From Streptantibioticus ferralitis (lineage in GTDB: Bacteria; Actinomycetota; Actinomycetes; Streptomycetales; Streptomycetaceae), in assembly GCF_029223525.1 (NCBI RefSeq), contig NZ_JARHTQ010000019.1:62001-126000 (forward strand): a stretch of 64,000 bases of DNA, in the 5' to 3' direction. Position numbers and translations under genes: made by a program. This document shows, piece after piece, positions 1 to 64,000 of the stretch (position 1 is the stretch's first letter; every line of letters begins with the position of its first letter). The notes under the pieces are model-generated. The model was not told the DNA's origin and ran no database searches. It was given only the letters and a program-made list of their open reading frames with translations.

Positions 1-520
1 CGAACCCGAAACCGTTACCCTTCTGAGCTGCGGTTTTGCCGGACAGCGGGGCAAACACCCCCGTTTCCACCCTCCTCGATCCCCCTCGACTCCCCTCGAT
101 CCGGGTGGCGTGCGCACACGTGCGCACGCATTGCGAAAGCACATTTCGCAAACTCGCGAACGCTCCCCGAACAGCGTCGTTACCCGAAGCGGCCGGTCTA
201 GCTGCGACGGGCTCGCAGCGCCAAGAGGTGTCCACAGGGCGATGTGAATGGGGACGCCCCCGACCCTGGTGATCTGCGGCGTGCGGCCAGGGGCTGAGGC
301 CGCCGAAGGGACACACCTCGGCGCCCCGCGGGGCCCGGCCGGTGGTGCGGGTACGCGGCCGCGACCGGGGGGCGGGTCAACATCGCCCGGGCGGTCTGCT
401 ACCGGTCGGGGCACCGCCGACCCGGTCCGTATCGCCGTTGTCCGCTGGAAGACCGAAGAGCACTTACGAACCGCGACGAACGATGGCGACGCCGCGGGCA
501 CAGCCCGTCACCGTGCTCGG
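1..520. other. Left edge, no convincing gene
   Basis: No open reading frame here resembles a known protein, and the frames present look like chance GC-rich frames. Two short ordered motifs are visible. The 8-bp palindrome GTGCGCAC occurs twice in tandem at 110-117 and 120-127. A perfect inverted repeat, TTGCGAAA / TTTCGCAA with a 5-bp spacer, lies at 131-151. The stretch is downstream of the minus-strand biosynthetic operon that ends at 521. Confidence 0.5.
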
Positions 521-1105
521 TCACATGCCTTTCAAGATCATGAGTTCGCCCTTGCCGATCGGGACGAGGGAGCTGAGGCAGCCGTCCGAGGCCGCTACCA
601 GCCGGTTGAAGTCTTCCAACTGATGTGCGTGGGAGACGGCGTTGTCGACCACGATCAGGCAGCCGTCCGCGAGGATCCGCTGCAACGAGGGCCACCATGT
701 CGCGTACTGGGCACGGTCACTGTCCAAAAAGACGAAGTCGTACTCGCCGACATCGCGCGACTCGATGAATCCACCGGCCTCGCCCGAGATCTGCTGAATG
801 CGGGAATGGAGCCCGGAGCGCTGAAAGTTCTGCTCAGCCATCGCGATCTTGTGAGGCGCCTGCTCGACGGTCGTGACCGACCCGTCCGCGCCTACGGCAT
901 CGGCGAGCCACAACGTCGAGTAGCCGTTCGACGTCCCGATCTCCAGCACGTTCTTGCACTTGCCGGCCCTGACGACCAACGCGAGGAACGTGCCGGTGTC
1001 GTGCGTGATGTTCAGCATCTTCCGGGTGCGGTCATCGGTCGCCGCATCGTTGCTTTCGCCGAATTCCTCCAACTCGCGCAACAGCCCGATCAGACCTGGT
1101 TCCAC
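521..1105 (-). CDS. SAM-dependent O-methyltransferase (family 3-like)
   Basis: Predicted class I SAM-dependent methyltransferase of 194 aa and last gene of the six-gene minus-strand operon. The SAM-binding motif I is clear (VLEIGTSNGYSTLWLA). A DFVFLDSD strand and a later IVVDN strand match the catechol-type, metal-dependent O-methyltransferase family 3. It probably methylates a hydroxyl of the operon's small-molecule product. I chose the GTG at 1105 because AAGGGA sits 6 nt upstream and the protein then has the usual family length. The alternative GTG at 1138 overlaps the stop of the exporter gene in a GTGA and adds 11 residues, so translational coupling is also possible. The fold is secure; the substrate is unknown. 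Confidence 0.8.
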   Translation of the reverse strand: MEPGLIGLLRELEEFGESNDAATDDRTRKMLNITHDTGTFLALVVRAGKCKNVLEIGTSNGYSTLWLADAVGADGSVTTVEQAPHKIAMAEQNFQRSGLHSRIQQISGEAGGFIESRDVGEYDFVFLDSDRAQYATWWPSLQRILADGCLIVVDNAVSHAHQLEDFNRLVAASDGCLSSLVPIGKGELMILKGM

Positions 1106-1134
1106 AGTGCTTCCCTTGCTCGCCTCATAGCGCC

Positions 1135-1908
1135 TCACGAGTGGGTCAGGCTTTGAATCGCAATGTACAGCCCAAGGCATAACAGAGCGACACAGAGCAC
1201 TATGCGAAATTTCTCCTCCGAGATCCCCCGGCGGATCCGGTTTCCGATCGACATCCCGACAAGCGCCGGGATCAAGGAGACAGCCGACATGACAAGGAGA
1301 TTCACGCTGAGCAGGTCTTGCGTCCGCAGCGACCACGCAAGACCCGTGGTCGAGAGCGTGAAGAGGATCCCCATGCCCTGAACGAGTTCATCGCGCAGGA
1401 ACCCCAGGGATTGCAGGTAGAAGACCCCAGGTACGGCTGACGAGCCGGTCATTCCGGTGAGGAAGCCATTGGTGGCTCCGAAGAGCACACCAATGGGATG
1501 GTTCCACCACTTGTCTCCGATGTTCACCCGCAGCCTGAACAGTCCGAGCGCCCCATACACTGCGAGCCCCATGCCGAGCAGGGACGACATCACGTCTGCC
1601 CGGAAATAGCCCAGTGTGAACGCGCCCGACGCGGTGAACACCGTGGCGGCCAGCAAAAACGGCCACGTAATTGCAATGACTTTCCTGGCGTGACCGCCAC
1701 GGACGGCCTGCAGGACGTTGGTCAGGAACGTCGGAATCAGAATCAGCACCTTTGCAGGCTGGATTCCGATCGTCGCGGTGAGAACACCGAGGACGACAGG
1801 CGGCAGACCGAGGCCCGTCAATCCCTTGATCACCCCGCCCAGGAAGAACGTCAGAACGATCAACGTGATGCCGACTGCGTCGAACGAGACGGGGTGAGTG
1901 CCGGTCAT
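1135..1908 (-). CDS. TSUP (TauE/SafE) family membrane permease
   Basis: Integral membrane protein of 257 aa with about eight hydrophobic segments, beginning VGITLIVLTFFLGGVIKGLTG. The G-x-x-K-G-x-T-G-x-G pattern in helix 1, and its echo GFLTGMTG in the second half, are typical of the sulfite/sulfonate exporter (TauE/SafE, TSUP) family. Members move small organic or inorganic anions, often sulfur-containing. The ATG at 1908 overlaps the cupin stop codon (ATGA), so it is translationally coupled to the upstream gene. In this setting it probably exports the operon's product or a by-product, possibly a sulfonate; that substrate is inference from family only. Confidence 0.85.
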   Translation of the reverse strand: MTGTHPVSFDAVGITLIVLTFFLGGVIKGLTGLGLPPVVLGVLTATIGIQPAKVLILIPTFLTNVLQAVRGGHARKVIAITWPFLLAATVFTASGAFTLGYFRADVMSSLLGMGLAVYGALGLFRLRVNIGDKWWNHPIGVLFGATNGFLTGMTGSSAVPGVFYLQSLGFLRDELVQGMGILFTLSTTGLAWSLRTQDLLSVNLLVMSAVSLIPALVGMSIGNRIRRGISEEKFRIVLCVALLCLGLYIAIQSLTHS

Positions 1909-2432
1909 CGCTGGCCGGCGGCCTGTGGGTGCCCTGCCTCGATCCCGCGGGACGCGAAGCACCGCAGTGCCTCCACGACGTCGGCCTGCTCTTCCGGGGT
2001 CAGGACTTCGGGCTTCTCCTGTTCGAAGTGATCGGCGAGCTTGATGATGTCGTTCTTGCGGCCCTCGATGTAGACAGCGCCGTCCGCGACGTGCGTCATA
2101 GCGCGCCCGGCGAATTGCCCCGCGATCTCCTTGGCGGCCGGGACGAAGTTGATGTCGAACGCGCCGATCTGCAGGAGGACATAGCGTGAGAGCGTCCCGA
2201 CAGGCGCTCCGTTGACGAACCGGTGCTTGCTCGGGTGGGGGACCTGGAACACCTCGCCCGGGTGGACGGTGTACACCTCGTCCGCATCGGGGAGCTCGAT
2301 CGTGATCTGACCCCTTGAGCAATACATCATGTCAGACACTTCGCCGTGGAAGTGATATGGGATCGCCTTGTGGTCGAGATTGAACACACTGACCCGCAGG
2401 CCGTCCTGGTAATAGAATTCCTTCATCTCCAT
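1905..2432 (-). CDS. Cupin-domain protein
   Basis: Single-domain cupin of 175 aa. Candidate metal ligands are in motif 1 (YHFHGE, His27 and His29, Glu31) and motif 2 (VPHPSKHRFVNG, His70), so a mononuclear metal site is likely. Cupins of this size can be dioxygenases, isomerases or small-molecule-binding proteins. The tail beyond about residue 95 is helical and lacks a second cupin repeat. The start ATG at 2432 lies only 3 bp after the stop of the FAD protein gene and is preceded by AGGGGG at good spacing; an internal ATG two codons later is the alternative. The role in the pathway is unknown. Confidence 0.8.
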   Translation of the reverse strand: MEMKEFYYQDGLRVSVFNLDHKAIPYHFHGEVSDMMYCSRGQITIELPDADEVYTVHPGEVFQVPHPSKHRFVNGAPVGTLSRYVLLQIGAFDINFVPAAKEIAGQFAGRAMTHVADGAVYIEGRKNDIIKLADHFEQEKPEVLTPEEQADVVEALRCFASRGIEAGHPQAAGQR

Positions 2433-2435
2433 TGT

Positions 2436-4223
2436 TCATCCCCCTATCTCGTTACTGACCAACCCAGGATTGTCCGCGGCGGATTCCGATCCGGCCGCCG
2501 CCGCGGCCTCAAGCCATTCGTCGGCGACCCACTCGGCCGCCTTGACGAACGCACCAGCGTAATTGTGTTCGTTCTGCCAGAACCTGACGGGCGAGCCGTA
2601 GGCGGCCAGATGCGGCGACGGAACACAGACGTCGCCCATCCGCTTCATCACCCGATACCCGCCGCGGGCGTCGAGCGCGATGCCGCCCGTCACATATCCC
2701 CCTTCCTCGTGCGGGACGATCTCGCCTCGCCGCAGAAGGTTCTGCACAAATGGTGACGGGTGGCGTTCCATTCCGAAGTCCTGCGACGTGGCACGGACCA
2801 TGCCGTCTGCCCGCAGGGTCGACCGCCCACCGTCGTCGGACCTGTAGGTGATCAGGAAATCACCGTCGTCCCCCACTTCTGGCCGCGGCGCATCATAGCC
2901 CTGCCGCACGGTCGTCAGTATTCCGGCGTCCATGAGAGCGAGGAGCTTTTCCGCATTCGCAGCCGGCATCGGTACGGCCGTTCGAATGAAGTGGGTGTCG
3001 AGCAGGCGGTCGTACACGGATTTGTCACCCGGTTCAAGCTGGTTGTAGAAGCGCATCCTTCGCGCCTTCAGGAGAACCGTGTAGACGGGGTTTCCGGTGT
3101 ACGAGTCCCGGAGATCGCTTGCGAGCTTTTCCCCGGCTGAGCGATAGCGGGGGTTCTTGACGTCGTTCCACCCCACCGCTCCTCCGGTCGCACGAAGCAG
3201 ATCCTTGTCCAGGAGCTCCAGAATCCGTTCGACCTTCAAAGACCCCTGGTGATCGCGCCGGATCGCGGCGAGGCTCTCCTCCGTGAGGTGGTGCAGCTCG
3301 TAGTCCGCGAGCGGACCCCGAACGGGAGAAAAGAACCCGGAGCGCGATCCGGCGACAACGTGCAACGGCTCTTCACCTGTGCGCGTCGCCGGCTGGTACG
3401 ACGCCACGTGACCATCGTGTGTGTATGTGAACTCACCGTCGCTGCACAGGGTCATGATGGCATCGATGCCGCTCGGACCCATTCCCTGAACGAACACACA
3501 GGGCCGCTCGCCACGCGTGCCCCGCGACCGGATCCAGTCGGCGACAGCGGCTTTCAACGCGACGGGTGGATACGGCGACGCGATGTACCCACCGTGTCCC
3601 GAAAGCCCGTCAGCCGCTGCCGCCTGCCAGTGTCCGGTGCTCAGCAGCACGCGGTCGAACCCGTCCAGGATGAACTCGCGGTCGGTATCGAGTTCACGAA
3701 GGGAGACGGAGAAGCCCTCTTTCGTCGCGCAGCCGTCGACGGCCTCATGACGCGTGTACTGCTGAACCTCGATGCCGTGTGCGCGGGCCCTCGCGACGGC
3801 CTCCTGGAAGCGTTGTCCGAGGTACATGCCGAACAGCGCGCGCGGATAGAACTCACCGTTGTCGGGCCGCCACTCACCGAGCTCGATCCCGGGGTGGGTC
3901 TCAAGGACCACCTCCGGATGATCTCTGATGAGCCACGGTTTGCTCTCGACCATCCAGTCGACGAAGTCATTGCCATGGATTCCCATGGTGCTCGCCTCGT
4001 TGTTGCACCGGTGCGCGAGCTGGACGTTGTCCTGTGCGTACGGATAGCCCGGCCCGTTCACCGGCCCCTGCTCCACCGTGGTGATCGCGATGGCCGAGGG
4101 CGGGAGTGAGGGCAGTCGGTCGGGATCGGTCAGCCGCTGAACCAGATGCCACAGGGCGCACGTGCCCGCGAAGCCGGTACCGACGATGCAGTATTTGACG
4201 GTTCCCGTCGTGATGGGATTCAG
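2436..4223 (-). CDS. FAD/NAD(P)-binding oxidoreductase-like protein with CTG start
   Basis: A 595-aa flavoprotein-like protein. The N-terminal Rossmann motif is intact (CIVGTGFAGTCALWHL, glycines 15, 17 and 20). A second nucleotide-binding motif, FVQGMGPSGIDAIMTL, lies about one third of the way in. The pattern fits the broad FAD-NAD(P)-binding family that includes flavin monooxygenases. The first ATG in this frame would remove the FAD-binding glycines, so the true start must be upstream. The frame is closed by a TAG about 50 nt before 4223, and no ATG, GTG or TTG lies between. A CTG at 4223 has GGAG 7 nt upstream and sits 1 nt after the aminotransferase stop, so I take it as the start. It probably oxidises an amino or thio group in the pathway; the substrate is unknown. 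Confidence 0.75.
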   Translation of the reverse strand: MNPITTGTVKYCIVGTGFAGTCALWHLVQRLTDPDRLPSLPPSAIAITTVEQGPVNGPGYPYAQDNVQLAHRCNNEASTMGIHGNDFVDWMVESKPWLIRDHPEVVLETHPGIELGEWRPDNGEFYPRALFGMYLGQRFQEAVARARAHGIEVQQYTRHEAVDGCATKEGFSVSLRELDTDREFILDGFDRVLLSTGHWQAAAADGLSGHGGYIASPYPPVALKAAVADWIRSRGTRGERPCVFVQGMGPSGIDAIMTLCSDGEFTYTHDGHVASYQPATRTGEEPLHVVAGSRSGFFSPVRGPLADYELHHLTEESLAAIRRDHQGSLKVERILELLDKDLLRATGGAVGWNDVKNPRYRSAGEKLASDLRDSYTGNPVYTVLLKARRMRFYNQLEPGDKSVYDRLLDTHFIRTAVPMPAANAEKLLALMDAGILTTVRQGYDAPRPEVGDDGDFLITYRSDDGGRSTLRADGMVRATSQDFGMERHPSPFVQNLLRRGEIVPHEEGGYVTGGIALDARGGYRVMKRMGDVCVPSPHLAAYGSPVRFWQNEHNYAGAFVKAAEWVADEWLEAAAAAGSESAADNPGLVSNEIGG

Positions 4224-4224
4224 G

Positions 4225-5505
4225 TCAGGACTCCAAGCCGGTGAGGGCGCGCCTGATACGTGCGACGGCTACGCTCAGGAGCGATCTCGTCCGGCCGCAG
4301 TTGATCCGCACGAAATGATCCAGCGGCTCGCCCTCCGCGAAATGACTACCGCAGATCGTGGCGACCCTTGCTTCGGCCAGCAGGAACTGATCGGCCGTAG
4401 CGTAGCCGTGCTTCTGGTAGGCGTCGGCGTACCTCGACAGGTCGGCGAACAGGAAGTAGCCCCCCTGGGGCGGGATGATCTGCAGCGAGGGGATCGCATC
4501 GAGCTCTCGCAGCACGACCTCAAGGTTGGTGCGCGCGTCCCGCGCCCTGGAGGTCGCCACCGCATCCATCTCCGGCTGCAGCGCGACGTTGGTCGCGATC
4601 TGTCCGTAGGTGGACGCGAACGACGTGATGTTGACCTGCGCACGCGCGGCCGCGTCCACGATGTCCGCCGGACCGCACAGATAGCCGATCCGATCGCCGT
4701 GCATGCCGTACGTCTTGCCCGGTCCGGTCACCGCCACTGTCCACGGCCGCATCGAGCAGTGGCTGCCGTCGGCGAGCTGGACGTCGATGGCGGCGAACGT
4801 CTTGGCGCGGGCCCCCAGGATGTGGGCCTCGTAGGGAGTGTCGAACAGGACGTAGATCGGGCTCTCGCCGCGGGACTCGCGCCGCACGTTGTGTTGGGCC
4901 ACAACGTGGGCCAGCGCCGACAACTCCTCGGTGGAGTAGACCTTGCCCGTCGGGTTGATGCAGTCACCAAGGACGACGATCTTGGTTCGCTCCGAGATCG
5001 CTTCCTCGAGAGCCGGCGCTGTCAAACCATCGCGCGCTGTGACCAGGACGGTCTTCGGGATGGCTTCGTGCAGCCGCACCATGTCCGCATAGTGCGGCCA
5101 GTTGGGGACGGGGATCACGACCTCGTCGCCCGGGTCCAGCAACGCATGGAAGGTCACCGAAATGGAACCCTTCACCCCGCCCGGGGTGACCATGACTTCA
5201 GTGTCCGGATCGTACTCGATTCCGTGTAGCCGAGTGACGCGCGCCGCAATGGATTCGCGCAGGAACGGAAATCCCCTGACCGGCGCGAACGCATGAACCG
5301 TGCCGGACTGCGTCTGAATGAACTCGACTACGCCTCGGTCGATCCGGGGGTCGGTCGGCGTGTCCAGCGCACCAATGCTGAGGTCGACGATCTGGTCGCC
5401 CTCGGCGAGTTCGCGATTGAGCGTGACAAGCTTCGCCGCGGTCCCGTGAGTTGCCGACTCCGGAATGCTCAGGACGGCATTCGAAATGCCACGAGTTTTC
5501 TGCAC
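4225..5505 (-). CDS. PLP-dependent class I/II aminotransferase
   Basis: Fold-type I PLP enzyme of 426 aa. The Schiff-base lysine is Lys264 in GPGKTYGMHGDRIGY. The NPTG motif is at 184-187, Asp222 and Tyr225 lie in FDTPYEAH, and the substrate-carboxylate arginine is in FVRINCGR near the C terminus. These fit the aspartate aminotransferase superfamily. It could be a transaminase or a PLP lyase; the fold does not decide. It is second in the operon, 34 nt after the diiron enzyme gene, starts at a GTG with GGGAG upstream, and probably supplies or modifies the amino-acid building block of the product. Confidence 0.88.
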   Translation of the reverse strand: MQKTRGISNAVLSIPESATHGTAAKLVTLNRELAEGDQIVDLSIGALDTPTDPRIDRGVVEFIQTQSGTVHAFAPVRGFPFLRESIAARVTRLHGIEYDPDTEVMVTPGGVKGSISVTFHALLDPGDEVVIPVPNWPHYADMVRLHEAIPKTVLVTARDGLTAPALEEAISERTKIVVLGDCINPTGKVYSTEELSALAHVVAQHNVRRESRGESPIYVLFDTPYEAHILGARAKTFAAIDVQLADGSHCSMRPWTVAVTGPGKTYGMHGDRIGYLCGPADIVDAAARAQVNITSFASTYGQIATNVALQPEMDAVATSRARDARTNLEVVLRELDAIPSLQIIPPQGGYFLFADLSRYADAYQKHGYATADQFLLAEARVATICGSHFAEGEPLDHFVRINCGRTRSLLSVAVARIRRALTGLES

Positions 5506-5539
5506 AGTCGTACGAGCTCCCTCTCTCCGGTTACAGAAT

Positions 5540-6298
5540 TCAGCTCGTGACGGCCTTGTACATGGCGTTCCACATCTCCAGCTGTATGTTCAGGGTCTCT
5601 GTCGCGCCATGGGCGATCTCAGCCACGTCCGCCTCGGTACGGCAGTTGTTCAGGACGCACTTCCTCGCATCGGCGGCATGGCGTTCCTCGACGCCCTCCT
5701 GGCCGACGTGGACGTTGAAGTAGATCTCCACGTTGTCGACGAACTCGGACTTGGGCAGCTCGTTGTTGCTGTTGCGGAACGCCGTACGGCACACTTGCAG
5801 CATTTTGTCGGCGTGGGACTCCAGGGCCATCGCGACGCCCAGCATGCGGTGGTAGTTGGCGCCGATCAGCTCCCGGGTGCGCTCCCGGTAGGCCAGCGTC
5901 TCGGGGATGACCAGGCTGCTGTTGCGCGCCTCCTTCACGAGCAGCGGCGGGAGGCCGAACTCGACCTGGCCGTGCCGGTTGTGGGCGTTCTCCATCAGTA
6001 CCTCGTGGCAGGCGGCAGCCTGGCCGTTCCCGGCTTCCTCGTTGAGGATGTAGGAGAACAGGACCAGCGTGTCACGGTCATCGTTGGCGGCCGCCTGGGC
6101 GCACACGTAAGCGATGCCCTTGACCGTGCCCTCGGTCCGCTGGAAGAAGTTCGCCCGGTGGAAGTCGTAGGTCTGGCTGTTCCACGGCGTCTTTTCGAGG
6201 AGCTTGAAGTAGTCGTTGTCGTAGACGACGTGTCGCTCGAGCTCGTCCATGAGCGCGGTGACCTTGTCGTGAATTGCGGTTGCAGTGCTTGCCGTCAT
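5540..6298 (-). CDS. Haem-oxygenase-like diiron oxidase (HDO/CADD-like)
   Basis: An all-helical protein of 252 aa resembling the haem-oxygenase-like diiron oxidase superfamily, whose members oxidise amino acids and fatty acids using O2. Candidate iron ligands are Glu87/Glu88 (NEEAG), His98, Glu160 (ALESH), His197, Glu204 and His207 (in NVHVGQEGVEERHA). The last cluster has H-x6-E-x2-H spacing instead of the common H-x3-D/E-x2-H. The ATG at 6298 was chosen for a GGGA 6 nt upstream; ATG 6310 and 6364 are alternatives. It is the first gene of the operon and probably performs the defining oxidation, such as N-oxygenation or C-C cleavage. Family call is good, reaction unknown. Confidence 0.75.
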   Translation of the reverse strand: MTASTATAIHDKVTALMDELERHVVYDNDYFKLLEKTPWNSQTYDFHRANFFQRTEGTVKGIAYVCAQAAANDDRDTLVLFSYILNEEAGNGQAAACHEVLMENAHNRHGQVEFGLPPLLVKEARNSSLVIPETLAYRERTRELIGANYHRMLGVAMALESHADKMLQVCRTAFRNSNNELPKSEFVDNVEIYFNVHVGQEGVEERHAADARKCVLNNCRTEADVAEIAHGATETLNIQLEMWNAMYKAVTS

Positions 6299-6687
6299 AT
6301 TGTTTCCCATTTCACGCAGGTTTGAAGCGTGGCCAAAAATTGCAGGGATTGACGCACGATCCACTGGATTAGTCTTCTACCGACGCCGTCGACCGGGTGC
6401 GACCACCATCAGCTGCTGCCGTGGTGACGGGCATTCTGACGGAATGCCATGAAGAGCCGAGGTGCGGCTCAGTCAAAACCAAAGGAATGCATGTGCCTCT
6501 TCCTCGGCGAAGGCAGACAGATCCCTGCAGGAAATCCGGTCTTCCGAAAGAGAAGCCACAATGTCCCCGGTGCTTTGGCTTGATCCACTGTGCTGCAAGG
6601 GCCGTTACAGGGCCAGTCGCAGATCGGCCAACGGAGCCCTCTCCAGGTTGGCCGGTTTTCGGGCTTGCGGTTGGCCGTGGCCGCGGC
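6299..6687. other. Upstream region of the biosynthetic operon
   Basis: No gene recognised. This must hold the promoter of the minus-strand diiron oxidase operon. I see no clear operator. Towards the right it merges into decayed transposase sequence. Confidence 0.4.
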
Positions 6688-7095
6688 ATGCCGGTGGACG
6701 TGGGCAAGCGGAAGCCGTACCCGAGCGACCTGCCGGATGAAGCATGGGAGCTTATACGGCCTGGGGGTTGATCTGGGAGGCACGGCATTCGTCGGCCGAC
6801 GGGAACGAAGCTGGGCACGAGGCGCGGGAGATCTTCAACTCGACCTGCGATTCGGCCCGGACCGGCTGCCAGTGCGGTATCCGACCCCCTTTTCCCGCCA
6901 CACCCGCCATGTAATAGTCAGTGCTTTTGCCTTGTGGTACGTGCTGCCTTGCCCGTTTGCGCAGCCATGGCTTCACTTCACCGAAAACCTCCACGACCTG
7001 CGGCGCCGGCGAGATCGGGAGAGCCAGGGACGGTGGATGGACCCCAACGCGGTCGTCGTCGATGCCGGCCGGGTGCATGCCTCGCGAGTGGTCGC
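6688..7095 (+). pseudogene. IS5-family transposase remnant
   Basis: Broken transposase. The start VGKRKPYPSDLPDEAWELIRP is the typical N terminus of IS5-family (DUF4096) transposases in Streptomyces and is cut by a stop at 6771. Further family signatures follow in other frames: REIFNSTCDSARTGCQ near 6830-6895, then LHDLRRRRDRESQGRWMDPNAVVVDAGRVHA near 6975-7090, here quoted only by key parts. At least two frameshifts and stops separate them, so it cannot make a protein. It directly abuts the IS701-like fragment. Confidence 0.6.
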
Positions 7096-7283
7096 AGAAC
7101 GTCGATCCAGCAGAGGGCTGAGCGGCTGCCGGATGGCGACATGCGGTCCTTGCAGCAGTTCGTGAACCAACCGCCGTGCGTCCACACCGCGGTGTTGCGG
7201 GCGGTGGTCGCCAAGACAGTGCCTGTGGTCGATGCCGCGGTGTGGGTGATCGACGACGTGTCGTTCCCCAAGGCGCCGTGCGT
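7090..7283 (+). pseudogene. IS701-family transposase fragment
   Basis: A fragment of about 65 codons. ERLPDGDMRSLQQFVNQ and AVWVIDDVSFPK are hallmarks of IS701-like transposases (the DDE domain begins around VIDD). Both the start and the C-terminal two thirds are absent. It is fused without spacer to the IS5 remnant on the left and to a reversed ISL3 fragment on the right, where homology stops at about 7283. Confidence 0.65.
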
Positions 7284-7455
7284 AGACGTGGCCTTTGCGC
7301 AGGGCGAAGTCGTCCACGCCAAGGACGCGGGGCGTGGACGGTGGCGGATCGGGCAGTGAACGGATCAGCCGGAGCAGGGTGGAGCGGCTTGCGGCGGCTT
7401 CGAAGACCGCAGCCAACTGGGCGCCAGCCCGGCCCGCCAGCATGAGCGTTGCCAC
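7284..7455 (-). pseudogene. ISL3-family transposase fragment, reversed
   Basis: Minus-strand fragment with AGRAGAQLAAVF, SRSTLLRLIRSLPDP and VLGVDDFALRKGHVY, the start of the catalytic domain of ISL3-family transposases (first Asp in GVDD). Homology ends at the junction with the IS701 fragment. It points against the other ISL3 piece a few dozen bases to the right, which implies an inversion or two separate insertions. Confidence 0.6.
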
Positions 7456-7489
7456 GGGCGAGCGTGCTCACAGGATCGGCGACGCGTCG

Positions 7490-7646
7490 GGAGCTGATCT
7501 CCGGGTCTGACCGGATGCCGCTGGTGTCGCCGTTCAGCTCGGGTGCGGTGGAGGAACAGGTGAACCGGATCAAGATGTTGAAGCGGCAGATGTTCGGCCG
7601 GGCCGGTATCGACCTCCTGCGCAAGCGTGCCCTCCTGGCCGGGTGA
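7490..7646 (+). pseudogene. ISL3-family transposase C-terminal fragment
   Basis: Plus-strand tail of an ISL3 transposase. SSGAVEEQVNRIKMLKRQMFGRA and LLRKRALLAG are the characteristic C-terminal sequence (key parts SSGxVE, NRIK, KRQMFGRA) and end at a natural TGA. The rest of this copy is missing. Confidence 0.65.
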
Positions 7647-7991
7647 CCCGGGCCGCTTTCAGTATGGACAGTGACCGTTCGTCAGCCCAGCACCAAAAGT
7701 GATCGGCCAGCGACTGTGCCCCGCCGCCACCGCGTCCTGCTGCCGCCACGCGCGATCGCGCCCTACCACCCGATCCGTACGGTCACAGCCGCCACACACA
7801 GCGAACCGGACCAGGCCTCTCCTCGCGCGCGACCGGGGGAATGCCAGGGGAACAGCAGGGGAGCACCAATCACGCAGGACCCTTGAAACCCAAGGGCTCT
7901 CCCCCTCGCTCCCCCGCCCCATGTGCGCACCGTGTGCGCACCAAAATGCCCTCCAAACCACGTTTCCGAAGTTCAGAGGGCATTTACCGCG
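7647..7991. other. Gene-free stretch next to tRNA-Ala
   Basis: No recognisable protein. It contains two tandem GTGCGCAC palindromes at 7923-7930 and 7934-7941, 11 bp apart, matching the pair near the left end of the window, and the terminator of the tRNA gene. It may be the border of an island integrated at the tRNA; no integrase is visible. Confidence 0.35.
7944..7985 (-). terminator. Hairpin downstream of tRNA-Ala
   Basis: Perfect 10-bp inverted repeat AAATGCCCTC / GAGGGCATTT with a 22-nt loop, lying 6 nt past the tRNA 3' end on its strand and ending in a short T run. Confidence 0.55.
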
Positions 7992-8064
7992 TGGAGCCTA
8001 GGGGAGTCGAACCCCTGACATCTGCCATGCAAAGACAGCGCTCTACCAACTGAGCTAAGGCCCC
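7992..8064 (-). tRNA. tRNA-Ala (TGC)
   Basis: A 73-nt cloverleaf. The acceptor stem GGGGCCT / AGGCTCC, D-arm GCTCAGTTGGTAGAGC, anticodon loop TTTGCAT (anticodon TGC) and T-arm GGGGTTCGACTCCCC are all readable on the minus strand. The 3' CCA is not encoded. Confidence 0.95.
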
Positions 8065-8203
8065 TCGGCGTGCGGCGGAGCACGCCGCAGACCAGGGTAC
8101 CGGGTGATCGGGGGAATCATGTACACGGTTTTGACCGGAGCGGGGGTGGGCCGGGCTCCGTAGGATGGTTTTGCTGTATTCGCAGCCGCAAACAGGAGCT
8201 GGG

Positions 8204-8755
8204 ATGGACACCTCGCCGCCGCAGGACGCCGCCGTGCGGGCCCAGGAGCAGCAACGTGAGTGGTACGGGGAACCGCTGGGGGATCTGTTCCGGCGGCTGA
8301 TCGGGGACCTCGGGCTGAACCAGGCGCGGCTCGCCTCGGTCCTCGGGCTGTCCGCGCCCATGCTGTCGCAGTTGATGAGCGGGCAGCGGGCGAAGATCGG
8401 CAATCCGGCGGTGGTGCAGCGGTTGCAGCTGCTGCGGGAGCTGTCCGCGCAGGTGGCGGACGGTGTGGTGACGGCCGCTGAGGCGGCCGTCCGGATGGAG
8501 GAGATCCGTGAGGCGGCCGGGTCCGCGCTGCTGGGCAGCACCACGCAGTCCACGGGCGGCCGGCCGGCGCCGTCGCCGCGCCGGGTGGTGCGGGAGATCC
8601 AGTCGTTGCTGCGCTCGCTCGGCTCCGCCGACGAGCTGCTCGGCGCGGCAGGCGCCCTCGCCGACAGCCATCCGCAACTGGCAGAGTTCCTTCGTGTGTA
8701 CGGCGCGGGGCGCACGGACGACGCGGTGGCGCACTTCGAGGCGCATCAGGACTGA
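8204..8755 (+). CDS. Helix-turn-helix DNA-binding protein
   Basis: A 183-aa protein with an N-terminal helix-turn-helix: LGLNQARLASVLGLSAPMLSQLMSGQ fits the XRE/Cro type (key parts LNQARLASVLG and SAPMLSQLMSG). A helical C-terminal half follows and contains an E/A-rich MEEIREAAG segment. The start ATG at 8204 has GGAG about 5 nt upstream; an in-frame upstream ATG is not preceded by a ribosome binding site. It lies 25 bp before a Ser/Thr kinase gene on the same strand, so the two are probably cotranscribed and functionally linked. Targets are unknown. Confidence 0.85.
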   Translation: MDTSPPQDAAVRAQEQQREWYGEPLGDLFRRLIGDLGLNQARLASVLGLSAPMLSQLMSGQRAKIGNPAVVQRLQLLRELSAQVADGVVTAAEAAVRMEEIREAAGSALLGSTTQSTGGRPAPSPRRVVREIQSLLRSLGSADELLGAAGALADSHPQLAEFLRVYGAGRTDDAVAHFEAHQD

Positions 8756-8780
8756 ACACTAGGGCTGAGGGGCGCGCGGC

Positions 8781-9953
8781 ATGGGTGAGGTTTTCGCGGG
8801 CCGCTACGAACTGGTCGACCCGATCGGGCGCGGCGGCGCGGGAGCGGTCTGGCGGGCCTGGGATCTGCGGCGGCGCAGATACGTGGCGGCCAAGGTGCTC
8901 CAGCAGGGCGACGCGCACTCGCTGCTGCGCTTCGTCCGGGAGCAGGCACTGCGGATCGACCATCCGCATGTGCTGGCCCCCGCCAGCTGGGCGGCCGACG
9001 ACGAAAAGGTGCTGTTCACCATGGACCTGGTGCGCGGCGGGTCGTTCGCGCACCTGGTCGGGGACTACGGGCCGCTGCCGCCACGGTATGTGTGCGTGCT
9101 GCTCGACCAACTGCTGGCCGGGCTGACCGCGGTGCACGCGGAGGGCGTGGTGCACCGGGACATCAAGCCCGCCAACGTCCTGTTGGAGGCGACCGGAACG
9201 GGTCGGCCGCATGTGCGGCTCTCCGACTTCGGCATCGCGATGCGCAAGGGCGAGCCACGGCTCACCGACACCAACTACGTGGTGGGTACTCCGGGTTACT
9301 TCGCTCCCGAGCAACTGATGGGCGCCGAGCCGGACTTCCCCGCGGATCTCTACGCGGTGGGCCTGGTCGCCCTCTATCTGCTCACCGGGCGCAAGCCGGA
9401 TTCCCAGGCGCTGGTCGAGCGGTTCTTGGAGTACGGCGTTCCGAACGCCCCGCAGGGCGTTCCGGAGCCGCTGTGGCAGGTCATCGCCACGCTGCTGAAC
9501 CCGAACCCGGAGGCCAGGTTCCGTACCGCCACGGGTGCGCGCAAGGCGTTGGCGTCGGCCGTGGAGCTGCTGCCCGAGCCGGACATCGACGACGAACCCA
9601 TCGAGGTCTTCGACCAACTCGGGCCGCTGCCCGAGGGCTTCGGCCCGGACGGTCCGATCCGGGCCGCCCCACGAATCGTCGAGACCGAGGAGTTCCCCGA
9701 GAGCGGCGGCTTCCGGCTGCCCGCACCGCAGGCCCGGGTCCGTACCGCGAGCGGAGCCGTCCCGCGGCAGCCCGCGGCCTCGGCGGCCGGGCCGCTCGCC
9801 GGGGCCACCCGGCCGTACACCTCGGTGCCGGTGGCCGACGAACCGGCACCGGTCCGCAGGGCCCCCGGCCCCAGGGCCAGGGTCGTGGTGCCGGTGCTGG
9901 TGGTCGCGGTGCTCTGCTTCGCGGTGGGCATCTGGGCGCTCACCGCGGCGTAG
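8781..9953 (+). CDS. Membrane-anchored Ser/Thr protein kinase
   Basis: Hanks-type kinase of 390 aa. The glycine loop IGRGGAGAVW, Lys38 (VAAKVL), the catalytic loop HRDIKPAN with Asp127, DFG at 149-151 and the VGTPGYFAPEQ activation segment are all present, so it should be active. After the kinase domain (about 1-270) comes a proline/alanine-rich linker and a single transmembrane helix near residues 365-388. Almost nothing follows the helix, so there is no external sensor domain. It is placed between the HTH gene and the convergent secreted-protein gene. The phosphorylation target is unknown. Confidence 0.9.
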   Translation: MGEVFAGRYELVDPIGRGGAGAVWRAWDLRRRRYVAAKVLQQGDAHSLLRFVREQALRIDHPHVLAPASWAADDEKVLFTMDLVRGGSFAHLVGDYGPLPPRYVCVLLDQLLAGLTAVHAEGVVHRDIKPANVLLEATGTGRPHVRLSDFGIAMRKGEPRLTDTNYVVGTPGYFAPEQLMGAEPDFPADLYAVGLVALYLLTGRKPDSQALVERFLEYGVPNAPQGVPEPLWQVIATLLNPNPEARFRTATGARKALASAVELLPEPDIDDEPIEVFDQLGPLPEGFGPDGPIRAAPRIVETEEFPESGGFRLPAPQARVRTASGAVPRQPAASAAGPLAGATRPYTSVPVADEPAPVRRAPGPRARVVVPVLVVAVLCFAVGIWALTAA

Positions 9954-9959
9954 CGGACG

Positions 9960-11201
9960 TCACCTTCTGCGGGCCCGTAGCGCCCACACGGCGAGACCGG
10001 CCACCAGCAGGGTGCCCGTCCCCAGTCCGCCGTAGCCGACGGCGAGCAGCATGCGGTTCGGGGCACCGGCGCCGTCGCCGCCCGCCGCCGCGCTCGCGGT
10101 GACTCCGAATCCGGCCTTGGCGGCGTCTCCCGAGTACCGGGGGCCGGGCTGCCGGGTGCCGGTCACGGCGAGCCGCAGGGTGACGTCCACGCCGCCGGTG
10201 GTGTACCGCGCGACATCAGGGTGCAGGCTCAGCTGCACGTAGTACCAGCCTGCCACCGGCGCGGAGTTGATCCTGACATCCGCGGACTCCCGGTTGAGAT
10301 AGTCCACCGTGGGCGTCTGGGCGGTAACCGCAGCCTGGGCGCCGCTGTACGAGGCATCGGCGCCGCTCACATGTCCGCGCGCCGGGTTGTACATCACGAG
10401 GCGGACCCCACTGGCGGAGAAGCCGCTGCCGGACTTGTCGGCGTTGGCGAACTCGGCGGTGCTGGTGAGCCGTTGGCCCCAGTCGACCGGCACCCGGTAG
10501 AAGTGCGTTTCACCGGGCGCCAGATGGTCCTGGTACACCCCGGTCCCGGGCAGCCGGGCGCCGCCGCCGTCCATGTCCGGGTCGCCCACCACCGGCCTGG
10601 GCGAGCCGCTGACCTCCGGGGGTTTTGCCGTTTCATAGCTCTGGACGGGCCCGGAGCCCACCCCGCTCACCGGGGGCTCGGACATATACCGGATGTCCAG
10701 CGGCCAGTCCTCGGTGCTGGACGCGGTCGCGCTGACGCGCTGGACGGACAGCAGGTAGTCACCGGCCTGCTGGCAGGTGGCGTCCAGCTTGATGGTGCGC
10801 AGTACCGCGCCGCCCACCGGTTGCATCGCGCCGTCCGCGCCGAACTGCGCGTCGTACGCGTCGCACTCGGTCCCGTCCCTGCCGAGTAACTTCAGGCTGA
10901 CGCCGTCCAGGAAGCCGACCCTGCTGCCGTGCGGGGGCAGCGCGAAGACCGACAGATAGGCGGAGGACAGGGCGTCCAGCCGTACGGCGTAGTACTTGGT
11001 GCCGCCCTTGGCGAGGGTGTCCCGGTAGGTGTGTCCGGCCGTCAACTGCGGTGCGGTGCTGCTCTTCGCCGTTCCGGCGATCCGTTCACCGTGTGGCACC
11101 CAGGCCGTACCGGACGTGTCCGCCACCGCGCTCGCGCCCGGCAGCACAAGGGCCACCGACACCGCGAGCGCCGCCAGGATGCCTAGCCGGTCCCTTGCCA
11201 C
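9960..11201 (-). CDS. Secreted, C-terminally anchored protein of unknown function
   Basis: A 413-aa protein with a classical signal peptide (MARDRLGILAALAVSVALVLPGASA), quoted here in parts as MARDRLGIL and LVLPGASA. A large extracytoplasmic region follows, rich in beta-type sequence with repeated DxxYxDxLAxGxxxYYxV-like segments near residues 60 and 230 (HTYRDTLAKGGTKYYAV, YQDHLAPGETHFYRV). This suggests two related domains. The C terminus has one transmembrane helix and an RARRR stop-transfer tail. It is convergent with the Ser/Thr kinase gene 6 bp away. I do not recognise a functional family. Confidence 0.8.
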   Translation of the reverse strand: MARDRLGILAALAVSVALVLPGASAVADTSGTAWVPHGERIAGTAKSSTAPQLTAGHTYRDTLAKGGTKYYAVRLDALSSAYLSVFALPPHGSRVGFLDGVSLKLLGRDGTECDAYDAQFGADGAMQPVGGAVLRTIKLDATCQQAGDYLLSVQRVSATASSTEDWPLDIRYMSEPPVSGVGSGPVQSYETAKPPEVSGSPRPVVGDPDMDGGGARLPGTGVYQDHLAPGETHFYRVPVDWGQRLTSTAEFANADKSGSGFSASGVRLVMYNPARGHVSGADASYSGAQAAVTAQTPTVDYLNRESADVRINSAPVAGWYYVQLSLHPDVARYTTGGVDVTLRLAVTGTRQPGPRYSGDAAKAGFGVTASAAAGGDGAGAPNRMLLAVGYGGLGTGTLLVAGLAVWALRARRR

Positions 11202-11277
11202 GCCCCACCCCTCGATCTTTGCTTACGCGAAGATATTGATGTGCGTATGCGAATTCAATAGTGAGTTCAATAGCGAA

Positions 11278-11302
11278 GCCCCGACCGCGAGGCGGTCGGG
11301 GC
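11278..11302 (-). terminator. Hairpin downstream of the DLW-39 gene
   Basis: Perfect 11-bp inverted repeat GCCCCGACCGC / GCGGTCGGGGC with a 3-nt loop, 26 bp past the stop of the microprotein gene. It separates that gene from the secreted-protein gene. Confidence 0.65.
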
Positions 11303-11327
11303 CCGGCTGAGACTACGACTACGGGGC

Positions 11328-11468
11328 TCAGGCGCTCGTGCCGGAACCTGCCGGTACGGAGTCGGTCGCCTCCGTCCACAGGTCCTGCTCGGCGCGGTCC
11401 GCCTGGATCTGGCGGTACACGAGGAGCCCGCCGATGGCGGCCAGTGCGACCAGGAGAAACTTCTTCAC
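11328..11468 (-). CDS. DLW-39 family microprotein
   Basis: A 46-aa protein starting VKKFLLVALAAIGGLLVYRQ, with one N-terminal transmembrane helix followed by a short acidic tail containing the invariant-looking DLW (EQDLWTEATDSV). This matches the actinobacterial DLW-39 family, named for that motif, which is usually encoded next to gyrA and tRNA-Ile. It starts at a GTG with GAGG upstream. Function is unknown; it is probably a small membrane protein. Confidence 0.8.
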   Translation of the reverse strand: MKKFLLVALAAIGGLLVYRQIQADRAEQDLWTEATDSVPAGSGTSA

Positions 11469-11585
11469 CGCGCGACCTCGTCCTTCTTACGTTGGGAGTC
11501 CTCCGATGGGCCCGATGATACACACCGGTTGATATAGAACGGTGACCTAGGCTCGACTCGGTCAACTCCCGTCAGCGACAAGCCG

Positions 11586-11621
11586 AAGGGGCCGGCCACT
11601 CGATTGAGTGGCCGGCCCCTT
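11586..11621 (-). terminator. Strong terminator after tRNA-Ile
   Basis: Perfect 16-bp inverted repeat (arms 11586-11601 and 11606-11621) around a 4-nt loop, with AAGG at one end and CCTT at the other. It lies just downstream of the tRNA-Ile gene on its strand. Confidence 0.8.
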
Positions 11622-11629
11622 CGCGCTGG

Positions 11630-11703
11630 TGGGGCTAACAGGACTTGAACCTGTGGCCTCTTCCTTATCAGGGAAGCGCTCTAACCGTCTGAGCTATAGC
11701 CCC
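11630..11703 (-). tRNA. tRNA-Ile (GAT)
   Basis: A 74-nt cloverleaf on the minus strand. Acceptor GGGGCTA / TAGCCCC, D-arm GCTCAGACGGTTAGAGC, anticodon loop CTGATAA (anticodon GAT) and T-arm CAGGTTCAAGTCCTG are visible. The 3' CCA is encoded in the following three bases (11627-11629). Confidence 0.95.
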
Positions 11704-11764
11704 GCGCTGCACCGAAAGATTAGCGCACAGGTGGCGCTGTCCCAAAATCGATAGCGGAGGGCGG

Positions 11765-12388
11765 TTACTCGTCCTCGGCGAGGGTGAGCTCCACACCGCC
11801 GACGAAGCCCGCCGTCAGGTTGTAGAGGAACGAGCCCAGCGTGGCCAGCGCCGTCATCAGCACCACGTCGATCACCGCGATGACCGAAGTGAACGCGACG
11901 ACATGCGAGAGCGACAGGAAGGACTGCAGGTCGAAGCCGTGCTGCTGGCCCGAGCCGGTCGCCTCGCTGATCGTGCCGCCGACCGTGGAGAAGACGCCCA
12001 GCGCGTCCAGCACCATCCACAGCACGGACACCGCGACGATCGTGCAGACGCCGAGCGCGATGGAGAACAGGAAGCTGACCTTCATCACCGACCAGGGGTC
12101 GGCCTTGGAGACCCGCAGCCGGGCGCTGCGGGTGCGCGGCGTAGCCCGGACGGCCGCCGGGCGCGGCTTGCGCACACCGCCCTGTACGGGCAGTCCGGCG
12201 ACGCCCTGCGGCGGCTGGTAGGCCTGCGGCGGGTGGTGCGGCTGGGCCGGGTGCGCCCGGCCCGCCTGCGTCCCCGTGCCGTCCGCGGCGGAGCCACGGG
12301 CACCGCCTACCGGGGCGGCCTCGGTGGCGGCTCCCGGCCGTCCGTCCGCCCCTGCGCCGCCCGCGGCAGCGCCCGTGGCTCCACTCAC
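11765..12388 (-). CDS. DUF3566 transmembrane protein
   Basis: A 207-aa protein. The first ~90 residues are low-complexity Ala/Gly/Pro, then RLRVSKADPWSVMKVSFLFSI begins the conserved DUF3566 domain with two transmembrane helices (about 102-125 and 160-185). The family is found next to gyrA across actinobacteria, and several members are linked to cell-envelope or division proteins. The gene starts 3 bp after the gyrA stop, so it is the distal gene of the gyrB-gyrA operon. Function unproven. Confidence 0.85.
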   Translation of the reverse strand: MSGATGAAAGGAGADGRPGAATEAAPVGGARGSAADGTGTQAGRAHPAQPHHPPQAYQPPQGVAGLPVQGGVRKPRPAAVRATPRTRSARLRVSKADPWSVMKVSFLFSIALGVCTIVAVSVLWMVLDALGVFSTVGGTISEATGSGQQHGFDLQSFLSLSHVVAFTSVIAVIDVVLMTALATLGSFLYNLTAGFVGGVELTLAEDE

Positions 12389-12391
12389 GGT

Positions 12392-15010
<2,619 letters not shown>

Positions 15011-15059
15011 TGCTGGTCAAATCCTTTCGCGCTACAGGCAGTTCGGGGGCCGACTCGAC

Positions 15060-17375
<2,316 letters not shown>

Positions 17376-17900
17376 TCACCCATAGGTGTCCCCCGGACCC
17401 GTGCTGCCCGGGGCCCGCAGCCGCCCGTACGAACGGGCGGGACCGGACGGCCCCAGCACCTTGATCAACTTTACGGTGCCGTGGCCCAGGTCCGCATTGA
17501 GCCGGGCCACCAACTGCGGGGCGAGCAGTCTCAGTTGGGTCGCCCACGCCGTGGAGTCGCACCGTACGGTGAGGACCTTCTCCTCCTCGTCGTACCGCTG
17601 CGGCTCACAGTGCTTGGCCAGGTCCTCGCCGACGATCTGCGGCCAGCGGCCCATCACCCCGCCGACCGCGGCCGGGGCCTCCCAGCCGCGCTCGGTGATC
17701 AGCCGGCTGATCGCGGCGCCCAGCGGCAGCGGATCACGCCCGTCGGCGCGGGCCCCGCTGCGCAGGCCGCCGCGCCGCGCCTGCTGCTTCTGCTGGGCGG
17801 CGGCGCCCCGGGCGCGCGCCTGCTCCTTGGCGGCGCGCAGTGCGACCCGGGCCAGATCGACCCCGGACAGCTGCGGTTCCTCCGGCTGCTGCTCGGTCAT
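17376..17900 (-). CDS. dciA: DUF721 protein (DciA-like helicase loader)
   Basis: A 174-aa DUF721 protein. The conserved core is [41 protein letters not shown] followed by [17 protein letters not shown], where key signature parts are WPQIVG and STAWATQLR. The N terminus is basic and low complexity. DUF721 includes DciA, the ancestral loader of the replicative helicase DnaB, and this species has dnaB but no dnaC visible here. Its start overlaps the recF stop (ATGA), fixing it in the dnaN-gnd-recF-dciA cluster. The DciA role is inferred from family and neighbours. Confidence 0.85.
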
Positions 17901-19039
17901 CGCCGCTGCACCGTCCCCTCGGCCACCGTGAACCGCCCGCCCGCCAGCACACCGGGCACGTCGTCGTCGACCGCGGCCGTCACCAGCACCTGTTCACCGG
18001 GGGCGACCAGTTCGGCGAGGCGGTCGCGGCGGGTGGCGTCCAGTTCGGCGAAGACGTCGTCGAGGATCAGCACCGGCTCTCCGCCCGCGCCGCCCTCCGC
18101 GCGCAGCAGGTCGTACGAGGCCAGCCGTAGCGCCAGCGCGTACGACCAGGACTCGCCGTGGCTCGCGTACCCCTTCGCGGGCATTCGGCCCAGGGTCAGC
18201 AGCAGGTCGTCGCGGTGCGGTCCGACCAGCGTGACGCCGCGCTCGATCTCCTGCCCGCGCACCTCGGCGAGGGCGGCCAGCAGCACCTCGTACAGTTCCT
18301 CGCGGGTGGTGGCGCCCTGGTCCGCCTCGCCCGCCGAGCCCCGGTACTCGAAGCCGACCGGGCCGCCGCCGGGGGCCAGCCGCTCGTACGCCTTGTCGGC
18401 GAGCGGCTGCAGACTCGCGATGAGGTCCAGGCGCTGGGCGAGCAACTCGGCGCCGGAGCGCGCCAGATGCTGGTCCCACACGTCAAGCGTCGACAGGTCC
18501 GCCCCCGAACGTCCGCCGTGCCGGCGCGCCAGCGCGGCGGACTTCAGCAGGGTGTTGCGCTGCTTGAGCACCCGGTCGTAGTCCTGCCGTACGCCCGCCA
18601 TCCGCGGGGAGCGTGCGGTGATCAACTCGTCGAGGAAGCGGCGGCGTTCGCCCGGGTCGCCCTTGACCAGGGCCAGGTCCTCGGGGGCGAACAGCACGGT
18701 GCGCACGATCCCCAGCACATCGCGTGGGCGGACCTGCGAGGAGCGGTTGATGCGGGCGCGGTTGGCCTTGCCCGGGTTGATCTCCAGTTCGACCAGCTGC
18801 TGGCGGTCACCGTGCACGACGGAGGCGCGGACCACGGCCCGGTCCGCGCCGAGCCGTACCAGCGGCGCGTCCGAGGCGACGCGGTGGCTGCCGAGCGTGG
18901 CGAGATAGCCGACCGCCTCGACCAAGTTGGTCTTGCCCTGGCCGTTGGGGCCCACAAAAGCCGTGACGCCCGGGTCGAGCGGGACCTCGACCCGGGCGTA
19001 GGAGCGGAAGTCGGCGAGCGAAAGGTGCGCTACGTACAT
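17897..19039 (-). CDS. recF: DNA replication and repair protein RecF
   Basis: SMC-like ATPase of 380 aa that helps load RecA at gapped DNA. The Walker A motif GPNGQGKTN is near residue 30, and the ABC-type signature and Walker B are in [13 protein letters not shown] and [13 protein letters not shown]. The N terminus [14 protein letters not shown] is typical. It is cotranscribed with the downstream dciA, and its stop overlaps the dciA start. Confidence 0.96.
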
Positions 19040-19097
19040 CGCGTTGCTGTGGCGCGGATCGCGCCGGCCTCCCCTGCCCCTGCTGGACTGCTGTTGA

Positions 19098-19979
19098 TCA
19101 GACGTTCGGCGTCTCGACCGCGTGGCCGCCGAACTGGTTGCGCAGCGCGGCGATCATCTTGATCTGCGGGGAGTCGTCCTGGCGCGACGCGAACCGGGCG
19201 AACAGCGACGCGGTGATCGCGGGCAGCGGCACCGCGTGGTTGATCGCCGCCTCGACCGTCCACCGGCCCTCGCCGGAGTCCTCCGCGTAGCCGCGCAGAT
19301 TGTTCAGGTGCTCGTCCTGGTCCAGCGCGTTGACCGCGAGGTCGAGCAGCCAGGAACGGATGACGGTGCCCTCGCGCCAGGAGCGGAAGACCTCGCGGAC
19401 GTCGGTGACCGAGTCCACGGCCTCCAGCAGCTCCCAGCCCTCGGCGTACGCCTGCATCATGGCGTACTCGATGCCGTTGTGGACCATCTTGGCGAAGTGG
19501 CCGGCGCCGACCTTGCCCGCGTGCACCGCGCCGAAGTCGCCCTCCGGCTTGAGCGCGTCGAGGATCGGCTGGACCTTGGCCACGTTCTCCGGGTCGCCGC
19601 CGTACATCAGCGCGTAGCCGTACTCCAGGCCCCAGATGCCACCGGAGACACCGCAGTCGACGAAGCCGATGCCGCGCTCGGCCAGCTCCTTCGCGTGCTT
19701 CTCGTCATCCGTCCAGCGCGAGTTGCCGCCGTCGACGACCACATCACCGGGGGACAGCAGGTCGGCCAGCTCGTCGATCGTCGCCTGGGTGGGCTCCCCT
19801 GCCGGGACCATCACCCATACGACGCGGGGGCCCTGCAGCTTGTCCACCAGAGCCTTGAGGCTGGGGACATCGGCGAGGTCCGGGTTGCGGTCGTAGCCGA
19901 TGACGGTGTGGCCGGCGCGGCGGATGCGCTCGCGCATGTTGCCGCCCATCTTGCCGAGACCGATGAGACCGAGCTCCAT
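19098..19979 (-). CDS. gnd: 6-phosphogluconate dehydrogenase (short, NAD-type)
   Basis: Oxidative decarboxylation of 6-phosphogluconate to ribulose 5-phosphate. The 293-aa length fits the short Gnd/GntZ-like class. The Rossmann start is [15 protein letters not shown], catalytic Lys lies in [13 protein letters not shown], and the substrate loop is [10 protein letters not shown]. The ATG at 19979 was preferred because GAAGGA lies upstream; the longer frame adds six residues of no known function. It lies between recF and dnaN, as in other Streptomyces. Confidence 0.95.
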
Positions 19980-20178
19980 CACAGATCCTTCGTTCAAAGC
20001 GTGCCTGACCTAGTCCCGAGCCTAGCCCCGGGCCCTGAACGCGGACCGGGGCGGTACTCCGGTTCTGGTCGGCGCCGGGGCTTCGGTCCCTTGTCCTCGG
20101 TGTCGCAGGGCAAGGCTGCAGGTCCCCTCGGGCCGGTGGCCGGGGCGCGGCGGCCGGCCGGCCGCCGTCCCGCCGGGG

Positions 20179-21309
20179 TCACCCGGACAGGCGGACCGGC
20201 ATGATCAGGTACTTGTAGGCCTCGACCGCCTCCGCGTCGAGCGCGGGCTTGCCGCTGAGCAGGGCGGGCTTGGTCGATGTGGTGAAGGAGAGCTGGGCGA
20301 CCGGCGAGTCGATGGCGCTCAGGCCGTCGAGCAGGAAGGTCGGGTTGAAGGCGATGGAGATGTCGTCGCCCTCCAGCTGGGCGTCGACCCGCTCCACAGC
20401 CTGTGCATCGTCGCTGGACCCGGCTTCCAGGGTCAGTACGCTGTCGGTGAAGCTCAGCCGGATCGGCGTGTTCCGCTCGGCCACCAGCGCGACGCGCTTG
20501 ACGGCCTCGACGAACGGCGCGGTCTCGATGACCGCCACCGACGCGAACTCGGTCGGGAACAGCGTCCGGTACTTCGGCAGGTCGCCCTCCAGCAGCCGCG
20601 TGGTGGTGCGGCGCCCGGCGCCCTCGAAGCCGATCAGGCCCTCCCCGGCACCGGATCCGGCCAGCGCGATCGCCACGGTGTCACCGCTGGTCAGCGCCTT
20701 TGCGGTGTCCAGCAGGGTCTTGGCGGGGACCAGCGCGACGGCGGACAGGTCCGGGGTCTCCGGCTTCCACAGGAACTCGCGGACCGCGAAGCGGTAGCGG
20801 TCGGTGGCGGCCAGGGTGACCGTGTCGCCCTCGATCTCGATCCGTACGCCGGTCAGCACCGGCAGCGTGTCATCGCGTCCGGCGGCGATGGCGACCTGGG
20901 AGACGGCGGCGGCGAAGATCTCGCCGGGCACGGTGCCGGAGGCGGTCGGCATCGCGGGCAGCGCCGGGTACTCCTCCACAGGCAGGGTGTGGAGTGTGAA
21001 TCGCGAGCTACCGCACACCACGGTCACCCGCACCCCGTCGGTGGAGATTTCCACAGGCCTGTTGGGAAGTGCGCGCGAGATGTCGGCGAGCAGCCGGCCG
21101 GAGACCAGGACGGTGCCCTCTTCGTCGACCTCCGCCTCCACCGAGACCCGCGCCGAGACCTCGTAGTCGAAGGCGGACAGGCTCAGCTGCCCGTCCTCGG
21201 CCTTCAGCAGCAGACCGGCCAGGACAGGCGCCGGTGGGCGGGCCGGGAGACTGCGGGCTGCCCAGGCCACTGCCTCCGCGAGTACGTCGCGTTCCACCCG
21301 GAACTTCAC
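20179..21309 (-). CDS. dnaN: DNA polymerase III beta sliding clamp
   Basis: A 376-aa sliding clamp with three tandem clamp domains (about 1-125, 130-250, 255-376). The start MKFRVERDVLAEAVAWAARS, conserved AGRDDTLPVLTGVRIE and C-terminal YLIMPVRLSG are typical. It encircles DNA and tethers the polymerase. It is first in the dnaN-gnd-recF-dciA row and is separated from oriC only by its own promoter. Confidence 0.97.
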   Translation of the reverse strand: MKFRVERDVLAEAVAWAARSLPARPPAPVLAGLLLKAEDGQLSLSAFDYEVSARVSVEAEVDEEGTVLVSGRLLADISRALPNRPVEISTDGVRVTVVCGSSRFTLHTLPVEEYPALPAMPTASGTVPGEIFAAAVSQVAIAAGRDDTLPVLTGVRIEIEGDTVTLAATDRYRFAVREFLWKPETPDLSAVALVPAKTLLDTAKALTSGDTVAIALAGSGAGEGLIGFEGAGRRTTTRLLEGDLPKYRTLFPTEFASVAVIETAPFVEAVKRVALVAERNTPIRLSFTDSVLTLEAGSSDDAQAVERVDAQLEGDDISIAFNPTFLLDGLSAIDSPVAQLSFTTSTKPALLSGKPALDAEAVEAYKYLIMPVRLSG

Positions 21310-22070
21310 CGGAACCGCCTCCTGCTGTTGCTGGCCGTCTGTGCCTGGCCGTCTCTCGTCTCATGGCCATCTGCCGGAGAACAGTCTGACGCACACCACC
21401 GACAACAAGTGCGGCTTGGGGTCAAGCCGAGCTTTCCGGTGTCGAGCGCTCCGAGGCGAAGTTGTGCACAGGCGCCGATTCGATCTTGCTTCCCCGGTAT
21501 CTCTACGTGGTCGTAGTAATAGGGGGTGTGGATACCGTGGATAACCGGTTCCAGCGCAGGTCAGGGCTGCTTTTTTGTCCACCGGGCCTGTGGGCGGAGG
21601 CCGTGGACAACCCGCCCCATCTGTGGACGACCGGAAGTTGTGCACACGCGATGCACAGATGTCCCCCGGTTCTCCCCAGCCTCGTCCCCAGGAATACCCG
21701 CGTTCTCCCCAGCCCAACCAGTCGACTTGGTGTGACGCCTTTCACTCCATCCGGCGACGACGGCCGTCGCCTTGCCGAACAGTGGACAGGGGTGTGGAGA
21801 AGCCCGGAGAAGCTGTTCATAACCGCGCTCCACCTGTGGGCAGCCGGTGGACAACCGCCAACGGGCCTTGTGGAGGCCCCTGTTGTCCACAGGCTGTGGA
21901 GGGCGGTTAACCACAATTCCACACGCCGCTGAGCAGGGGCGATGGGTGTACGACAGCCTTGTCTGTGGAGGCAGTTGGGACAACTTCGTACTCCCCAGCC
22001 TGTGGACAGTCGAATCGGCCGGAACCTGTGGAGTACGAGCATGTCGAGCTGCAGAATCGAACAACAAGAA
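21310..22070. other. oriC: Chromosomal replication origin oriC
   Basis: A 760-bp gene-free region between dnaN and dnaA, packed with DnaA boxes in both orientations. Examples are TTGTCCACA at 21883-21891, TTGTCCACC at 21575-21583, the reverse of TTGTCCACG at 21602-21610, and TGTGGATA at 21527-21534, plus many TGTGGA/TCCACA near-matches to about 22030. The Streptomyces-preferred third G (TTGTCCACA) is the main form. Position between dnaA and dnaN and box density establish oriC. Confidence 0.95.
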
Positions 22071-22098
22071 GCGCCCTGGAAGTGAACTTCCAGGGCGC
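22071..22098 (-). terminator. dnaA terminator
   Basis: Perfect 12-bp inverted repeat GCGCCCTGGAAG / CTTCCAGGGCGC with a 4-nt loop, 24 bp past the dnaA stop. It insulates oriC from dnaA transcription. Confidence 0.75.
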
Positions 22099-22121
22099 CA
22101 GCGGTGAATCCGTGCGCGCTC

Positions 22122-23915
22122 TCAGGTCTTGATGCGGTTGGTCAGCTCGGTCACCTGGTTGTAGATGGACCGCCGCTCGGCCATCAGCGCGCGGATCTTC
22201 CGGTCAGCGTGCATCACCGTCGTATGGTCGCGACCGCCGAACAACGCGCCGATCTTCGGCAACGACAGGTCCGTCAGCTCCCGGCACAGATACATGGCGA
22301 TCTGGCGCGCCGTGACCAGGACCCGGCTGCGCGAGGAGCCGCACAGGTCGTCCACGGTCAGCCCGAAGTACGCGGCCGTCTCCGCCATGATCGCGTTCCC
22401 GGTGATCTCCGGCACCGCGTCCTCGCCGCCGGGAATCAGGTCCTTGAGCACGATCTCGGTCAACTGCAGGTCCACCGGCTGCCGGTTGAGGCTGGCGAAG
22501 GCCGTCACCCGGATCAGCGCGCCCTCCAACTCGCGGATGTTGCGCGAGATCCGGGAGGCGATGAACTCCAGTACCTCCGGCGGGGCGTTGAGCTGTTCCT
22601 GCACCGCCTTCTTCCGCAGGATCGCGATCCGCGTCTCCAGTTCGGGCGGTTGGACGTCGGTGATCAGTCCCCACTCGAAGCGGTTGCGCAGCCGGTCCTC
22701 CAGGGTCACCAGTTGCTTGGGCGGCCGGTCCGAGGACAGCACGATCTGCTTGTTCGCGTTGTGCAGCGTGTTGAAGGTGTGGAAGAACTCCTCCTGCGTC
22801 GACTCCTTGCTCGCCAGGAACTGGATGTCGTCGACCAGCAGGATGTCCATCTCGCGGTAGCGCTTGCGGAACGCGTCGCCCTTGCCGTCGCGGATCGAGT
22901 TGATGAACTCGTTGGTGAACTCCTCGGAGCTCACGTACCGCACCCGGGTGCCCGGGTAGAGACTGCGCGCGTAGTGCCCGATCGCGTGCAGCAGGTGTGT
23001 CTTGCCCAGGCCCGACTCGCCGTAGATGAACAGCGGGTTGTACGCCTTGGCCGGTGCCTCGGCGACCGCGACCGCCGCGGCGTGCGCGAAGCGGTTGGAG
23101 GCGCCGATGACGAAGGTGTCGAAGAGGTACTTCGGATTCAGCCGGGCCGTCGGCTCACCGGGTCCCGTCGCGGGGGCGGGCTGTGCGGCCAGTGGTCCTG
23201 GGGCGCCGCTGGGCGACGTGGGCAGCGGATCCTGCGGACGGCCGCCGCCCGGCCGCTCGGTGTGCTGCCGCTGCTGGTAGGGCTGCTGCTGGCCGTAGTC
23301 CCGCTGCGGTACGGGCGGGTACGCGTCGCGCTCGGCGAAGCCCCCGTGGTGCTGCTGCGGCCAGCCGTCGGCATCGACGGGGCCGCGGCCGTGGCCGTCG
23401 TCCTGCGGGCGGCCGTGGCTCGGCCCGTGGCCGTACGCGTCAGGTGCGCCCGGGGGACGCTGCCACCCGCCGGTGGTCTCGCGGCCGGAGGGGTAGTCGG
23501 GGTAGGCACGGCGCATCACCGGGCCGTCGCCGCCGGGGCGGCCGTACTCGTCCCACTGCCCGCGCTGCTCGGCGTACGGGGCGGGGGCGGGGGGCTGCGC
23601 CGCGGGCGGCGCCTGGACCGGCCCGCTCTGCGGGGCAGCCGAGTCCGTACTGGCGTCGACGGTGATCGCGATCCGGATCGGGCGGCCGAACTCACGGCTC
23701 AGGCCCTCGGTGATCAACGGGAGCAGGCGGCCTTCGAGTACGCCCTTGGCGTACTCGTTGGGTGCGGCGAGCAGTGCCGTGTCGGCGACGAGTGCCAGTG
23801 CCTGGCACACCTTGAGCCACCGCTGGTCCTTGGCTTCGACGCCCTGGCCCTCGGCGAGGAGCTGCTCGAGCACGCGTGGCCACACTGCGGCTAGATCGGC
23901 AGTCACATCAGCCAC
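22122..23915 (-). CDS. dnaA: Chromosomal replication initiator DnaA
   Basis: AAA+ initiator of 597 aa. Domain I spans about 1-85. The linker domain II is very long (about 90-255) and rich in Pro, Gly and Gln, as known for Streptomyces. Domain III has Walker [10 protein letters not shown] at 299-307 and Walker B LLVDDIQF. Domain IV carries the DnaA-box-recognising signature [15 protein letters not shown] near residue 565. It starts at a GTG at 23915. It binds the oriC boxes directly downstream and the boxes in its own promoter at 24086-24106. Confidence 0.97.
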
Positions 23916-24393
23916 AGGGCACGCTCTCTCGCTCGTTGGGTGGGGTCGCTCGCTGGCATGAGAGGGCGCCGACGTGTCCCACGAAGGTGTGGTTCTCGGG
24001 AAGTGCGGGAAGTATGTCGGGTTGGTTCGGTGAGGGATAACTGAGTTCAGCCACGGTAGTCAGCGCCCGTACGTGGTTCAAGTCGTTGTCCACAGGGTGT
24101 GTACAAATGTGCCATGTGCCAGCGGGGCCTGCTTCAGTGGGTCGGGGTCGGCGCGTCGTCCTAGGGGGCCGGGTTTGACCGGACGGCTCAGCCCCGCGTA
24201 CCGTGACCAGGTCGAGTTGTCGATGGCTGCTGCCGCCTGCCTTACGAAGGGCACAGATCACTTCAGGTGACTGGATAAGCGGTACACCTAGGGCGTATCG
24301 CGAGCTTCGTGGGCGCACGGTGACAGCCAAGCGACGCCCCACACAGGTCTCGGACGAAACGGACGAGACACCAAGCATTCCTGGAGCCCCCGA
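23916..24393. promoter_or_regulatory. Divergent dnaA / rpmH promoter region
   Basis: A 478-bp gap between divergent dnaA and rpmH with no gene. It contains the dnaA-control DnaA boxes at 24086-24106; the promoters themselves could not be placed with confidence. Confidence 0.5.
24086..24106. promoter_or_regulatory. Two DnaA boxes in the dnaA promoter
   Basis: A perfect TTGTCCACA (24086-24094) and an opposed TTGTACACA (24098-24106 on the minus strand) face each other 3 bp apart, about 170 bp upstream of the dnaA start. Paired boxes at the dnaA promoter are known to mediate DnaA autoregulation in Streptomyces. Confidence 0.8.
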
Positions 24394-24531
24394 GTGAGCA
24401 AGCGCACCTTCCAGCCGAACAACCGCCGCCGCGCGAAGACCCACGGCTTCCGGCTGCGCATGCGCACCCGTGCCGGGCGCGCCATCCTCGCGACGCGCCG
24501 CAGCAAGGGCCGCGCGCGCCTGTCCGCCTGA
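24394..24531 (+). CDS. rpmH: Ribosomal protein bL34
   Basis: Very basic 45-aa protein, [20 protein letters not shown] followed by [20 protein letters not shown], the standard L34 sequence. It starts at a GTG at 24394. It sits directly upstream of rnpA, the conserved order in nearly all bacteria. Confidence 0.97.
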
Positions 24532-24547
24532 TCGCACGGGTCATGCC

Positions 24548-24919
24548 GTGCTGCCCACCGAGAACCGGCTGAGGCGGCGCCAGGACTTCGCGACAGCGGT
24601 ACGACGAGGGCGCCGAGCCGGACGCCCACTACTCGTCGTGCACCTGCGAGACATCACGGACCCGCACGCTACGGGGGGGAGTGCTCCCCCGGCGCGTGCG
24701 GGTTTCGTCGTGAGCAAGGCCGTGGGCGGTGCCGTCGAACGGAACCGCGTGAAGCGCCGCCTTCGACACCTCGTTCGCGAACGACTGTCCGAGCTGCCCC
24801 CAGGTAGCCTGGTGGTTGTACGGGCACTGCCCGGCGCCGGCGCCGCGGATCACGCAAGCCTGGCCCGCGACCTGGATGCCGCACTGCGGCGGCTACTGGG
24901 GGGGAAGGGCGCGCGATGA
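24548..24919 (+). CDS. rnpA: Ribonuclease P protein component
   Basis: RNase P protein of 123 aa, which assists the catalytic RNA in removing tRNA 5' leaders. It starts [21 protein letters not shown] at GTG 24548 and has the RNR-type motif [16 protein letters not shown]. The longer frame starting inside rpmH was rejected because the conserved family start is at 24548. Its stop overlaps the yidD start. Confidence 0.96.
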
Positions 24920-25245
24920 AATATCCGTTGATGTGGCTCATCAAGCTGTACCAGTGGACGATCAGCCCGCTGCTCGGGCCCGTCTGCAAGTACTACCCCT
25001 CTTGTTCCCACTACGGGTACGAGGCCATCGCCGTGCATGGCGCGGTCAAGGGCTCGGCCCTGACCGCGTGGCGCATCCTGCGGTGCAACCCGTGGTCCCT
25101 CGGCGGCGTTGACTACCCGCCGCCGCGCAAGCGACCGCCGTGGCACGCTCGACTGCGCCAAGCGCTACGGAAAGACCAGGGCGGACCCCCCTCCGTCGAT
25201 GCCAACAGGGCGACCAAGACCCAGCCCACTGCCCAAGGAGCCTGA
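24916..25245 (+). CDS. yidD: Membrane protein insertion efficiency factor YidD
   Basis: Small 109-aa membrane-associated protein with the family pattern [27 protein letters not shown] and [14 protein letters not shown] (key parts [16 protein letters not shown] and RCNPWSxGGxDxVP-like). It assists YidC-dependent insertion. Its ATG overlaps the rnpA stop, and yidC follows 3 bp later. Confidence 0.95.
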
Positions 25246-25248
25246 TCT

Positions 25249-26382
25249 GTGGGAACGATCCTGAGTCCCCTCTATACCGCTGTTTCGTGGATCATCGTCC
25301 AGTTCCACGCGTTCTACAGCCTGATCTTCAACCCTGACAGCGGTTGGGCGTGGGGTCTGTCCATCGTCTCGCTGGTGGTCCTGATCCGGATCTGCCTGAT
25401 CCCGCTGTTCGTCAAGCAGATCAAGGCGACGCGGAACATGCAGGTGCTCCAGCCGAAGATGAAGGCGATCCAGGAGCGCTACAAGCACGACAAGCAGCGT
25501 CAGTCCGAAGAGATGATGAAGCTGTACAAGGAGTCGGGTACCAACCCGCTCTCCAGCTGCTTGCCCATCATCGCTCAGTCGCCGTTCTTCATGGCGCTGT
25601 ACGGCGTGCTGCACAACATCGCCAGCGGCCACGAGGTCGGCGTCATCCACAGCAGCCTGCTGAACAGCGCCCGGCACGCACACATCTTCGGCGCGCCGCT
25701 GTCGGTGAAGTTCACCGACAGCGCCAGCAAGATTGTTTCGCTCGGTGCCTCGGCGACCGATGTGCGGATCGTCACGGTCATCATGATCGTCCTGATGTCT
25801 GCGTCGCAGTTCTACACGCAGCGCCAGCTGATGACGAAGAACGTCGACATGACGGTGAAGACGCCGTTCATGCAGCAGCAGAAGATGCTGATGTACGTCT
25901 TCCCGGTCATGTTCGCCGTCTTCGGCATCAACTTCCCCGTCGGTGTCCTCGTCTACTGGCTGACCACCAACGTGTGGACCATGGGCCAGCAGATGTTCGT
26001 CATCCGCCGCAACCCCACCCCGGGCAGCCTCGCCTACCAGGAGCGCCAGGAGCGGCTGCGGGTCAAGGGCAAGCTCGTCGAGGAGCCGGCGAAGACCGCC
26101 GCCAGGACCACCGAGGGCGGCCAGCCGGTCAAGCGCCAGCAGCCCAAGCGGCAGACCAAGGCCCAGCGGCAGTCGGGCGCCGGCCAGACGACGCCCGTCG
26201 ACTCGGTGAAGAGCGACCCGGGAGCCCAGGACTCGTCCGGTGCCGGTGACGAGCCGAAGCCGACCAAGGAGCCCGAGGACGCCAAGCCGTCCGGTGGCTC
26301 GGCAGGGCAGTCCAAGGGCGGACAGTCCAAGGGCGGACAGCGCAAGGGCCAGCAGCGGTCCAAGCACCCGTCGAAGAAGTAG
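25249..26382 (+). CDS. yidC: Membrane protein insertase YidC
   Basis: A 377-aa YidC/Oxa1/Alb3 insertase. It has about five transmembrane helices: one near the start ([15 protein letters not shown]), a first core helix in [19 protein letters not shown], and three more between residues 100 and 245. The cytoplasmic coiled loop [27 protein letters not shown] contains the typical E/K helix. The C-terminal tail is lysine-rich, as expected for a ribosome-binding tail. It starts at a GTG at 25249. Confidence 0.96.
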
Positions 26383-26436
26383 CGCCGGAAGAATCCGCGC
26401 CGAGCGAGCGCAGCGCATATGGATAGGAGTCCATCC

Positions 26437-26946
26437 GTGACGGAAGGCAACACCCCCGTTGTCGAGGGCGAGGACGCCCTGACCAGCCTTGAGCAGGAAG
26501 GGGAGATCGCCGCCGATTACCTTGAGGGCCTGCTGGACATCGCCGACCTCGACGGTGACATCGACATGGATGTCGAGGGCGATCGTGCCGCGGTCTCGAT
26601 CGTCGGTGACTCGGCCAGCCGCGACCTGCAGAAGCTGGTCGGCCGGGACGGTGAGGTGCTGGAGGCGCTGCAGGAGCTGACCCGTCTGGCGGTGCACCGG
26701 GAGACCGGCGACCGCAGCCGACTGATGCTGGACATCGGCGGCTTCCGGGCCCGTAAGCGCGCTGAGCTCACCGAGCTCGGTGCGAAGGCGGCCGAGGAGG
26801 CCAAGGGCACCGGTGAGCCGGTCAAGCTGCGGCCTATGACGCCGTTCGAGCGCAAGGTCGTGCACGACGCGGTGGCGGCGGCGGGGCTGCGCAGTGAGTC
26901 CGAGGGCGAGGAACCCGAGCGCCGGGTGGTCGTTCTCCCGGCCTGA
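26437..26946 (+). CDS. jag: KH/R3H RNA-binding protein Jag
   Basis: A 169-aa RNA-binding protein. A KH-type domain (ISI/VGRDGEVLEALQELTRLAV, key part GRDGEVLEALQ) is followed by an R3H domain ending in PFERKVVHDAV. The GTG at 26437 has GGAG 7 nt upstream. It follows yidC, the conserved arrangement. Family members such as KhpB/Jag act as RNA chaperones linked to cell-envelope growth. Confidence 0.93.
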   Translation: MTEGNTPVVEGEDALTSLEQEGEIAADYLEGLLDIADLDGDIDMDVEGDRAAVSIVGDSASRDLQKLVGRDGEVLEALQELTRLAVHRETGDRSRLMLDIGGFRARKRAELTELGAKAAEEAKGTGEPVKLRPMTPFERKVVHDAVAAAGLRSESEGEEPERRVVVLPA

Positions 26947-26968
26947 CGCTGTACGCACCATGTTGGAC

Positions 26969-27017
26969 GGCCCCGCCTGGGGCCCGGGGGCGCCCCGGGG
27001 TAGACGCAGGCGGGGCC
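26969..27017 (+). terminator. Hairpin between jag and rsmG
   Basis: Perfect 11-bp inverted repeat GGCCCCGCCTG / CAGGCGGGGCC enclosing a second internal GC-rich hairpin, 22 bp after the jag stop. It may attenuate readthrough into rsmG. Confidence 0.6.
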
Positions 27018-27091
27018 GACACTTGTCAGCCTGCTAGTCGGGCCCTGGCCGCGCCGCGGTATGGGCACCGTGGAACTGAAGGGACAGTCCC

Positions 27092-27820
27092 GTGACGGAG
27101 GCAGCCGAGCTTCCCCCCGCGCCCGAGCAAGCGCACGCGATCTTCGGTGATCGGTTCGCTGATGCCGTGCGGTACGCAGAACTGCTTGCCGACGCCGGGG
27201 TGCGCCGAGGCTTGATCGGCCCTCGCGAGGTCCCTCGGCTGTGGGAACGGCATCTGCTGAACTGCGCTGTGCTCTCCGACGTGGTCCCGCAAGGGGTGTC
27301 GGTGTGCGATGTCGGCTCAGGTGCGGGGCTGCCGGGGATTCCGCTGGCGCTGGCGCGGCCGGATCTGCGGATCACCCTGCTGGAGCCCCTGCTGCGGCGG
27401 ACGACCTTCCTGGAGGAGGTCGTGATGCTGTTGGGGCTGGACAACGTCACGGTGGTCCGCGGCCGCGCCGAGGAGATGATCGGCCACCTTCCCCCGGTGG
27501 ATGTGGTCACCGCGCGGGCGGTGGCGCCGCTGGACCGGCTCGCGGGGTGGGGGCTTCCGCTGCTTCGGCCGCACGGGGAAATGCTCGCGATCAAGGGCGA
27601 CACCGCGGAGGAGGAGCTGAAGGCCGCGCGTGCCGCACTCAGCAAGCTTGGAGCGGTGGAGACTTCCGTTGTGCTGGCGGGCGTGGGTGTGATGGATCCG
27701 CCGTCCACGGTGGTCCGGGTGCTGGTCGGTGAGAGTCCGGGCGGGGTGCGCGCCGCGACCCGTAGGGCCAAGGCGGCGCGGGCGAACCGTCCCGAGAAGG
27801 GCGGTCGTCGGCGTCGCTGA
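27092..27820 (+). CDS. rsmG: 16S rRNA (guanine-N7) methyltransferase RsmG
   Basis: Methylates G527 of 16S rRNA (E. coli numbering). The 242-aa protein has the SAM site [15 protein letters not shown] and the family start of the substrate region [16 protein letters not shown]. It starts at GTG 27092 behind AAGGGA. Loss of this gene gives low-level streptomycin resistance in Streptomyces, known as an rsmG phenotype. The C terminus is basic. Confidence 0.95.
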
Positions 27821-27915
27821 CGCTGTGTGATCCCCGTCGTTGTGCTCCATACAAACGGCCAAAACTACATATTTCGGAGTGTCGTGAACTAAACGGACGG
27901 CTGTCTGTGCATCGT

Positions 27916-27929
27916 GTTTCACGTGAAAC
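27916..27929. promoter_or_regulatory. parS: parS site 1
   Basis: Perfect palindrome GTTTCACGTGAAAC, the consensus ParB-binding site, upstream of parA. Confidence 0.95.
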
Positions 27930-28012
27930 GTCGCTCACTGCTGCCAGGAATCCTCAGCCGTGGCCGCGCGGCGGCCGAGGGGCGCTTGCGTAAGCCCCTC
28001 CATGCGGTGGAC

Positions 28013-28033
28013 TCATCCACAGATTCATCCACA
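28013..28033. promoter_or_regulatory. Two near-consensus DnaA boxes upstream of parA
   Basis: TCATCCACA occurs at 28013-28021 and again at 28025-28033, each one base off TTATCCACA, 12 bp apart. They lie in the parA 5' region if parA starts at 28070. Confidence 0.45.
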
Positions 28034-28069
28034 GGAGAACGGGCCTCACTGGTTCACGACCCGGAAAAC

Positions 28070-29161
28070 ATGGCAGGCTCTGTGCATCGCGAGCCTGCAG
28101 TCGAGGAGAGTGAATCCTTGCGGTCCGACGCCAATACCGCGGGACCGATGACCGACCCGGTCCCCGGCCCCCGTAGTGAATCGACAGGGGAGGATGTTTC
28201 ACGTGAAACGCTGCCTCCCATGGACGACACCCCGATCGGCCGGGCCGCCCAATTGGCGGTAGAGGCACTGGGAAGGGCCGGTGAGGGGCTCCCTCGGCCC
28301 GAACGGACCAGAGTGATCGTGGTCGCCAACCAGAAGGGCGGGGTGGGCAAAACCACCACAACGGTCAACCTCGCCGCGTCCCTCGCCTTGCATGGTGGGC
28401 GAGTACTGGTCGTGGACCTGGACCCGCAGGGCAATGCCTCCACGGCGCTGGGCATCGACCATCACGCCGAAGTTCCGTCCATCTACGACGTTCTGGTGGA
28501 GGGCAGAGCGCTCTCCGAAGTGGTGCAGCCGGTCCCGGACGTCGAGGGGCTGTTCTGCGCGCCCGCCACCATTGACCTGGCCGGCGCCGAGATCGAGCTG
28601 GTCTCACTGGTGGCTCGGGAGAGCCGTCTGCAGCGTGCGATCGAGTCCTACGAACAGCCGTTGGACTACATCCTCATCGACTGCCCGCCGTCGCTGGGCC
28701 TGTTGACAGTCAACGCACTGGTCGCCGGTGCAGAGGTGCTGATCCCCATCCAGTGCGAGTACTACGCCCTGGAGGGCCTTGGCCAGCTGCTGAGGAATGT
28801 GGACCTGGTGCGCGGCCACCTCAACCCCAAGCTGCATGTGTCGACCATCCTGTTGACCATGTACGACGGACGTACCCGGCTCGCAGCGCAGGTTGCCGAG
28901 GAAGTGCGCAGCCACTTCGGCAAGGAGGTGCTGCGGACCAGCATCCCGCGCTCGGTGCGCATCTCCGAGGCACCCAGCTACGGGCAGACGGTGCTCACCT
29001 ATGATCCAGGCTCCAGCGGGGCGCTGTCCTACCTTGAGGCCGCGCGGGAAATGGCGCTTCGCGGCGTCGGGCCGGGCGTGGAGTACGACGGGCAGCACGC
29101 GCACATGGCTCACCAGAACAATGAGTACAGCCAGCACAGTATGTCGGAGGGGACCAAGTGA
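28070..29161 (+). CDS. parA: Chromosome partitioning ATPase ParA
   Basis: ParA/Soj ATPase of 363 aa, which drives origin segregation during sporulation. The deviant Walker A is [14 protein letters not shown], the DxxPQG sequence [11 protein letters not shown] follows, and switch II is [10 protein letters not shown]. The N-terminal ~100 residues are an extended low-complexity region. I chose ATG 28070 ([14 protein letters not shown]); a longer frame starting at 27914 would begin inside parS site 1, giving the artefactual peptide MFHVKR. A third option is the ATG at the MDDTPIG segment. A parS site lies inside the coding region. Confidence 0.93.
28196..28209. promoter_or_regulatory. parS: parS site 2, inside parA
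   Basis: Perfect GTTTCACGTGAAAC within the parA coding region, read as the peptide VSRET. Confidence 0.95.
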
Positions 29162-30285
29162 GCGAGCGACGCAGAGGGTTGGGGCGGGGGCTCGGTGCGC
29201 TGATTCCCGCTGCGCCGACGGGATCCGAGAAGTCAGGCTCGGCGGTAGGCACGGCGGTCACCTCGCCGTCCGCGGTGCCGGTGCTATCGCCGGAACGCGG
29301 AGTCGCGGCGGCCAAGGTCGCGGGGCTGGTGGACCACGGGGGACGCGAGACCCCATCAGTGGCCGACATCCCCGTTTCACGTGAAACCGAGGCTGTCACC
29401 ACCGAAGTGGAGCCCTCCGAGGTTGCCGGAGCCCACTTCGCCGAGCTGCCGATCGATACGATCTCTCCGAACCCGCGGCAGCCGCGTGAGGTCTTCGATG
29501 AGGACGCACTGGCTGAACTGGTCACTTCCATCAAGGAAGTCGGCCTGCTCCAGCCGGTCGTGGTGCGACAGACCGGTCCCGGGCGCCATGAGCTCATCAT
29601 GGGCGAGCGCCGGTGGCGGGCGTGCCGTGAGGCGGGACTGGAGCGCATCCCCGCCATCGTTCGGGCCACCGATGACGAGAAGCTGCTGCTGGACGCGCTG
29701 CTGGAGAACCTGCACCGGGCTCAGCTCAACCCGCTTGAAGAGGCCGCTGCTTACGACCAGTTGCTGCATGACTTCAGCTGCACCCATGAGGAGCTGGCCG
29801 ACCGCATCGGACGCTCCCGCTCTCAAGTCTCCAACACTCTGAGGCTTTTGAAGCTCTCTGCCCCCGTCCAGCGGCGGGTCGCGGCGGGTGTGCTGTCGGC
29901 TGGGCATGCCCGCGCGCTGCTCGCGTTGGACGACGTCCAGGAGCAGGACCGGCTGGCCCAGCGGATCGTCGCCGAGGGGCTCTCCGTGCGTTCGGTCGAG
30001 GAAATCGTGGCGCTGATGGCCGCCGAGCCCAGCTCCACGAAGAAGCCCAAGGGCCCGCGGGCGGGCAGGCGGCTGTCCCCTGCCCTCACGGATCTCGCCA
30101 CCCGGCTCTCGGACCGCTTCGAGACCCGAGTGAAGGTCGACCTGGGGCAGCGCAAGGGAAAGATCGTCGTCGAGTTCGCCTCGATAGAGGATCTGGAGCG
30201 CATTCTCGGCGAGATCGCGCCGGGCGAGGGCAGGGTGCTGGAGCAGGGACTGGCGGCGGAGTCCGAGCAGGACGAATCGGAGTGA
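29158..30285 (+). CDS. parB: Centromere-binding protein ParB
   Basis: ParB CTPase clamp of 375 aa that loads at parS and spreads. The N-terminal CTPase region contains [14 protein letters not shown] and [13 protein letters not shown]. The helix-turn-helix is [19 protein letters not shown]. The C-terminal dimerisation domain ends near [12 protein letters not shown]. The GTG start at 29158 overlaps the parA stop, so it is coupled to parA. Confidence 0.96.
29374..29387. promoter_or_regulatory. parS: parS site 3, inside parB
   Basis: Perfect GTTTCACGTGAAAC in the 5' part of parB. Confidence 0.95.
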
Positions 30286-30311
30286 GCTGAAGGCTCTCCT
30301 GGATTCGAATG

Positions 30312-30345
30312 GGGCGGGTCGCGTTTCTCGGAACGCGACCCGCCC
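30312..30345 (+). terminator. parAB terminator
   Basis: Perfect 14-bp inverted repeat GGGCGGGTCGCGTT / AACGCGACCCGCCC with a 6-nt loop and TTT after it, 26 bp past the parB stop. Confidence 0.85.
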
Positions 30346-30426
30346 TTTGCGGGCCCTCGGTATCGGCCAGGTCGCGACCCGGTTACGATGCGGGTGGGTA
30401 TGGCGCTCCACGGTGAAGGGAAGCCC

Positions 30427-30684
30427 ATGCGATCGGTGAGCCGCACTCTGCTGGGTCATGAGTGGCACAAGACGACGCTTGTGACCACTGGGTTGAGTCT
30501 GGGGGCGGTAGGCGGCTTTGTCGGCAGCCTGCTGAAGGAGCGCCGCGCACTCGCCGCAGCACGTAAGGCGGCCACTGCCCATCCGGCCAACGATGTTGAG
30601 GACCCCCTGTCCGCTCGCCGAGTAGCGGCGCAGCGCTGCACGTCCTCGGGGTCGGCCGGTCGGCCGGTAGAGATGAGGGCCTGA
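30427..30684 (+). CDS. Small membrane protein of unknown function
   Basis: An 85-aa protein with one transmembrane helix in TTGLSLGAVGGFVGSLLKE. The ATG at 30427 has AAGGGA 6 nt upstream; the upstream frame start is unsupported. The C terminus is basic and low complexity. It stops 4 bp before the GNAT gene, so the two are probably cotranscribed. Function is unknown. Confidence 0.6.
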   Translation: MRSVSRTLLGHEWHKTTLVTTGLSLGAVGGFVGSLLKERRALAAARKAATAHPANDVEDPLSARRVAAQRCTSSGSAGRPVEMRA

Positions 30685-30688
30685 GGCC

Positions 30689-31306
30689 ATGGGGCGTCGG
30701 CTCGTACCGCTCACTTTGGACAACCTTCCGGATCTGCCCAAGCGTTGTCGCTCCTGTGTGTTCTGGGAACTCGACCCGGTGAGCGGCGAGGCGGCAGCCC
30801 AGGCGGGAAAGCCGGAGCTGGAGAAGGAAGCGTGGATCTCGGCTGTCCTGCTGGAGTGGGGCTCGTGCGGCAGGGTCGCGTACGTGGACGAAGTACCGGC
30901 CGGGTTCGTGCTCTATGCCCCGCCCGCCTATGTGCCTCGGTCCATGGCGTTTCCCACCAGCCCCGTCTCTCCCGACGCGGTCCAGTTGATGACATCGCGG
31001 GTCTTGCCGGGCTACCAGGGCCAGGGGCTTGGCCGGGTGCTGGTCCAGACAGTGGCCAAGGATCTGGTGCGGCGGGGGTTCAAGGCGATTGAGGCCTTCG
31101 GCGACGCGCGGTGGGAGGAGCCCGGCTGCGTGCTGCCCGCGGACCATCTGACGGCGGTGGGCTTCAAAACGGTGCGGCCACATCCGCGGTACCCCCGACT
31201 GCGACTGGACCTGCGGACCACCATCTCCTGGAAGGAAGATGTCGAGATGGCCATCGACCGTCTGCTCGGTGCCGTCCAGAAGGAACCGGCCCTGCGGCCG
31301 CTGTGA
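30689..31306 (+). CDS. GNAT family N-acetyltransferase
   Basis: A 205-aa GNAT acetyltransferase. The acetyl-CoA-binding loop is VLPGYQGQGLGRVLVQTVA (R/Q-x-x-G-x-G/A pattern in QGQGLG), preceded by a beta strand ADVFVLYAPP-like segment AGFVLYAPPAY. The N-terminal LPKRCRSCVFWELDP carries a Cys pair. Substrate unknown. Its gene lies between the parAB operon and the convergent trxA, as in other Streptomyces. Confidence 0.85.
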   Translation: MGRRLVPLTLDNLPDLPKRCRSCVFWELDPVSGEAAAQAGKPELEKEAWISAVLLEWGSCGRVAYVDEVPAGFVLYAPPAYVPRSMAFPTSPVSPDAVQLMTSRVLPGYQGQGLGRVLVQTVAKDLVRRGFKAIEAFGDARWEEPGCVLPADHLTAVGFKTVRPHPRYPRLRLDLRTTISWKEDVEMAIDRLLGAVQKEPALRPL

Positions 31307-31311
31307 GCGAC

Positions 31312-31325
31312 GTTTCACGTGAAAC
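31312..31325. promoter_or_regulatory. parS: parS site 4
   Basis: Perfect GTTTCACGTGAAAC, directly after the GNAT gene and just before the bidirectional terminator. Confidence 0.95.
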
Positions 31326-31326
31326 A

Positions 31327-31361
31327 AGGAGAGGGGGCGCCCGATGGGCGCCCCCTCTCCT
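31327..31361. terminator. Bidirectional terminator between GNAT gene and trxA
   Basis: Perfect 16-bp inverted repeat (arms 31327-31342 and 31346-31361) with a GAT loop between two convergent genes. Confidence 0.85.
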
Positions 31362-31374
31362 GTGCCGGGGAAGA

Positions 31375-31695
31375 TCAGCCGATGAAGTCGGCCAGGTCGC
31401 GCTCGATCGCGGCCTTCGGCTTGGCACCGACAATGGTCTTGACGACCTCGCCGCCCTTGTAGACGTTCATCGTCGGGATCGACATCACGCCGTACTTGGC
31501 GGTGATGGTCGGGTTCTCGTCGATGTTGAGCTTGACGATGGTGATCTCGTCGTGCTCCGCGGCGATCGCCTCCAGTGAAGGGGCCACCTGGCGGCACGGT
31601 CCGCACCACTCGGCCCAGAAGTCGACGAGCACGGGCTTGTCGCTCTTGAGGACCTCTTCCTCGAAACTAACGTCGGTTACGGACTTGAGAGCCAC
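31375..31695 (-). CDS. trxA: Thioredoxin
   Basis: A 106-aa thioredoxin. The redox-active motif is WCGPCR in FWAEWCGPCRQVAP, and the cis-proline lies in MSIPTMNVYKGG. It reduces protein disulfides and is re-reduced by the thioredoxin reductase encoded 51 bp upstream. Confidence 0.97.
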   Translation of the reverse strand: MALKSVTDVSFEEEVLKSDKPVLVDFWAEWCGPCRQVAPSLEAIAAEHDEITIVKLNIDENPTITAKYGVMSIPTMNVYKGGEVVKTIVGAKPKAAIERDLADFIG

Positions 31696-31746
31696 GGAAT
31701 TCTCCTCAGTGTTGCTGCGTGCAGGGGTGGGTCTACGGGGGGTGGT

Positions 31747-32724
31747 TCAGATGGCGGCGGCCGTCTTCTCCGGCTCTGCGGTCTTCTCGGCATCGCTACG
31801 AGCGGCCAGGTACCGCTCGGCGTCCAGTGCGGCGGAGCAGCCGGTGCCCGCGGCGGTGATGGCCTGACGGTACGTGTGGTCGACCACGTCACCGGCGGCG
31901 AACACGCCGGTCAGGTTCGTGCGGGTGCTGGGCGAGTCGACCTTGAGGTAGCCGTCGTTGTCCAGCTCCAGCTGCCCCTTGAACAGCTCGACGCGCGGGT
32001 CATGGCCGATCGCGATGAACAGGCCGGTCACCGGCAGCTCGGAGGTCTCACCGGTCATCACGTTGCGCAGCGTGAGGCCGGAGAGCTTGTTGTCGCCGTG
32101 GATCTCGGCGACCTCGCTGTCCCAGACGAACTTGATCTTCGGGTCGGCAAACGCCCGCTCCTGCATCGCCTTGGAGGCCCGCAGGGTGTCACGGCGGTGC
32201 ACCACGGTCACGGACTTGGCGAACCGCGAGAGGAAGGTGGCCTCCTCCATCGCGGTGTCGCCACCGCCGATCACGGCGATGTCCTGGTCCTTGAAGAAGA
32301 AGCCGTCACAGGTGGCACACCACGAGACGCCACGTCCGGACAGCGCGTCCTCGCTGGGCAGGTGCAGCTTCCGGTGCTGCGACCCGGTGCTCACGATGAC
32401 CGCCTTGGCGCGGTGCTCGTTGCCGGCCGAGTCGGTGACGGTCTTGATCTCGCCGGTGAGGTCCACTGCCGTCACATCGTCCGGAACCAGCTCGGCGCCG
32501 AAGCGCTCAGCCTGGGCCCGCATGTTGTCCATCAGGTCGGGGCCCATGATGCCGTCGCGGAAGCCGGGAAAGTTCTCCACCTCGGTGGTGTTCATCAGCG
32601 CACCGCCGGCGGTCACCGAGCCCTCGAAGACGAGGGGCTTCAGGGAGGCGCGGGCAGTGTAGAGGGCCGCGGTGTAGCCCGCTGGCCCGGACCCGATGAT
32701 GATCACGTTGCGGACATCGCTCAC
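31747..32724 (-). CDS. trxB: Thioredoxin reductase
   Basis: NADPH-dependent flavoenzyme of 325 aa. The FAD motif is [15 protein letters not shown], the NADPH motif [10 protein letters not shown] and the redox-active disulfide CATC in [11 protein letters not shown] chose GTG 32724 ([11 protein letters not shown]) because GGAAG is upstream and the usual N terminus follows; the longer frame adds 18 unconserved residues. With trxA it forms the trxB-trxA operon, which in Streptomyces is under SigR/redox control. Confidence 0.96.
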
Positions 32725-32899
32725 GGCTGTCTTCCTCGTCTCTGCCGACTGCTTGGGAACCCTGTGCGGAAGCTTCACCCCGCCTAACGGATCCTACGAT
32801 GCGCGAATTCCCGGGGGGCCCGACCGTTACCGCTCTCCGTCAGCTCACGCGGTAAAGGTTCACACGGTGGAAGCGCCCAGGGCGGCTGGCTGTGGCGGC

Positions 32900-33787
32900 T
32901 CAGCGGCGACTGTACGTCTGCTGGGTGAGGAGATGCCCGGGTGTGGAAGATCCCGTGCTTACACACGACGCGTCGACAACATAGGCGTCGACCTGGGCCG
33001 AGTCGGACGGGTGCGGAAGCAGGACCAGATATGCGGCGTGTCCCTCGTACATCCCCTGGGAGAAGGCCAGCGGGGTCCCGGTCTGGCCGGTGCCTTTCAG
33101 AACGCAGGATGGTGCGGGCGCGGCGTGGGTGGCGAAGGGCGTCTCTTCGGCGTTTCCACCGGATTTGGGAGAGGCGGCGGTACCGCCGTTGTCGAGGAGC
33201 TCATGGACCTTCGTGGGCAGCGCCGTGCCGGAGAAGGCGCCGGGCTGCTGGGCGCCCGCGGTGGCGCGGCCTTCAGAACTGCTGTGGGACGACCCGAGGG
33301 AGTTCACGAAGAGTCCACCCAGGGCGAGTACAGCGGCAGCGCTCGCGGTGGCCAGCAGCGTGCGGCCCCGGCGCCGCCGTGGACCGGTCCGCCCCGGGCC
33401 GGTGGAAGCGGGGGCATGCCCGGCGGGCCGGTGGGCCGACGGCGCTGTTTCACGTGAAACATGGGTCTTGGCCGCCGTGGCGGATGGCTGCGTCGGTGTC
33501 GGCGCGGCAGCGGATGTCGAGTCGGGCGCGGTGGCGTTGATGAGCGCCTCGGCGGCGAGGGCGGCGTCGATTCGCCCCGCGACATCGGCGGGCATCCGCG
33601 GCGGTCCGGGAAGGTTGCCCAGCAGGTTCCGGATCTCGTCCAGCGAGTCTCGTACATCGGTGCACACGACGCAGTCGGCAAGGTGACCGCGGAGAATGGC
33701 GGTGCGCTCGGGCGGAAGGATGCCTTCGGCGAATGCGGAGATCTCAGAGACCTCGGGGTGTTCGTCCGTGCTGGCCGTGGATGTCAC
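32900..33787 (-). CDS. Zinc-finger anti-sigma factor (anti-SigM)
   Basis: A 295-aa type I membrane protein. The N-terminal zinc-binding anti-sigma motif (His then CxxC) is RGHLADCVVCTDV. A hydrophobic segment near residues 141-163 gives one transmembrane helix, and the C terminus is an extracytoplasmic domain with two cysteines (CVLKG, DASCVS). The GTG start overlaps the upstream sigM stop, so the pair is coupled. It probably holds the SigM sigma factor inactive until a stress signal. A parS site lies within the gene. Confidence 0.88.
   Translation of the reverse strand: MTSTASTDEHPEVSEISAFAEGILPPERTAILRGHLADCVVCTDVRDSLDEIRNLLGNLPGPPRMPADVAGRIDAALAAEALINATAPDSTSAAAPTPTQPSATAAKTHVSRETAPSAHRPAGHAPASTGPGRTGPRRRRGRTLLATASAAAVLALGGLFVNSLGSSHSSSEGRATAGAQQPGAFSGTALPTKVHELLDNGGTAASPKSGGNAEETPFATHAAPAPSCVLKGTGQTGTPLAFSQGMYEGHAAYLVLLPHPSDSAQVDAYVVDASCVSTGSSTPGHLLTQQTYSRR
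33447..33460. promoter_or_regulatory. parS: parS site 5, inside anti-sigma gene
   Basis: Perfect GTTTCACGTGAAAC in the coding region, read in frame as HVSRET. Confidence 0.95.
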
Positions 33788-34479
33788 TGTTGACCACCTC
33801 CGCCCTTCACGGCGCCCTTCGGATCTTTCGCTGACGTCTCTGGGACGGATGTCGCCTCCGTCCGGTTCCTTCCCCTGCCGGGACCTGCGCTATCCCTACC
33901 GGCCGCACGCAGATGGGTGAGCAGCGGAAGCAGCCGGGCGCGGCCCCGGGCGCATCTGCTCTTGACCGTTCCGGGCGGTACGTCGAGGACCTTGGCGGCC
34001 TCGGCGACCGGGTAGCCCTGCATGTCCACGAGGACCAGAGCGGCGCGCTGATCGGGCGGGAGCGTGGCGAGCGCATGGATCAGCTCGCGGTGGAGTTCCC
34101 CGCGCTCCGCCGGGACCTCGGCGGATTCGTGCGGCTCGACCAGGGTCTCCAACTGCTCGGTGTCGGCGAGCGGTGCGGTGCGACGGGAGGCGGCCTTGCG
34201 AGCCCGGTCGAGGCAGGCGTTCACGGTGATGCGGTGCAGCCATGTGGTGACGGCGGACTGGCCGCGGAAGGTGTGGGCCGAGCGGAACGCCGACACAAAG
34301 GCGTCCTGCACCGCGTCCGCGGCCTCTTCGGGGTCGCCGAGAGTACGTACCGCGACCGCCCAGAGACGGTCGCGGTGGCGGCGTACCAGTTCCCCGAAGG
34401 CGTCGGGATCGCCCGCGACATGGCGGGAGAGGAGCTCCAGATCACTGGCCTCCTCATGCGATCCCTCGCCCAACGCCAC
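33784..34479 (-). CDS. sigM: ECF RNA polymerase sigma factor SigM
   Basis: A 231-aa ECF sigma factor. Region 2 has DPDAFGELVRRHRDRLWAVA and the DAVQDAFVSAFRS signature, and region 4 carries ALATLPPDQRAALVLVDMQGYPVAEAAKVLDVPPGTVKSRCARGRARL (key parts LPPDQR and GTVKSRCARGR). The tail after about 190 is disordered. It is coupled to the downstream anti-sigma gene. By position (just downstream of the kinase-like gene and murJ on the minus strand) it corresponds to Streptomyces SigM. Confidence 0.93.
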   Translation of the reverse strand: MALGEGSHEEASDLELLSRHVAGDPDAFGELVRRHRDRLWAVAVRTLGDPEEAADAVQDAFVSAFRSAHTFRGQSAVTTWLHRITVNACLDRARKAASRRTAPLADTEQLETLVEPHESAEVPAERGELHRELIHALATLPPDQRAALVLVDMQGYPVAEAAKVLDVPPGTVKSRCARGRARLLPLLTHLRAAGRDSAGPGRGRNRTEATSVPETSAKDPKGAVKGGGGQQ

Positions 34480-34487
34480 GCGTCCTC

Positions 34488-36215
34488 CTACGATGACAGG
34501 CCGGTGAACGACACGTTCGTTATGGCCTGCTTGTAGCCCGCGCCGCTGTACGTGCTGGAATCCTCAGGGGAGTTCGGCATCGCGGTGATCCAGACGAGGA
34601 CGTACCGCGTCGGCACAGGGTCCTTGACGGATAGTTGGGCGGTGCTGCCCTCGGTCCGCGCCGACGCGAGTTGGTGCATTCCCGAGGGCTGCGTCGACGG
34701 CGTCAGTGAGTCCGCCGAGTACAGCGTGAGCGCCGTGTAGGAACCGCTGTACCGGAACGTGATCGTGCCGCCACTGACCTTCTGCGCCGAGCCCAGGTCG
34801 TAGACGATGCCGACGCCCTGCTTGAAGGGCGCCAGCACAGGACCCTCGTTGAAGGTGCGGCTGATCCAGTACTTCGACCCGTTGTGGCCGTAGGTGTCAT
34901 TGACCTGACCAGGGTGCTGCGGGACGTTGTCCGGCGCGTACTCCTTCGCGCCAGCGATGGCCAGCGGTTTGGGGGCGCCGTGTTGTGTACCGCCCGTGCT
35001 GCCCTTCTGCTGTTGCGGTGGCTGCTGCTGGTTGGATCCCGACTGACCGCCCTGGTTCATCAGGGTGTCCGCGACCTGCCAACTGCCAAGTCCCAGAGCG
35101 GCGATGAGCAGAGCGGCGACGCTCCACTTGAACACCTTGCCCGCCCGGCCGGACAGCGCCGGTGGCGGCGGCGGTGCCACCGGGGCATGTCGGGTGACGC
35201 CCGGTTGGGCGGGACGTGCTGGGGGCTGGCGGTAGGCGTTCTGAGGGAACGTTGGTGCCTGCGGCTCCGGGGGGCGGATCCTGGGGAGCGCCGCGACGGC
35301 CTTGGCGAGTTCCTCAGGGGTGGTGAGCGGCTGTTCATGACGAGACGGATGGGCGCCGTCATTGATCAGGGCACGCATCGCCAGCCCGGAAAGACCCCGG
35401 TGCACACCCGCCCGCACCTGGTCGGGGGAGACCAGACCGAGGTCCTTGGGCAGGCCCTTGAGCCCGTGGGCGTCCTCCGGGTAAGGCCAGCGGCCGGTCA
35501 GTGCCGAGTACAGCAACGCGCCGATCGCCTCGGTGTCGGTGCGCTTGGGGCGGTCCGACTCGATTCCGCGCAGCGCGGCGGCGACGGCGAGTCCCCGGAT
35601 GCGGTACTGACCGGACTCCGAGCGCAGTACCGAGCTCGGGTTGAGCCGAAGGTGGGAGAGGCCTTCGCGATGCGCGGCCGCCATGGCCTGGGAGACCTGG
35701 CTGACGAGTTGGTACGCCTCGTGCGGTTCCAGCGGTCCCGAAGCGAGCAGCGGGCTCAACTCGGTTGCGTCAGGCAGCCATTCATGGACGACGTAGACGA
35801 GGTCGTTCTCCTCGACGGCGTCGAGGACCTGAACGAAGCGTGGATCGCCCAGCAGCGCCGCCGAGCGGGCCGCTGACAACACTGTGCGAGCCCGAGGGTG
35901 ATCGGCGGGCAGCAGGTGGACGCCGACGGCGCGGCGGAGCTTTTCATCGACGGCCCGCCAACTACTGAAGCCGTCAACGCGGGTGACGCACTCTTCGAGA
36001 CGATAGCGCCGGGCGAGTCTGTGGCCGCTGTGGAGCTCCGGTGGTTCGGGGATCGATGTCGTCGGCGCGGCCTCTTCCGAGGTCTTCTGCTCAGCGTCCT
36101 GCGTTTTGCTCTGGGCCGTTGCCCCGTCGCCCGTGGCCCCGCCCGCGCCGGCGGCGAGCGGCGCTTGACCGCTCTCGTTGGCCACGTCGACGGCAGCCGT
36201 GCTCCGCTCCGCCAC
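34488..36215 (-). CDS. Membrane pseudokinase next to MurJ
   Basis: A 575-aa protein in three parts. Residues about 65-320 form a Ser/Thr-kinase-like domain that has lost catalysis: the catalytic loop is HLRLNPSSV where HRDLKPxN is expected, the ATP-binding lysine position reads GVHLLP, and no DFG is present. One transmembrane helix is near 357-378 (FKWSVAALLIAALGLGSWQ). The outer C-terminal ~180 residues look like a discoidin-type beta domain. In mycobacteria a pseudokinase domain is fused to MurJ; here it is a separate protein beside murJ, so a regulatory link to lipid II flipping is likely but inferred. Confidence 0.85.
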   Translation of the reverse strand: MAERSTAAVDVANESGQAPLAAGAGGATGDGATAQSKTQDAEQKTSEEAAPTTSIPEPPELHSGHRLARRYRLEECVTRVDGFSSWRAVDEKLRRAVGVHLLPADHPRARTVLSAARSAALLGDPRFVQVLDAVEENDLVYVVHEWLPDATELSPLLASGPLEPHEAYQLVSQVSQAMAAAHREGLSHLRLNPSSVLRSESGQYRIRGLAVAAALRGIESDRPKRTDTEAIGALLYSALTGRWPYPEDAHGLKGLPKDLGLVSPDQVRAGVHRGLSGLAMRALINDGAHPSRHEQPLTTPEELAKAVAALPRIRPPEPQAPTFPQNAYRQPPARPAQPGVTRHAPVAPPPPPALSGRAGKVFKWSVAALLIAALGLGSWQVADTLMNQGGQSGSNQQQPPQQQKGSTGGTQHGAPKPLAIAGAKEYAPDNVPQHPGQVNDTYGHNGSKYWISRTFNEGPVLAPFKQGVGIVYDLGSAQKVSGGTITFRYSGSYTALTLYSADSLTPSTQPSGMHQLASARTEGSTAQLSVKDPVPTRYVLVWITAMPNSPEDSSTYSGAGYKQAITNVSFTGLSS

Positions 36216-36363
36216 CGTCGTTCCTGCCTCCCCATCCGTTGGACGCGTCGTGCACAGCGTCTATACCGAAGCCGTCCGTATCAAAGCCAAAGACAATTGT
36301 GCCCACAGTCCGCCGCTATGCACGACACGCGACGGCGCGGGATGGTTGCCCGCGGACGCTGTG

Positions 36364-38544
36364 TCAGCGGCCCAGCCGCCCGCGCACCATACCGACCATC
36401 GCTGTCAATTCTTCGATGCGCATCCGTCGAGCTGCTACATAGAAGACCCCTAGCAGAATGATGCCGCCGCCGACCAGCGCGGCGAGCGAGCCGAAGAAAC
36501 CGTCACCGAGCATTCCACCGATCCAGTAGGCGGCGGCTCCACCGAGCAGAGCCGCCGGGAGGCTGGCGCCGATGAGGCGGGCGTAGGTCCGGACGATGTG
36601 CGACCCGTCCAGGTCGCCGCCGAGCCGCTTGCCCAGTCGCTTCACCGCGACACCCACACCGACGACGTAGGCGAGGCCGTAGGAGGCGGCCATGCCGACG
36701 ACGGCCCAGCGGGCGGGGAGCGTGAGGAAGCATAGGCCGGAGGCCGCCGCGTTGACGATCGCGACGATCACCGTGTTGTAGAAGGGCGTGCGGGTGTCCT
36801 CGTAGGCGTAGAAGCCGCGCAGGACGACGTACTGCACCGAGTACGGGATCAGCCCGAGGCCGAACGCCATCAGGACGTAGCCGATGTTGCGCGCGCCCGC
36901 TTCACCGGAGCTGGAGTACATCAGGGTGGCCAGCGGAACGCCGAGCGCGAGGAAGGTGAACGCGCACGGGACGATCGCGACGGCCGATGTCCGCAGTCCG
37001 TACGAGAGGTCGTCGCGCACCGCCGGAGCGTCCCCGTCGGCCGCGGCACGGGAGATGCGCGGCAGAACCGCGGTCATCACCGAGACCGTGATGATCGCCT
37101 GGGGCATCTGCCACAGCAGCAGCGCGTAGTTGTAGGCGGTGATACCGGTGCCGGGGTGGCCTTGCTTGTCAGCGACCGCACCCGCCCAGGTGGCGAGCTG
37201 GGTGACGACCACCATGCCCGCCTGGTTGGCCAGGACGAAGAAGAACGTCCACTTGGCGAGCTTGGCGGCATGGCCGAGGCCGTGCCCGCGCCAGTCGAAG
37301 CGCGGCCGGATGCGTAGGCCCGACTCCCGCAGGTACGGGATCATGGCCAGTGCCTGGACCGCAAGGCCCAGCAGGGTGCCGATGCCGAGGAGTCGTACGC
37401 CCTCGGGGGAGATCGAGGAGGCGTCCACCCCGGATGTGCGGGCCGTGCCGTACACCCAGATGAAGGCGCCGAAAGTGGCGATGACGACGATGTTGTTCAG
37501 GACAGGGGTCCACATCATCGCGCCGAACCGTCCGCGGGCGTTGAGGATCTGTCCGAGAACGACGTGCACGCCCATGAAGAACATGGTCGGCAGGCAGTAG
37601 CGGGTGAAGGCCACGGCGATGTTCATCGTCACCGGGTCGGAAGCGATCTTGTCCGACATCAACCGCACCAGGACCGGCGCGCCTAGCACCATCACCGTGG
37701 TGACGGCGGCCAAACCCACCACGACGAGGGTCAGCAGGCGGTTGGCGTAGGCCTCGCCGCCGTCCTCGTCGTTCTTCATCGCCCGCACCAGCTGCGGGAT
37801 GAACACCGCGTTGAGCGCGCCGCCGCCGACCAGGATGTAGATCATCGTCGGCAGGGTGTTGGCGACCTGGTAGCTGTCGTTGAGCGTCGAGACGCCGATG
37901 GCACCGCCGATGACGAGGGTGCGCAGGAATCCGGTGAGCCGTGAGACCAGCGTTCCCGCGGCCATCAGCGCGCTGGACTTGAGCAGGCTGCTCGCGCGGC
38001 CCCCGGAGCGGGTGGCCTCCGGCTCGGGGGCCTCGGCCGCGACGGACTCCGGCGCCGGTTCGTCGGGGGCGTCGGTGTAGTCCGGGTAGCCGAACGCCTG
38101 CTGCTGCTGGGTGGCGGCGCCGTGCTGGTCGCGGAAGAAGTGCGCGTACGGGTCCTCGCCCGGCTGCTGCTGGGCCTGGGCCGGCCCGCCGTCGCCCGCG
38201 TACGGGTTCGCCGGGACGGCGGCGTACGGAGACTGCTGCGGCTGGCCGTCCGGCTGGCGGTGAGGCTGTGGCGCCCACTGCCGGGGGTCGGCGGGGGGCT
38301 GCGGCGCGGGCTGGTAGGCCTGCGGCGGGTACGGCGGCTGCCCCGACGGCGCTGGGGGCGGCGCGGGCCGGTCGTAGCGGGCCTCTGGTGCCGGGCCCTG
38401 CTGGGCGTACGGGTTCTGGGCGTACATCTCCGGCGGGTAGGGGCTGGGACCGGAGCGGTGCTCGGGCGGAGGCGGCGGGCTCGCGGCCGTCGCGTCGTCG
38501 TACGACGACGCCCGGTCACGCTCTCCGTCGTACGGCGCGTTCAT
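36364..38544 (-). CDS. murJ: Lipid II flippase MurJ
   Basis: Flips the peptidoglycan precursor lipid II across the membrane. The 726-aa protein has a ~180-residue proline/glutamine-rich cytosolic N terminus, then the MviN/MurJ fold starting LLKSSALMAAGTLVSRLTGFLRT, with about 14 transmembrane helices. Signature parts are IPQLVRAM and the LNARGRFG and PRISRAAADGD segments. I chose ATG 38544; a GTG one codon earlier is equally possible, both behind AAGGTGG. It is probably cotranscribed with the downstream pseudokinase gene. Confidence 0.94.
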   Translation of the reverse strand: MNAPYDGERDRASSYDDATAASPPPPPEHRSGPSPYPPEMYAQNPYAQQGPAPEARYDRPAPPPAPSGQPPYPPQAYQPAPQPPADPRQWAPQPHRQPDGQPQQSPYAAVPANPYAGDGGPAQAQQQPGEDPYAHFFRDQHGAATQQQQAFGYPDYTDAPDEPAPESVAAEAPEPEATRSGGRASSLLKSSALMAAGTLVSRLTGFLRTLVIGGAIGVSTLNDSYQVANTLPTMIYILVGGGALNAVFIPQLVRAMKNDEDGGEAYANRLLTLVVVGLAAVTTVMVLGAPVLVRLMSDKIASDPVTMNIAVAFTRYCLPTMFFMGVHVVLGQILNARGRFGAMMWTPVLNNIVVIATFGAFIWVYGTARTSGVDASSISPEGVRLLGIGTLLGLAVQALAMIPYLRESGLRIRPRFDWRGHGLGHAAKLAKWTFFFVLANQAGMVVVTQLATWAGAVADKQGHPGTGITAYNYALLLWQMPQAIITVSVMTAVLPRISRAAADGDAPAVRDDLSYGLRTSAVAIVPCAFTFLALGVPLATLMYSSSGEAGARNIGYVLMAFGLGLIPYSVQYVVLRGFYAYEDTRTPFYNTVIVAIVNAAASGLCFLTLPARWAVVGMAASYGLAYVVGVGVAVKRLGKRLGGDLDGSHIVRTYARLIGASLPAALLGGAAAYWIGGMLGDGFFGSLAALVGGGIILLGVFYVAARRMRIEELTAMVGMVRGRLGR

Positions 38545-38587
38545 CACTGCCCCACCTTAAGGTTTCCGGCCCAGGCCCTGCCCCTGG

Positions 38588-40963
38588 CTATCTGTCCACC
38601 TTCTCACCCGGTGCCCGGTCGCCCGGGCTTTGCGCTGCGGTGTCCGCGGCCGGGTCACCCGGCTGCTCGGGGACCGTACCGCTGCTCTCGACGTCTCCCC
38701 CGCAGCCGCTCTGCGATGCGTCCGGTCCGGCGTCCCGGCTTTCGGCCTCGCGAAGCGCCCGGCGCTTTCGCTGCCGGTACATCCGGACACCGGCCAGGAC
38801 GAGCAGCAGCAGTCCGCCGGCGATCACGAGCATCACGGTGTCGGTGATTGAGGTGACATTCACCTGGAAGACCATGGGCTGGCCATAGGGGGTGCCGTCG
38901 GTGGTGAACAGCTGTGCCGACACCCAGGTCTTGCCATTGGCGCTGGCGGTCGTCCGGAACTTCAGCGAGCGGTTGTGACCGCCGTCGATGTCCACGGTCT
39001 GCGGTGCACCCACGTCGAGGCGGTTGTTCTGGTTGGAGGTGAGACGTAGCTCCAACCCTGTGACCTGCTGGGCGAGGCTGTTCTGGACGGTCACCGGGAT
39101 CGTCGCACTGCGCCCGGAAAGGGTGATCGACTTCTTGTCGATGATGCGCACGTCCTGGGTGAGACCGCTCAGATAGGACGCGACATCGCCGCGGAAGGAC
39201 CAGGCGTTGTCCGTGTCGCCACGCCACTGGGTCGACATCGAGCGCAGTACCGCGGTGCCGAACGGGGTGGTGACGCGGTCCTTGCGGGAAAGGATCACCA
39301 GGAAGCTGTTGAGCGAGTCCTGGACGGACTGGATCTGCCGGAAGGCGTCAATGGACAGTTCCTGCCGCCGGAGCGTGGCGGGATAGGCGTCACCGCCGGG
39401 CACGGACTGGTTCGCCCCCGGGTCGGGGGTGGCCTTGGCGGCGGCGCTGAGGCTGGCCGGGTCGGTCCAGCCACCGGAACGGCTGGCGGAGATCGCCGCG
39501 GCCATGGCCTGCGCCTGGCTCGTGGTGGGCATCCGCTGCGGGGCGACGACGACGCTCCGCTGCTGCTCTGGCGCCTGCTGGTTGATCATCAGGGACTGGG
39601 CGAGGAACTTCTGGACGGCCAGCGTCGAGCTGTCGGCCCGTGTCAGATCACTCATGAACGCTTTGGACAGCGAACTGTCGGCGACGACCGCCGTGGTCCC
39701 GCCACCGATGGGGCGGGCGGCGGACGGGGTGTAGCCCAGCGATCCCGTCTCGCGCAGGCTGTCGCTGCGGGCGATGAGTTTGTCGGCGCCCCCCGCCGTC
39801 GCCACCCCGACGATCGACGGGTCGACGGCGCCGTCCGCGGGCCAGGCGAAGTCGGTCCGCGGAGTGACCCCCAGCACCGTCTGCACCGTCACGGCGGCCA
39901 GGTCGGTGGCGGCCTTGAGGTGGCCGATCGTCCCGGAGACGTCCTTGCCATGGTGCGCGATGGAGGCGATGTCCGGGTCACCGAACGGCAGGGCGACCAC
40001 CTCATCGCCCTGGATGGCGTTCTGGAGCTCGTTGAGCCACTGCTTGGCGTACTCGGTGCCGCTTCCCGGCGTGGTCTGCTTGGGGTCCCCGCCCGGCCCC
40101 AGGACCTTGTACGGCTTGGTCATCGCGTCCACGGTGGCGAGCAGGTCCGGGTCGATGACCCAGGTCACCGGCAGGCCCTTGGCGATCGACACCATCTGTT
40201 CGAGTCGGCCGCCCGGCGCCAGCTCCGCCGCGAGGTCGTCGTCGCGGAAGAGCGGCGACTGCTGATCGTCGCCCGGGGTGCGGATGTCCATATGCGGGCG
40301 ATCGATCAGCGGCCACAGGAAGGTGGTCTTGGTCTTCTGCCCGCCGGCTTGGGAGTACCAGGGCAGGAAGGTCCGCTTGATGCCGAGAACGTGCTGGTAG
40401 TTGGCGTCCTTGGTGCTGCCGGACGCGGTCACACCGAGCTGGTAGACGCCGTCGTTCCCCAGACCGAGTGCGCTTACCGGTACATCGAGGGTGAAGGGGA
40501 GGCTGATATGTGGGGGGATGTCCGGGAGGTTCGCACTGTGGCCCGGGACCTCGCCACCGTCGAGCGAGGAGAAGCCGCCGCTCGCCTCGGTGTTGCTTAT
40601 GGCGCTGCGGCTGGCCAGCGGGCCGCTGGCGGCCAGCCGCAGGCCGACGTGGGCGTTGGCGATGGTCTCGTCGCCGTTGTTGGTGATGGTGCCGCTGATG
40701 GTGAGCGTGTCGTTCTTGGTCGGTGTGGCGGGGCTCAGGGAGTCCACGTCGAGTTCCGCGGTGCTGGAGCCGCTCGCCCCGTCCGCGTACGCGCTGGTCG
40801 CCGCGGGAAGCTGTACGAGACCGGTCAGGAGGGCGGCGCCGACCAGCGTTGCCGCGGCGCGGCGCAGCCAAGAACGAGCAGGGGTGGTTCCGGGGTGCCG
40901 TGCCGCCTCGCCCACGCGCTCGTCCGTCCGTCTCTCGTCGCCATCGGATGTGCGTCCTGGCAT
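38588..40963 (-). CDS. Large secreted/membrane protein, DUF6049 type
   Basis: A 791-aa protein with an N-terminal signal segment (LRRAAATLVGAALLTGLVQLP) and a C-terminal transmembrane helix (VMLVIAGGLLLLVLAGVRMY) followed by RQRKRRALRE. The extracytoplasmic region begins with a CARDB-like beta domain (DTLTISGTITNNGDETIANAHV) and then a long catalytic-looking middle without recognised motifs. It matches the actinobacterial family encoded next to murJ and cca (DUF6049). ATG 40963 is used; the RBS is weak, and the longer frame upstream overlaps cca promoter sequence. Function unknown. Confidence 0.8.
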   Translation of the reverse strand: MPGRTSDGDERRTDERVGEAARHPGTTPARSWLRRAAATLVGAALLTGLVQLPAATSAYADGASGSSTAELDVDSLSPATPTKNDTLTISGTITNNGDETIANAHVGLRLAASGPLASRSAISNTEASGGFSSLDGGEVPGHSANLPDIPPHISLPFTLDVPVSALGLGNDGVYQLGVTASGSTKDANYQHVLGIKRTFLPWYSQAGGQKTKTTFLWPLIDRPHMDIRTPGDDQQSPLFRDDDLAAELAPGGRLEQMVSIAKGLPVTWVIDPDLLATVDAMTKPYKVLGPGGDPKQTTPGSGTEYAKQWLNELQNAIQGDEVVALPFGDPDIASIAHHGKDVSGTIGHLKAATDLAAVTVQTVLGVTPRTDFAWPADGAVDPSIVGVATAGGADKLIARSDSLRETGSLGYTPSAARPIGGGTTAVVADSSLSKAFMSDLTRADSSTLAVQKFLAQSLMINQQAPEQQRSVVVAPQRMPTTSQAQAMAAAISASRSGGWTDPASLSAAAKATPDPGANQSVPGGDAYPATLRRQELSIDAFRQIQSVQDSLNSFLVILSRKDRVTTPFGTAVLRSMSTQWRGDTDNAWSFRGDVASYLSGLTQDVRIIDKKSITLSGRSATIPVTVQNSLAQQVTGLELRLTSNQNNRLDVGAPQTVDIDGGHNRSLKFRTTASANGKTWVSAQLFTTDGTPYGQPMVFQVNVTSITDTVMLVIAGGLLLLVLAGVRMYRQRKRRALREAESRDAGPDASQSGCGGDVESSGTVPEQPGDPAADTAAQSPGDRAPGEKVDR

Positions 40964-41073
40964 GGTAACGATGGCTGCTGAGGGTAAGTGCTGCGGAGTA
41001 CTCTCCAAGATCAACCAGGGGGGCCGGGAAACCTGGCGGACGTGCCCTCGGCGGCCACGTATTCTGTTCTGTT

Positions 41074-42552
41074 GTGCCGAACGCCAACAATGTCTCTCAA
41101 TCCTCGCCCTCCGCGGAAGCCAGCGCACTGAATCAGGCCCAGCGCCGTGCAGTGGGTGAGCTGCTGCGCGTATCGCCGGTCGCCGACGACCTAGGCCGGC
41201 GTTTCCAGCAGGCCGGGTTCAAGCTCGCCCTGGTCGGCGGGTCGGTCCGGGACGCGTTGTTGGGCCGGCTCGGCAACGACCTGGACTTCACCACGGACGC
41301 CCGCCCCGAGCAGGTGCTGAAGATCGTGCGCGGCTGGGCGGACGCCGTGTGGGAGGTCGGCATCGCCTTCGGCACCGTGGGCTGCCGCAAGTCGGACGCT
41401 GAGGGGAACGACTTCCAGATCGAGGTGACGACGTACCGGTCGGAGGCCTACGACCGGAACTCGCGCAAGCCCGAGGTCTCCTACGGCGACACGATCGAGC
41501 AGGACCTGGTGCGCCGGGACTTCACGGTGAACGCGATGGCGGTCGCGCTGCCGGGCATCGAGTTCGTCGATCCCTACGGTGGTCTTCAGGACCTGGCCGA
41601 GCGGGTCCTGCGTACGCCGGGTACCCCGCAGCAGTCCTTCTCCGACGATCCGCTGCGGATGATGCGTGCGGCACGCTTCGCGGCGCAGCTGAACTTCGAT
41701 GTGGCCCCTGAAGTGGTTGCCGCGATGAAGGAGATGGCTGACCGCCTCGACATCGTGTCGGCGGAGCGGGTGCACGACGAGCTGAACAAGCTCATCCTCA
41801 GCGACTGCCCGCGCGAGGGCCTTCGGCTGCTGGTGGAGACGGGGCTGGCGCAGCGGGTCATCCCCGAGCTCCCCGCGCTGCGGCTGGAGCGCGATGAGCA
41901 CTTCCGGCACAAGGACGTCTACGAGCACAGCCTGACGGTGCTGGAGCAGGCGATCGCCCTGGAGACGGAGGGCCCTGATCTCGTACTGCGCCTGGCAGCG
42001 CTGTTGCACGACATCGGCAAGCCCAAGACGCGGCGGTTCGAGCCGGATGGGCGGGTCTCCTTCCACCATCACGAGGTGGTGGGCGCGAAGATGACCAAGT
42101 CCCGGCTGACCAAGCTCAAGTACTCGAACGACATCGTCAAGGACGTCTCGAAGCTGGTCGAACTGCACCTGCGGTTCCATGGCTACGGCAGCGGCGAGTG
42201 GACGGACTCCGCGGTACGGCGCTACGTCCGGGATGCCGGGCCGCTGCTGGACCGGCTGCACAAGCTGACCCGCTCGGACTGCACGACCCGCAACAAGAAG
42301 AAGGCCGTGGCGCTGGCGCGTACCTACGACTCCCTGGAGGAGCGGATCGCGCAGTTGCAGGAGCGGGAGGAACTGGACGCCATCCGGCCGGACCTCAACG
42401 GCAACCAGATCATGGAGATCCTGGGGGTTCCGGCGGGTCCGGAAGTCGGCAAGGCGTACAAGTACCTGCTCGAACTGCGGCTGGAGAACGGCCCGATGGC
42501 CCACGATGACGCCGTGGCGGCCCTCAAGGAATGGTGGGCCGGGCAGCAGTAG
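41074..42552 (+). CDS. cca: CCA tRNA nucleotidyltransferase
   Basis: Adds or repairs the 3' CCA of tRNAs. The 492-aa protein has the class II head motif LVGGSVRDALLGRLGNDLDFTTDARPEQ, the RRDFTVNAMA region and, in the C-terminal half, an HD hydrolase domain (LLHDIGKPKTR). It starts at a GTG at 41074. It is divergent from the DUF6049 gene and convergent with the MFS gene; the gap to the latter carries three parS sites. tRNA-Ala in this window lacks an encoded CCA and needs this enzyme. Confidence 0.96.
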   Translation: MPNANNVSQSSPSAEASALNQAQRRAVGELLRVSPVADDLGRRFQQAGFKLALVGGSVRDALLGRLGNDLDFTTDARPEQVLKIVRGWADAVWEVGIAFGTVGCRKSDAEGNDFQIEVTTYRSEAYDRNSRKPEVSYGDTIEQDLVRRDFTVNAMAVALPGIEFVDPYGGLQDLAERVLRTPGTPQQSFSDDPLRMMRAARFAAQLNFDVAPEVVAAMKEMADRLDIVSAERVHDELNKLILSDCPREGLRLLVETGLAQRVIPELPALRLERDEHFRHKDVYEHSLTVLEQAIALETEGPDLVLRLAALLHDIGKPKTRRFEPDGRVSFHHHEVVGAKMTKSRLTKLKYSNDIVKDVSKLVELHLRFHGYGSGEWTDSAVRRYVRDAGPLLDRLHKLTRSDCTTRNKKKAVALARTYDSLEERIAQLQEREELDAIRPDLNGNQIMEILGVPAGPEVGKAYKYLLELRLENGPMAHDDAVAALKEWWAGQQ

Positions 42553-42585
42553 CCACGGCATGGCACCCAGGCGGTCCGGTGCGAT

Positions 42586-42599
42586 GTTTCACGTGAAAC
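42586..42599. promoter_or_regulatory. parS: parS site 6
   Basis: Perfect GTTTCACGTGAAAC, first of three between convergent cca and MFS genes. Confidence 0.95.
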
Positions 42600-42619
42600 G
42601 CGGTGTCCCCCGATGCTGT

Positions 42620-42633
42620 GTTTCACGTGAAAC
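42620..42633. promoter_or_regulatory. parS: parS site 7
   Basis: Perfect GTTTCACGTGAAAC, 34 bp from site 6. Confidence 0.95.
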
Positions 42634-42654
42634 ATGGCGCCGGGCCGCCGTCGT

Positions 42655-42668
42655 GTTTCACGTGAAAC
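42655..42668. promoter_or_regulatory. parS: parS site 8
   Basis: Perfect GTTTCACGTGAAAC, 35 bp from site 7. Confidence 0.95.
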
Positions 42669-42681
42669 ATCGCAGCGCTCC

Positions 42682-43953
42682 TCACCGCTGGCGCAGCAGG
42701 GCCATCCCGGTGGCGACAGTTCCGTACAGCACTGCGATCAAGATGAGCAGCAGTGGTGAGCGGCCGTCCGGCGGCAGCATCACCGCGGCGATCGCGGCCG
42801 AGCCGACGAACGCGACATTGAAGAAGACGTCGTAGAGCGAGAAGACACGGCCGCGGTAGGCGTCATCCACGGAGGCCTGGACGACAGTGTCGGTGGCGAT
42901 CTTCGCGCCCTGAGTGGTGATCCCGAGCAGGAACGCCGCGACCAGCATCGGCGCCGGACTGAACGGCAGACCGAGCGCGGGCTCCAGGACCGTGGCGGCA
43001 GCGGCGCACACCGTGATCCAGCCCGCGATACCGAACCGGCCCGTACCCCATGGCGTGATGATCGCGGCCACGAAGAAGCCCGCGCCGGAGACACCGACCG
43101 CGAGCCCGAGCAGCGCCAGACCCCCGGAGGTGTCCGAAGGCGCGGCCCAGGAGTACCGGCACAGCATCAGCAGCGTCACGGTCAGCGCCCCGTAGCAGAA
43201 GCGCAGCACCGTTATGGCGCCCATCGCGTACGCCGCCGGGCGACGCTTCGCCAAGTGCCGCAGCCCCTCGAACAGTCCGCGTACCGTGCTGGCCACAGCC
43301 GCGCCGATCCGTGGCTGAAGGAGATCGGGGTCGGGGCCGAGGAGATCGGGCGGCATCGTCCGGGCGGACAGCCCGGCGCACAGGTAGAGCAGCGCCGCCA
43401 GCCCGACGACCAAGGCGTCGGATCCGACGCCCGCCGCCATCCAGAGGTGAACGATGAAGGCCGCTCCGCCGCCCGCGGTGGCGGCGATGGTTCCCGCTGT
43501 CGGGGATAGCGAGTTGGCGACCACCAATCGCTCTCGGTCCACCACGCGGGGAAGCGCGGCGGACAGCCCGGCCAGGATGAAGCGGTTGACGGCGGTGACG
43601 GAGAGCGCGGACAGGTAGAACACCCAGTCGGGCACATGGGTGAGGATCAACGCGGCGGTGCCCGCTGCGAGCACGGCGCGCAGAAGGTTGCCGTAGAGCA
43701 GCACCTGCCTCCTGCGCCAGCGGTCGAGCAGCACGCCGGTGAACGGCCCGAGCAGCGAGTACGGCAGCAGCAGCACGGCCATCGCGGCGGCGATCGCCGC
43801 GGGTGAGGCCTGTCGTTCCGGGGTGAAGACCACATAGGCGGCGAGCGCGATCTGGTACACGCCGTCGGACAGCTGCGAGAGCAGGCGTACCACCAGCAGC
43901 CGCCGGAAATCGCGGAACCGCAGCAGCACGCGAAGATCCCGTACGACGGCCAT
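42682..43953 (-). CDS. MFS transporter
   Basis: A 423-aa major facilitator superfamily protein with about 12 transmembrane helices, such as VVRLLSQLSDGVYQIALAAY and FTGVLLDRWRRRQVLLYGN, the latter carrying the MFS A motif G-x-L-x-D-R. ATG 43953 follows a weak GAGG; the longer upstream frame has a basic low-complexity N terminus that is unlikely to be real. Substrate unknown. Confidence 0.85.
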   Translation of the reverse strand: MAVVRDLRVLLRFRDFRRLLVVRLLSQLSDGVYQIALAAYVVFTPERQASPAAIAAAMAVLLLPYSLLGPFTGVLLDRWRRRQVLLYGNLLRAVLAAGTAALILTHVPDWVFYLSALSVTAVNRFILAGLSAALPRVVDRERLVVANSLSPTAGTIAATAGGGAAFIVHLWMAAGVGSDALVVGLAALLYLCAGLSARTMPPDLLGPDPDLLQPRIGAAVASTVRGLFEGLRHLAKRRPAAYAMGAITVLRFCYGALTVTLLMLCRYSWAAPSDTSGGLALLGLAVGVSGAGFFVAAIITPWGTGRFGIAGWITVCAAAATVLEPALGLPFSPAPMLVAAFLLGITTQGAKIATDTVVQASVDDAYRGRVFSLYDVFFNVAFVGSAAIAAVMLPPDGRSPLLLILIAVLYGTVATGMALLRQR

Positions 43954-43975
43954 GCCGACAGCCTCACACAAGCGC

Positions 43976-44006
43976 CAGGCCCCCGGACGGATTGTCCGGG
44001 GGCCTG
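43976..44006 (-). terminator. ino1 terminator
   Basis: Perfect 13-bp inverted repeat CAGGCCCCCGGAC / GTCCGGGGGCCTG with a 5-nt loop, downstream of the inositol phosphate synthase gene. Confidence 0.7.
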
Positions 44007-44161
44007 CGATCAAGACGTTGCCGATGCGTTGCCAGCGCTTAGTTTTTGGGCTCGCTGGCCGCGGTCCCGCGCCTGGCCGGCGCGGGCGCTGCGTCCGCTG
44101 GTGCGGCACCCAGGCTCGCTGGCCAGGCGCCGCGAGTCGCTAGCGCACGGCGCCAGTTGTC

Positions 44162-45244
44162 CTAGCGCTCGACGTCACCCTTGATGAACTTCTCGACGTT
44201 GTCGCGGGCCTCGTCGTCGAAGTACTGAACCGGCGGGGACTTCATGAAGTAGGAGGACGCGGAGAGGATCGGGCCGCCGATGCCGCGGTCCTTGGCGATC
44301 TTCGCGGCGCGCAGCGCGTCGATGATGACGCCCGCCGAGTTCGGGGAGTCCCAGACCTCGAGCTTGTACTCCAGGTTCAGCGGGACGTCGCCGAAGGCAC
44401 GGCCCTCGAGGCGGACGTACGCCCACTTGCGGTCGTCCAGCCAGGCAACGTAGTCGGACGGGCCGATGTGGACGTTCTTCTCGCCCAGGTCGCGGTCCGG
44501 GATCTGCGAGGTGACGGCCTGCGTCTTGGAGATCTTCTTGGACTCCAGGCGCTCACGCTCGAGCATGTTCTTGAAGTCCATGTTGCCGCCGACGTTGAGC
44601 TGCATCGTGCGGTCCAGGATGACGCCGCGGTCCTCGAACAGCTTGGCCATCACACGGTGCGTGATGGTGGCGCCCACCTGGGACTTGATGTCGTCGCCGA
44701 CGATCGGCACGCCAGCCTCGGTGAACTTGTCCGCCCACTCCTTCGTACCGGCGATGAAGACCGGCAGGGCGTTGACGAACGCGACCTTGGCGTCGATGGC
44801 GCACTGGGCGTAGAACTTCGCGGCGTCCTCGGAACCCACCGGGAGGTAGCAGACCAGAACGTCGACCTGGTTGTCCCTCAGGACCTGCACCACGTCCACC
44901 GGGGCGTCCGGCGACTCCTCGATGGTCTGCCGGTAGTACTTCCCGAGGCCGTCCAGAGTGTGGCCCCGCTGGACCGTGACACCGGTCTGCGGGACGTCGC
45001 AGATCTTGATGGTGTTGTTCTCGCTGGCGCCGATGGCGTCCGCGAGGTCAAGACCGACCTTCTTCGCATCGACGTCGAAGGCGGCCACGAACTCCACGTC
45101 ACGGACGTGGTAGTCGCCGAACTGCACGTGCATCAGGCCGGGCACGCGGCTGTCCGGGTCGGCGTCCTTGTAGTACTCGACGCCCTGCACCAGCGACGCG
45201 GCGCAGTTGCCCACGCCGACAATGGCTACGCGAACCGAACCCAT
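44162..45244 (-). CDS. ino1: Inositol-3-phosphate synthase
   Basis: Converts glucose 6-phosphate to inositol 3-phosphate, used for phosphatidylinositol and mycothiol. The 360-aa protein starts [21 protein letters not shown] (NAD-binding). The family motif [13 protein letters not shown] and the [19 protein letters not shown] and [18 protein letters not shown] segments are typical. ATG 45244 follows GGGAG. It is downstream of a PadR-type gene (start 45924) on the same strand, separated by 56 bp, so it may share its transcript. Confidence 0.96.
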
Positions 45245-45300
45245 TCCGGTTGCTCCCTGTGTACTCGATTGCTCGATGGGGCCCCTACGTGTGCGGGGCC

Positions 45301-45924
45301 TCATTTGGTGGTGTCGGTCGGATCCGTATCGTCGCGACCTTGGTCGGCGGGGCGGCCCTTGGCGCGGCCTCGGCCCGCCCGCTCTGTCTCGATCAGTTCG
45401 TTGAGCCAGCGGACCTCGCGCTCCACCGACTCCATGCCGTGCCGTTGCAGCTCGAGGGTGTAGTCGTCGAGCCGTTCGCGGGTGCGCGCCAGCGAGGCAC
45501 GCATCTTCTCCAGCCGTTCCTCCAGGCGGCTACGGCGCCCTTCGAGCACCCGCATCCGTACATCCCGTTCGGTGTGGCCGAAGAAGGCGAAGCGCACGCC
45601 GAACTGCTCGTCCTCCCAGGAGTCCGGTCCGGTCTGAGCCAGCAGATCCTCGAAGTGCTCCTTCCCAGCGGCGGTCAGCCGGTAGACAATCTTCGCCCGT
45701 CGGCCGGCGAGCGGCGCGGCGAGCGGATCGTCCAGAGCGCTCTCCTCGGTCAGCCAGCCCTGGGTGACCAGCGCCTTCAGACACGGATAGAGGGTGCCGT
45801 AGCTGAAGGCGCGGAAGACTCCGAGTGAGGTATTGAGCCGCTTGCGCAGCTCGTAACCGTGCATCGGCGACTCCCGGAGCAGCCCCAGGACCGCGAATTC
45901 GAGGACGCCGGAGCGCCTGCTCAT
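45301..45924 (-). CDS. PadR family transcriptional regulator
   Basis: A 207-aa winged-helix repressor. The N-terminal PadR domain has [20 protein letters not shown] and [21 protein letters not shown]-terminal coiled-coil follows ([29 protein letters not shown]). ATG 45924 has a perfect AAGGAGG upstream. A perfect 19-bp inverted repeat lies about 90 bp upstream and probably serves as its operator. It is the first gene of the putative operon with ino1 and likely autoregulates and controls ino1 or the divergent PBP gene. Confidence 0.9.
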
Positions 45925-46327
45925 CCTCGCCTCCTTGGCTCTTGGCCAGCCGTGGTGGTCCCGTCCGTACCTGCTGTCCGTGCTGTAAGGATCTTCTTTA
46001 TCTCGTTCTGATGTATCGAGTCGATACATCGCGACGATAGAACGGTCATCTTGATCCCGCAAGACATGGCATCGTGAACGGCGTCACATCCGGCGCTTGA
46101 GAGAAGGTTCGTGAGCTGTCAACTGTCCGTTATGCGGCGAAGGTTGAGGTAGTTCAGGTTTTGACGGTGCGTACTCTGTTCGCCATGCAAACCAACGGGA
46201 ACCGTGTGGCGCCAGCAAGCGTCATGGTCCTGGGTGCCGTGTGGCCCGGCGGGGCCGCAATCCGGGGGGACCGGAAGTCAACTGCGACCTTCAGGCGAGA
46301 CCGCCTGCCCGAGGAGTAGCTGGAACC
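45925..46327. promoter_or_regulatory. Divergent PadR / PBP promoter region
   Basis: A 403-bp intergenic region between divergent genes. It contains the PadR operator at 46011-46029; otherwise no feature was identified. Confidence 0.45.
46011..46029. promoter_or_regulatory. PadR operator
   Basis: Perfect inverted repeat ATGTATCGA-G-TCGATACAT (9-bp arms, 1-bp centre). The ATGTAT...ATACAT form is the common PadR-family operator pattern, and it is located in the promoter region of the padR-type gene. Confidence 0.75.
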
Positions 46328-48997
46328 ATGAGCGAGCACCGCCGAAAGCCGCCGCAGCCGAACGGCGGCGGGCGAGCCGCGCCACGGCGCGGAGCCCAGC
46401 CGTCCCCGCCCCCCTCCCCGGGAAGGCGGGACACACCACCACGCGGTGGTTCAGACGCGTACGGAACGCGAGGACCGTCCGCGGCCGGACCCCGTGGTGA
46501 GGACGCCGCGGAGCAGTCGTACGGAAGCCGGGCGGAGGCCCGGCGGGCGGCACAGAGTGGCGGTCGCCGCCGTACCGCCGCTGCCGGGGGCGGCGGCGCC
46601 GGAGGGCGTGGCGGCGGCCGACGGGGCACCGGTGGCCCGGGCGGCGAACGGCCGAAGCGCTTCATCGACTACCCGCGCTGGGGTAAGAGCGGCTGGCGCC
46701 GCTGGATGCCGTCCTTCAAGCAGATCTCGGCGATCTGCGTCGTGTTCCTCGGCACGCTGGTCGGCCTCGTCGCCGTCGCCTACGCGATGGTCAGCGTGCC
46801 GAGCGCGAGTCTCGCCTCCAAGACGCAGAAGAACGTCTACTACTGGGCTGACGGCTCGCGCATGGTGGTGTCGGGCGGCGGTGACCTCAACCGGCAGATC
46901 GTCCCGCTGGACCAGATCTCCAAGTCGATGCAGAACGCGGTGATCTCGATGGAGAACGCCTCGTTCTACACCGACCACGGTGTGGACCCCCAGGGCATCC
47001 TGCGCGCGGTGGTGAACATGGCCAGAGGCGGCGAGACCCAGAGTGGCTCGACCATCACCCAGCAGTATGTGAAGAACACCTACCTGGACCAGTCGCAGAC
47101 GGTCACCCGCAAGCTCAAGGAGCTGATGATCTCGATCAAGGTGGGCGTCAAGGTGTCGAAGCCGGACATCCTCGCCGGCTACCTCAACACCGCCTACTAC
47201 GGTCGCGGCGCCTACGGCATCCAGGCCGCCTCACAGGCGTACTACGGTGTCAACGCCAACGCGCTCAAGCCGGAGCAGGCCGCCTTCCTGGCCGCCGTGC
47301 TGAACGGACCGAACCTGTACGACCCGGCGGGCGGCGTCGGTGACAACGCGACGCCCGAGCTGAACACCCAGCGCGCCAAGGCGCGGTGGGGCGAGGTGCT
47401 CGACCGCGAGGTCAAGACCGGCGACATGAACCAGCAGCAGCGGCAGCAGTACCAGGACTTCCCGACGCCGCAGAAGCCCAAGCGGTCCACCGACAAGGCG
47501 GGGCAGATCGGCTATCTGACTGATCTGGCCGACAAGTACATCTTCAACAACACCAGCATCACCCAGCAGAAACTGGCCCAGGGCGGCTACCAGATCTACA
47601 CGACGTTCAACAAGAAGGACATGACGGCGCTGCAAAACGCCGTCGATGACGTCCGCAAGAAGAACATCAGGCCGGACCTGCGCCCGGACACCGACAAGTA
47701 CGTGCAGTTCGGCGGGGCTTCCGTGGTACCCGGAGACGGTGCGATCGCCGCGATCTACGGTGGCGAGGACTACCTCAAGCACTTCACCGACAACGCGGAC
47801 TACACCGGTGCCCAGGTCGGTTCGACCTTCAAGCCGTTCGTGCTGGCGGCGGCGATGCGGGACGGTGTCCGCAAGCCCAGCGGTCCCGCGGACCAGCCCG
47901 CCTCCATGCGCACACCGGTGTCGCCGAAGAGCAAGTACACCGGCGTCAACAAGTGGAAGGTGCTCAACTACGACGGTTCCGTCTGGCAGGACAAGGACGG
48001 AAACGAGTGGCTGCAGCAGAACGACGACAACGAGTCGTTCAAGTCCATCGACCTCAAGAGCGCGATGGAGCAGTCGGTCAACTCCACGTACGTCCAGCTC
48101 GGCATGGACGTGGGCCTGGACAAGGTCAAGCAGTCGGCCCTGGACGCGGGTGTGACCTCGGACAGCCTGGCCAGCACCAACGGCCCCTCCTTCTCGATCG
48201 GTACGTCCTCGCCCAGCGCGATCCGGATGGCGGACGCGTACGCGACCTTCGCCAAGAGCGGTCTGCAGGCCGAGCCCTACTCGGTGACCAAGGTCATGGA
48301 CTCCAAGGGCGTGCAGTTCCAGCACGAGGCCAAGACCAAGAAGGCCTTCGACCCGGCGGTCGCCGACAACGTCACCGATGTGCTCCAGGGCGTCATCCAG
48401 GACGGAACCGGCACCGCCGCCAAGGCGCTCGGCCGTCCGGCGGCCGGTAAGACCGGTACCACCGACGACAACAAGTCCGCGTGGTTCACCGGCTACACGC
48501 CGCAGTTGTCGACCTCGATCGGCATGTACCGGATGGACGACCAGTCCAAGAACCCCACGTTCCTGAAGATGTACGGCGTGGGCGGCCTGCAGAAGATCTA
48601 CGGTGCCTCCTTCCCCACCGAGATCTGGACCGAGTACATGAAGACGGCGCTCGCCGACCAGCCGGCCCAGACCTTCGAGCACCCGCAGGACATCGGCACG
48701 GTGGTCTACGGTGACGGCGCGAGCCCGTCCCCGAGCGCGGTGCCGTCGACCACGCCGTCGAACACCCCGAGCACGAAGCCGTCCACGTCACCCTCGCCCT
48801 CGCACGCGCCCTCGGTGAGCCCATCGCCCTCGGACTCCTGTGGTCCGCTGGCCTGGGGCTGCCAGCCGGGCGGTACGACATCCGGTGGCGGTCCTGGCGG
48901 CGGTACTGGCGGCCCCTCGTCGAGCACTGGGCCCGGCACAGGCGGCACCTCCAGGGGCAACGGCAACGGAGGGTTGTTCGGCGGGCCGGGCGGCTGA
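46328..48997 (+). CDS. Bifunctional class A penicillin-binding protein
   Basis: An 889-aa transglycosylase-transpeptidase. The first ~140 residues are basic and disordered, followed by one membrane helix (ICVVFLGTLVGLVAVAYAM). The GT51 domain carries the catalytic MENASFYTDHGVDP and the QTQSGSTITQQYVKN region. The transpeptidase domain has the catalytic serine in GSTFK, SVN in MEQSVNST and KTGTT. The C-terminal tail is a long Ser/Pro/Thr then Gly-rich stretch. ATG 46328 follows a purine-rich stretch. It builds peptidoglycan glycan strands and cross-links. Confidence 0.93.
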   Translation: MSEHRRKPPQPNGGGRAAPRRGAQPSPPPSPGRRDTPPRGGSDAYGTRGPSAAGPRGEDAAEQSYGSRAEARRAAQSGGRRRTAAAGGGGAGGRGGGRRGTGGPGGERPKRFIDYPRWGKSGWRRWMPSFKQISAICVVFLGTLVGLVAVAYAMVSVPSASLASKTQKNVYYWADGSRMVVSGGGDLNRQIVPLDQISKSMQNAVISMENASFYTDHGVDPQGILRAVVNMARGGETQSGSTITQQYVKNTYLDQSQTVTRKLKELMISIKVGVKVSKPDILAGYLNTAYYGRGAYGIQAASQAYYGVNANALKPEQAAFLAAVLNGPNLYDPAGGVGDNATPELNTQRAKARWGEVLDREVKTGDMNQQQRQQYQDFPTPQKPKRSTDKAGQIGYLTDLADKYIFNNTSITQQKLAQGGYQIYTTFNKKDMTALQNAVDDVRKKNIRPDLRPDTDKYVQFGGASVVPGDGAIAAIYGGEDYLKHFTDNADYTGAQVGSTFKPFVLAAAMRDGVRKPSGPADQPASMRTPVSPKSKYTGVNKWKVLNYDGSVWQDKDGNEWLQQNDDNESFKSIDLKSAMEQSVNSTYVQLGMDVGLDKVKQSALDAGVTSDSLASTNGPSFSIGTSSPSAIRMADAYATFAKSGLQAEPYSVTKVMDSKGVQFQHEAKTKKAFDPAVADNVTDVLQGVIQDGTGTAAKALGRPAAGKTGTTDDNKSAWFTGYTPQLSTSIGMYRMDDQSKNPTFLKMYGVGGLQKIYGASFPTEIWTEYMKTALADQPAQTFEHPQDIGTVVYGDGASPSPSAVPSTTPSNTPSTKPSTSPSPSHAPSVSPSPSDSCGPLAWGCQPGGTTSGGGPGGGTGGPSSSTGPGTGGTSRGNGNGGLFGGPGG

Positions 48998-49072
48998 TCG
49001 GCGCCCGTCGGGATCCGTGGCCACGCCTACGGATCACGGAAACGCGGTAGCCCGCGACACTCCGGACAACAT

Positions 49073-49103
49073 GGCCGCGGAGGGCATCTCGCCCTCCGCG
49101 GCC
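49073..49103 (+). terminator. PBP terminator
   Basis: Perfect 13-bp inverted repeat GGCCGCGGAGGGC / GCCCTCCGCGGCC with a 5-nt loop and TTTT after it. Confidence 0.85.
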
Positions 49104-49158
49104 TTTTCCGTACACCGTGCACGGCCGCCACTCAGCTTCGTACGGCAGGATGTCTGGC

Positions 49159-50661
49159 ATGACGACCGCGCGCGAGAACGACGAGAGCGCCGCCCCCGTG
49201 CAGCCCGCGACCGTACCGCCCACCGCCGAGGATCCCCTGGCCGAGGCGGGCAGCGAGTTGATCGGCGGTCCCATCGGGCGGCGTGCCACGACCGGTCGGC
49301 GCGGCTGGTGGAATCCGCTGCGGGTCCTCGCACTGGTCGCCATTGGGATGTTTGCGCTCGGCATGGTGCAGAAGGTGCCGTGTTACGACAGCGGCTGGTT
49401 CTTCGGGGCGAACGACCAGTACACCCACGCCTGCTACTCCGACATCCCGCACCTGTTCTTCGCCCGCGGCTTCGCCGACGACCTGGTGCCGTACTTCGAC
49501 CACATCCCCGATGCCACCTCGGGAGGCATGGGATTCCTCGAATACCCGGTGCTGACCGGGCTGTTCATGGAGATCGCCTCCTGGTTCACCCCCCATGGCT
49601 CGGACCTGGTGCACCGCGAGCAGGTCTACTGGCTGGTCAACGCGGCGATGCTGCTGATCTGCGCGGTGGTCACGGTGGTGGCCGTGGCGCGCACCCACCG
49701 GCGTCGCCCGTGGGACGGTCTGCTGGTCGCGCTGTCGCCTGCCTTCGCGCTCACCGCGACGATCAACTGGGACCTGCTGGCGGTGGCGCTCACCGCCGTC
49801 GGAATGCTGATGTGGGCGCGGAGCCGGCCGGTGGCGGCCGGGGTGCTGATCGGTCTCGCGACCGCCGCGAAGCTCTATCCCGTACTGCTGCTGGGGCCCT
49901 TGCTGCTGCTGTGTCTGCGGGCCGGGCGGATGCGGGCGTACTGGAAGGCCTTCGGCGGGGCGGCTGTCGCCTGGCTGGTGGTCAATGTGCCGGTGATGGT
50001 CTTCGCCTGGGACGGCTGGGAGAAGTTCTACACCTACAGCCAGTCGCGCGGCGTCGACTTCGGCTCGCTCTGGCTGATCATCTCGCAGCAGACCGGCGAT
50101 CCGCTTGATGGCGCCAACGCGTACGCCATCGCGCTGATGCTGCTGATGTGCGCGGGCATCGCGGCGCTCATCCTGTACGCGCCGCGCAGGCCGCGGTTCG
50201 CGCAGGTCGGCTTCCTGGTGGTCGCCGCGTTCATCCTGACCAACAAGGTCTACTCACCGCAGTACGTGCTGTGGCTGATCCCGCTCGCCGCGCTGGCCCG
50301 GCCGCGCTGGCGGGATTTCCTGGTCTGGCAGGCCTGCGAGGTCATGTACTTCCTCGGGATCTGGATGTACCTCGCCTACACCACGGGGGGCAACAACAAG
50401 GGCCTGCCGGAAGGCGGTTATGACTTCGCGATCGCGCTGCATCTGCTCGGCACGCTCTACCTGTGCGCGGTGATCGTGCGCGACGTGCTGATGGCGGAGC
50501 GGGACCCCGTGCGGCAGGACGGCTCGGATGACCCGTCCGGTGGTGTGCTGGACGGTGCGCGAGACGTGTTCGTACTCGGGCGGCGTGCGCATCAGCCGCG
50601 ACACGCCGCCCAGTTCACCAGTGGTTATGTCGAATGGGGCAGGGAGAACGCCGACGCCTGA
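49159..50661 (+). CDS. Glycosyltransferase family 87 protein
   Basis: A 500-aa polytopic membrane protein with about ten transmembrane helices. The ATAAKLYPVLLLGPLLLL segment and the long periplasmic loop after FDHIPDATSG are typical of GT87 (DUF2029) mannosyltransferases, which use polyprenyl phosphate sugars on the outer face. ATG 49159 lies behind AGGA; an upstream ATG three codons earlier is close to the RBS. The C-terminal tail is soluble. The acceptor is unknown. Confidence 0.82.
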   Translation: MTTARENDESAAPVQPATVPPTAEDPLAEAGSELIGGPIGRRATTGRRGWWNPLRVLALVAIGMFALGMVQKVPCYDSGWFFGANDQYTHACYSDIPHLFFARGFADDLVPYFDHIPDATSGGMGFLEYPVLTGLFMEIASWFTPHGSDLVHREQVYWLVNAAMLLICAVVTVVAVARTHRRRPWDGLLVALSPAFALTATINWDLLAVALTAVGMLMWARSRPVAAGVLIGLATAAKLYPVLLLGPLLLLCLRAGRMRAYWKAFGGAAVAWLVVNVPVMVFAWDGWEKFYTYSQSRGVDFGSLWLIISQQTGDPLDGANAYAIALMLLMCAGIAALILYAPRRPRFAQVGFLVVAAFILTNKVYSPQYVLWLIPLAALARPRWRDFLVWQACEVMYFLGIWMYLAYTTGGNNKGLPEGGYDFAIALHLLGTLYLCAVIVRDVLMAERDPVRQDGSDDPSGGVLDGARDVFVLGRRAHQPRHAAQFTSGYVEWGRENADA

Positions 50662-50665
50662 CGGC

Positions 50666-51700
50666 TCAGCGCTCGACCACCCGGTCCGCTCGGGTGGTCG
50701 TGTTCCGCAGGTGGGCGACCAACTCGTCGCCCACCGCGGGCGGGGCCACATCGCTGGGCAGGAAGAGCAGTGACACCTGCATGTGCGGGGGCTCGGCGAA
50801 CCACCGCTGCTTGCCCGCCCAGATGAACGGTGACAGGTTCCGGTTGACGGTGGCCAGTCCGGCCCGCGCGACGCCCTTCGCCCGTGGCATCACCCCGTGT
50901 ACCGCCTTCGGCGCCTCAAGGCCCACACCGTGCGAGGTACCACCGGCCACCACCACCAGGTGTCCGTCTCCGGCGGCCTTCTGCTGCCGGTAGCCGTAGC
51001 GCTCGCCCCTGGACACGCGGGTGACGTCCAGCACCGCGCCGCGGTACTCCAGCGCCGCCGGGTCGCCCAGCCACAGATTGGTGCCGATCCGGGCGCGGAA
51101 CCGCGTCTGCGGGAACTGCTGCTGGAGCTGGGCGAGTTGGGTCGCACTCAGATGGCTGACGAACATCGTGCGCAGCGGGAGCCGGGCGGCGCGCAGCCGC
51201 TCCATCCAGCCGAACACCTCCTCCACCGGCTCGACGGCGCGCTCGACACCGTCCAGCGGCAGGTGGATGGAGAAGCCCTCGAGCCGTACATCGTCTATTG
51301 CGCCGTGCAGCTTGGCCAGGTCGTCCGGCGAGACGCCGTGCCTTCGCATGGTGCTCATGACCTCGATCACGACACGCGCGCCGACCAGGGCGCGCACGCC
51401 CTCGACGGAGGAGACACCGCGCACCACCCGGTCCGGCAGCGGCACCGGCTCCTCGCCCATCCGGTACGGGGTCAGGACCAGCAGGTCGCCGCCGAACCAG
51501 TCCTTCATCTGGGCCGCTTCATAGGTCGTCCCGACGGCGAGGAGATCGGCGCCCATCCGGGTCGTCTCGTCCGCCAGCCGCTCATGGCCGAAGCCGTAGC
51601 CGTTCCCCTTGCAGACCGGCACTATGCCGGGGAACTGGTCCACCACGGTCTTCTGGTGAGCACGCCAGCGCGCGGTGTCGACGTACAGGGTGAGCGCCAT
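50666..51700 (-). CDS. Alanine racemase-like PLP protein
   Basis: A 344-aa protein resembling the alanine racemase TIM-barrel fold. The PLP lysine is in VCKGNGYGFG near residue 30. The C-terminal half is shorter and more divergent than canonical Alr but ends in a beta domain (VSLLFLPSDVAPPAVGDELVAHLRN). It is 42 bp downstream of femX on the same strand, so a cell-wall role is likely. Streptomyces also have a separate canonical alr, so this may be a paralogue with a different amino acid; activity is unproven. Confidence 0.7.
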   Translation of the reverse strand: MALTLYVDTARWRAHQKTVVDQFPGIVPVCKGNGYGFGHERLADETTRMGADLLAVGTTYEAAQMKDWFGGDLLVLTPYRMGEEPVPLPDRVVRGVSSVEGVRALVGARVVIEVMSTMRRHGVSPDDLAKLHGAIDDVRLEGFSIHLPLDGVERAVEPVEEVFGWMERLRAARLPLRTMFVSHLSATQLAQLQQQFPQTRFRARIGTNLWLGDPAALEYRGAVLDVTRVSRGERYGYRQQKAAGDGHLVVVAGGTSHGVGLEAPKAVHGVMPRAKGVARAGLATVNRNLSPFIWAGKQRWFAEPPHMQVSLLFLPSDVAPPAVGDELVAHLRNTTTRADRVVER

Positions 51701-51742
51701 GGCCGGGTCGGGACCTTTCCTTGAGTGGGGGGCGGGGCAGGG

Positions 51743-52861
51743 TCAGCGGCGCGACATGTAGATGTCGAGCGCCTTGTGGAGCAGCTTGTTCAGCGGGAAG
51801 TCCCATTCGCCCAGGTACTCGGCGGCCTGGCCGCCCGTTCCCACCTTGAACTGGATCAGACCGAAGAGGTGGTCGTTCTCGTCCAGGGAGTCGCTGATGC
51901 CCCGCAGGTCGTAGACGCTCGCGCCCAGCGCGTAGGCGTCCCGCAGCATCCGCCACTGCATGGCGTTGGACGGCCGGACCTCACGCTTGTGGTTGGCGGA
52001 GGCGCCGTACGAGTACCAGACGTGGCCGCCGACGATGAGCATGGTGGCGGCCGCGACCGCCTCGCCCTCGTGCATCGCGAAGTACAGCCGCATCCGGTTG
52101 GGGTCCTCGCTGTTGAGGGCCGTCCACATCCGCTGGAAGTACGACAGCGGGCGCGGCCGGAAGTGGTCGCGTTCGGCCGTCACCTCGTACAGCTGCTGCC
52201 AGATGGGCAGTTGGTCGTAGCCGCCCTGGACGACCTCGACACCGGCCTTCTCGGCCTTTTTGATGTTGCGGCGCCACAGCTGGTTGAAGCCCTTGTGGAC
52301 ATCCTCCAGGCTGCGGTTCTCCAGCGGCACCTGGAACACGTAGCGCGGCTGTACGTCGCCGAATCCGGCGCCGCCATCCTCGCCCTGCTGCCAGCCCATG
52401 CGGCGCAGCCGGTCGGCGACCTCGAAGGCGCGCGGCTCGATGAAGGAGGCCTCGACGTCGCGCAGCCGCTTGACGTCCGCATCGGCGATGCCGGTCTTGA
52501 TCGCGCTGGCGTCCCAGCGGCGGATGATCACCGGCGGGCCCATCTTCACCGAGAACGCGCCCTGCTGCTTGAGGTGGGCGAGCATCGGCTGCAGCCACTC
52601 CTCAAGGTTCGGCGCGTACCAGTTGATGACCGGGCCCTCGGGAAGGTAGGCCAAGTAACGCTTGATCTTCGGCAGTTGCCGGTAGAGCACCAGGCCGGTG
52701 CCGACCAGCTCGCCGTTCTTGTCGAACCAGCCCAGGCTCTCGGAGCGCCATTCGGCCTTCACGTCGGCCCAGGCGGGAACCTGCATGTGGCTCGCCGCGG
52801 GCAGGCTCTGGATGTATGCCAGATGCTGCTCACGGCTGATGGTCCTCAGGGTCAGGCTCAT
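51743..52861 (-). CDS. femX: FemX-type peptidyltransferase
   Basis: FemABX family protein of 372 aa, transferring an amino acid from aminoacyl-tRNA to lipid II. The N-terminal acyltransferase fold has MQVPAWADVKAEWRSESLGW, and the second contains NEDPNRMRLYFAMHEGEAVAAATMLIVGGHVWYSYGASANHK (key parts RMRLYFAM and WYSYGAS). The order with the racemase-like gene and the rpsF operon matches Streptomyces femX (adds the first glycine of the interpeptide bridge). In S. coelicolor femX is known to be essential. Confidence 0.93.
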   Translation of the reverse strand: MSLTLRTISREQHLAYIQSLPAASHMQVPAWADVKAEWRSESLGWFDKNGELVGTGLVLYRQLPKIKRYLAYLPEGPVINWYAPNLEEWLQPMLAHLKQQGAFSVKMGPPVIIRRWDASAIKTGIADADVKRLRDVEASFIEPRAFEVADRLRRMGWQQGEDGGAGFGDVQPRYVFQVPLENRSLEDVHKGFNQLWRRNIKKAEKAGVEVVQGGYDQLPIWQQLYEVTAERDHFRPRPLSYFQRMWTALNSEDPNRMRLYFAMHEGEAVAAATMLIVGGHVWYSYGASANHKREVRPSNAMQWRMLRDAYALGASVYDLRGISDSLDENDHLFGLIQFKVGTGGQAAEYLGEWDFPLNKLLHKALDIYMSRR

Positions 52862-52958
52862 TCGGGGCGCTCCCCATCGCTGCAGGTTCTACCGGACTTC
52901 CCGGCGAAGCCTACTGCGCGAGGGGAAGAGCCCGTTCTGTGACCGGTCGCAACCGCCG

Positions 52959-53267
52959 CTAGATCCCGCCCCAGAGCCCGCCGTGGGCCACGCCCAGGAA
53001 GAAGCCCACCGCTGACGCGCCAAGGCTGAGCACGAGGACGAAGCGCTCGCCCGTCGTCGCCGAGATGAACTGCCCGTAGGCTCCCATGAAGATTCCGGCC
53101 AGGCCGGTCCACGAGGTGAGCAGATGCAGGTTGCTGAAGATCGAGGTGATGATCGCGACCGCACCGAGTACGGCCGAGATGGCGACGAAGGAGTTCTCTT
53201 TGGGATGGGCCTTGCCGTCCGTGTTCAGGATGGCGAGGACACCGTGCGGCCGGAAGGTCTGTGCCAT
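52959..53267 (-). CDS. Small membrane protein, unknown function
   Basis: A 102-aa protein with three transmembrane segments (ISAVLGAVAIITSIFSN, SWTGLAGIFMGAYGQFIS, VLVLSLGASAVGFFLGVAHG). ATG 53267 has a strong GGAGGTG upstream. It is just upstream of the divergent rpsF operon and is conserved in Streptomyces at this position. No functional motif was recognised. Confidence 0.75.
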   Translation of the reverse strand: MAQTFRPHGVLAILNTDGKAHPKENSFVAISAVLGAVAIITSIFSNLHLLTSWTGLAGIFMGAYGQFISATTGERFVLVLSLGASAVGFFLGVAHGGLWGGI

Positions 53268-53521
53268 GGGGCACCTCCGTGAGCGGAAGGTGGCGCCTCG
53301 TGGCGCCATGCAAACCGTCGTGTACAGATTGTCCAGGTTCCCTGGACGATTTCAAGCGGAAGGCGGTGTGCGGGTAGTGTGTACCGTCTGCACCGGTCTC
53401 TGTGTAGCTCCCACCGGCACTCCCAGCCGGATCGGGTGCGCGCGTTACCGTTGCGACGCAACGCAACCCTCCTGCCACGGAAACGCCGTGGCCGCTGAGT
53501 CCAAAGGAGGTGGGTTCCACC

Positions 53522-53812
53522 ATGCGTCACTACGAGGTGATGGTCATCCTCGACCCCGATCTCGAGGAGCGCTCTGTCGCCCCCCTGATCGAGAACTTCC
53601 TTGCCGTGATCCGCAACGGCGGCGGCAAGGTTGAGAAGGTCGACACCTGGGGCCGTCGTCGTCTCGCCTACGAGATCAAGAAGAAGCCCGAGGGTATCTA
53701 CTCCGTCCTCGACATCAACGCTGAGCCCGCGGTCGTCAAGGAGCTCGACCGTCAGCTCAACCTGAACGAGTCGGTCCTTCGGACCAAGGTCCTCCGTCCG
53801 GAAATGCACTGA
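53522..53812 (+). CDS. rpsF: Ribosomal protein bS6
   Basis: A 96-aa S6 protein, [20 protein letters not shown] and [16 protein letters not shown] being typical. The ATG at 53522 has AAAGGAGGTG upstream; four extra upstream codons in frame were rejected. First gene of rpsF-ssb-rpsR-rplI. Confidence 0.96.
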
Positions 53813-53887
53813 GCGCTTAAGCGCCAGAGCTGAGTACGGCGACCGAGCAGCCAGCAGCACAGCACACCCGCCGAGAGGTCACCCACC

Positions 53888-54460
53888 ATGGCAGGCGAGA
53901 CCGTCATCACGGTTGTCGGCAATCTTGTCGACGACCCCGAGCTGCGCTTCACCCCCTCCGGTGCGGCGGTCGCGAAGTTCCGTGTCGCGTCCACTCCCCG
54001 CACCTTCGACCGGCAGACCAACGAGTGGAAGGACGGCGAGAGCCTCTTCCTCACGTGCTCGGTCTGGCGACAGGCGGCGGAGAACGTGGCCGAGTCGCTG
54101 CAGCGCGGCATGCGCGTCATCGTGCAGGGCCGCCTGAAGCAGCGGTCCTACGAGGACCGCGAGGGCGTCAAGCGGACGGTCTACGAGCTGGAAGTCGACG
54201 AGGTCGGCGCCTCCCTGCGCAACGCGACCGCCAAGGTCACCAAGACCGCCGGTCGTGGCGGCCAGGGCGGATACGGCGGCGGTCAGGGTGGCGGCAACTG
54301 GGGCGGCCCGCAGGGCGGTCCCAGTGGCGGCGCACCGGCCGACGACCCGTGGGCGACCAGTGCCCCGGCAGCCGGCCAGGGCCAGGGCCAGGGCCAAGGC
54401 GGCGGTGGCAACTGGGGCGGAAGCTCCGGTGGCGGCTACTCGGACGAGCCGCCCTTCTAA
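53888..54460 (+). CDS. ssb: Single-stranded DNA-binding protein
   Basis: A 190-aa SSB. The OB-fold region is residues 1-110 ([26 protein letters not shown]). A long Gly/Gln-rich linker follows. The C-terminal acidic tip SDEPPF is the protein-interaction site for replication and repair enzymes. It sits between rpsF and rpsR in the conserved operon. Confidence 0.97.
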
Positions 54461-54504
54461 GGGCGACGAGCAACAAAACTTCTTGATCACAGTGGAGAGA
54501 AACA

Positions 54505-54741
54505 ATGGCTAAGCCGCCCCCGCGCAAGCCGAAGAAGAAGGTCTGCGCGTTCTGCAAGGACAAGGTCACTTACGTCGACTACAAGGACACGAACCTGCTG
54601 CGGAAGTTCATCTCCGACCGCGGCAAGATCCGTGCCCGCCGGGTCACCGGCAACTGCACCCAGCACCAGCGTGACGTCGCCACGGCCGTGAAGAACAGCC
54701 GTGAGATGGCGCTGCTGCCCTACACCTCGACTGCTCGCTGA
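54505..54741 (+). CDS. rpsR: Ribosomal protein bS18
   Basis: A 78-aa protein with the S18 core [19 protein letters not shown] and [11 protein letters not shown]. It has VCAFCKDK and GNC cysteines, so this is the zinc-binding (C+) form. The paralogue without cysteines, if any, lies elsewhere. Confidence 0.96.
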
Positions 54742-54758
54742 GAGAGGGTGACCGAAGC

Positions 54759-55205
54759 ATGAAGATCATCCTCACCAACGAGGTCAGCGGCCTCGGCGCC
54801 GCTGGCGATGTCGTCGAGGTCAAGGACGGCTACGCCCGCAACTACCTGATCCCGCGCGGTTTCGCGATGCGCTGGACCAAGGGTGGCGAGAAGGACGTCG
54901 AGCAGATCCGCCGTGCGCGCCGGATCCGCGAGATCGCCTCTCTCGAAGACGCCAACGCCGTCAAGGCGCAGCTGCAGAGCGTCAAGATCAAGCTGGCGAC
55001 CCGCGCCGGTGACACTGGCCGTCTCTTCGGCTCCGTCACCCCGGCCGACATCGCCGGTGCGATCAAGGACGCCGGTGGTCCGGCCGTCGACAAGCGCCGT
55101 GTCGCGCTGGTCGCGCCGATCAAGACCGTCGGTTCGCACCAGGTGACCGTCAGCCTCCACCCGGAGGTCTCGGTCAAGCTCGACCTCGAGGTCGTCGCTG
55201 CCTGA
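54759..55205 (+). CDS. rplI: Ribosomal protein bL9
   Basis: A 148-aa L9 with the N-terminal domain [34 protein letters not shown] (key part [17 protein letters not shown]), a central helix and the C-terminal domain ending [10 protein letters not shown]. Last gene of the rpsF operon. Confidence 0.97.
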
Positions 55206-55229
55206 CGCGCTCCGCGCAGAGTCGCTTGA

Positions 55230-55262
55230 AAGGGCCGGCATCCCATCGGGATGCCGGCCCTT
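55230..55262 (+). terminator. rpsF operon terminator
   Basis: Perfect 15-bp inverted repeat (arms 55230-55244 and 55248-55262) with a 3-nt loop, 24 bp after the rplI stop. Confidence 0.85.
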
Positions 55263-55271
55263 CGCCGTGAT

Positions 55272-55285
55272 GTTTCACGTGAAAC
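55272..55285. promoter_or_regulatory. parS: parS site 9
   Basis: Perfect GTTTCACGTGAAAC, 10 bp after the rpsF operon terminator. Confidence 0.95.
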
Positions 55286-55300
55286 CGTGACCGCGGCGCT

Positions 55301-55314
55301 GTTTCACGTGAAAC
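55301..55314. promoter_or_regulatory. parS: parS site 10, in an extended palindrome
   Basis: Perfect GTTTCACGTGAAAC, embedded in a 30-bp perfect palindrome (55293-55322) with flanks GCGGCGCT and AGCGCCGC. Confidence 0.95.
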
Positions 55315-55325
55315 AGCGCCGCCCG

Positions 55326-56723
55326 TCAGGCACGCACCGCGCCGGTCACCACCCAGCGGCCGGAGCGGGCCCGCAGCCACAGAAACACCAGGCGGGTCAG
55401 CAGGAACAGCGCCATAGCCCACCACAAGGCAGTGAGACCGCCCCCGAGCGCCGGCACCGCCAGCGCGACGGGGACGAAGACGGCGAGCGTCCCGAGCATG
55501 GCCCAGGCCAGATACGGACCGTCGCCCGCGCCCATCAGGACACCGTCGAGTACGAAGACGATGCCCGACACCGGCTGGGTCACAGCGACCACCAGCAGCG
55601 CGGGCAGCAGTTGCCCATGGACCACCGGGTCGCTGGTGAACAGCGGGATGAACAGCGGCCGTGAGACGGCCACCAGCACTCCGAGCAGGATGCCGGAGGC
55701 GATCCCCCACTGCACCATGCGACGGCACGCGGCCTGGGCACCCGAGGCGTCCTCGGCACCCAGATAACGCCCGATGATGGCCTGGCCCGCGATGGCGATC
55801 GCGTCGAGCGCGAAGGCCAGCAGGCTCCACAAGGTGAGCAGGATCTGGTGCGCGGCGACCTCGGCATCACCGAGCCGGGCGGCGACCGCGGTGGCGATCA
55901 TGAGGATGGCCCGCAGGCTCAGTGTGCGGACCAGTAGCGGCACTCCGGCGGTGGCGCAGGCGCGGATCCCCGCGGCGTCCGGACGCAGTGGCGCGCCATG
56001 CCGCTTCGCGCCCCGGATGACGACGGTGAGGTAGGCGGCGGCCATACCGCACTGGGCGATGACGGTGCCCCATGCGGATCCGGCGATGCCGAGCCCGGCC
56101 CCGTAGACCAGTCCGGCGTTCAGTCCGGCATTGGCGGCGAAGCCCGCGATCGCGACGACGAGCGGGGTACGGGTGTCGTGCAGCCCGCGCAGTACACCGG
56201 TGGCGGCGAGCACCACGAGCATCGCGGGAATGCCCAGCGAACTGATCCGCAGGTAGGTCACGGCGTACGAGGTCGCGTTGCCTGAGGCGCCGAAGAGTTC
56301 CGTGAGCAGCGGGGCGGTGGGGATGACGACCGCGACCACGGCTGCGCCGAGCAGCAGCGCCAGCCAGATGCCGTCGACGCCCTGGCGGATCGCGGACCGC
56401 GGATCGGCGGCACCGATCCGACGGGCGACGGCGGCCGTGGTGGCATACGCCAGGAACACGAAGACGTTGACCGCGGTGTTCAGCAGGGCGGCCGCGACGC
56501 CGAGACCGGCCAGTTGCGGGGTGCCGAGGTGGCCGACGATCGCACTGTCCGCCATGACGAAGAGGGGTTCGGCGACCAGCGCGCCGAAGGCGGGCAGGGC
56601 GAGGGCGACGATCTCTCGGTCATGATGTCGCCGGACCTCCCGGGGGAGCCGGGCCGGGCGCTTCGCGGGAGCGCCGGTGCGCTCCCGCGAAGCGGTCGTG
56701 GGTCTCTCGGAGGCCGATTTCAC
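55326..56723 (-). CDS. MATE family efflux transporter
   Basis: A MATE/DinF-type membrane protein of 465 aa with 12 transmembrane helices. The core starts HHDREIVALALPAFGALVAEPLFVMADSAIVGHLG (key parts IVALALPAFG and MADSAIVGHLGT). GTG 56723 is preferred because the upstream ~36 residues are unconserved, and the upstream ATG candidates would place the start inside a DnaA-box-like promoter area. Likely drug or metabolite/Na+ antiporter. The gene is divergent from dnaB. Confidence 0.82.
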   Translation of the reverse strand: MKSASERPTTASRERTGAPAKRPARLPREVRRHHDREIVALALPAFGALVAEPLFVMADSAIVGHLGTPQLAGLGVAAALLNTAVNVFVFLAYATTAAVARRIGAADPRSAIRQGVDGIWLALLLGAAVVAVVIPTAPLLTELFGASGNATSYAVTYLRISSLGIPAMLVVLAATGVLRGLHDTRTPLVVAIAGFAANAGLNAGLVYGAGLGIAGSAWGTVIAQCGMAAAYLTVVIRGAKRHGAPLRPDAAGIRACATAGVPLLVRTLSLRAILMIATAVAARLGDAEVAAHQILLTLWSLLAFALDAIAIAGQAIIGRYLGAEDASGAQAACRRMVQWGIASGILLGVLVAVSRPLFIPLFTSDPVVHGQLLPALLVVAVTQPVSGIVFVLDGVLMGAGDGPYLAWAMLGTLAVFVPVALAVPALGGGLTALWWAMALFLLTRLVFLWLRARSGRWVVTGAVRA

Positions 56724-57169
56724 AGGCTTAGGATAATCTTCCACAGGTAATAGATGCAATGCGCTTGTGGTCATTACTGTTGGTGGCGCTGAGTGATCGG
56801 GTCCGCGCCGTTTGTCGTGATCTTGCGCCAACCGGGAAAGTTTTTCTCCTGCACAGCCAGTGGATGATGAACGTGCAGGTCAGATGGTGTGTGATCGAGG
56901 CGCCGGAGTCTTGTCCACAGCGCTTTCCCCCGCCCTGTACACAGGTTTGGCGGGCTTCTCCACAGCCTTGCGTCGTTCATCCACATGGCCTGTGGATAAC
57001 CATCTTGGCTGACGGGGGCCGGGGCCCTACCGTAGTCCGGCGCCCGCCTTCCGTCCGGTCCTCGCACTCGACGCGCCGCAAGCGGAGTCGCGTGTCTTTT
57101 TGTCAGAGCCGTGCCGTAAGAAAGAGGGGCACGGACCGGGGTCCGAAGGACCGGGAGGAGGTGACGGGG
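56724..57169. promoter_or_regulatory. Divergent MATE / dnaB promoter region
   Basis: A 446-bp gap. It holds the DnaA-box cluster at 56911-56999; no gene recognised. The frame continuing upstream of dnaB is open but has no conserved sequence. Confidence 0.5.
56911..56999. promoter_or_regulatory. Cluster of five DnaA boxes upstream of dnaB
   Basis: TTGTCCACA at 56911-56919 and TTATCCACA (minus strand, 56991-56999) are perfect. CTGTACACA (56935-56943), TTCTCCACA (56956-56964) and TCATCCACA (56977-56985) differ by a base or so. Five boxes lie in 89 bp, 170-260 bp upstream of the dnaB start. Confidence 0.7.
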
Positions 57170-58675
57170 GTGAGCCAGCCTGAGCCCGCGGACGACCACT
57201 GGGGGGACGCACCGCCGATCGATCCGCCGTTCCCCGACGGTCCCGGCGACCGGCTCCCGGCGGCTCGCTACCGCCGCACTGACCGTGACGGCGGCCGCGA
57301 CGGGACGAGGGACAACGGGCGGGACGGCGGCGGTTGGGCAGAAGGCGGCTTCGAGCGGGTCCCCCCGCAGGACCTCGACGCCGAGCAGTCGGTGCTCGGC
57401 GGCATGCTGCTCTCCAAGGACGCCATCGCCGATGTCGTCGAGGTGCTCAAGGGTGCGGACTTCTACCGCCCGGCCCACGAGACGATCTACACCGCGATCC
57501 TCGACCTCTATGCCAGGGGCGAACCGGCCGACCCCATCACCCTCGCCGCCGAGCTGACCAAACGCGGCGAGATCACCCGGGTCGGCGGCGCCGCGTACCT
57601 GCACACGCTGGTCAACGCGGTCCCCACCGCCGCCAACGCCGAGTACTACGCGGAAATCGTCCATGAACGCGCGGTCCTGCGCCGACTGGTCGAGGCGGGC
57701 ACCCGCATTACCCAGATGGGGTACGCGGCCGACGGAGACGTCGACGAGATCGTCAACCGGGCCCAGGCCGAGATCTACGCGGTCACCGAGCAGCGCACCT
57801 CGGAGGACTACCTCCCACTGAGCGAGATCATGGAGGGCGCCCTCGACGAGATCGAGGCGATCGGCTCCCGCAGCGGTCAGATGACCGGCGTCCCCACCGG
57901 CTTCACCGACCTCGACGCGCTCACCAACGGCCTCCACCCGGGCCAGATGATCGTCGTCGCCGCGCGCCCCGCGATGGGTAAGAGCACCCTGGCGCTGGAC
58001 TTCGCCCGCTCCTGCTCCATCCAGTACGGCCTGCCCAGCGTCTTCTTCTCCCTCGAAATGGGCCGCAACGAGATCGCGATGCGTCTGCTGTCCGCCGAGG
58101 CGCGGGTAGCGCTGCACCACATGCGCTCCGGCAACATGACCGACGACGACTGGACCAGGCTGGCCCGCCGCATGCCGGAGGTCTCGGCCGGACCGCTGTA
58201 CATCGACGACTCGCCCAACCTGTCGATGATGGAGATCCGCGCCAAGTGCCGCCGTCTCAAACAGCGCAACGACCTGCGGCTGGTCGTCATCGACTACCTT
58301 CAGCTGATGCAGTCCGGCGGCTCACGCCGACCCGAGAGCCGCCAGCAGGAGGTCTCGGAGATGTCCCGTAACCTCAAGCTGCTGGCCAAGGAGCTGGAAG
58401 TCCCGGTCATCGCCCTCTCGCAGCTCAACCGTGGCCCGGAGCAGCGCACCGACAAGAAGCCGATGGTCTCGGACCTTCGTGAATCGGGTTCGATCGAGCA
58501 GGACGCGGACATGGTCATCCTGCTGCACCGCGAGGACGCCTACGAGAAGGAGTCCCCGCGCGCGGGCGAAGCCGACCTCATCGTCGCCAAGCACCGAAAC
58601 GGCCCCACGGCCACCATCACCGTGGCGTTCCAGGGCCACTACTCGCGCTTCGTGGACATGGCGGGGAACGTCTGA
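57170..58675 (+). CDS. dnaB: Replicative DNA helicase DnaB
   Basis: A 501-aa hexameric helicase. A ~55-residue Asp/Arg/Gly-rich extension precedes the N-terminal collar domain (PPQDLDAEQSVLGGMLLS). The RecA-like C-terminal domain has Walker A PAMGKSTLALD, Walker B VVIDYLQLMQ, and the C-terminal RFVDMAGNV. The GTG at 57170 has GGAGG about 8 nt upstream; a GTG three codons earlier is the alternative. The last codons are followed within 5 bp by the TGT end of a mobile element. No intein is present. Confidence 0.96.
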   Translation: MSQPEPADDHWGDAPPIDPPFPDGPGDRLPAARYRRTDRDGGRDGTRDNGRDGGGWAEGGFERVPPQDLDAEQSVLGGMLLSKDAIADVVEVLKGADFYRPAHETIYTAILDLYARGEPADPITLAAELTKRGEITRVGGAAYLHTLVNAVPTAANAEYYAEIVHERAVLRRLVEAGTRITQMGYAADGDVDEIVNRAQAEIYAVTEQRTSEDYLPLSEIMEGALDEIEAIGSRSGQMTGVPTGFTDLDALTNGLHPGQMIVVAARPAMGKSTLALDFARSCSIQYGLPSVFFSLEMGRNEIAMRLLSAEARVALHHMRSGNMTDDDWTRLARRMPEVSAGPLYIDDSPNLSMMEIRAKCRRLKQRNDLRLVVIDYLQLMQSGGSRRPESRQQEVSEMSRNLKLLAKELEVPVIALSQLNRGPEQRTDKKPMVSDLRESGSIEQDADMVILLHREDAYEKESPRAGEADLIVAKHRNGPTATITVAFQGHYSRFVDMAGNV

Positions 58676-58680
58676 CGCGG

Positions 58681-58912
58681 TGTAGGTTCTCAAGATCCGC
58701 GCCATATTCTCAGCGGCGACGCCATATCGACCACACATGTGGCGTCAGCGCTGAGAACGCGCTGGTCGCCGCCTCGGACGTTCCCGCCCCGCCGGAGCGA
58801 ACCGCGCGGATATGGGCCGGAGTTGAGAATCGCGTGGGCCGCATGGCGAGATGTTCCGTGAGAACACCCAGGTCACGGCGCCGGTATATGGCGCGGGCGC
58901 TGAGAACCTACA
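58681..58912. mobile_element. Cargo-less Tn7-like mini-element or relic
   Basis: A 232-bp gene-free segment with perfect 12-bp terminal inverted repeats TGTAGGTTCTCA / TGAGAACCTACA. Inside are repeats of TTCTCA-N8-GCCATAT: two tandem copies at the dnaB-side end (58687-58707 and 58707-58727) and four spaced inverted copies at the other (58737-58757, 58810-58829, 58842-58864, 58886-58906; spacings 7-11). This resembles the compact and dispersed TnsB-site arrays of Tn7's two ends, joined without cargo. GCGG flanks both sides. It is 6 bp after the dnaB stop. Confidence 0.7.
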
Positions 58913-58916
58913 GCGG

Positions 58917-58998
58917 TGTAGGGTCTCAAGAACGGGGCCATATTCTCAGGGCTGACTGCATATCAGGGCCATATATGGCCTTGTGCTGAGACCTGCAG
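58917..58998. repeat. TnsB-site array at the element terminus
   Basis: After the two tandem repeats comes a 14-bp palindrome GGCCATATATGGCC (58967-58980) and then TGAGACCTGCA (58987-58997), an imperfect inverse of the terminus. The array overlaps the presumed tns promoter, so the transposase may repress its own operon here, as in Tn7. Confidence 0.6.
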
Positions 58999-59105
58999 TT
59001 CAGCGTACTCACTCATTCGGGTGGTACGAGTCGCTTCTGCCCACTCTCCTCACGCCAGGGTGGGCATCGTGGGCGTACAGGGCCTCACTCGGCTGGGGGT
59101 ACGCC

Positions 59106-59825
59106 ATGGACAGTCCCACCGCAGTAGTCAGTGTTCGCTCCCGAAATGGCAAGAGTGTCGAGGACTTGTCGTGGATGACGGCGTCTGTCGACCTGCTGGG
59201 GTCGGCGGCCCCGTGGCGCACGTTCCGTTGGTATCGCGGGCAGAAGCACTACTCCGGGGCGTACTGGTCGGCGACGATGCGGGACCACGTGATCTATGAG
59301 TCGCGGCTTGAGTTGGCGAGGCTTCTCTTTGCTGACTTCGATCCGTCCGTACACCGCATCGTGGCTCAGCCGTTCTTGATGAAGACCGTGGTGGCGGACA
59401 AGGTCCGCAAGCACATCCCTGACTATCTGCTGATCACCGGCCAGGGGCCCGTGGTGGTGGATGTCAAGCCACGTCAACGGCTGTCCATGCCCGAGGTGGC
59501 GTCCACCTTCGACTGGACCCGGCGTGTGGTGGAGTCTCGCGGCTGGCAGTACGAGGTTTGGAGTGAGCCGCCGGAGGCGGAACTGGAGAACATCCGCTTT
59601 CTGGCCGGCTATCGGCGGGACTGGTTGCTCTCACCCGAGATCCTGGATGAGCTTCGCCGAGCTGACCTTGACGGTGTCTTGTTGGGTGAGGCAGCCCGGT
59701 GTCTGCCTGGTTGGCCCGAGATCCACGTTCGTGCCGCGGTCTATCACCTGCTCTGGGTGCATGATCTTCACACGGAACTCAGCCGACCCCTCAGCCCTTC
59801 ACGGGTGTTGCGGCAGGCAGCGTGA
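59106..59825 (+). CDS. tnsA: TnsA-like heteromeric transposase endonuclease subunit
   Basis: A 239-aa protein with a restriction-endonuclease fold, which in Tn7 cuts the 5' ends of the transposon. Catalytic residues are in the TnsA order: Glu65 (VIYESRLELARLL), Asp106 (KHIPDYLLITG) and Asp119-x-Lys121 (VVVDVKPRQRL). The C-terminal half is helical and is the likely TnsC-contact domain. ATG 59106 follows a GGGGGT; a longer frame to 58983 would start inside the end repeats and was rejected. It is the first gene of the tnsABC-tniQ operon and overlaps tnsB by 4 bp. Confidence 0.88.
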   Translation: MDSPTAVVSVRSRNGKSVEDLSWMTASVDLLGSAAPWRTFRWYRGQKHYSGAYWSATMRDHVIYESRLELARLLFADFDPSVHRIVAQPFLMKTVVADKVRKHIPDYLLITGQGPVVVDVKPRQRLSMPEVASTFDWTRRVVESRGWQYEVWSEPPEAELENIRFLAGYRRDWLLSPEILDELRRADLDGVLLGEAARCLPGWPEIHVRAAVYHLLWVHDLHTELSRPLSPSRVLRQAA

Positions 59826-61954
59826 GCAGGGCCGGGGCCCGGGTGGGGGTCGGAACGCGTTTCCGCTACGACGGGGAGACCGTCGAAGTGGTGGAGATGG
59901 CCGCGACCACTGCGGGGAATGAGGTGGTTCTCAAGGACGGCCAGGGTCGGCTTCTGCGCCTGTCGTTGAAGGAGCTGCTGTTCTCCGACCGGGCGGCCGT
60001 GATTCCCGACCAGCCCGGCCCAGCGGCTGACGACGCCGAGGAGATCGCCTCGGTGGTGCTGGACCAGCTGCACGAAGGTGAACGGCTTCAGATTCTCGAA
60101 CGGGCCGCACATGTCCGTGAGGTGCTGACGGGTTTCCGCTCTGGAAGTCCTGAGCGGGTCCACGACGGGGAACCTCGTCGCGATTATGCGCCCGGCGGGC
60201 CGGTGGAGCCCAAGTACGCCGCCAAGGCGATGGAACTTGGGGTTCATGTCCGCACCGTCAAGCAGTGGGTTGCGGACTTCCGGCGGCACGGAGAGGCCGG
60301 ACTGGTTGCGAAGAGGAAGCAGTCTGGCGGGGCGGCGGCTGGAGCTGATGAGCGGTGGGTGGAGACGGCTTTGGAGGTGATGGTCGAGCACACCGGAGAG
60401 TCGAAGCCCTCGCGCAAGATGGTGATTGAACGCACCCGGGCACGTGTCATCGCCCGGTATGGCCCTGACGCGGTCCGTCTGCCGAGCCAGGCAACGGCTT
60501 ACCGGATTCTGGCGGAGCTGGAGTGTCGCCATCCGTTGTTCCGGCTGAGTACGAAGCGGAACCGGGATATCGCGGATCGGCCGGAGGGTCCGTACGGCAA
60601 GTTGCGGCCGACGCGGCCGGGTGAGTACCTGTTGATGGACTCCACCCGCCTGGACGTCTTCGCGTTCGACCCGCTGACGCTCAAGTGGGTGCAGGCCGAG
60701 TTGAGTGTCGGGATGGATTGGTACACCCGCTGCATCACGGGGATCCGGCTGACGCCGGTCTCGACAAAGGCAGTGGATGTCAGCGCGGTGCTCTTCCAGT
60801 CGTTCCGGCCGAGGCCGGCGGGGCGGGACTGGCCGCGGCACGCGGTCTGGCCCGAGCACGGCATCCCCCGCACCGTCCTGGTCGACGTCGAGGGCGCCAG
60901 CGGACCGGGCCTGGCCTCGCCACCCCTGGTTCCCGAGACGCTGGTCGTTGACCACGGGAAGGTCTACGTCTCGGAGCATCTGACCAGCGTCTGCCGCCGG
61001 ATGGGCATCTCCATCCAGCCGGCCCGGCTCCGGACGGGCCGCGACAAGGGGCCGGTGGAGCGCTATTTCCGGACCCTGCGGGAGGGGCTGCTGCAGGTGC
61101 TGCCCGGCTACAAGGGGCCCGACATCTACTCGCGGGGAGAGAACCCGGAGGATGACGCGTTCTTCTTCCTCGACGAGCTTGAGGCGATCATCCGGGAGTG
61201 GACCGCGTCGGTGTATCACTGCAGGCCGCACTCCAGCCTGGTCGATCCGGCGCTGCCGGGACTGCGGATGTCTCCGGCGAAGATGTTCGAGCACGGCATG
61301 GCGCGGGCGGGCTACATCGAAGCTCCCCGGGACCCGAACCTCGCCTACGAGTTCCTGAAGACCGAGTGGCGCACGATCCAGCACTACGGTGTCGAGATTG
61401 GCCGTCGCCGCTACAGCGGCCCCGGTCTGAAGGGCCTGAGTGGTATCCGGAGTCCGTACGACGGCCCGGTCAAGAATGGCTGGCCGTTCCAGGTGGACCC
61501 CGACGACATCACACGGATCTACTTCCGTGATCCGGCTACCCGGGCCTGGCACACGCTGGTCTGGGAGCACGCGCCGTCGACCGAGATGCCGCTGAGCGAG
61601 GACGCGTTGACATTCGCCCGGCAGCTGGCCGCCTCGAAGTATCGCTTTCCCGACGACCGGCTCGCCGTCGCTGACTTGCTTCAGCGGTGGAACCTCGGAC
61701 TGGGCACCACGATCGCCGAGCGGCGCATGGCCCTGCGACTCTCACGTGAGCAGGCCGCCATCGAACTTCCGGAGAGTGAGGCGGAGACGGTCGTCTCGCT
61801 TCCGTCCGTACGCAAGGCCCTCGGCCAGGACGAGGAGGCTGCGGAAGCGCAGGAGCCCGAGGTGGCGACGGAGACGGGGGATGACGACGCGGCCGACTTG
61901 GATGACCTCGCTGAGGAGAACGACTTCTACGCCGATGCTCTGGAGGACGTGTGA
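59822..61954 (+). CDS. tnsB: TnsB-like DDE transposase (Mu/rve type)
   Basis: A 710-aa transposase. Residues about 115-255 contain winged-helix DNA-binding domains (e.g. KYAAKAMELGVHVRTVKQWV). The rve catalytic core has Asp273 (LLMDSTRLDV), Asp377 (VVDHGKVYVSEH) and Glu413 (KGPVERYFRTLREGL), giving a D-D(35)-E spacing. A Mu-type C-terminal beta domain and acidic tail follow (residues about 515-710). In Tn7 TnsB binds the end repeats and makes the 3' cuts and strand transfer. The start GTG overlaps the tnsA stop, and the stop overlaps tnsC. Confidence 0.93.
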   Translation: MSRAGARVGVGTRFRYDGETVEVVEMAATTAGNEVVLKDGQGRLLRLSLKELLFSDRAAVIPDQPGPAADDAEEIASVVLDQLHEGERLQILERAAHVREVLTGFRSGSPERVHDGEPRRDYAPGGPVEPKYAAKAMELGVHVRTVKQWVADFRRHGEAGLVAKRKQSGGAAAGADERWVETALEVMVEHTGESKPSRKMVIERTRARVIARYGPDAVRLPSQATAYRILAELECRHPLFRLSTKRNRDIADRPEGPYGKLRPTRPGEYLLMDSTRLDVFAFDPLTLKWVQAELSVGMDWYTRCITGIRLTPVSTKAVDVSAVLFQSFRPRPAGRDWPRHAVWPEHGIPRTVLVDVEGASGPGLASPPLVPETLVVDHGKVYVSEHLTSVCRRMGISIQPARLRTGRDKGPVERYFRTLREGLLQVLPGYKGPDIYSRGENPEDDAFFFLDELEAIIREWTASVYHCRPHSSLVDPALPGLRMSPAKMFEHGMARAGYIEAPRDPNLAYEFLKTEWRTIQHYGVEIGRRRYSGPGLKGLSGIRSPYDGPVKNGWPFQVDPDDITRIYFRDPATRAWHTLVWEHAPSTEMPLSEDALTFARQLAASKYRFPDDRLAVADLLQRWNLGLGTTIAERRMALRLSREQAAIELPESEAETVVSLPSVRKALGQDEEAAEAQEPEVATETGDDDAADLDDLAEENDFYADALEDV

Positions 61955-63069
61955 GCGAGGAGCGTGTTCCTGAGCCGGACAGCTTCGCCCTGTCGCGGAA
62001 GGAGGACTTCAAGGCGTTCGCCGAGGGCCCTCGCCGCAGTCGGCCCGATCTGCTGACCCGCAAGCAGCTGAAGTCCCTGGACACGCAGGCACGGGCGGAC
62101 TACGACCGGCAGCGCCGGAAGTGGCACGCGAACATCGGACCGGTCAAGACACCACAACTGGTGGAGCTCCACGAGGACTTGTGGGACATCGTCGACAGCA
62201 ACGAGCAGGATGGCGACAAGGCCAAGGGGGCGGTGGCCGTCGACGCGTTCCCGGGGCTGGGCAAGACGACCTCGGTGCTTGCCTTCGCCCGTGACTTCCA
62301 CCAGCGGGAGATCGAGGAGTCGGGTCCGTTCACGAGCCAGGGGCACGAACGGATCCCGGTCTGCCGGGTTGGGCTGACCGGGAACACCGGGATGAAGGAC
62401 CTGAACCGGGCCATGCTGGAGTTCTTCGGCCACCCCGGACAAGGGCGGGGCACCACCGCCCAGTTCGGACGGCGGGTTCTGGACTGCGTGTTGTCCTGCG
62501 ATGTCCGACTGGTAGTTCTGGACGATCTGCACTTTTTGAAATGGGGACAGAAGAGCGGCATCGAGGTGAGTAATCACCTGAAGTGGATCGCCAACGAGTT
62601 CCCGGTGACCTTGTTGATGGTGGGGGTCGAGCTCGCGGAGAAGGGCCTGTTCGGCGAGGGAACGAACGGGCGCGACACGGCTCTGGCCCAGACCGGCCGT
62701 CGCACCACCCGCTTGGGACTGCGTCCGTTCACCATCGACGCGGAGGCCGGGCGCCGTGAGTGGCGGCAGATGCTGCTGGCCCTCGAACAGCGTGTCGTGC
62801 TCACCGACAAGTACCCCGGCATGCTCGCGGACGACCTGTCGGACTACCTCTTCGCCCGCAGCACCGGACACATCGGTTCGCTGATGACGCTGATCAACCG
62901 TGGCTGCCAGCGGGCGGTTCGCACCGGCGTGGAACGGCTGGACCAGGAGCTGATGGACCGGGTGAAGAACGATGAGGCGTCCGAGGCAGCCCGCCTGGAA
63001 CTTCAGGCCGCGCTAGAGAAGAAGCGGCTGACCAGCCGTCCGCGGCCCCGGGGCCGACGAGCCGCATGA
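61951..63069 (+). CDS. tnsC: TnsC-like AAA+ transposition regulator
   Basis: A 372-aa AAA+ ATPase. The Walker A is in VDAFPGLGKTTSVLAFARD, the Walker B LVVLDDLHFL, and sensor-1-like FPVTLLMVGVEL follows. In Tn7 TnsC forms rings on target DNA that link the target selector to TnsAB and enforce target immunity. The start overlaps the tnsB stop and its stop overlaps the tniQ start, both 4-bp overlaps, so the four proteins are probably made in fixed ratio. Confidence 0.92.
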   Translation: MSEERVPEPDSFALSRKEDFKAFAEGPRRSRPDLLTRKQLKSLDTQARADYDRQRRKWHANIGPVKTPQLVELHEDLWDIVDSNEQDGDKAKGAVAVDAFPGLGKTTSVLAFARDFHQREIEESGPFTSQGHERIPVCRVGLTGNTGMKDLNRAMLEFFGHPGQGRGTTAQFGRRVLDCVLSCDVRLVVLDDLHFLKWGQKSGIEVSNHLKWIANEFPVTLLMVGVELAEKGLFGEGTNGRDTALAQTGRRTTRLGLRPFTIDAEAGRREWRQMLLALEQRVVLTDKYPGMLADDLSDYLFARSTGHIGSLMTLINRGCQRAVRTGVERLDQELMDRVKNDEASEAARLELQAALEKKRLTSRPRPRGRRAA

Positions 63070-64000
63070 GGCCGTCGGCCCGCACCCTGCCGATCCGGCT
63101 GCCGCCACTGCCCGGCGAGGCACTGGACTCCTGGCTGGAAGCGACGGCCAGGCGGATGGACACCACACTCGGTGACGTCCTGCTGCACTTCGGGTTCCCG
63201 GTCCGGCAGCGGGCCGGAAACCAGTTCCGGGACATCCCAGCGGACTGGACGATTTTCCTCGACGAGCGGTTGACCGCTGCCGTCGCGCACGCCACCGGCA
63301 CGGTCCCGGAGGTGGTCACTGCCATGACCTTGGCGCACTATGACGGACGGGCCCTGCAGATGAGTCCCGAAGGCCGGGCTGTGACACGGCATGTCCTATG
63401 GGGACGCGGACGGGGATCCCGGTTCTGCCCGGACTGCCTCCACTCCAGCGGCGGACGCTGGCAGTTGTCCTGGAGGCTCGGCTTCTCCTTCGCCTGCACC
63501 CAGCACCGTCGCCTGCTGGCGGACCGCTGCCCGCACTGCGGGCGGGTTCCGCGGCAACGGCCCCGCTCCGGGCGGTCCGTTCCCCAGCCTGAACTCTGCG
63601 GCAATCCGCCGATCCGCCCCGGCGGTCCGGTTACGGCTGGCTGCGGCGCCGATCTGACCTGCGCTTCGACGCTTCGCCTGCCTCCTGGCCACCCGGTTCT
63701 CACGGCCCAGGACCGGACGATGGAGATCATCGATGGGGCAACGGTGGCCTTCGGCCCCTACCGGGATGTTCCCCAGCCGGCACCGGCGGTGCTGGCCGAC
63801 ATCCGGGCCTTGGGCATCCGCGTCCTGAGCAGCCTTCCCGCCGCCGTCCTGCGGGAACAGATACCGGCCGACATCGCAGAAGCGCACCTCGCCACCGATC
63901 CGGTCTCCCCGCACCCCGAACAGGCGGCGGACCGCCCGGGGTTCATGGCCCCACCCCGAGCCGCAGATGCCGCCGCCGCGGTCACCATGGCCCTGGGCAT
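63066..64000 (+). CDS. tniQ: TniQ/TnsD-like target-selection protein (partial)
   Basis: The first ~311 codons of a TniQ family protein. The N terminus RTLPIRLPPLPGEALDSWLEATARR is the TniQ signature, and a zinc-binding segment has FCPDCL ... CTQHRRLLADRCPHCG (CxxC, His, CxxC). The TniQ core is followed by additional sequence cut off by the window end. In Tn7 the TniQ relative TnsD binds the attachment gene. Here that gene may be dnaB, though the DNA-binding part is not in view. The ATG overlaps the tnsC stop. Confidence 0.88.
   Translation, partial: MRPSARTLPIRLPPLPGEALDSWLEATARRMDTTLGDVLLHFGFPVRQRAGNQFRDIPADWTIFLDERLTAAVAHATGTVPEVVTAMTLAHYDGRALQMSPEGRAVTRHVLWGRGRGSRFCPDCLHSSGGRWQLSWRLGFSFACTQHRRLLADRCPHCGRVPRQRPRSGRSVPQPELCGNPPIRPGGPVTAGCGADLTCASTLRLPPGHPVLTAQDRTMEIIDGATVAFGPYRDVPQPAPAVLADIRALGIRVLSSLPAAVLREQIPADIAEAHLATDPVSPHPEQAADRPGFMAPPRAADAAAAVTMALG

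Follow-up and report, generated by a model that had tools for sequence, protein, structure and literature searches.

A 232-bp cargo-less element with two Tn7-like ends behind dnaB in Streptantibioticus ferralitis, very probably a non-autonomous mini-transposon

What is the short stretch of DNA that separates the dnaB gene of Streptantibioticus ferralitis from a complete Tn7-like transposon, and how did it get there? The window, that is, the whole stretch of 64,000 nucleotides analysed here (positions 62001-126000 of contig C21 of this genome, G000), holds at this place a 232-bp unit which has both ends of a transposon and next to no interior. We propose that it is most probably a non-autonomous, MITE-like mini-transposon of the TnsABC-TniQ family, an internal-deletion derivative handled by the Tns proteins of a full element. 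The features that bear on this reading are, in window coordinates:

56759-58675, plus strand: dnaB reading frame, TGA stop at 58673-58675; its 3' end is the attachment site.
58677-58680, no strand: GCGG, left flanking direct repeat (CGCGG when read as 5 bp).
58681-58912, plus strand: cargo-less mini-element, 232 bp, with a perfect 12-bp terminal inverted repeat and a match to both end profiles.
58681-58757, plus strand: left end, about 77 bp, with TnsB-type sites in direct orientation at 58687-58707 and 58707-58727 and inverted at 58737-58757.
58754-58912, plus strand: right end (about 155 bp) with spacer; inverted TnsB-type sites at about 58810-58829, about 58843-58864, and 58886-58906.
58913-58916, no strand: GCGG, right flanking direct repeat (AGCGG as 5 bp, one base off).
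58917-64000 and beyond the window to contig position 129189, plus strand: complete Tn7-like element, 8,273 bp; left-end profile match at 58917, right end at L004:9189.
59106-59825, plus strand: tnsA of the adjacent element (Pfam Tn7_TnsA-like_N; frame open from 58983, likely start 59106).
59822-61954, plus strand: tnsB of the adjacent element (Pfam HTH_28, with Mu-transpos_C slightly below cut-off; full-length relatives at most 89% identical).
61951-63069, plus strand: tnsC of the adjacent element (Pfam TniB and AAA_22).
63066-64000, plus strand: start of tniQ of the adjacent element (whole gene L004:5066-7723, 885 aa; Pfam TniQ).

From the dnaB stop onwards the order is thus CGCGG, the 232-bp unit, GCGG and the left end of the adjacent element. 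An earlier note on this DNA had described perfect 12-bp terminal inverted repeats at 58681-58912 with GCGG abutting both ends, and both observations are exact: TGTAGGTTCTCA begins at 58681, its reverse complement TGAGAACCTACA finishes at 58912, so that both termini read TGTAGGTTCTCA inwards, and GCGG is found on either side. When the repeat is examined for the 5-bp target duplication that the note had proposed to look for, it is exact over 4 bp only (four of five bases), the fifth differing between CGCGG and AGCGG. Its insertion point, 5 bp past the dnaB stop, is a fixed position downstream of a conserved gene. Pfam DnaB domains start at residue 202 of the dnaB frame, whose true start is probably further inside than 56759. 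As for the internal anatomy, an asymmetric array of two plus four TnsB-like sites had been claimed; there are indeed six, but homology splits them three and three. Matches of G297 and G183 cover mini positions 1-76 and 1-77, those of G143 and G109 cover 74-228 and 74-231, and the adjacent element's left end also has a third, inverted site (near 58973-58993), all of which assigns 58737-58757 to the left end.

The two halves of the unit are homologous to the ends of full elements. Its left end and that of the adjacent element share 76% identity over 67 bp; the unit's right end aligns with full-element right ends in an alignment of 20, and the CAGGTCAC motif lies 44 bp from its right terminus, in agreement with the 44-45 bp seen in numerous right ends of this family. 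Profiles built from other genomes only (56 left and 15 right ends, the training sets containing some genomes twice and units being collapsed by end sequence) find left ends in the window at 58681 (E 9.3e-11) and 58917 (E 9.8e-8) and a single right end, at 58818-58912 (E 1.9e-9). Two weak minus-strand left-end matches (E 0.028 and 0.1) fall on the element's own inverted sites, and a search of 72,556 plasmid records returned one 76-bp left-end match. Short, bounded by terminal inverted repeats, free of a transposase gene and sharing its ends with an autonomous partner, the unit has the makeup of a MITE, and its TnsB-type site arrays, present at both ends in inverted orientation, are those of a Tn7-like element. 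Since it has no tnsA, tnsB, tnsC or tniQ genes, it is not a complete Tn7-like transposon, nor is it a TIME, a class with Tn3-family terminal repeats, as its ends match Tn7-like profiles and adjoin tnsABC-tniQ.

The place of insertion is a shared one. In many Actinobacteria, this Tn7-like family frequently attaches at the 3' end of dnaB. TnsB relatives were collected at 77 named loci; among 394 genomes of the same bacterial family, 166 have TnsB relatives at E<=1e-30, many of which are remote (about 33% identity). Both dnaB and tnsA were found in 60 loci, a number that counts some genomes twice and includes the locus of the window, and in 57 of these a pattern search places a TGTAGG-type end at most 25 bp behind the dnaB stop. 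A strict left-end pattern search for the site behind dnaB hit 69 of the 394 genomes; by eye, 27 of these are dnaB and 42 show only an unrelated coding motif. The distance from the dnaB stop to tnsA is mostly 140-255 bp in the other 59 loci, in contrast with 431 bp here. Ten loci have longer gaps (L063, L075, L085, L090-L093, L098, L099 and L105); the right-end pattern, and with it a mini between dnaB and tnsA, was found in none of nine of them (L093 left out), and the extra length in L075 is a different mobile element, X, discussed below.

The adjacent element itself has half-sites GCCATAT on the left and TGACAC on the right. That it consists of two elements fused by deletion was considered and rejected, the half-site mismatch being uninformative because other complete elements mix half-sites too. 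Recombination in its history is possible, since its final 250 bp share 95% identity with the right end in S. gelaticus (L042) and its two flanks do not match. Near the C-terminus of its TniQ there is a LysR-type HTH (Pfam HTH_1, E 5e-14), a candidate for the part that reads dnaB. A peptide deformylase gene (L004:7698-8540, contig positions 127698-128540) is carried as cargo. Five bases (CGGTC) past this element lies a third unit (C21:129195-130839, 1,645 bp), after which CGGTC appears again as a perfect 5-bp duplication; it gave no match to the Tns proteins of the dnaB-associated Tn7-like family. Three units are therefore stacked in tandem behind dnaB, whose end has been hit at least three times in this genome, so that the estimate of at least two hits in the earlier note was too low. 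The genome has a second DnaB-like gene (C48, L142:5140-5952), 69% identical in its C-terminal part. Where family elements are stacked, the left-end half-sites of neighbours differ in 19 of 20 pairs, a figure with no power on target immunity, as random left ends share an 8-mer at a rate of 0.038; the sole exception is a pair of identical full elements in L084. At that locus (Nonomuraea antri, 2421-15727), dnaB is followed by a tandem of two near-identical full elements, each about 6.65 kb long, with 5 bp (TCTTT) between them.

Relatives of the 232-bp unit itself are fragmentary. With the unit as query, 49 of the 394 family genomes match at E<=0.001; the matches inspected were those of G297, G183, G143, G109 and G031 and then only G218, G100 and G337, and many of the others are short spacer stretches. 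External matches end near the joint between left and right ends. G143 (84%) and G109 (82%) have the mini's spacer and right end, with element X abutting the joint, and G031 matches positions 1-113, that is, the left end and the joint without the right end, as part of an array that follows a more distant DnaB-like gene. G143, G109 and, more loosely, G031 thus share the centre of the mini in the window, and to judge from sequence these pieces speak for a lineage that was already a mini. Copies of this type amount to one that is intact and three that are partial, in other genomes, and no high copy number was seen within one genome; a second intact copy was not found, the relatives being either cut (G031) or interrupted by another element (G143 and G109).

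Similar gene-less elements are present in further species of this bacterial family. Eleven cargo-less minis of 199-232 bp, the window's included, were found by both profiles, and five of them are flanked by exact 5-bp duplications: CCAGC (G127), CACCC (G192), GGCGG (G331), CGTCG (G393) and CCAAC (G143). The other six, among them the one in the window, have no exact 5-bp repeat. A 203-bp mini of S. caniscabiei (L039:20554-20756), used as a query against the 394 genomes, hit 30 of them at E<=1e-5, mostly right ends alone; copies with both ends are present in G307, G127, G252, G192, G258, G331 and G393, and one in G183 has its right end cut. These seven and the query form one layout, here called the 200-bp type, and align end to end across eight genomes with 73-88% identity. 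Their duplications are not exact in G307, G252 and L039, and the one in G258, where the left end abuts another right end, was not judged. The G331 mini sits 10 bp behind the dnaB stop, and in G192 and G393 the mini follows the stop of another frame without a Pfam match, at a distance of 7 and 5 bp respectively; the remaining minis of this type have no clear position behind a reading-frame stop. The flanks of the seven (L177-L183, 8-14 kb each) gave no match to TnsA, TnsB, TnsC or TniQ at E<=1e-5. The genome of the window has one copy of the 200-bp type, split by element X. In G292 (L186, 7274-7740), dnaB is directly followed by two tandem 232-bp minis, separated by 3 bp, with half-sites that differ from each other and no exact duplication. 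The G143 mini, 211 bp long and with CCAAC on both sides, splits a reading frame whose product we take to resemble the C-terminus of a Tn3-type transposase. In the same genome, four paired-end units are stacked behind dnaB (L223, 397-6459), with the 211-bp mini 48 bp further on; there was no match to a family Tns protein in the 13.5 kb of this locus.

Over all 63 usable paired-end units, an exact repeat of at least 5 bp is seen in 30, one of 4 bp in 6 and none in 27 (terminal offsets of -1 to +2 allowed; two contig-end rows and one 2-bp artefact dropped). Apart from that artefact, the spacing of paired ends is either 199-232 bp (11 units) or at least 898 bp, a size gap between minis and longer units that is suggestive only, as loci were often chosen for matching minis or TnsB. 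The number of minis is a lower bound, because the census was based on DNA similarity to two mini types and on end profiles over the fetched loci only.

Because minis recur in the family, several of them with duplicated target bases, it is probable that these gene-less elements spread by borrowing the enzymes of another element. The earlier note had left the choice between two transposon ends joined after loss of cargo and a mini-element moved in trans, and both fit the unit; as regards spread, the second is favoured by minis of conserved length in varied surroundings, by exact duplications in five of eleven and by the presence of the centre in three other genomes. A full element, in the mini's own history or that of an ancestor, would lose its interior by deletion, and its left end would be joined to its right end. 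In a cell that also contains a full element, the Tns proteins of the latter would then treat the product as a transposon: TnsB would bind the predicted site arrays, TnsA and TnsB would cut, and TniQ-TnsC would guide insertion to a point a few bases after the dnaB stop, where a short duplication would result.

TnsB binding and mobilisation in trans, like the identity of the mini's transposase, are what we infer from these comparisons. The mini and the left end of the adjacent element have the GCCATA half-site in common. At the right end, the adjacent element has TGACAC in place of the mini's ATATGGC, and it may therefore not be the mobiliser. Among mini-bearing genomes, G258 and G307 encode a TnsB with 85% and 75% identity, respectively, to that of the adjacent element, G331, G252, G393 and G192 have only relatives of 32-34%, and G127, G183 and G292 gave no TnsB match at E<=1e-30. 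A close TnsB is thus scarce in these genomes, which is a point against the proposed reading, and many mini copies look like leftovers of past mobilisation.

The strongest competing explanation is that a full element beside dnaB lost its interior in place, and that the joined ends are a dead remnant which never moved as a unit. This would produce the same-looking ends and flanking repeat, and end-to-end remnants do form: in G129 (L228, about 490-546), a 57-bp TGTAGG...CCTACA remnant was seen by eye directly behind dnaB. The window's mini type has a single intact copy with an imperfect duplication, and on account of the missing second copy and the four matching bases out of five the case for it is weaker than that for the 200-bp type. 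We nevertheless regard a dead remnant as unlikely, given that the centre of the mini is found in other genomes as well and that a related type spreads at many places with exact duplications. Far less probable still is that the 232 bp form a compound or duplicated left end of the adjacent full element, which the mini directly abuts, in a family where tandem end copies do occur: the mini has its own correctly oriented, profile-matching right end and its own flanking repeat, most of the other 59 loci have no such extra block, and there are minis without any neighbour. Ordinary dnaB-downstream sequence or chance repeats have a negligible probability, with neither profile matching any of 50 first-order Markov-shuffled versions of the window at E<=1, nothing in Rfam reaching E<=1 over 58600-59110, dnaB directly followed by unrelated sequence in the same-genus G002 and only by a decayed left-end-like TGTAGGTGCTCAAC start in the same-genus G001, and, in the search for the 232 bp that the earlier note had suggested, a full-length match in none of the other 393 of the 394 family genomes, only in its own.

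A mini-transposon may in turn have become a target. The third unit consists of the left and right ends of the 200-bp type around a second element, TGTCCTGTCG...GACAGGACA (C21:129279-130709 = L004:9279-10709), our element X, which here contains TetR and anthrone-oxygenase-like genes. G228 has a full X (L222:437-5430) between two copies of CAGGT, with genes for a Mu-type transposase, a TniB-type ATPase, TniQ and a TnsA-like protein that stays below the Pfam cut-off; shorter relatives without tns genes are L075:8469-9143, L220:446-936, L058:18075-19413, one in L168 and the copy in L004. By pattern search there are six distinct X left ends, and in five of the six X starts 83 or 84 bp inside a Tn7-like left end, which suggests that such ends, those of minis included, are landing sites of X. 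It lies within left ends in the third unit, L075, L168, L220 and L222, and in L058 there is no recognisable left end. Its duplications are exact in L058, L075, L220 and L222, match in four of five bases in the third unit and are not visible in L168. On this view the third unit would be X enclosed in the shell of a mini, with the perfect CGGTC duplication around the whole. Tentatively, and with somewhat less than even confidence, one could picture a system of three layers, in which full elements occupy dnaB, end-only minis spread on their enzymes and X lands in the left ends of either, a mini thus becoming a shell that carries X and its cargo. Element X would be a case of one Tn7-like transposon landing in the end of another, and with the stacked arrays one can test how a single attachment site comes to be shared by several Tn7-like elements.

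Tn7 inserts behind glmS, and asymmetric multi-site ends as well as insertion behind a conserved gene are common to Tn7 and the mini. Laboratory mini-Tn7 donors demonstrate that a pair of ends is enough if the Tns proteins are provided in trans; those donors are engineered and hold a payload, whereas the minis described here are natural and nearly without interior. Tn7 also differs in site sequences and target gene and, according to the accessible parts of PMC8649781, has three sites in one end and four in the other, whereas the mini has three in each. The same parts of that paper (Benler 2021) describe a clade of Tn7-like transposons of Actinobacteria, with TnsB-site arrays, tnsA-B-C and tniQ, of which the mini's neighbour is an example, and elements internal or adjacent to each other that result in multiple left and right ends; 'dnaB' and 'Streptomyces' were absent among the terms searched in them. 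As the search described there began from tnsB, it would not identify elements that lack this gene as such, and our minis are a warning that tnsB-based searches miss such elements. Titles and abstracts of the mainly open-access literature contained no report of Tn7-like MITEs or of the dnaB site, and 'Tn7-like' and 'miniature inverted-repeat' co-occur in the accessible text of PMC13113465 and PMC12024412. A close parallel is that of the Tn3-derived TIMEs, from which, in the portions of PMC13367494 available, the principle of end-only elements mobilised in trans is known, and which the available portions of PMC4133298 present as transposase-less ends flanked by direct repeats and thought to be mobilised in trans. 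Ends without transposase and flanking repeats are found in both, with the difference, on the basis of those portions, that TIMEs use the ends and mechanism of the Tn3 family, whereas the mini has asymmetric TnsB-type site arrays and an insertion favouring the place behind dnaB. The end-only passengers already described for insertion sequences and for Tn3 transposons would thereby extend to the targeted Tn7-like systems of Actinobacteria, which would offer minimal donor ends of natural origin, about 200 bp long, together with a recurrent attachment site behind dnaB.
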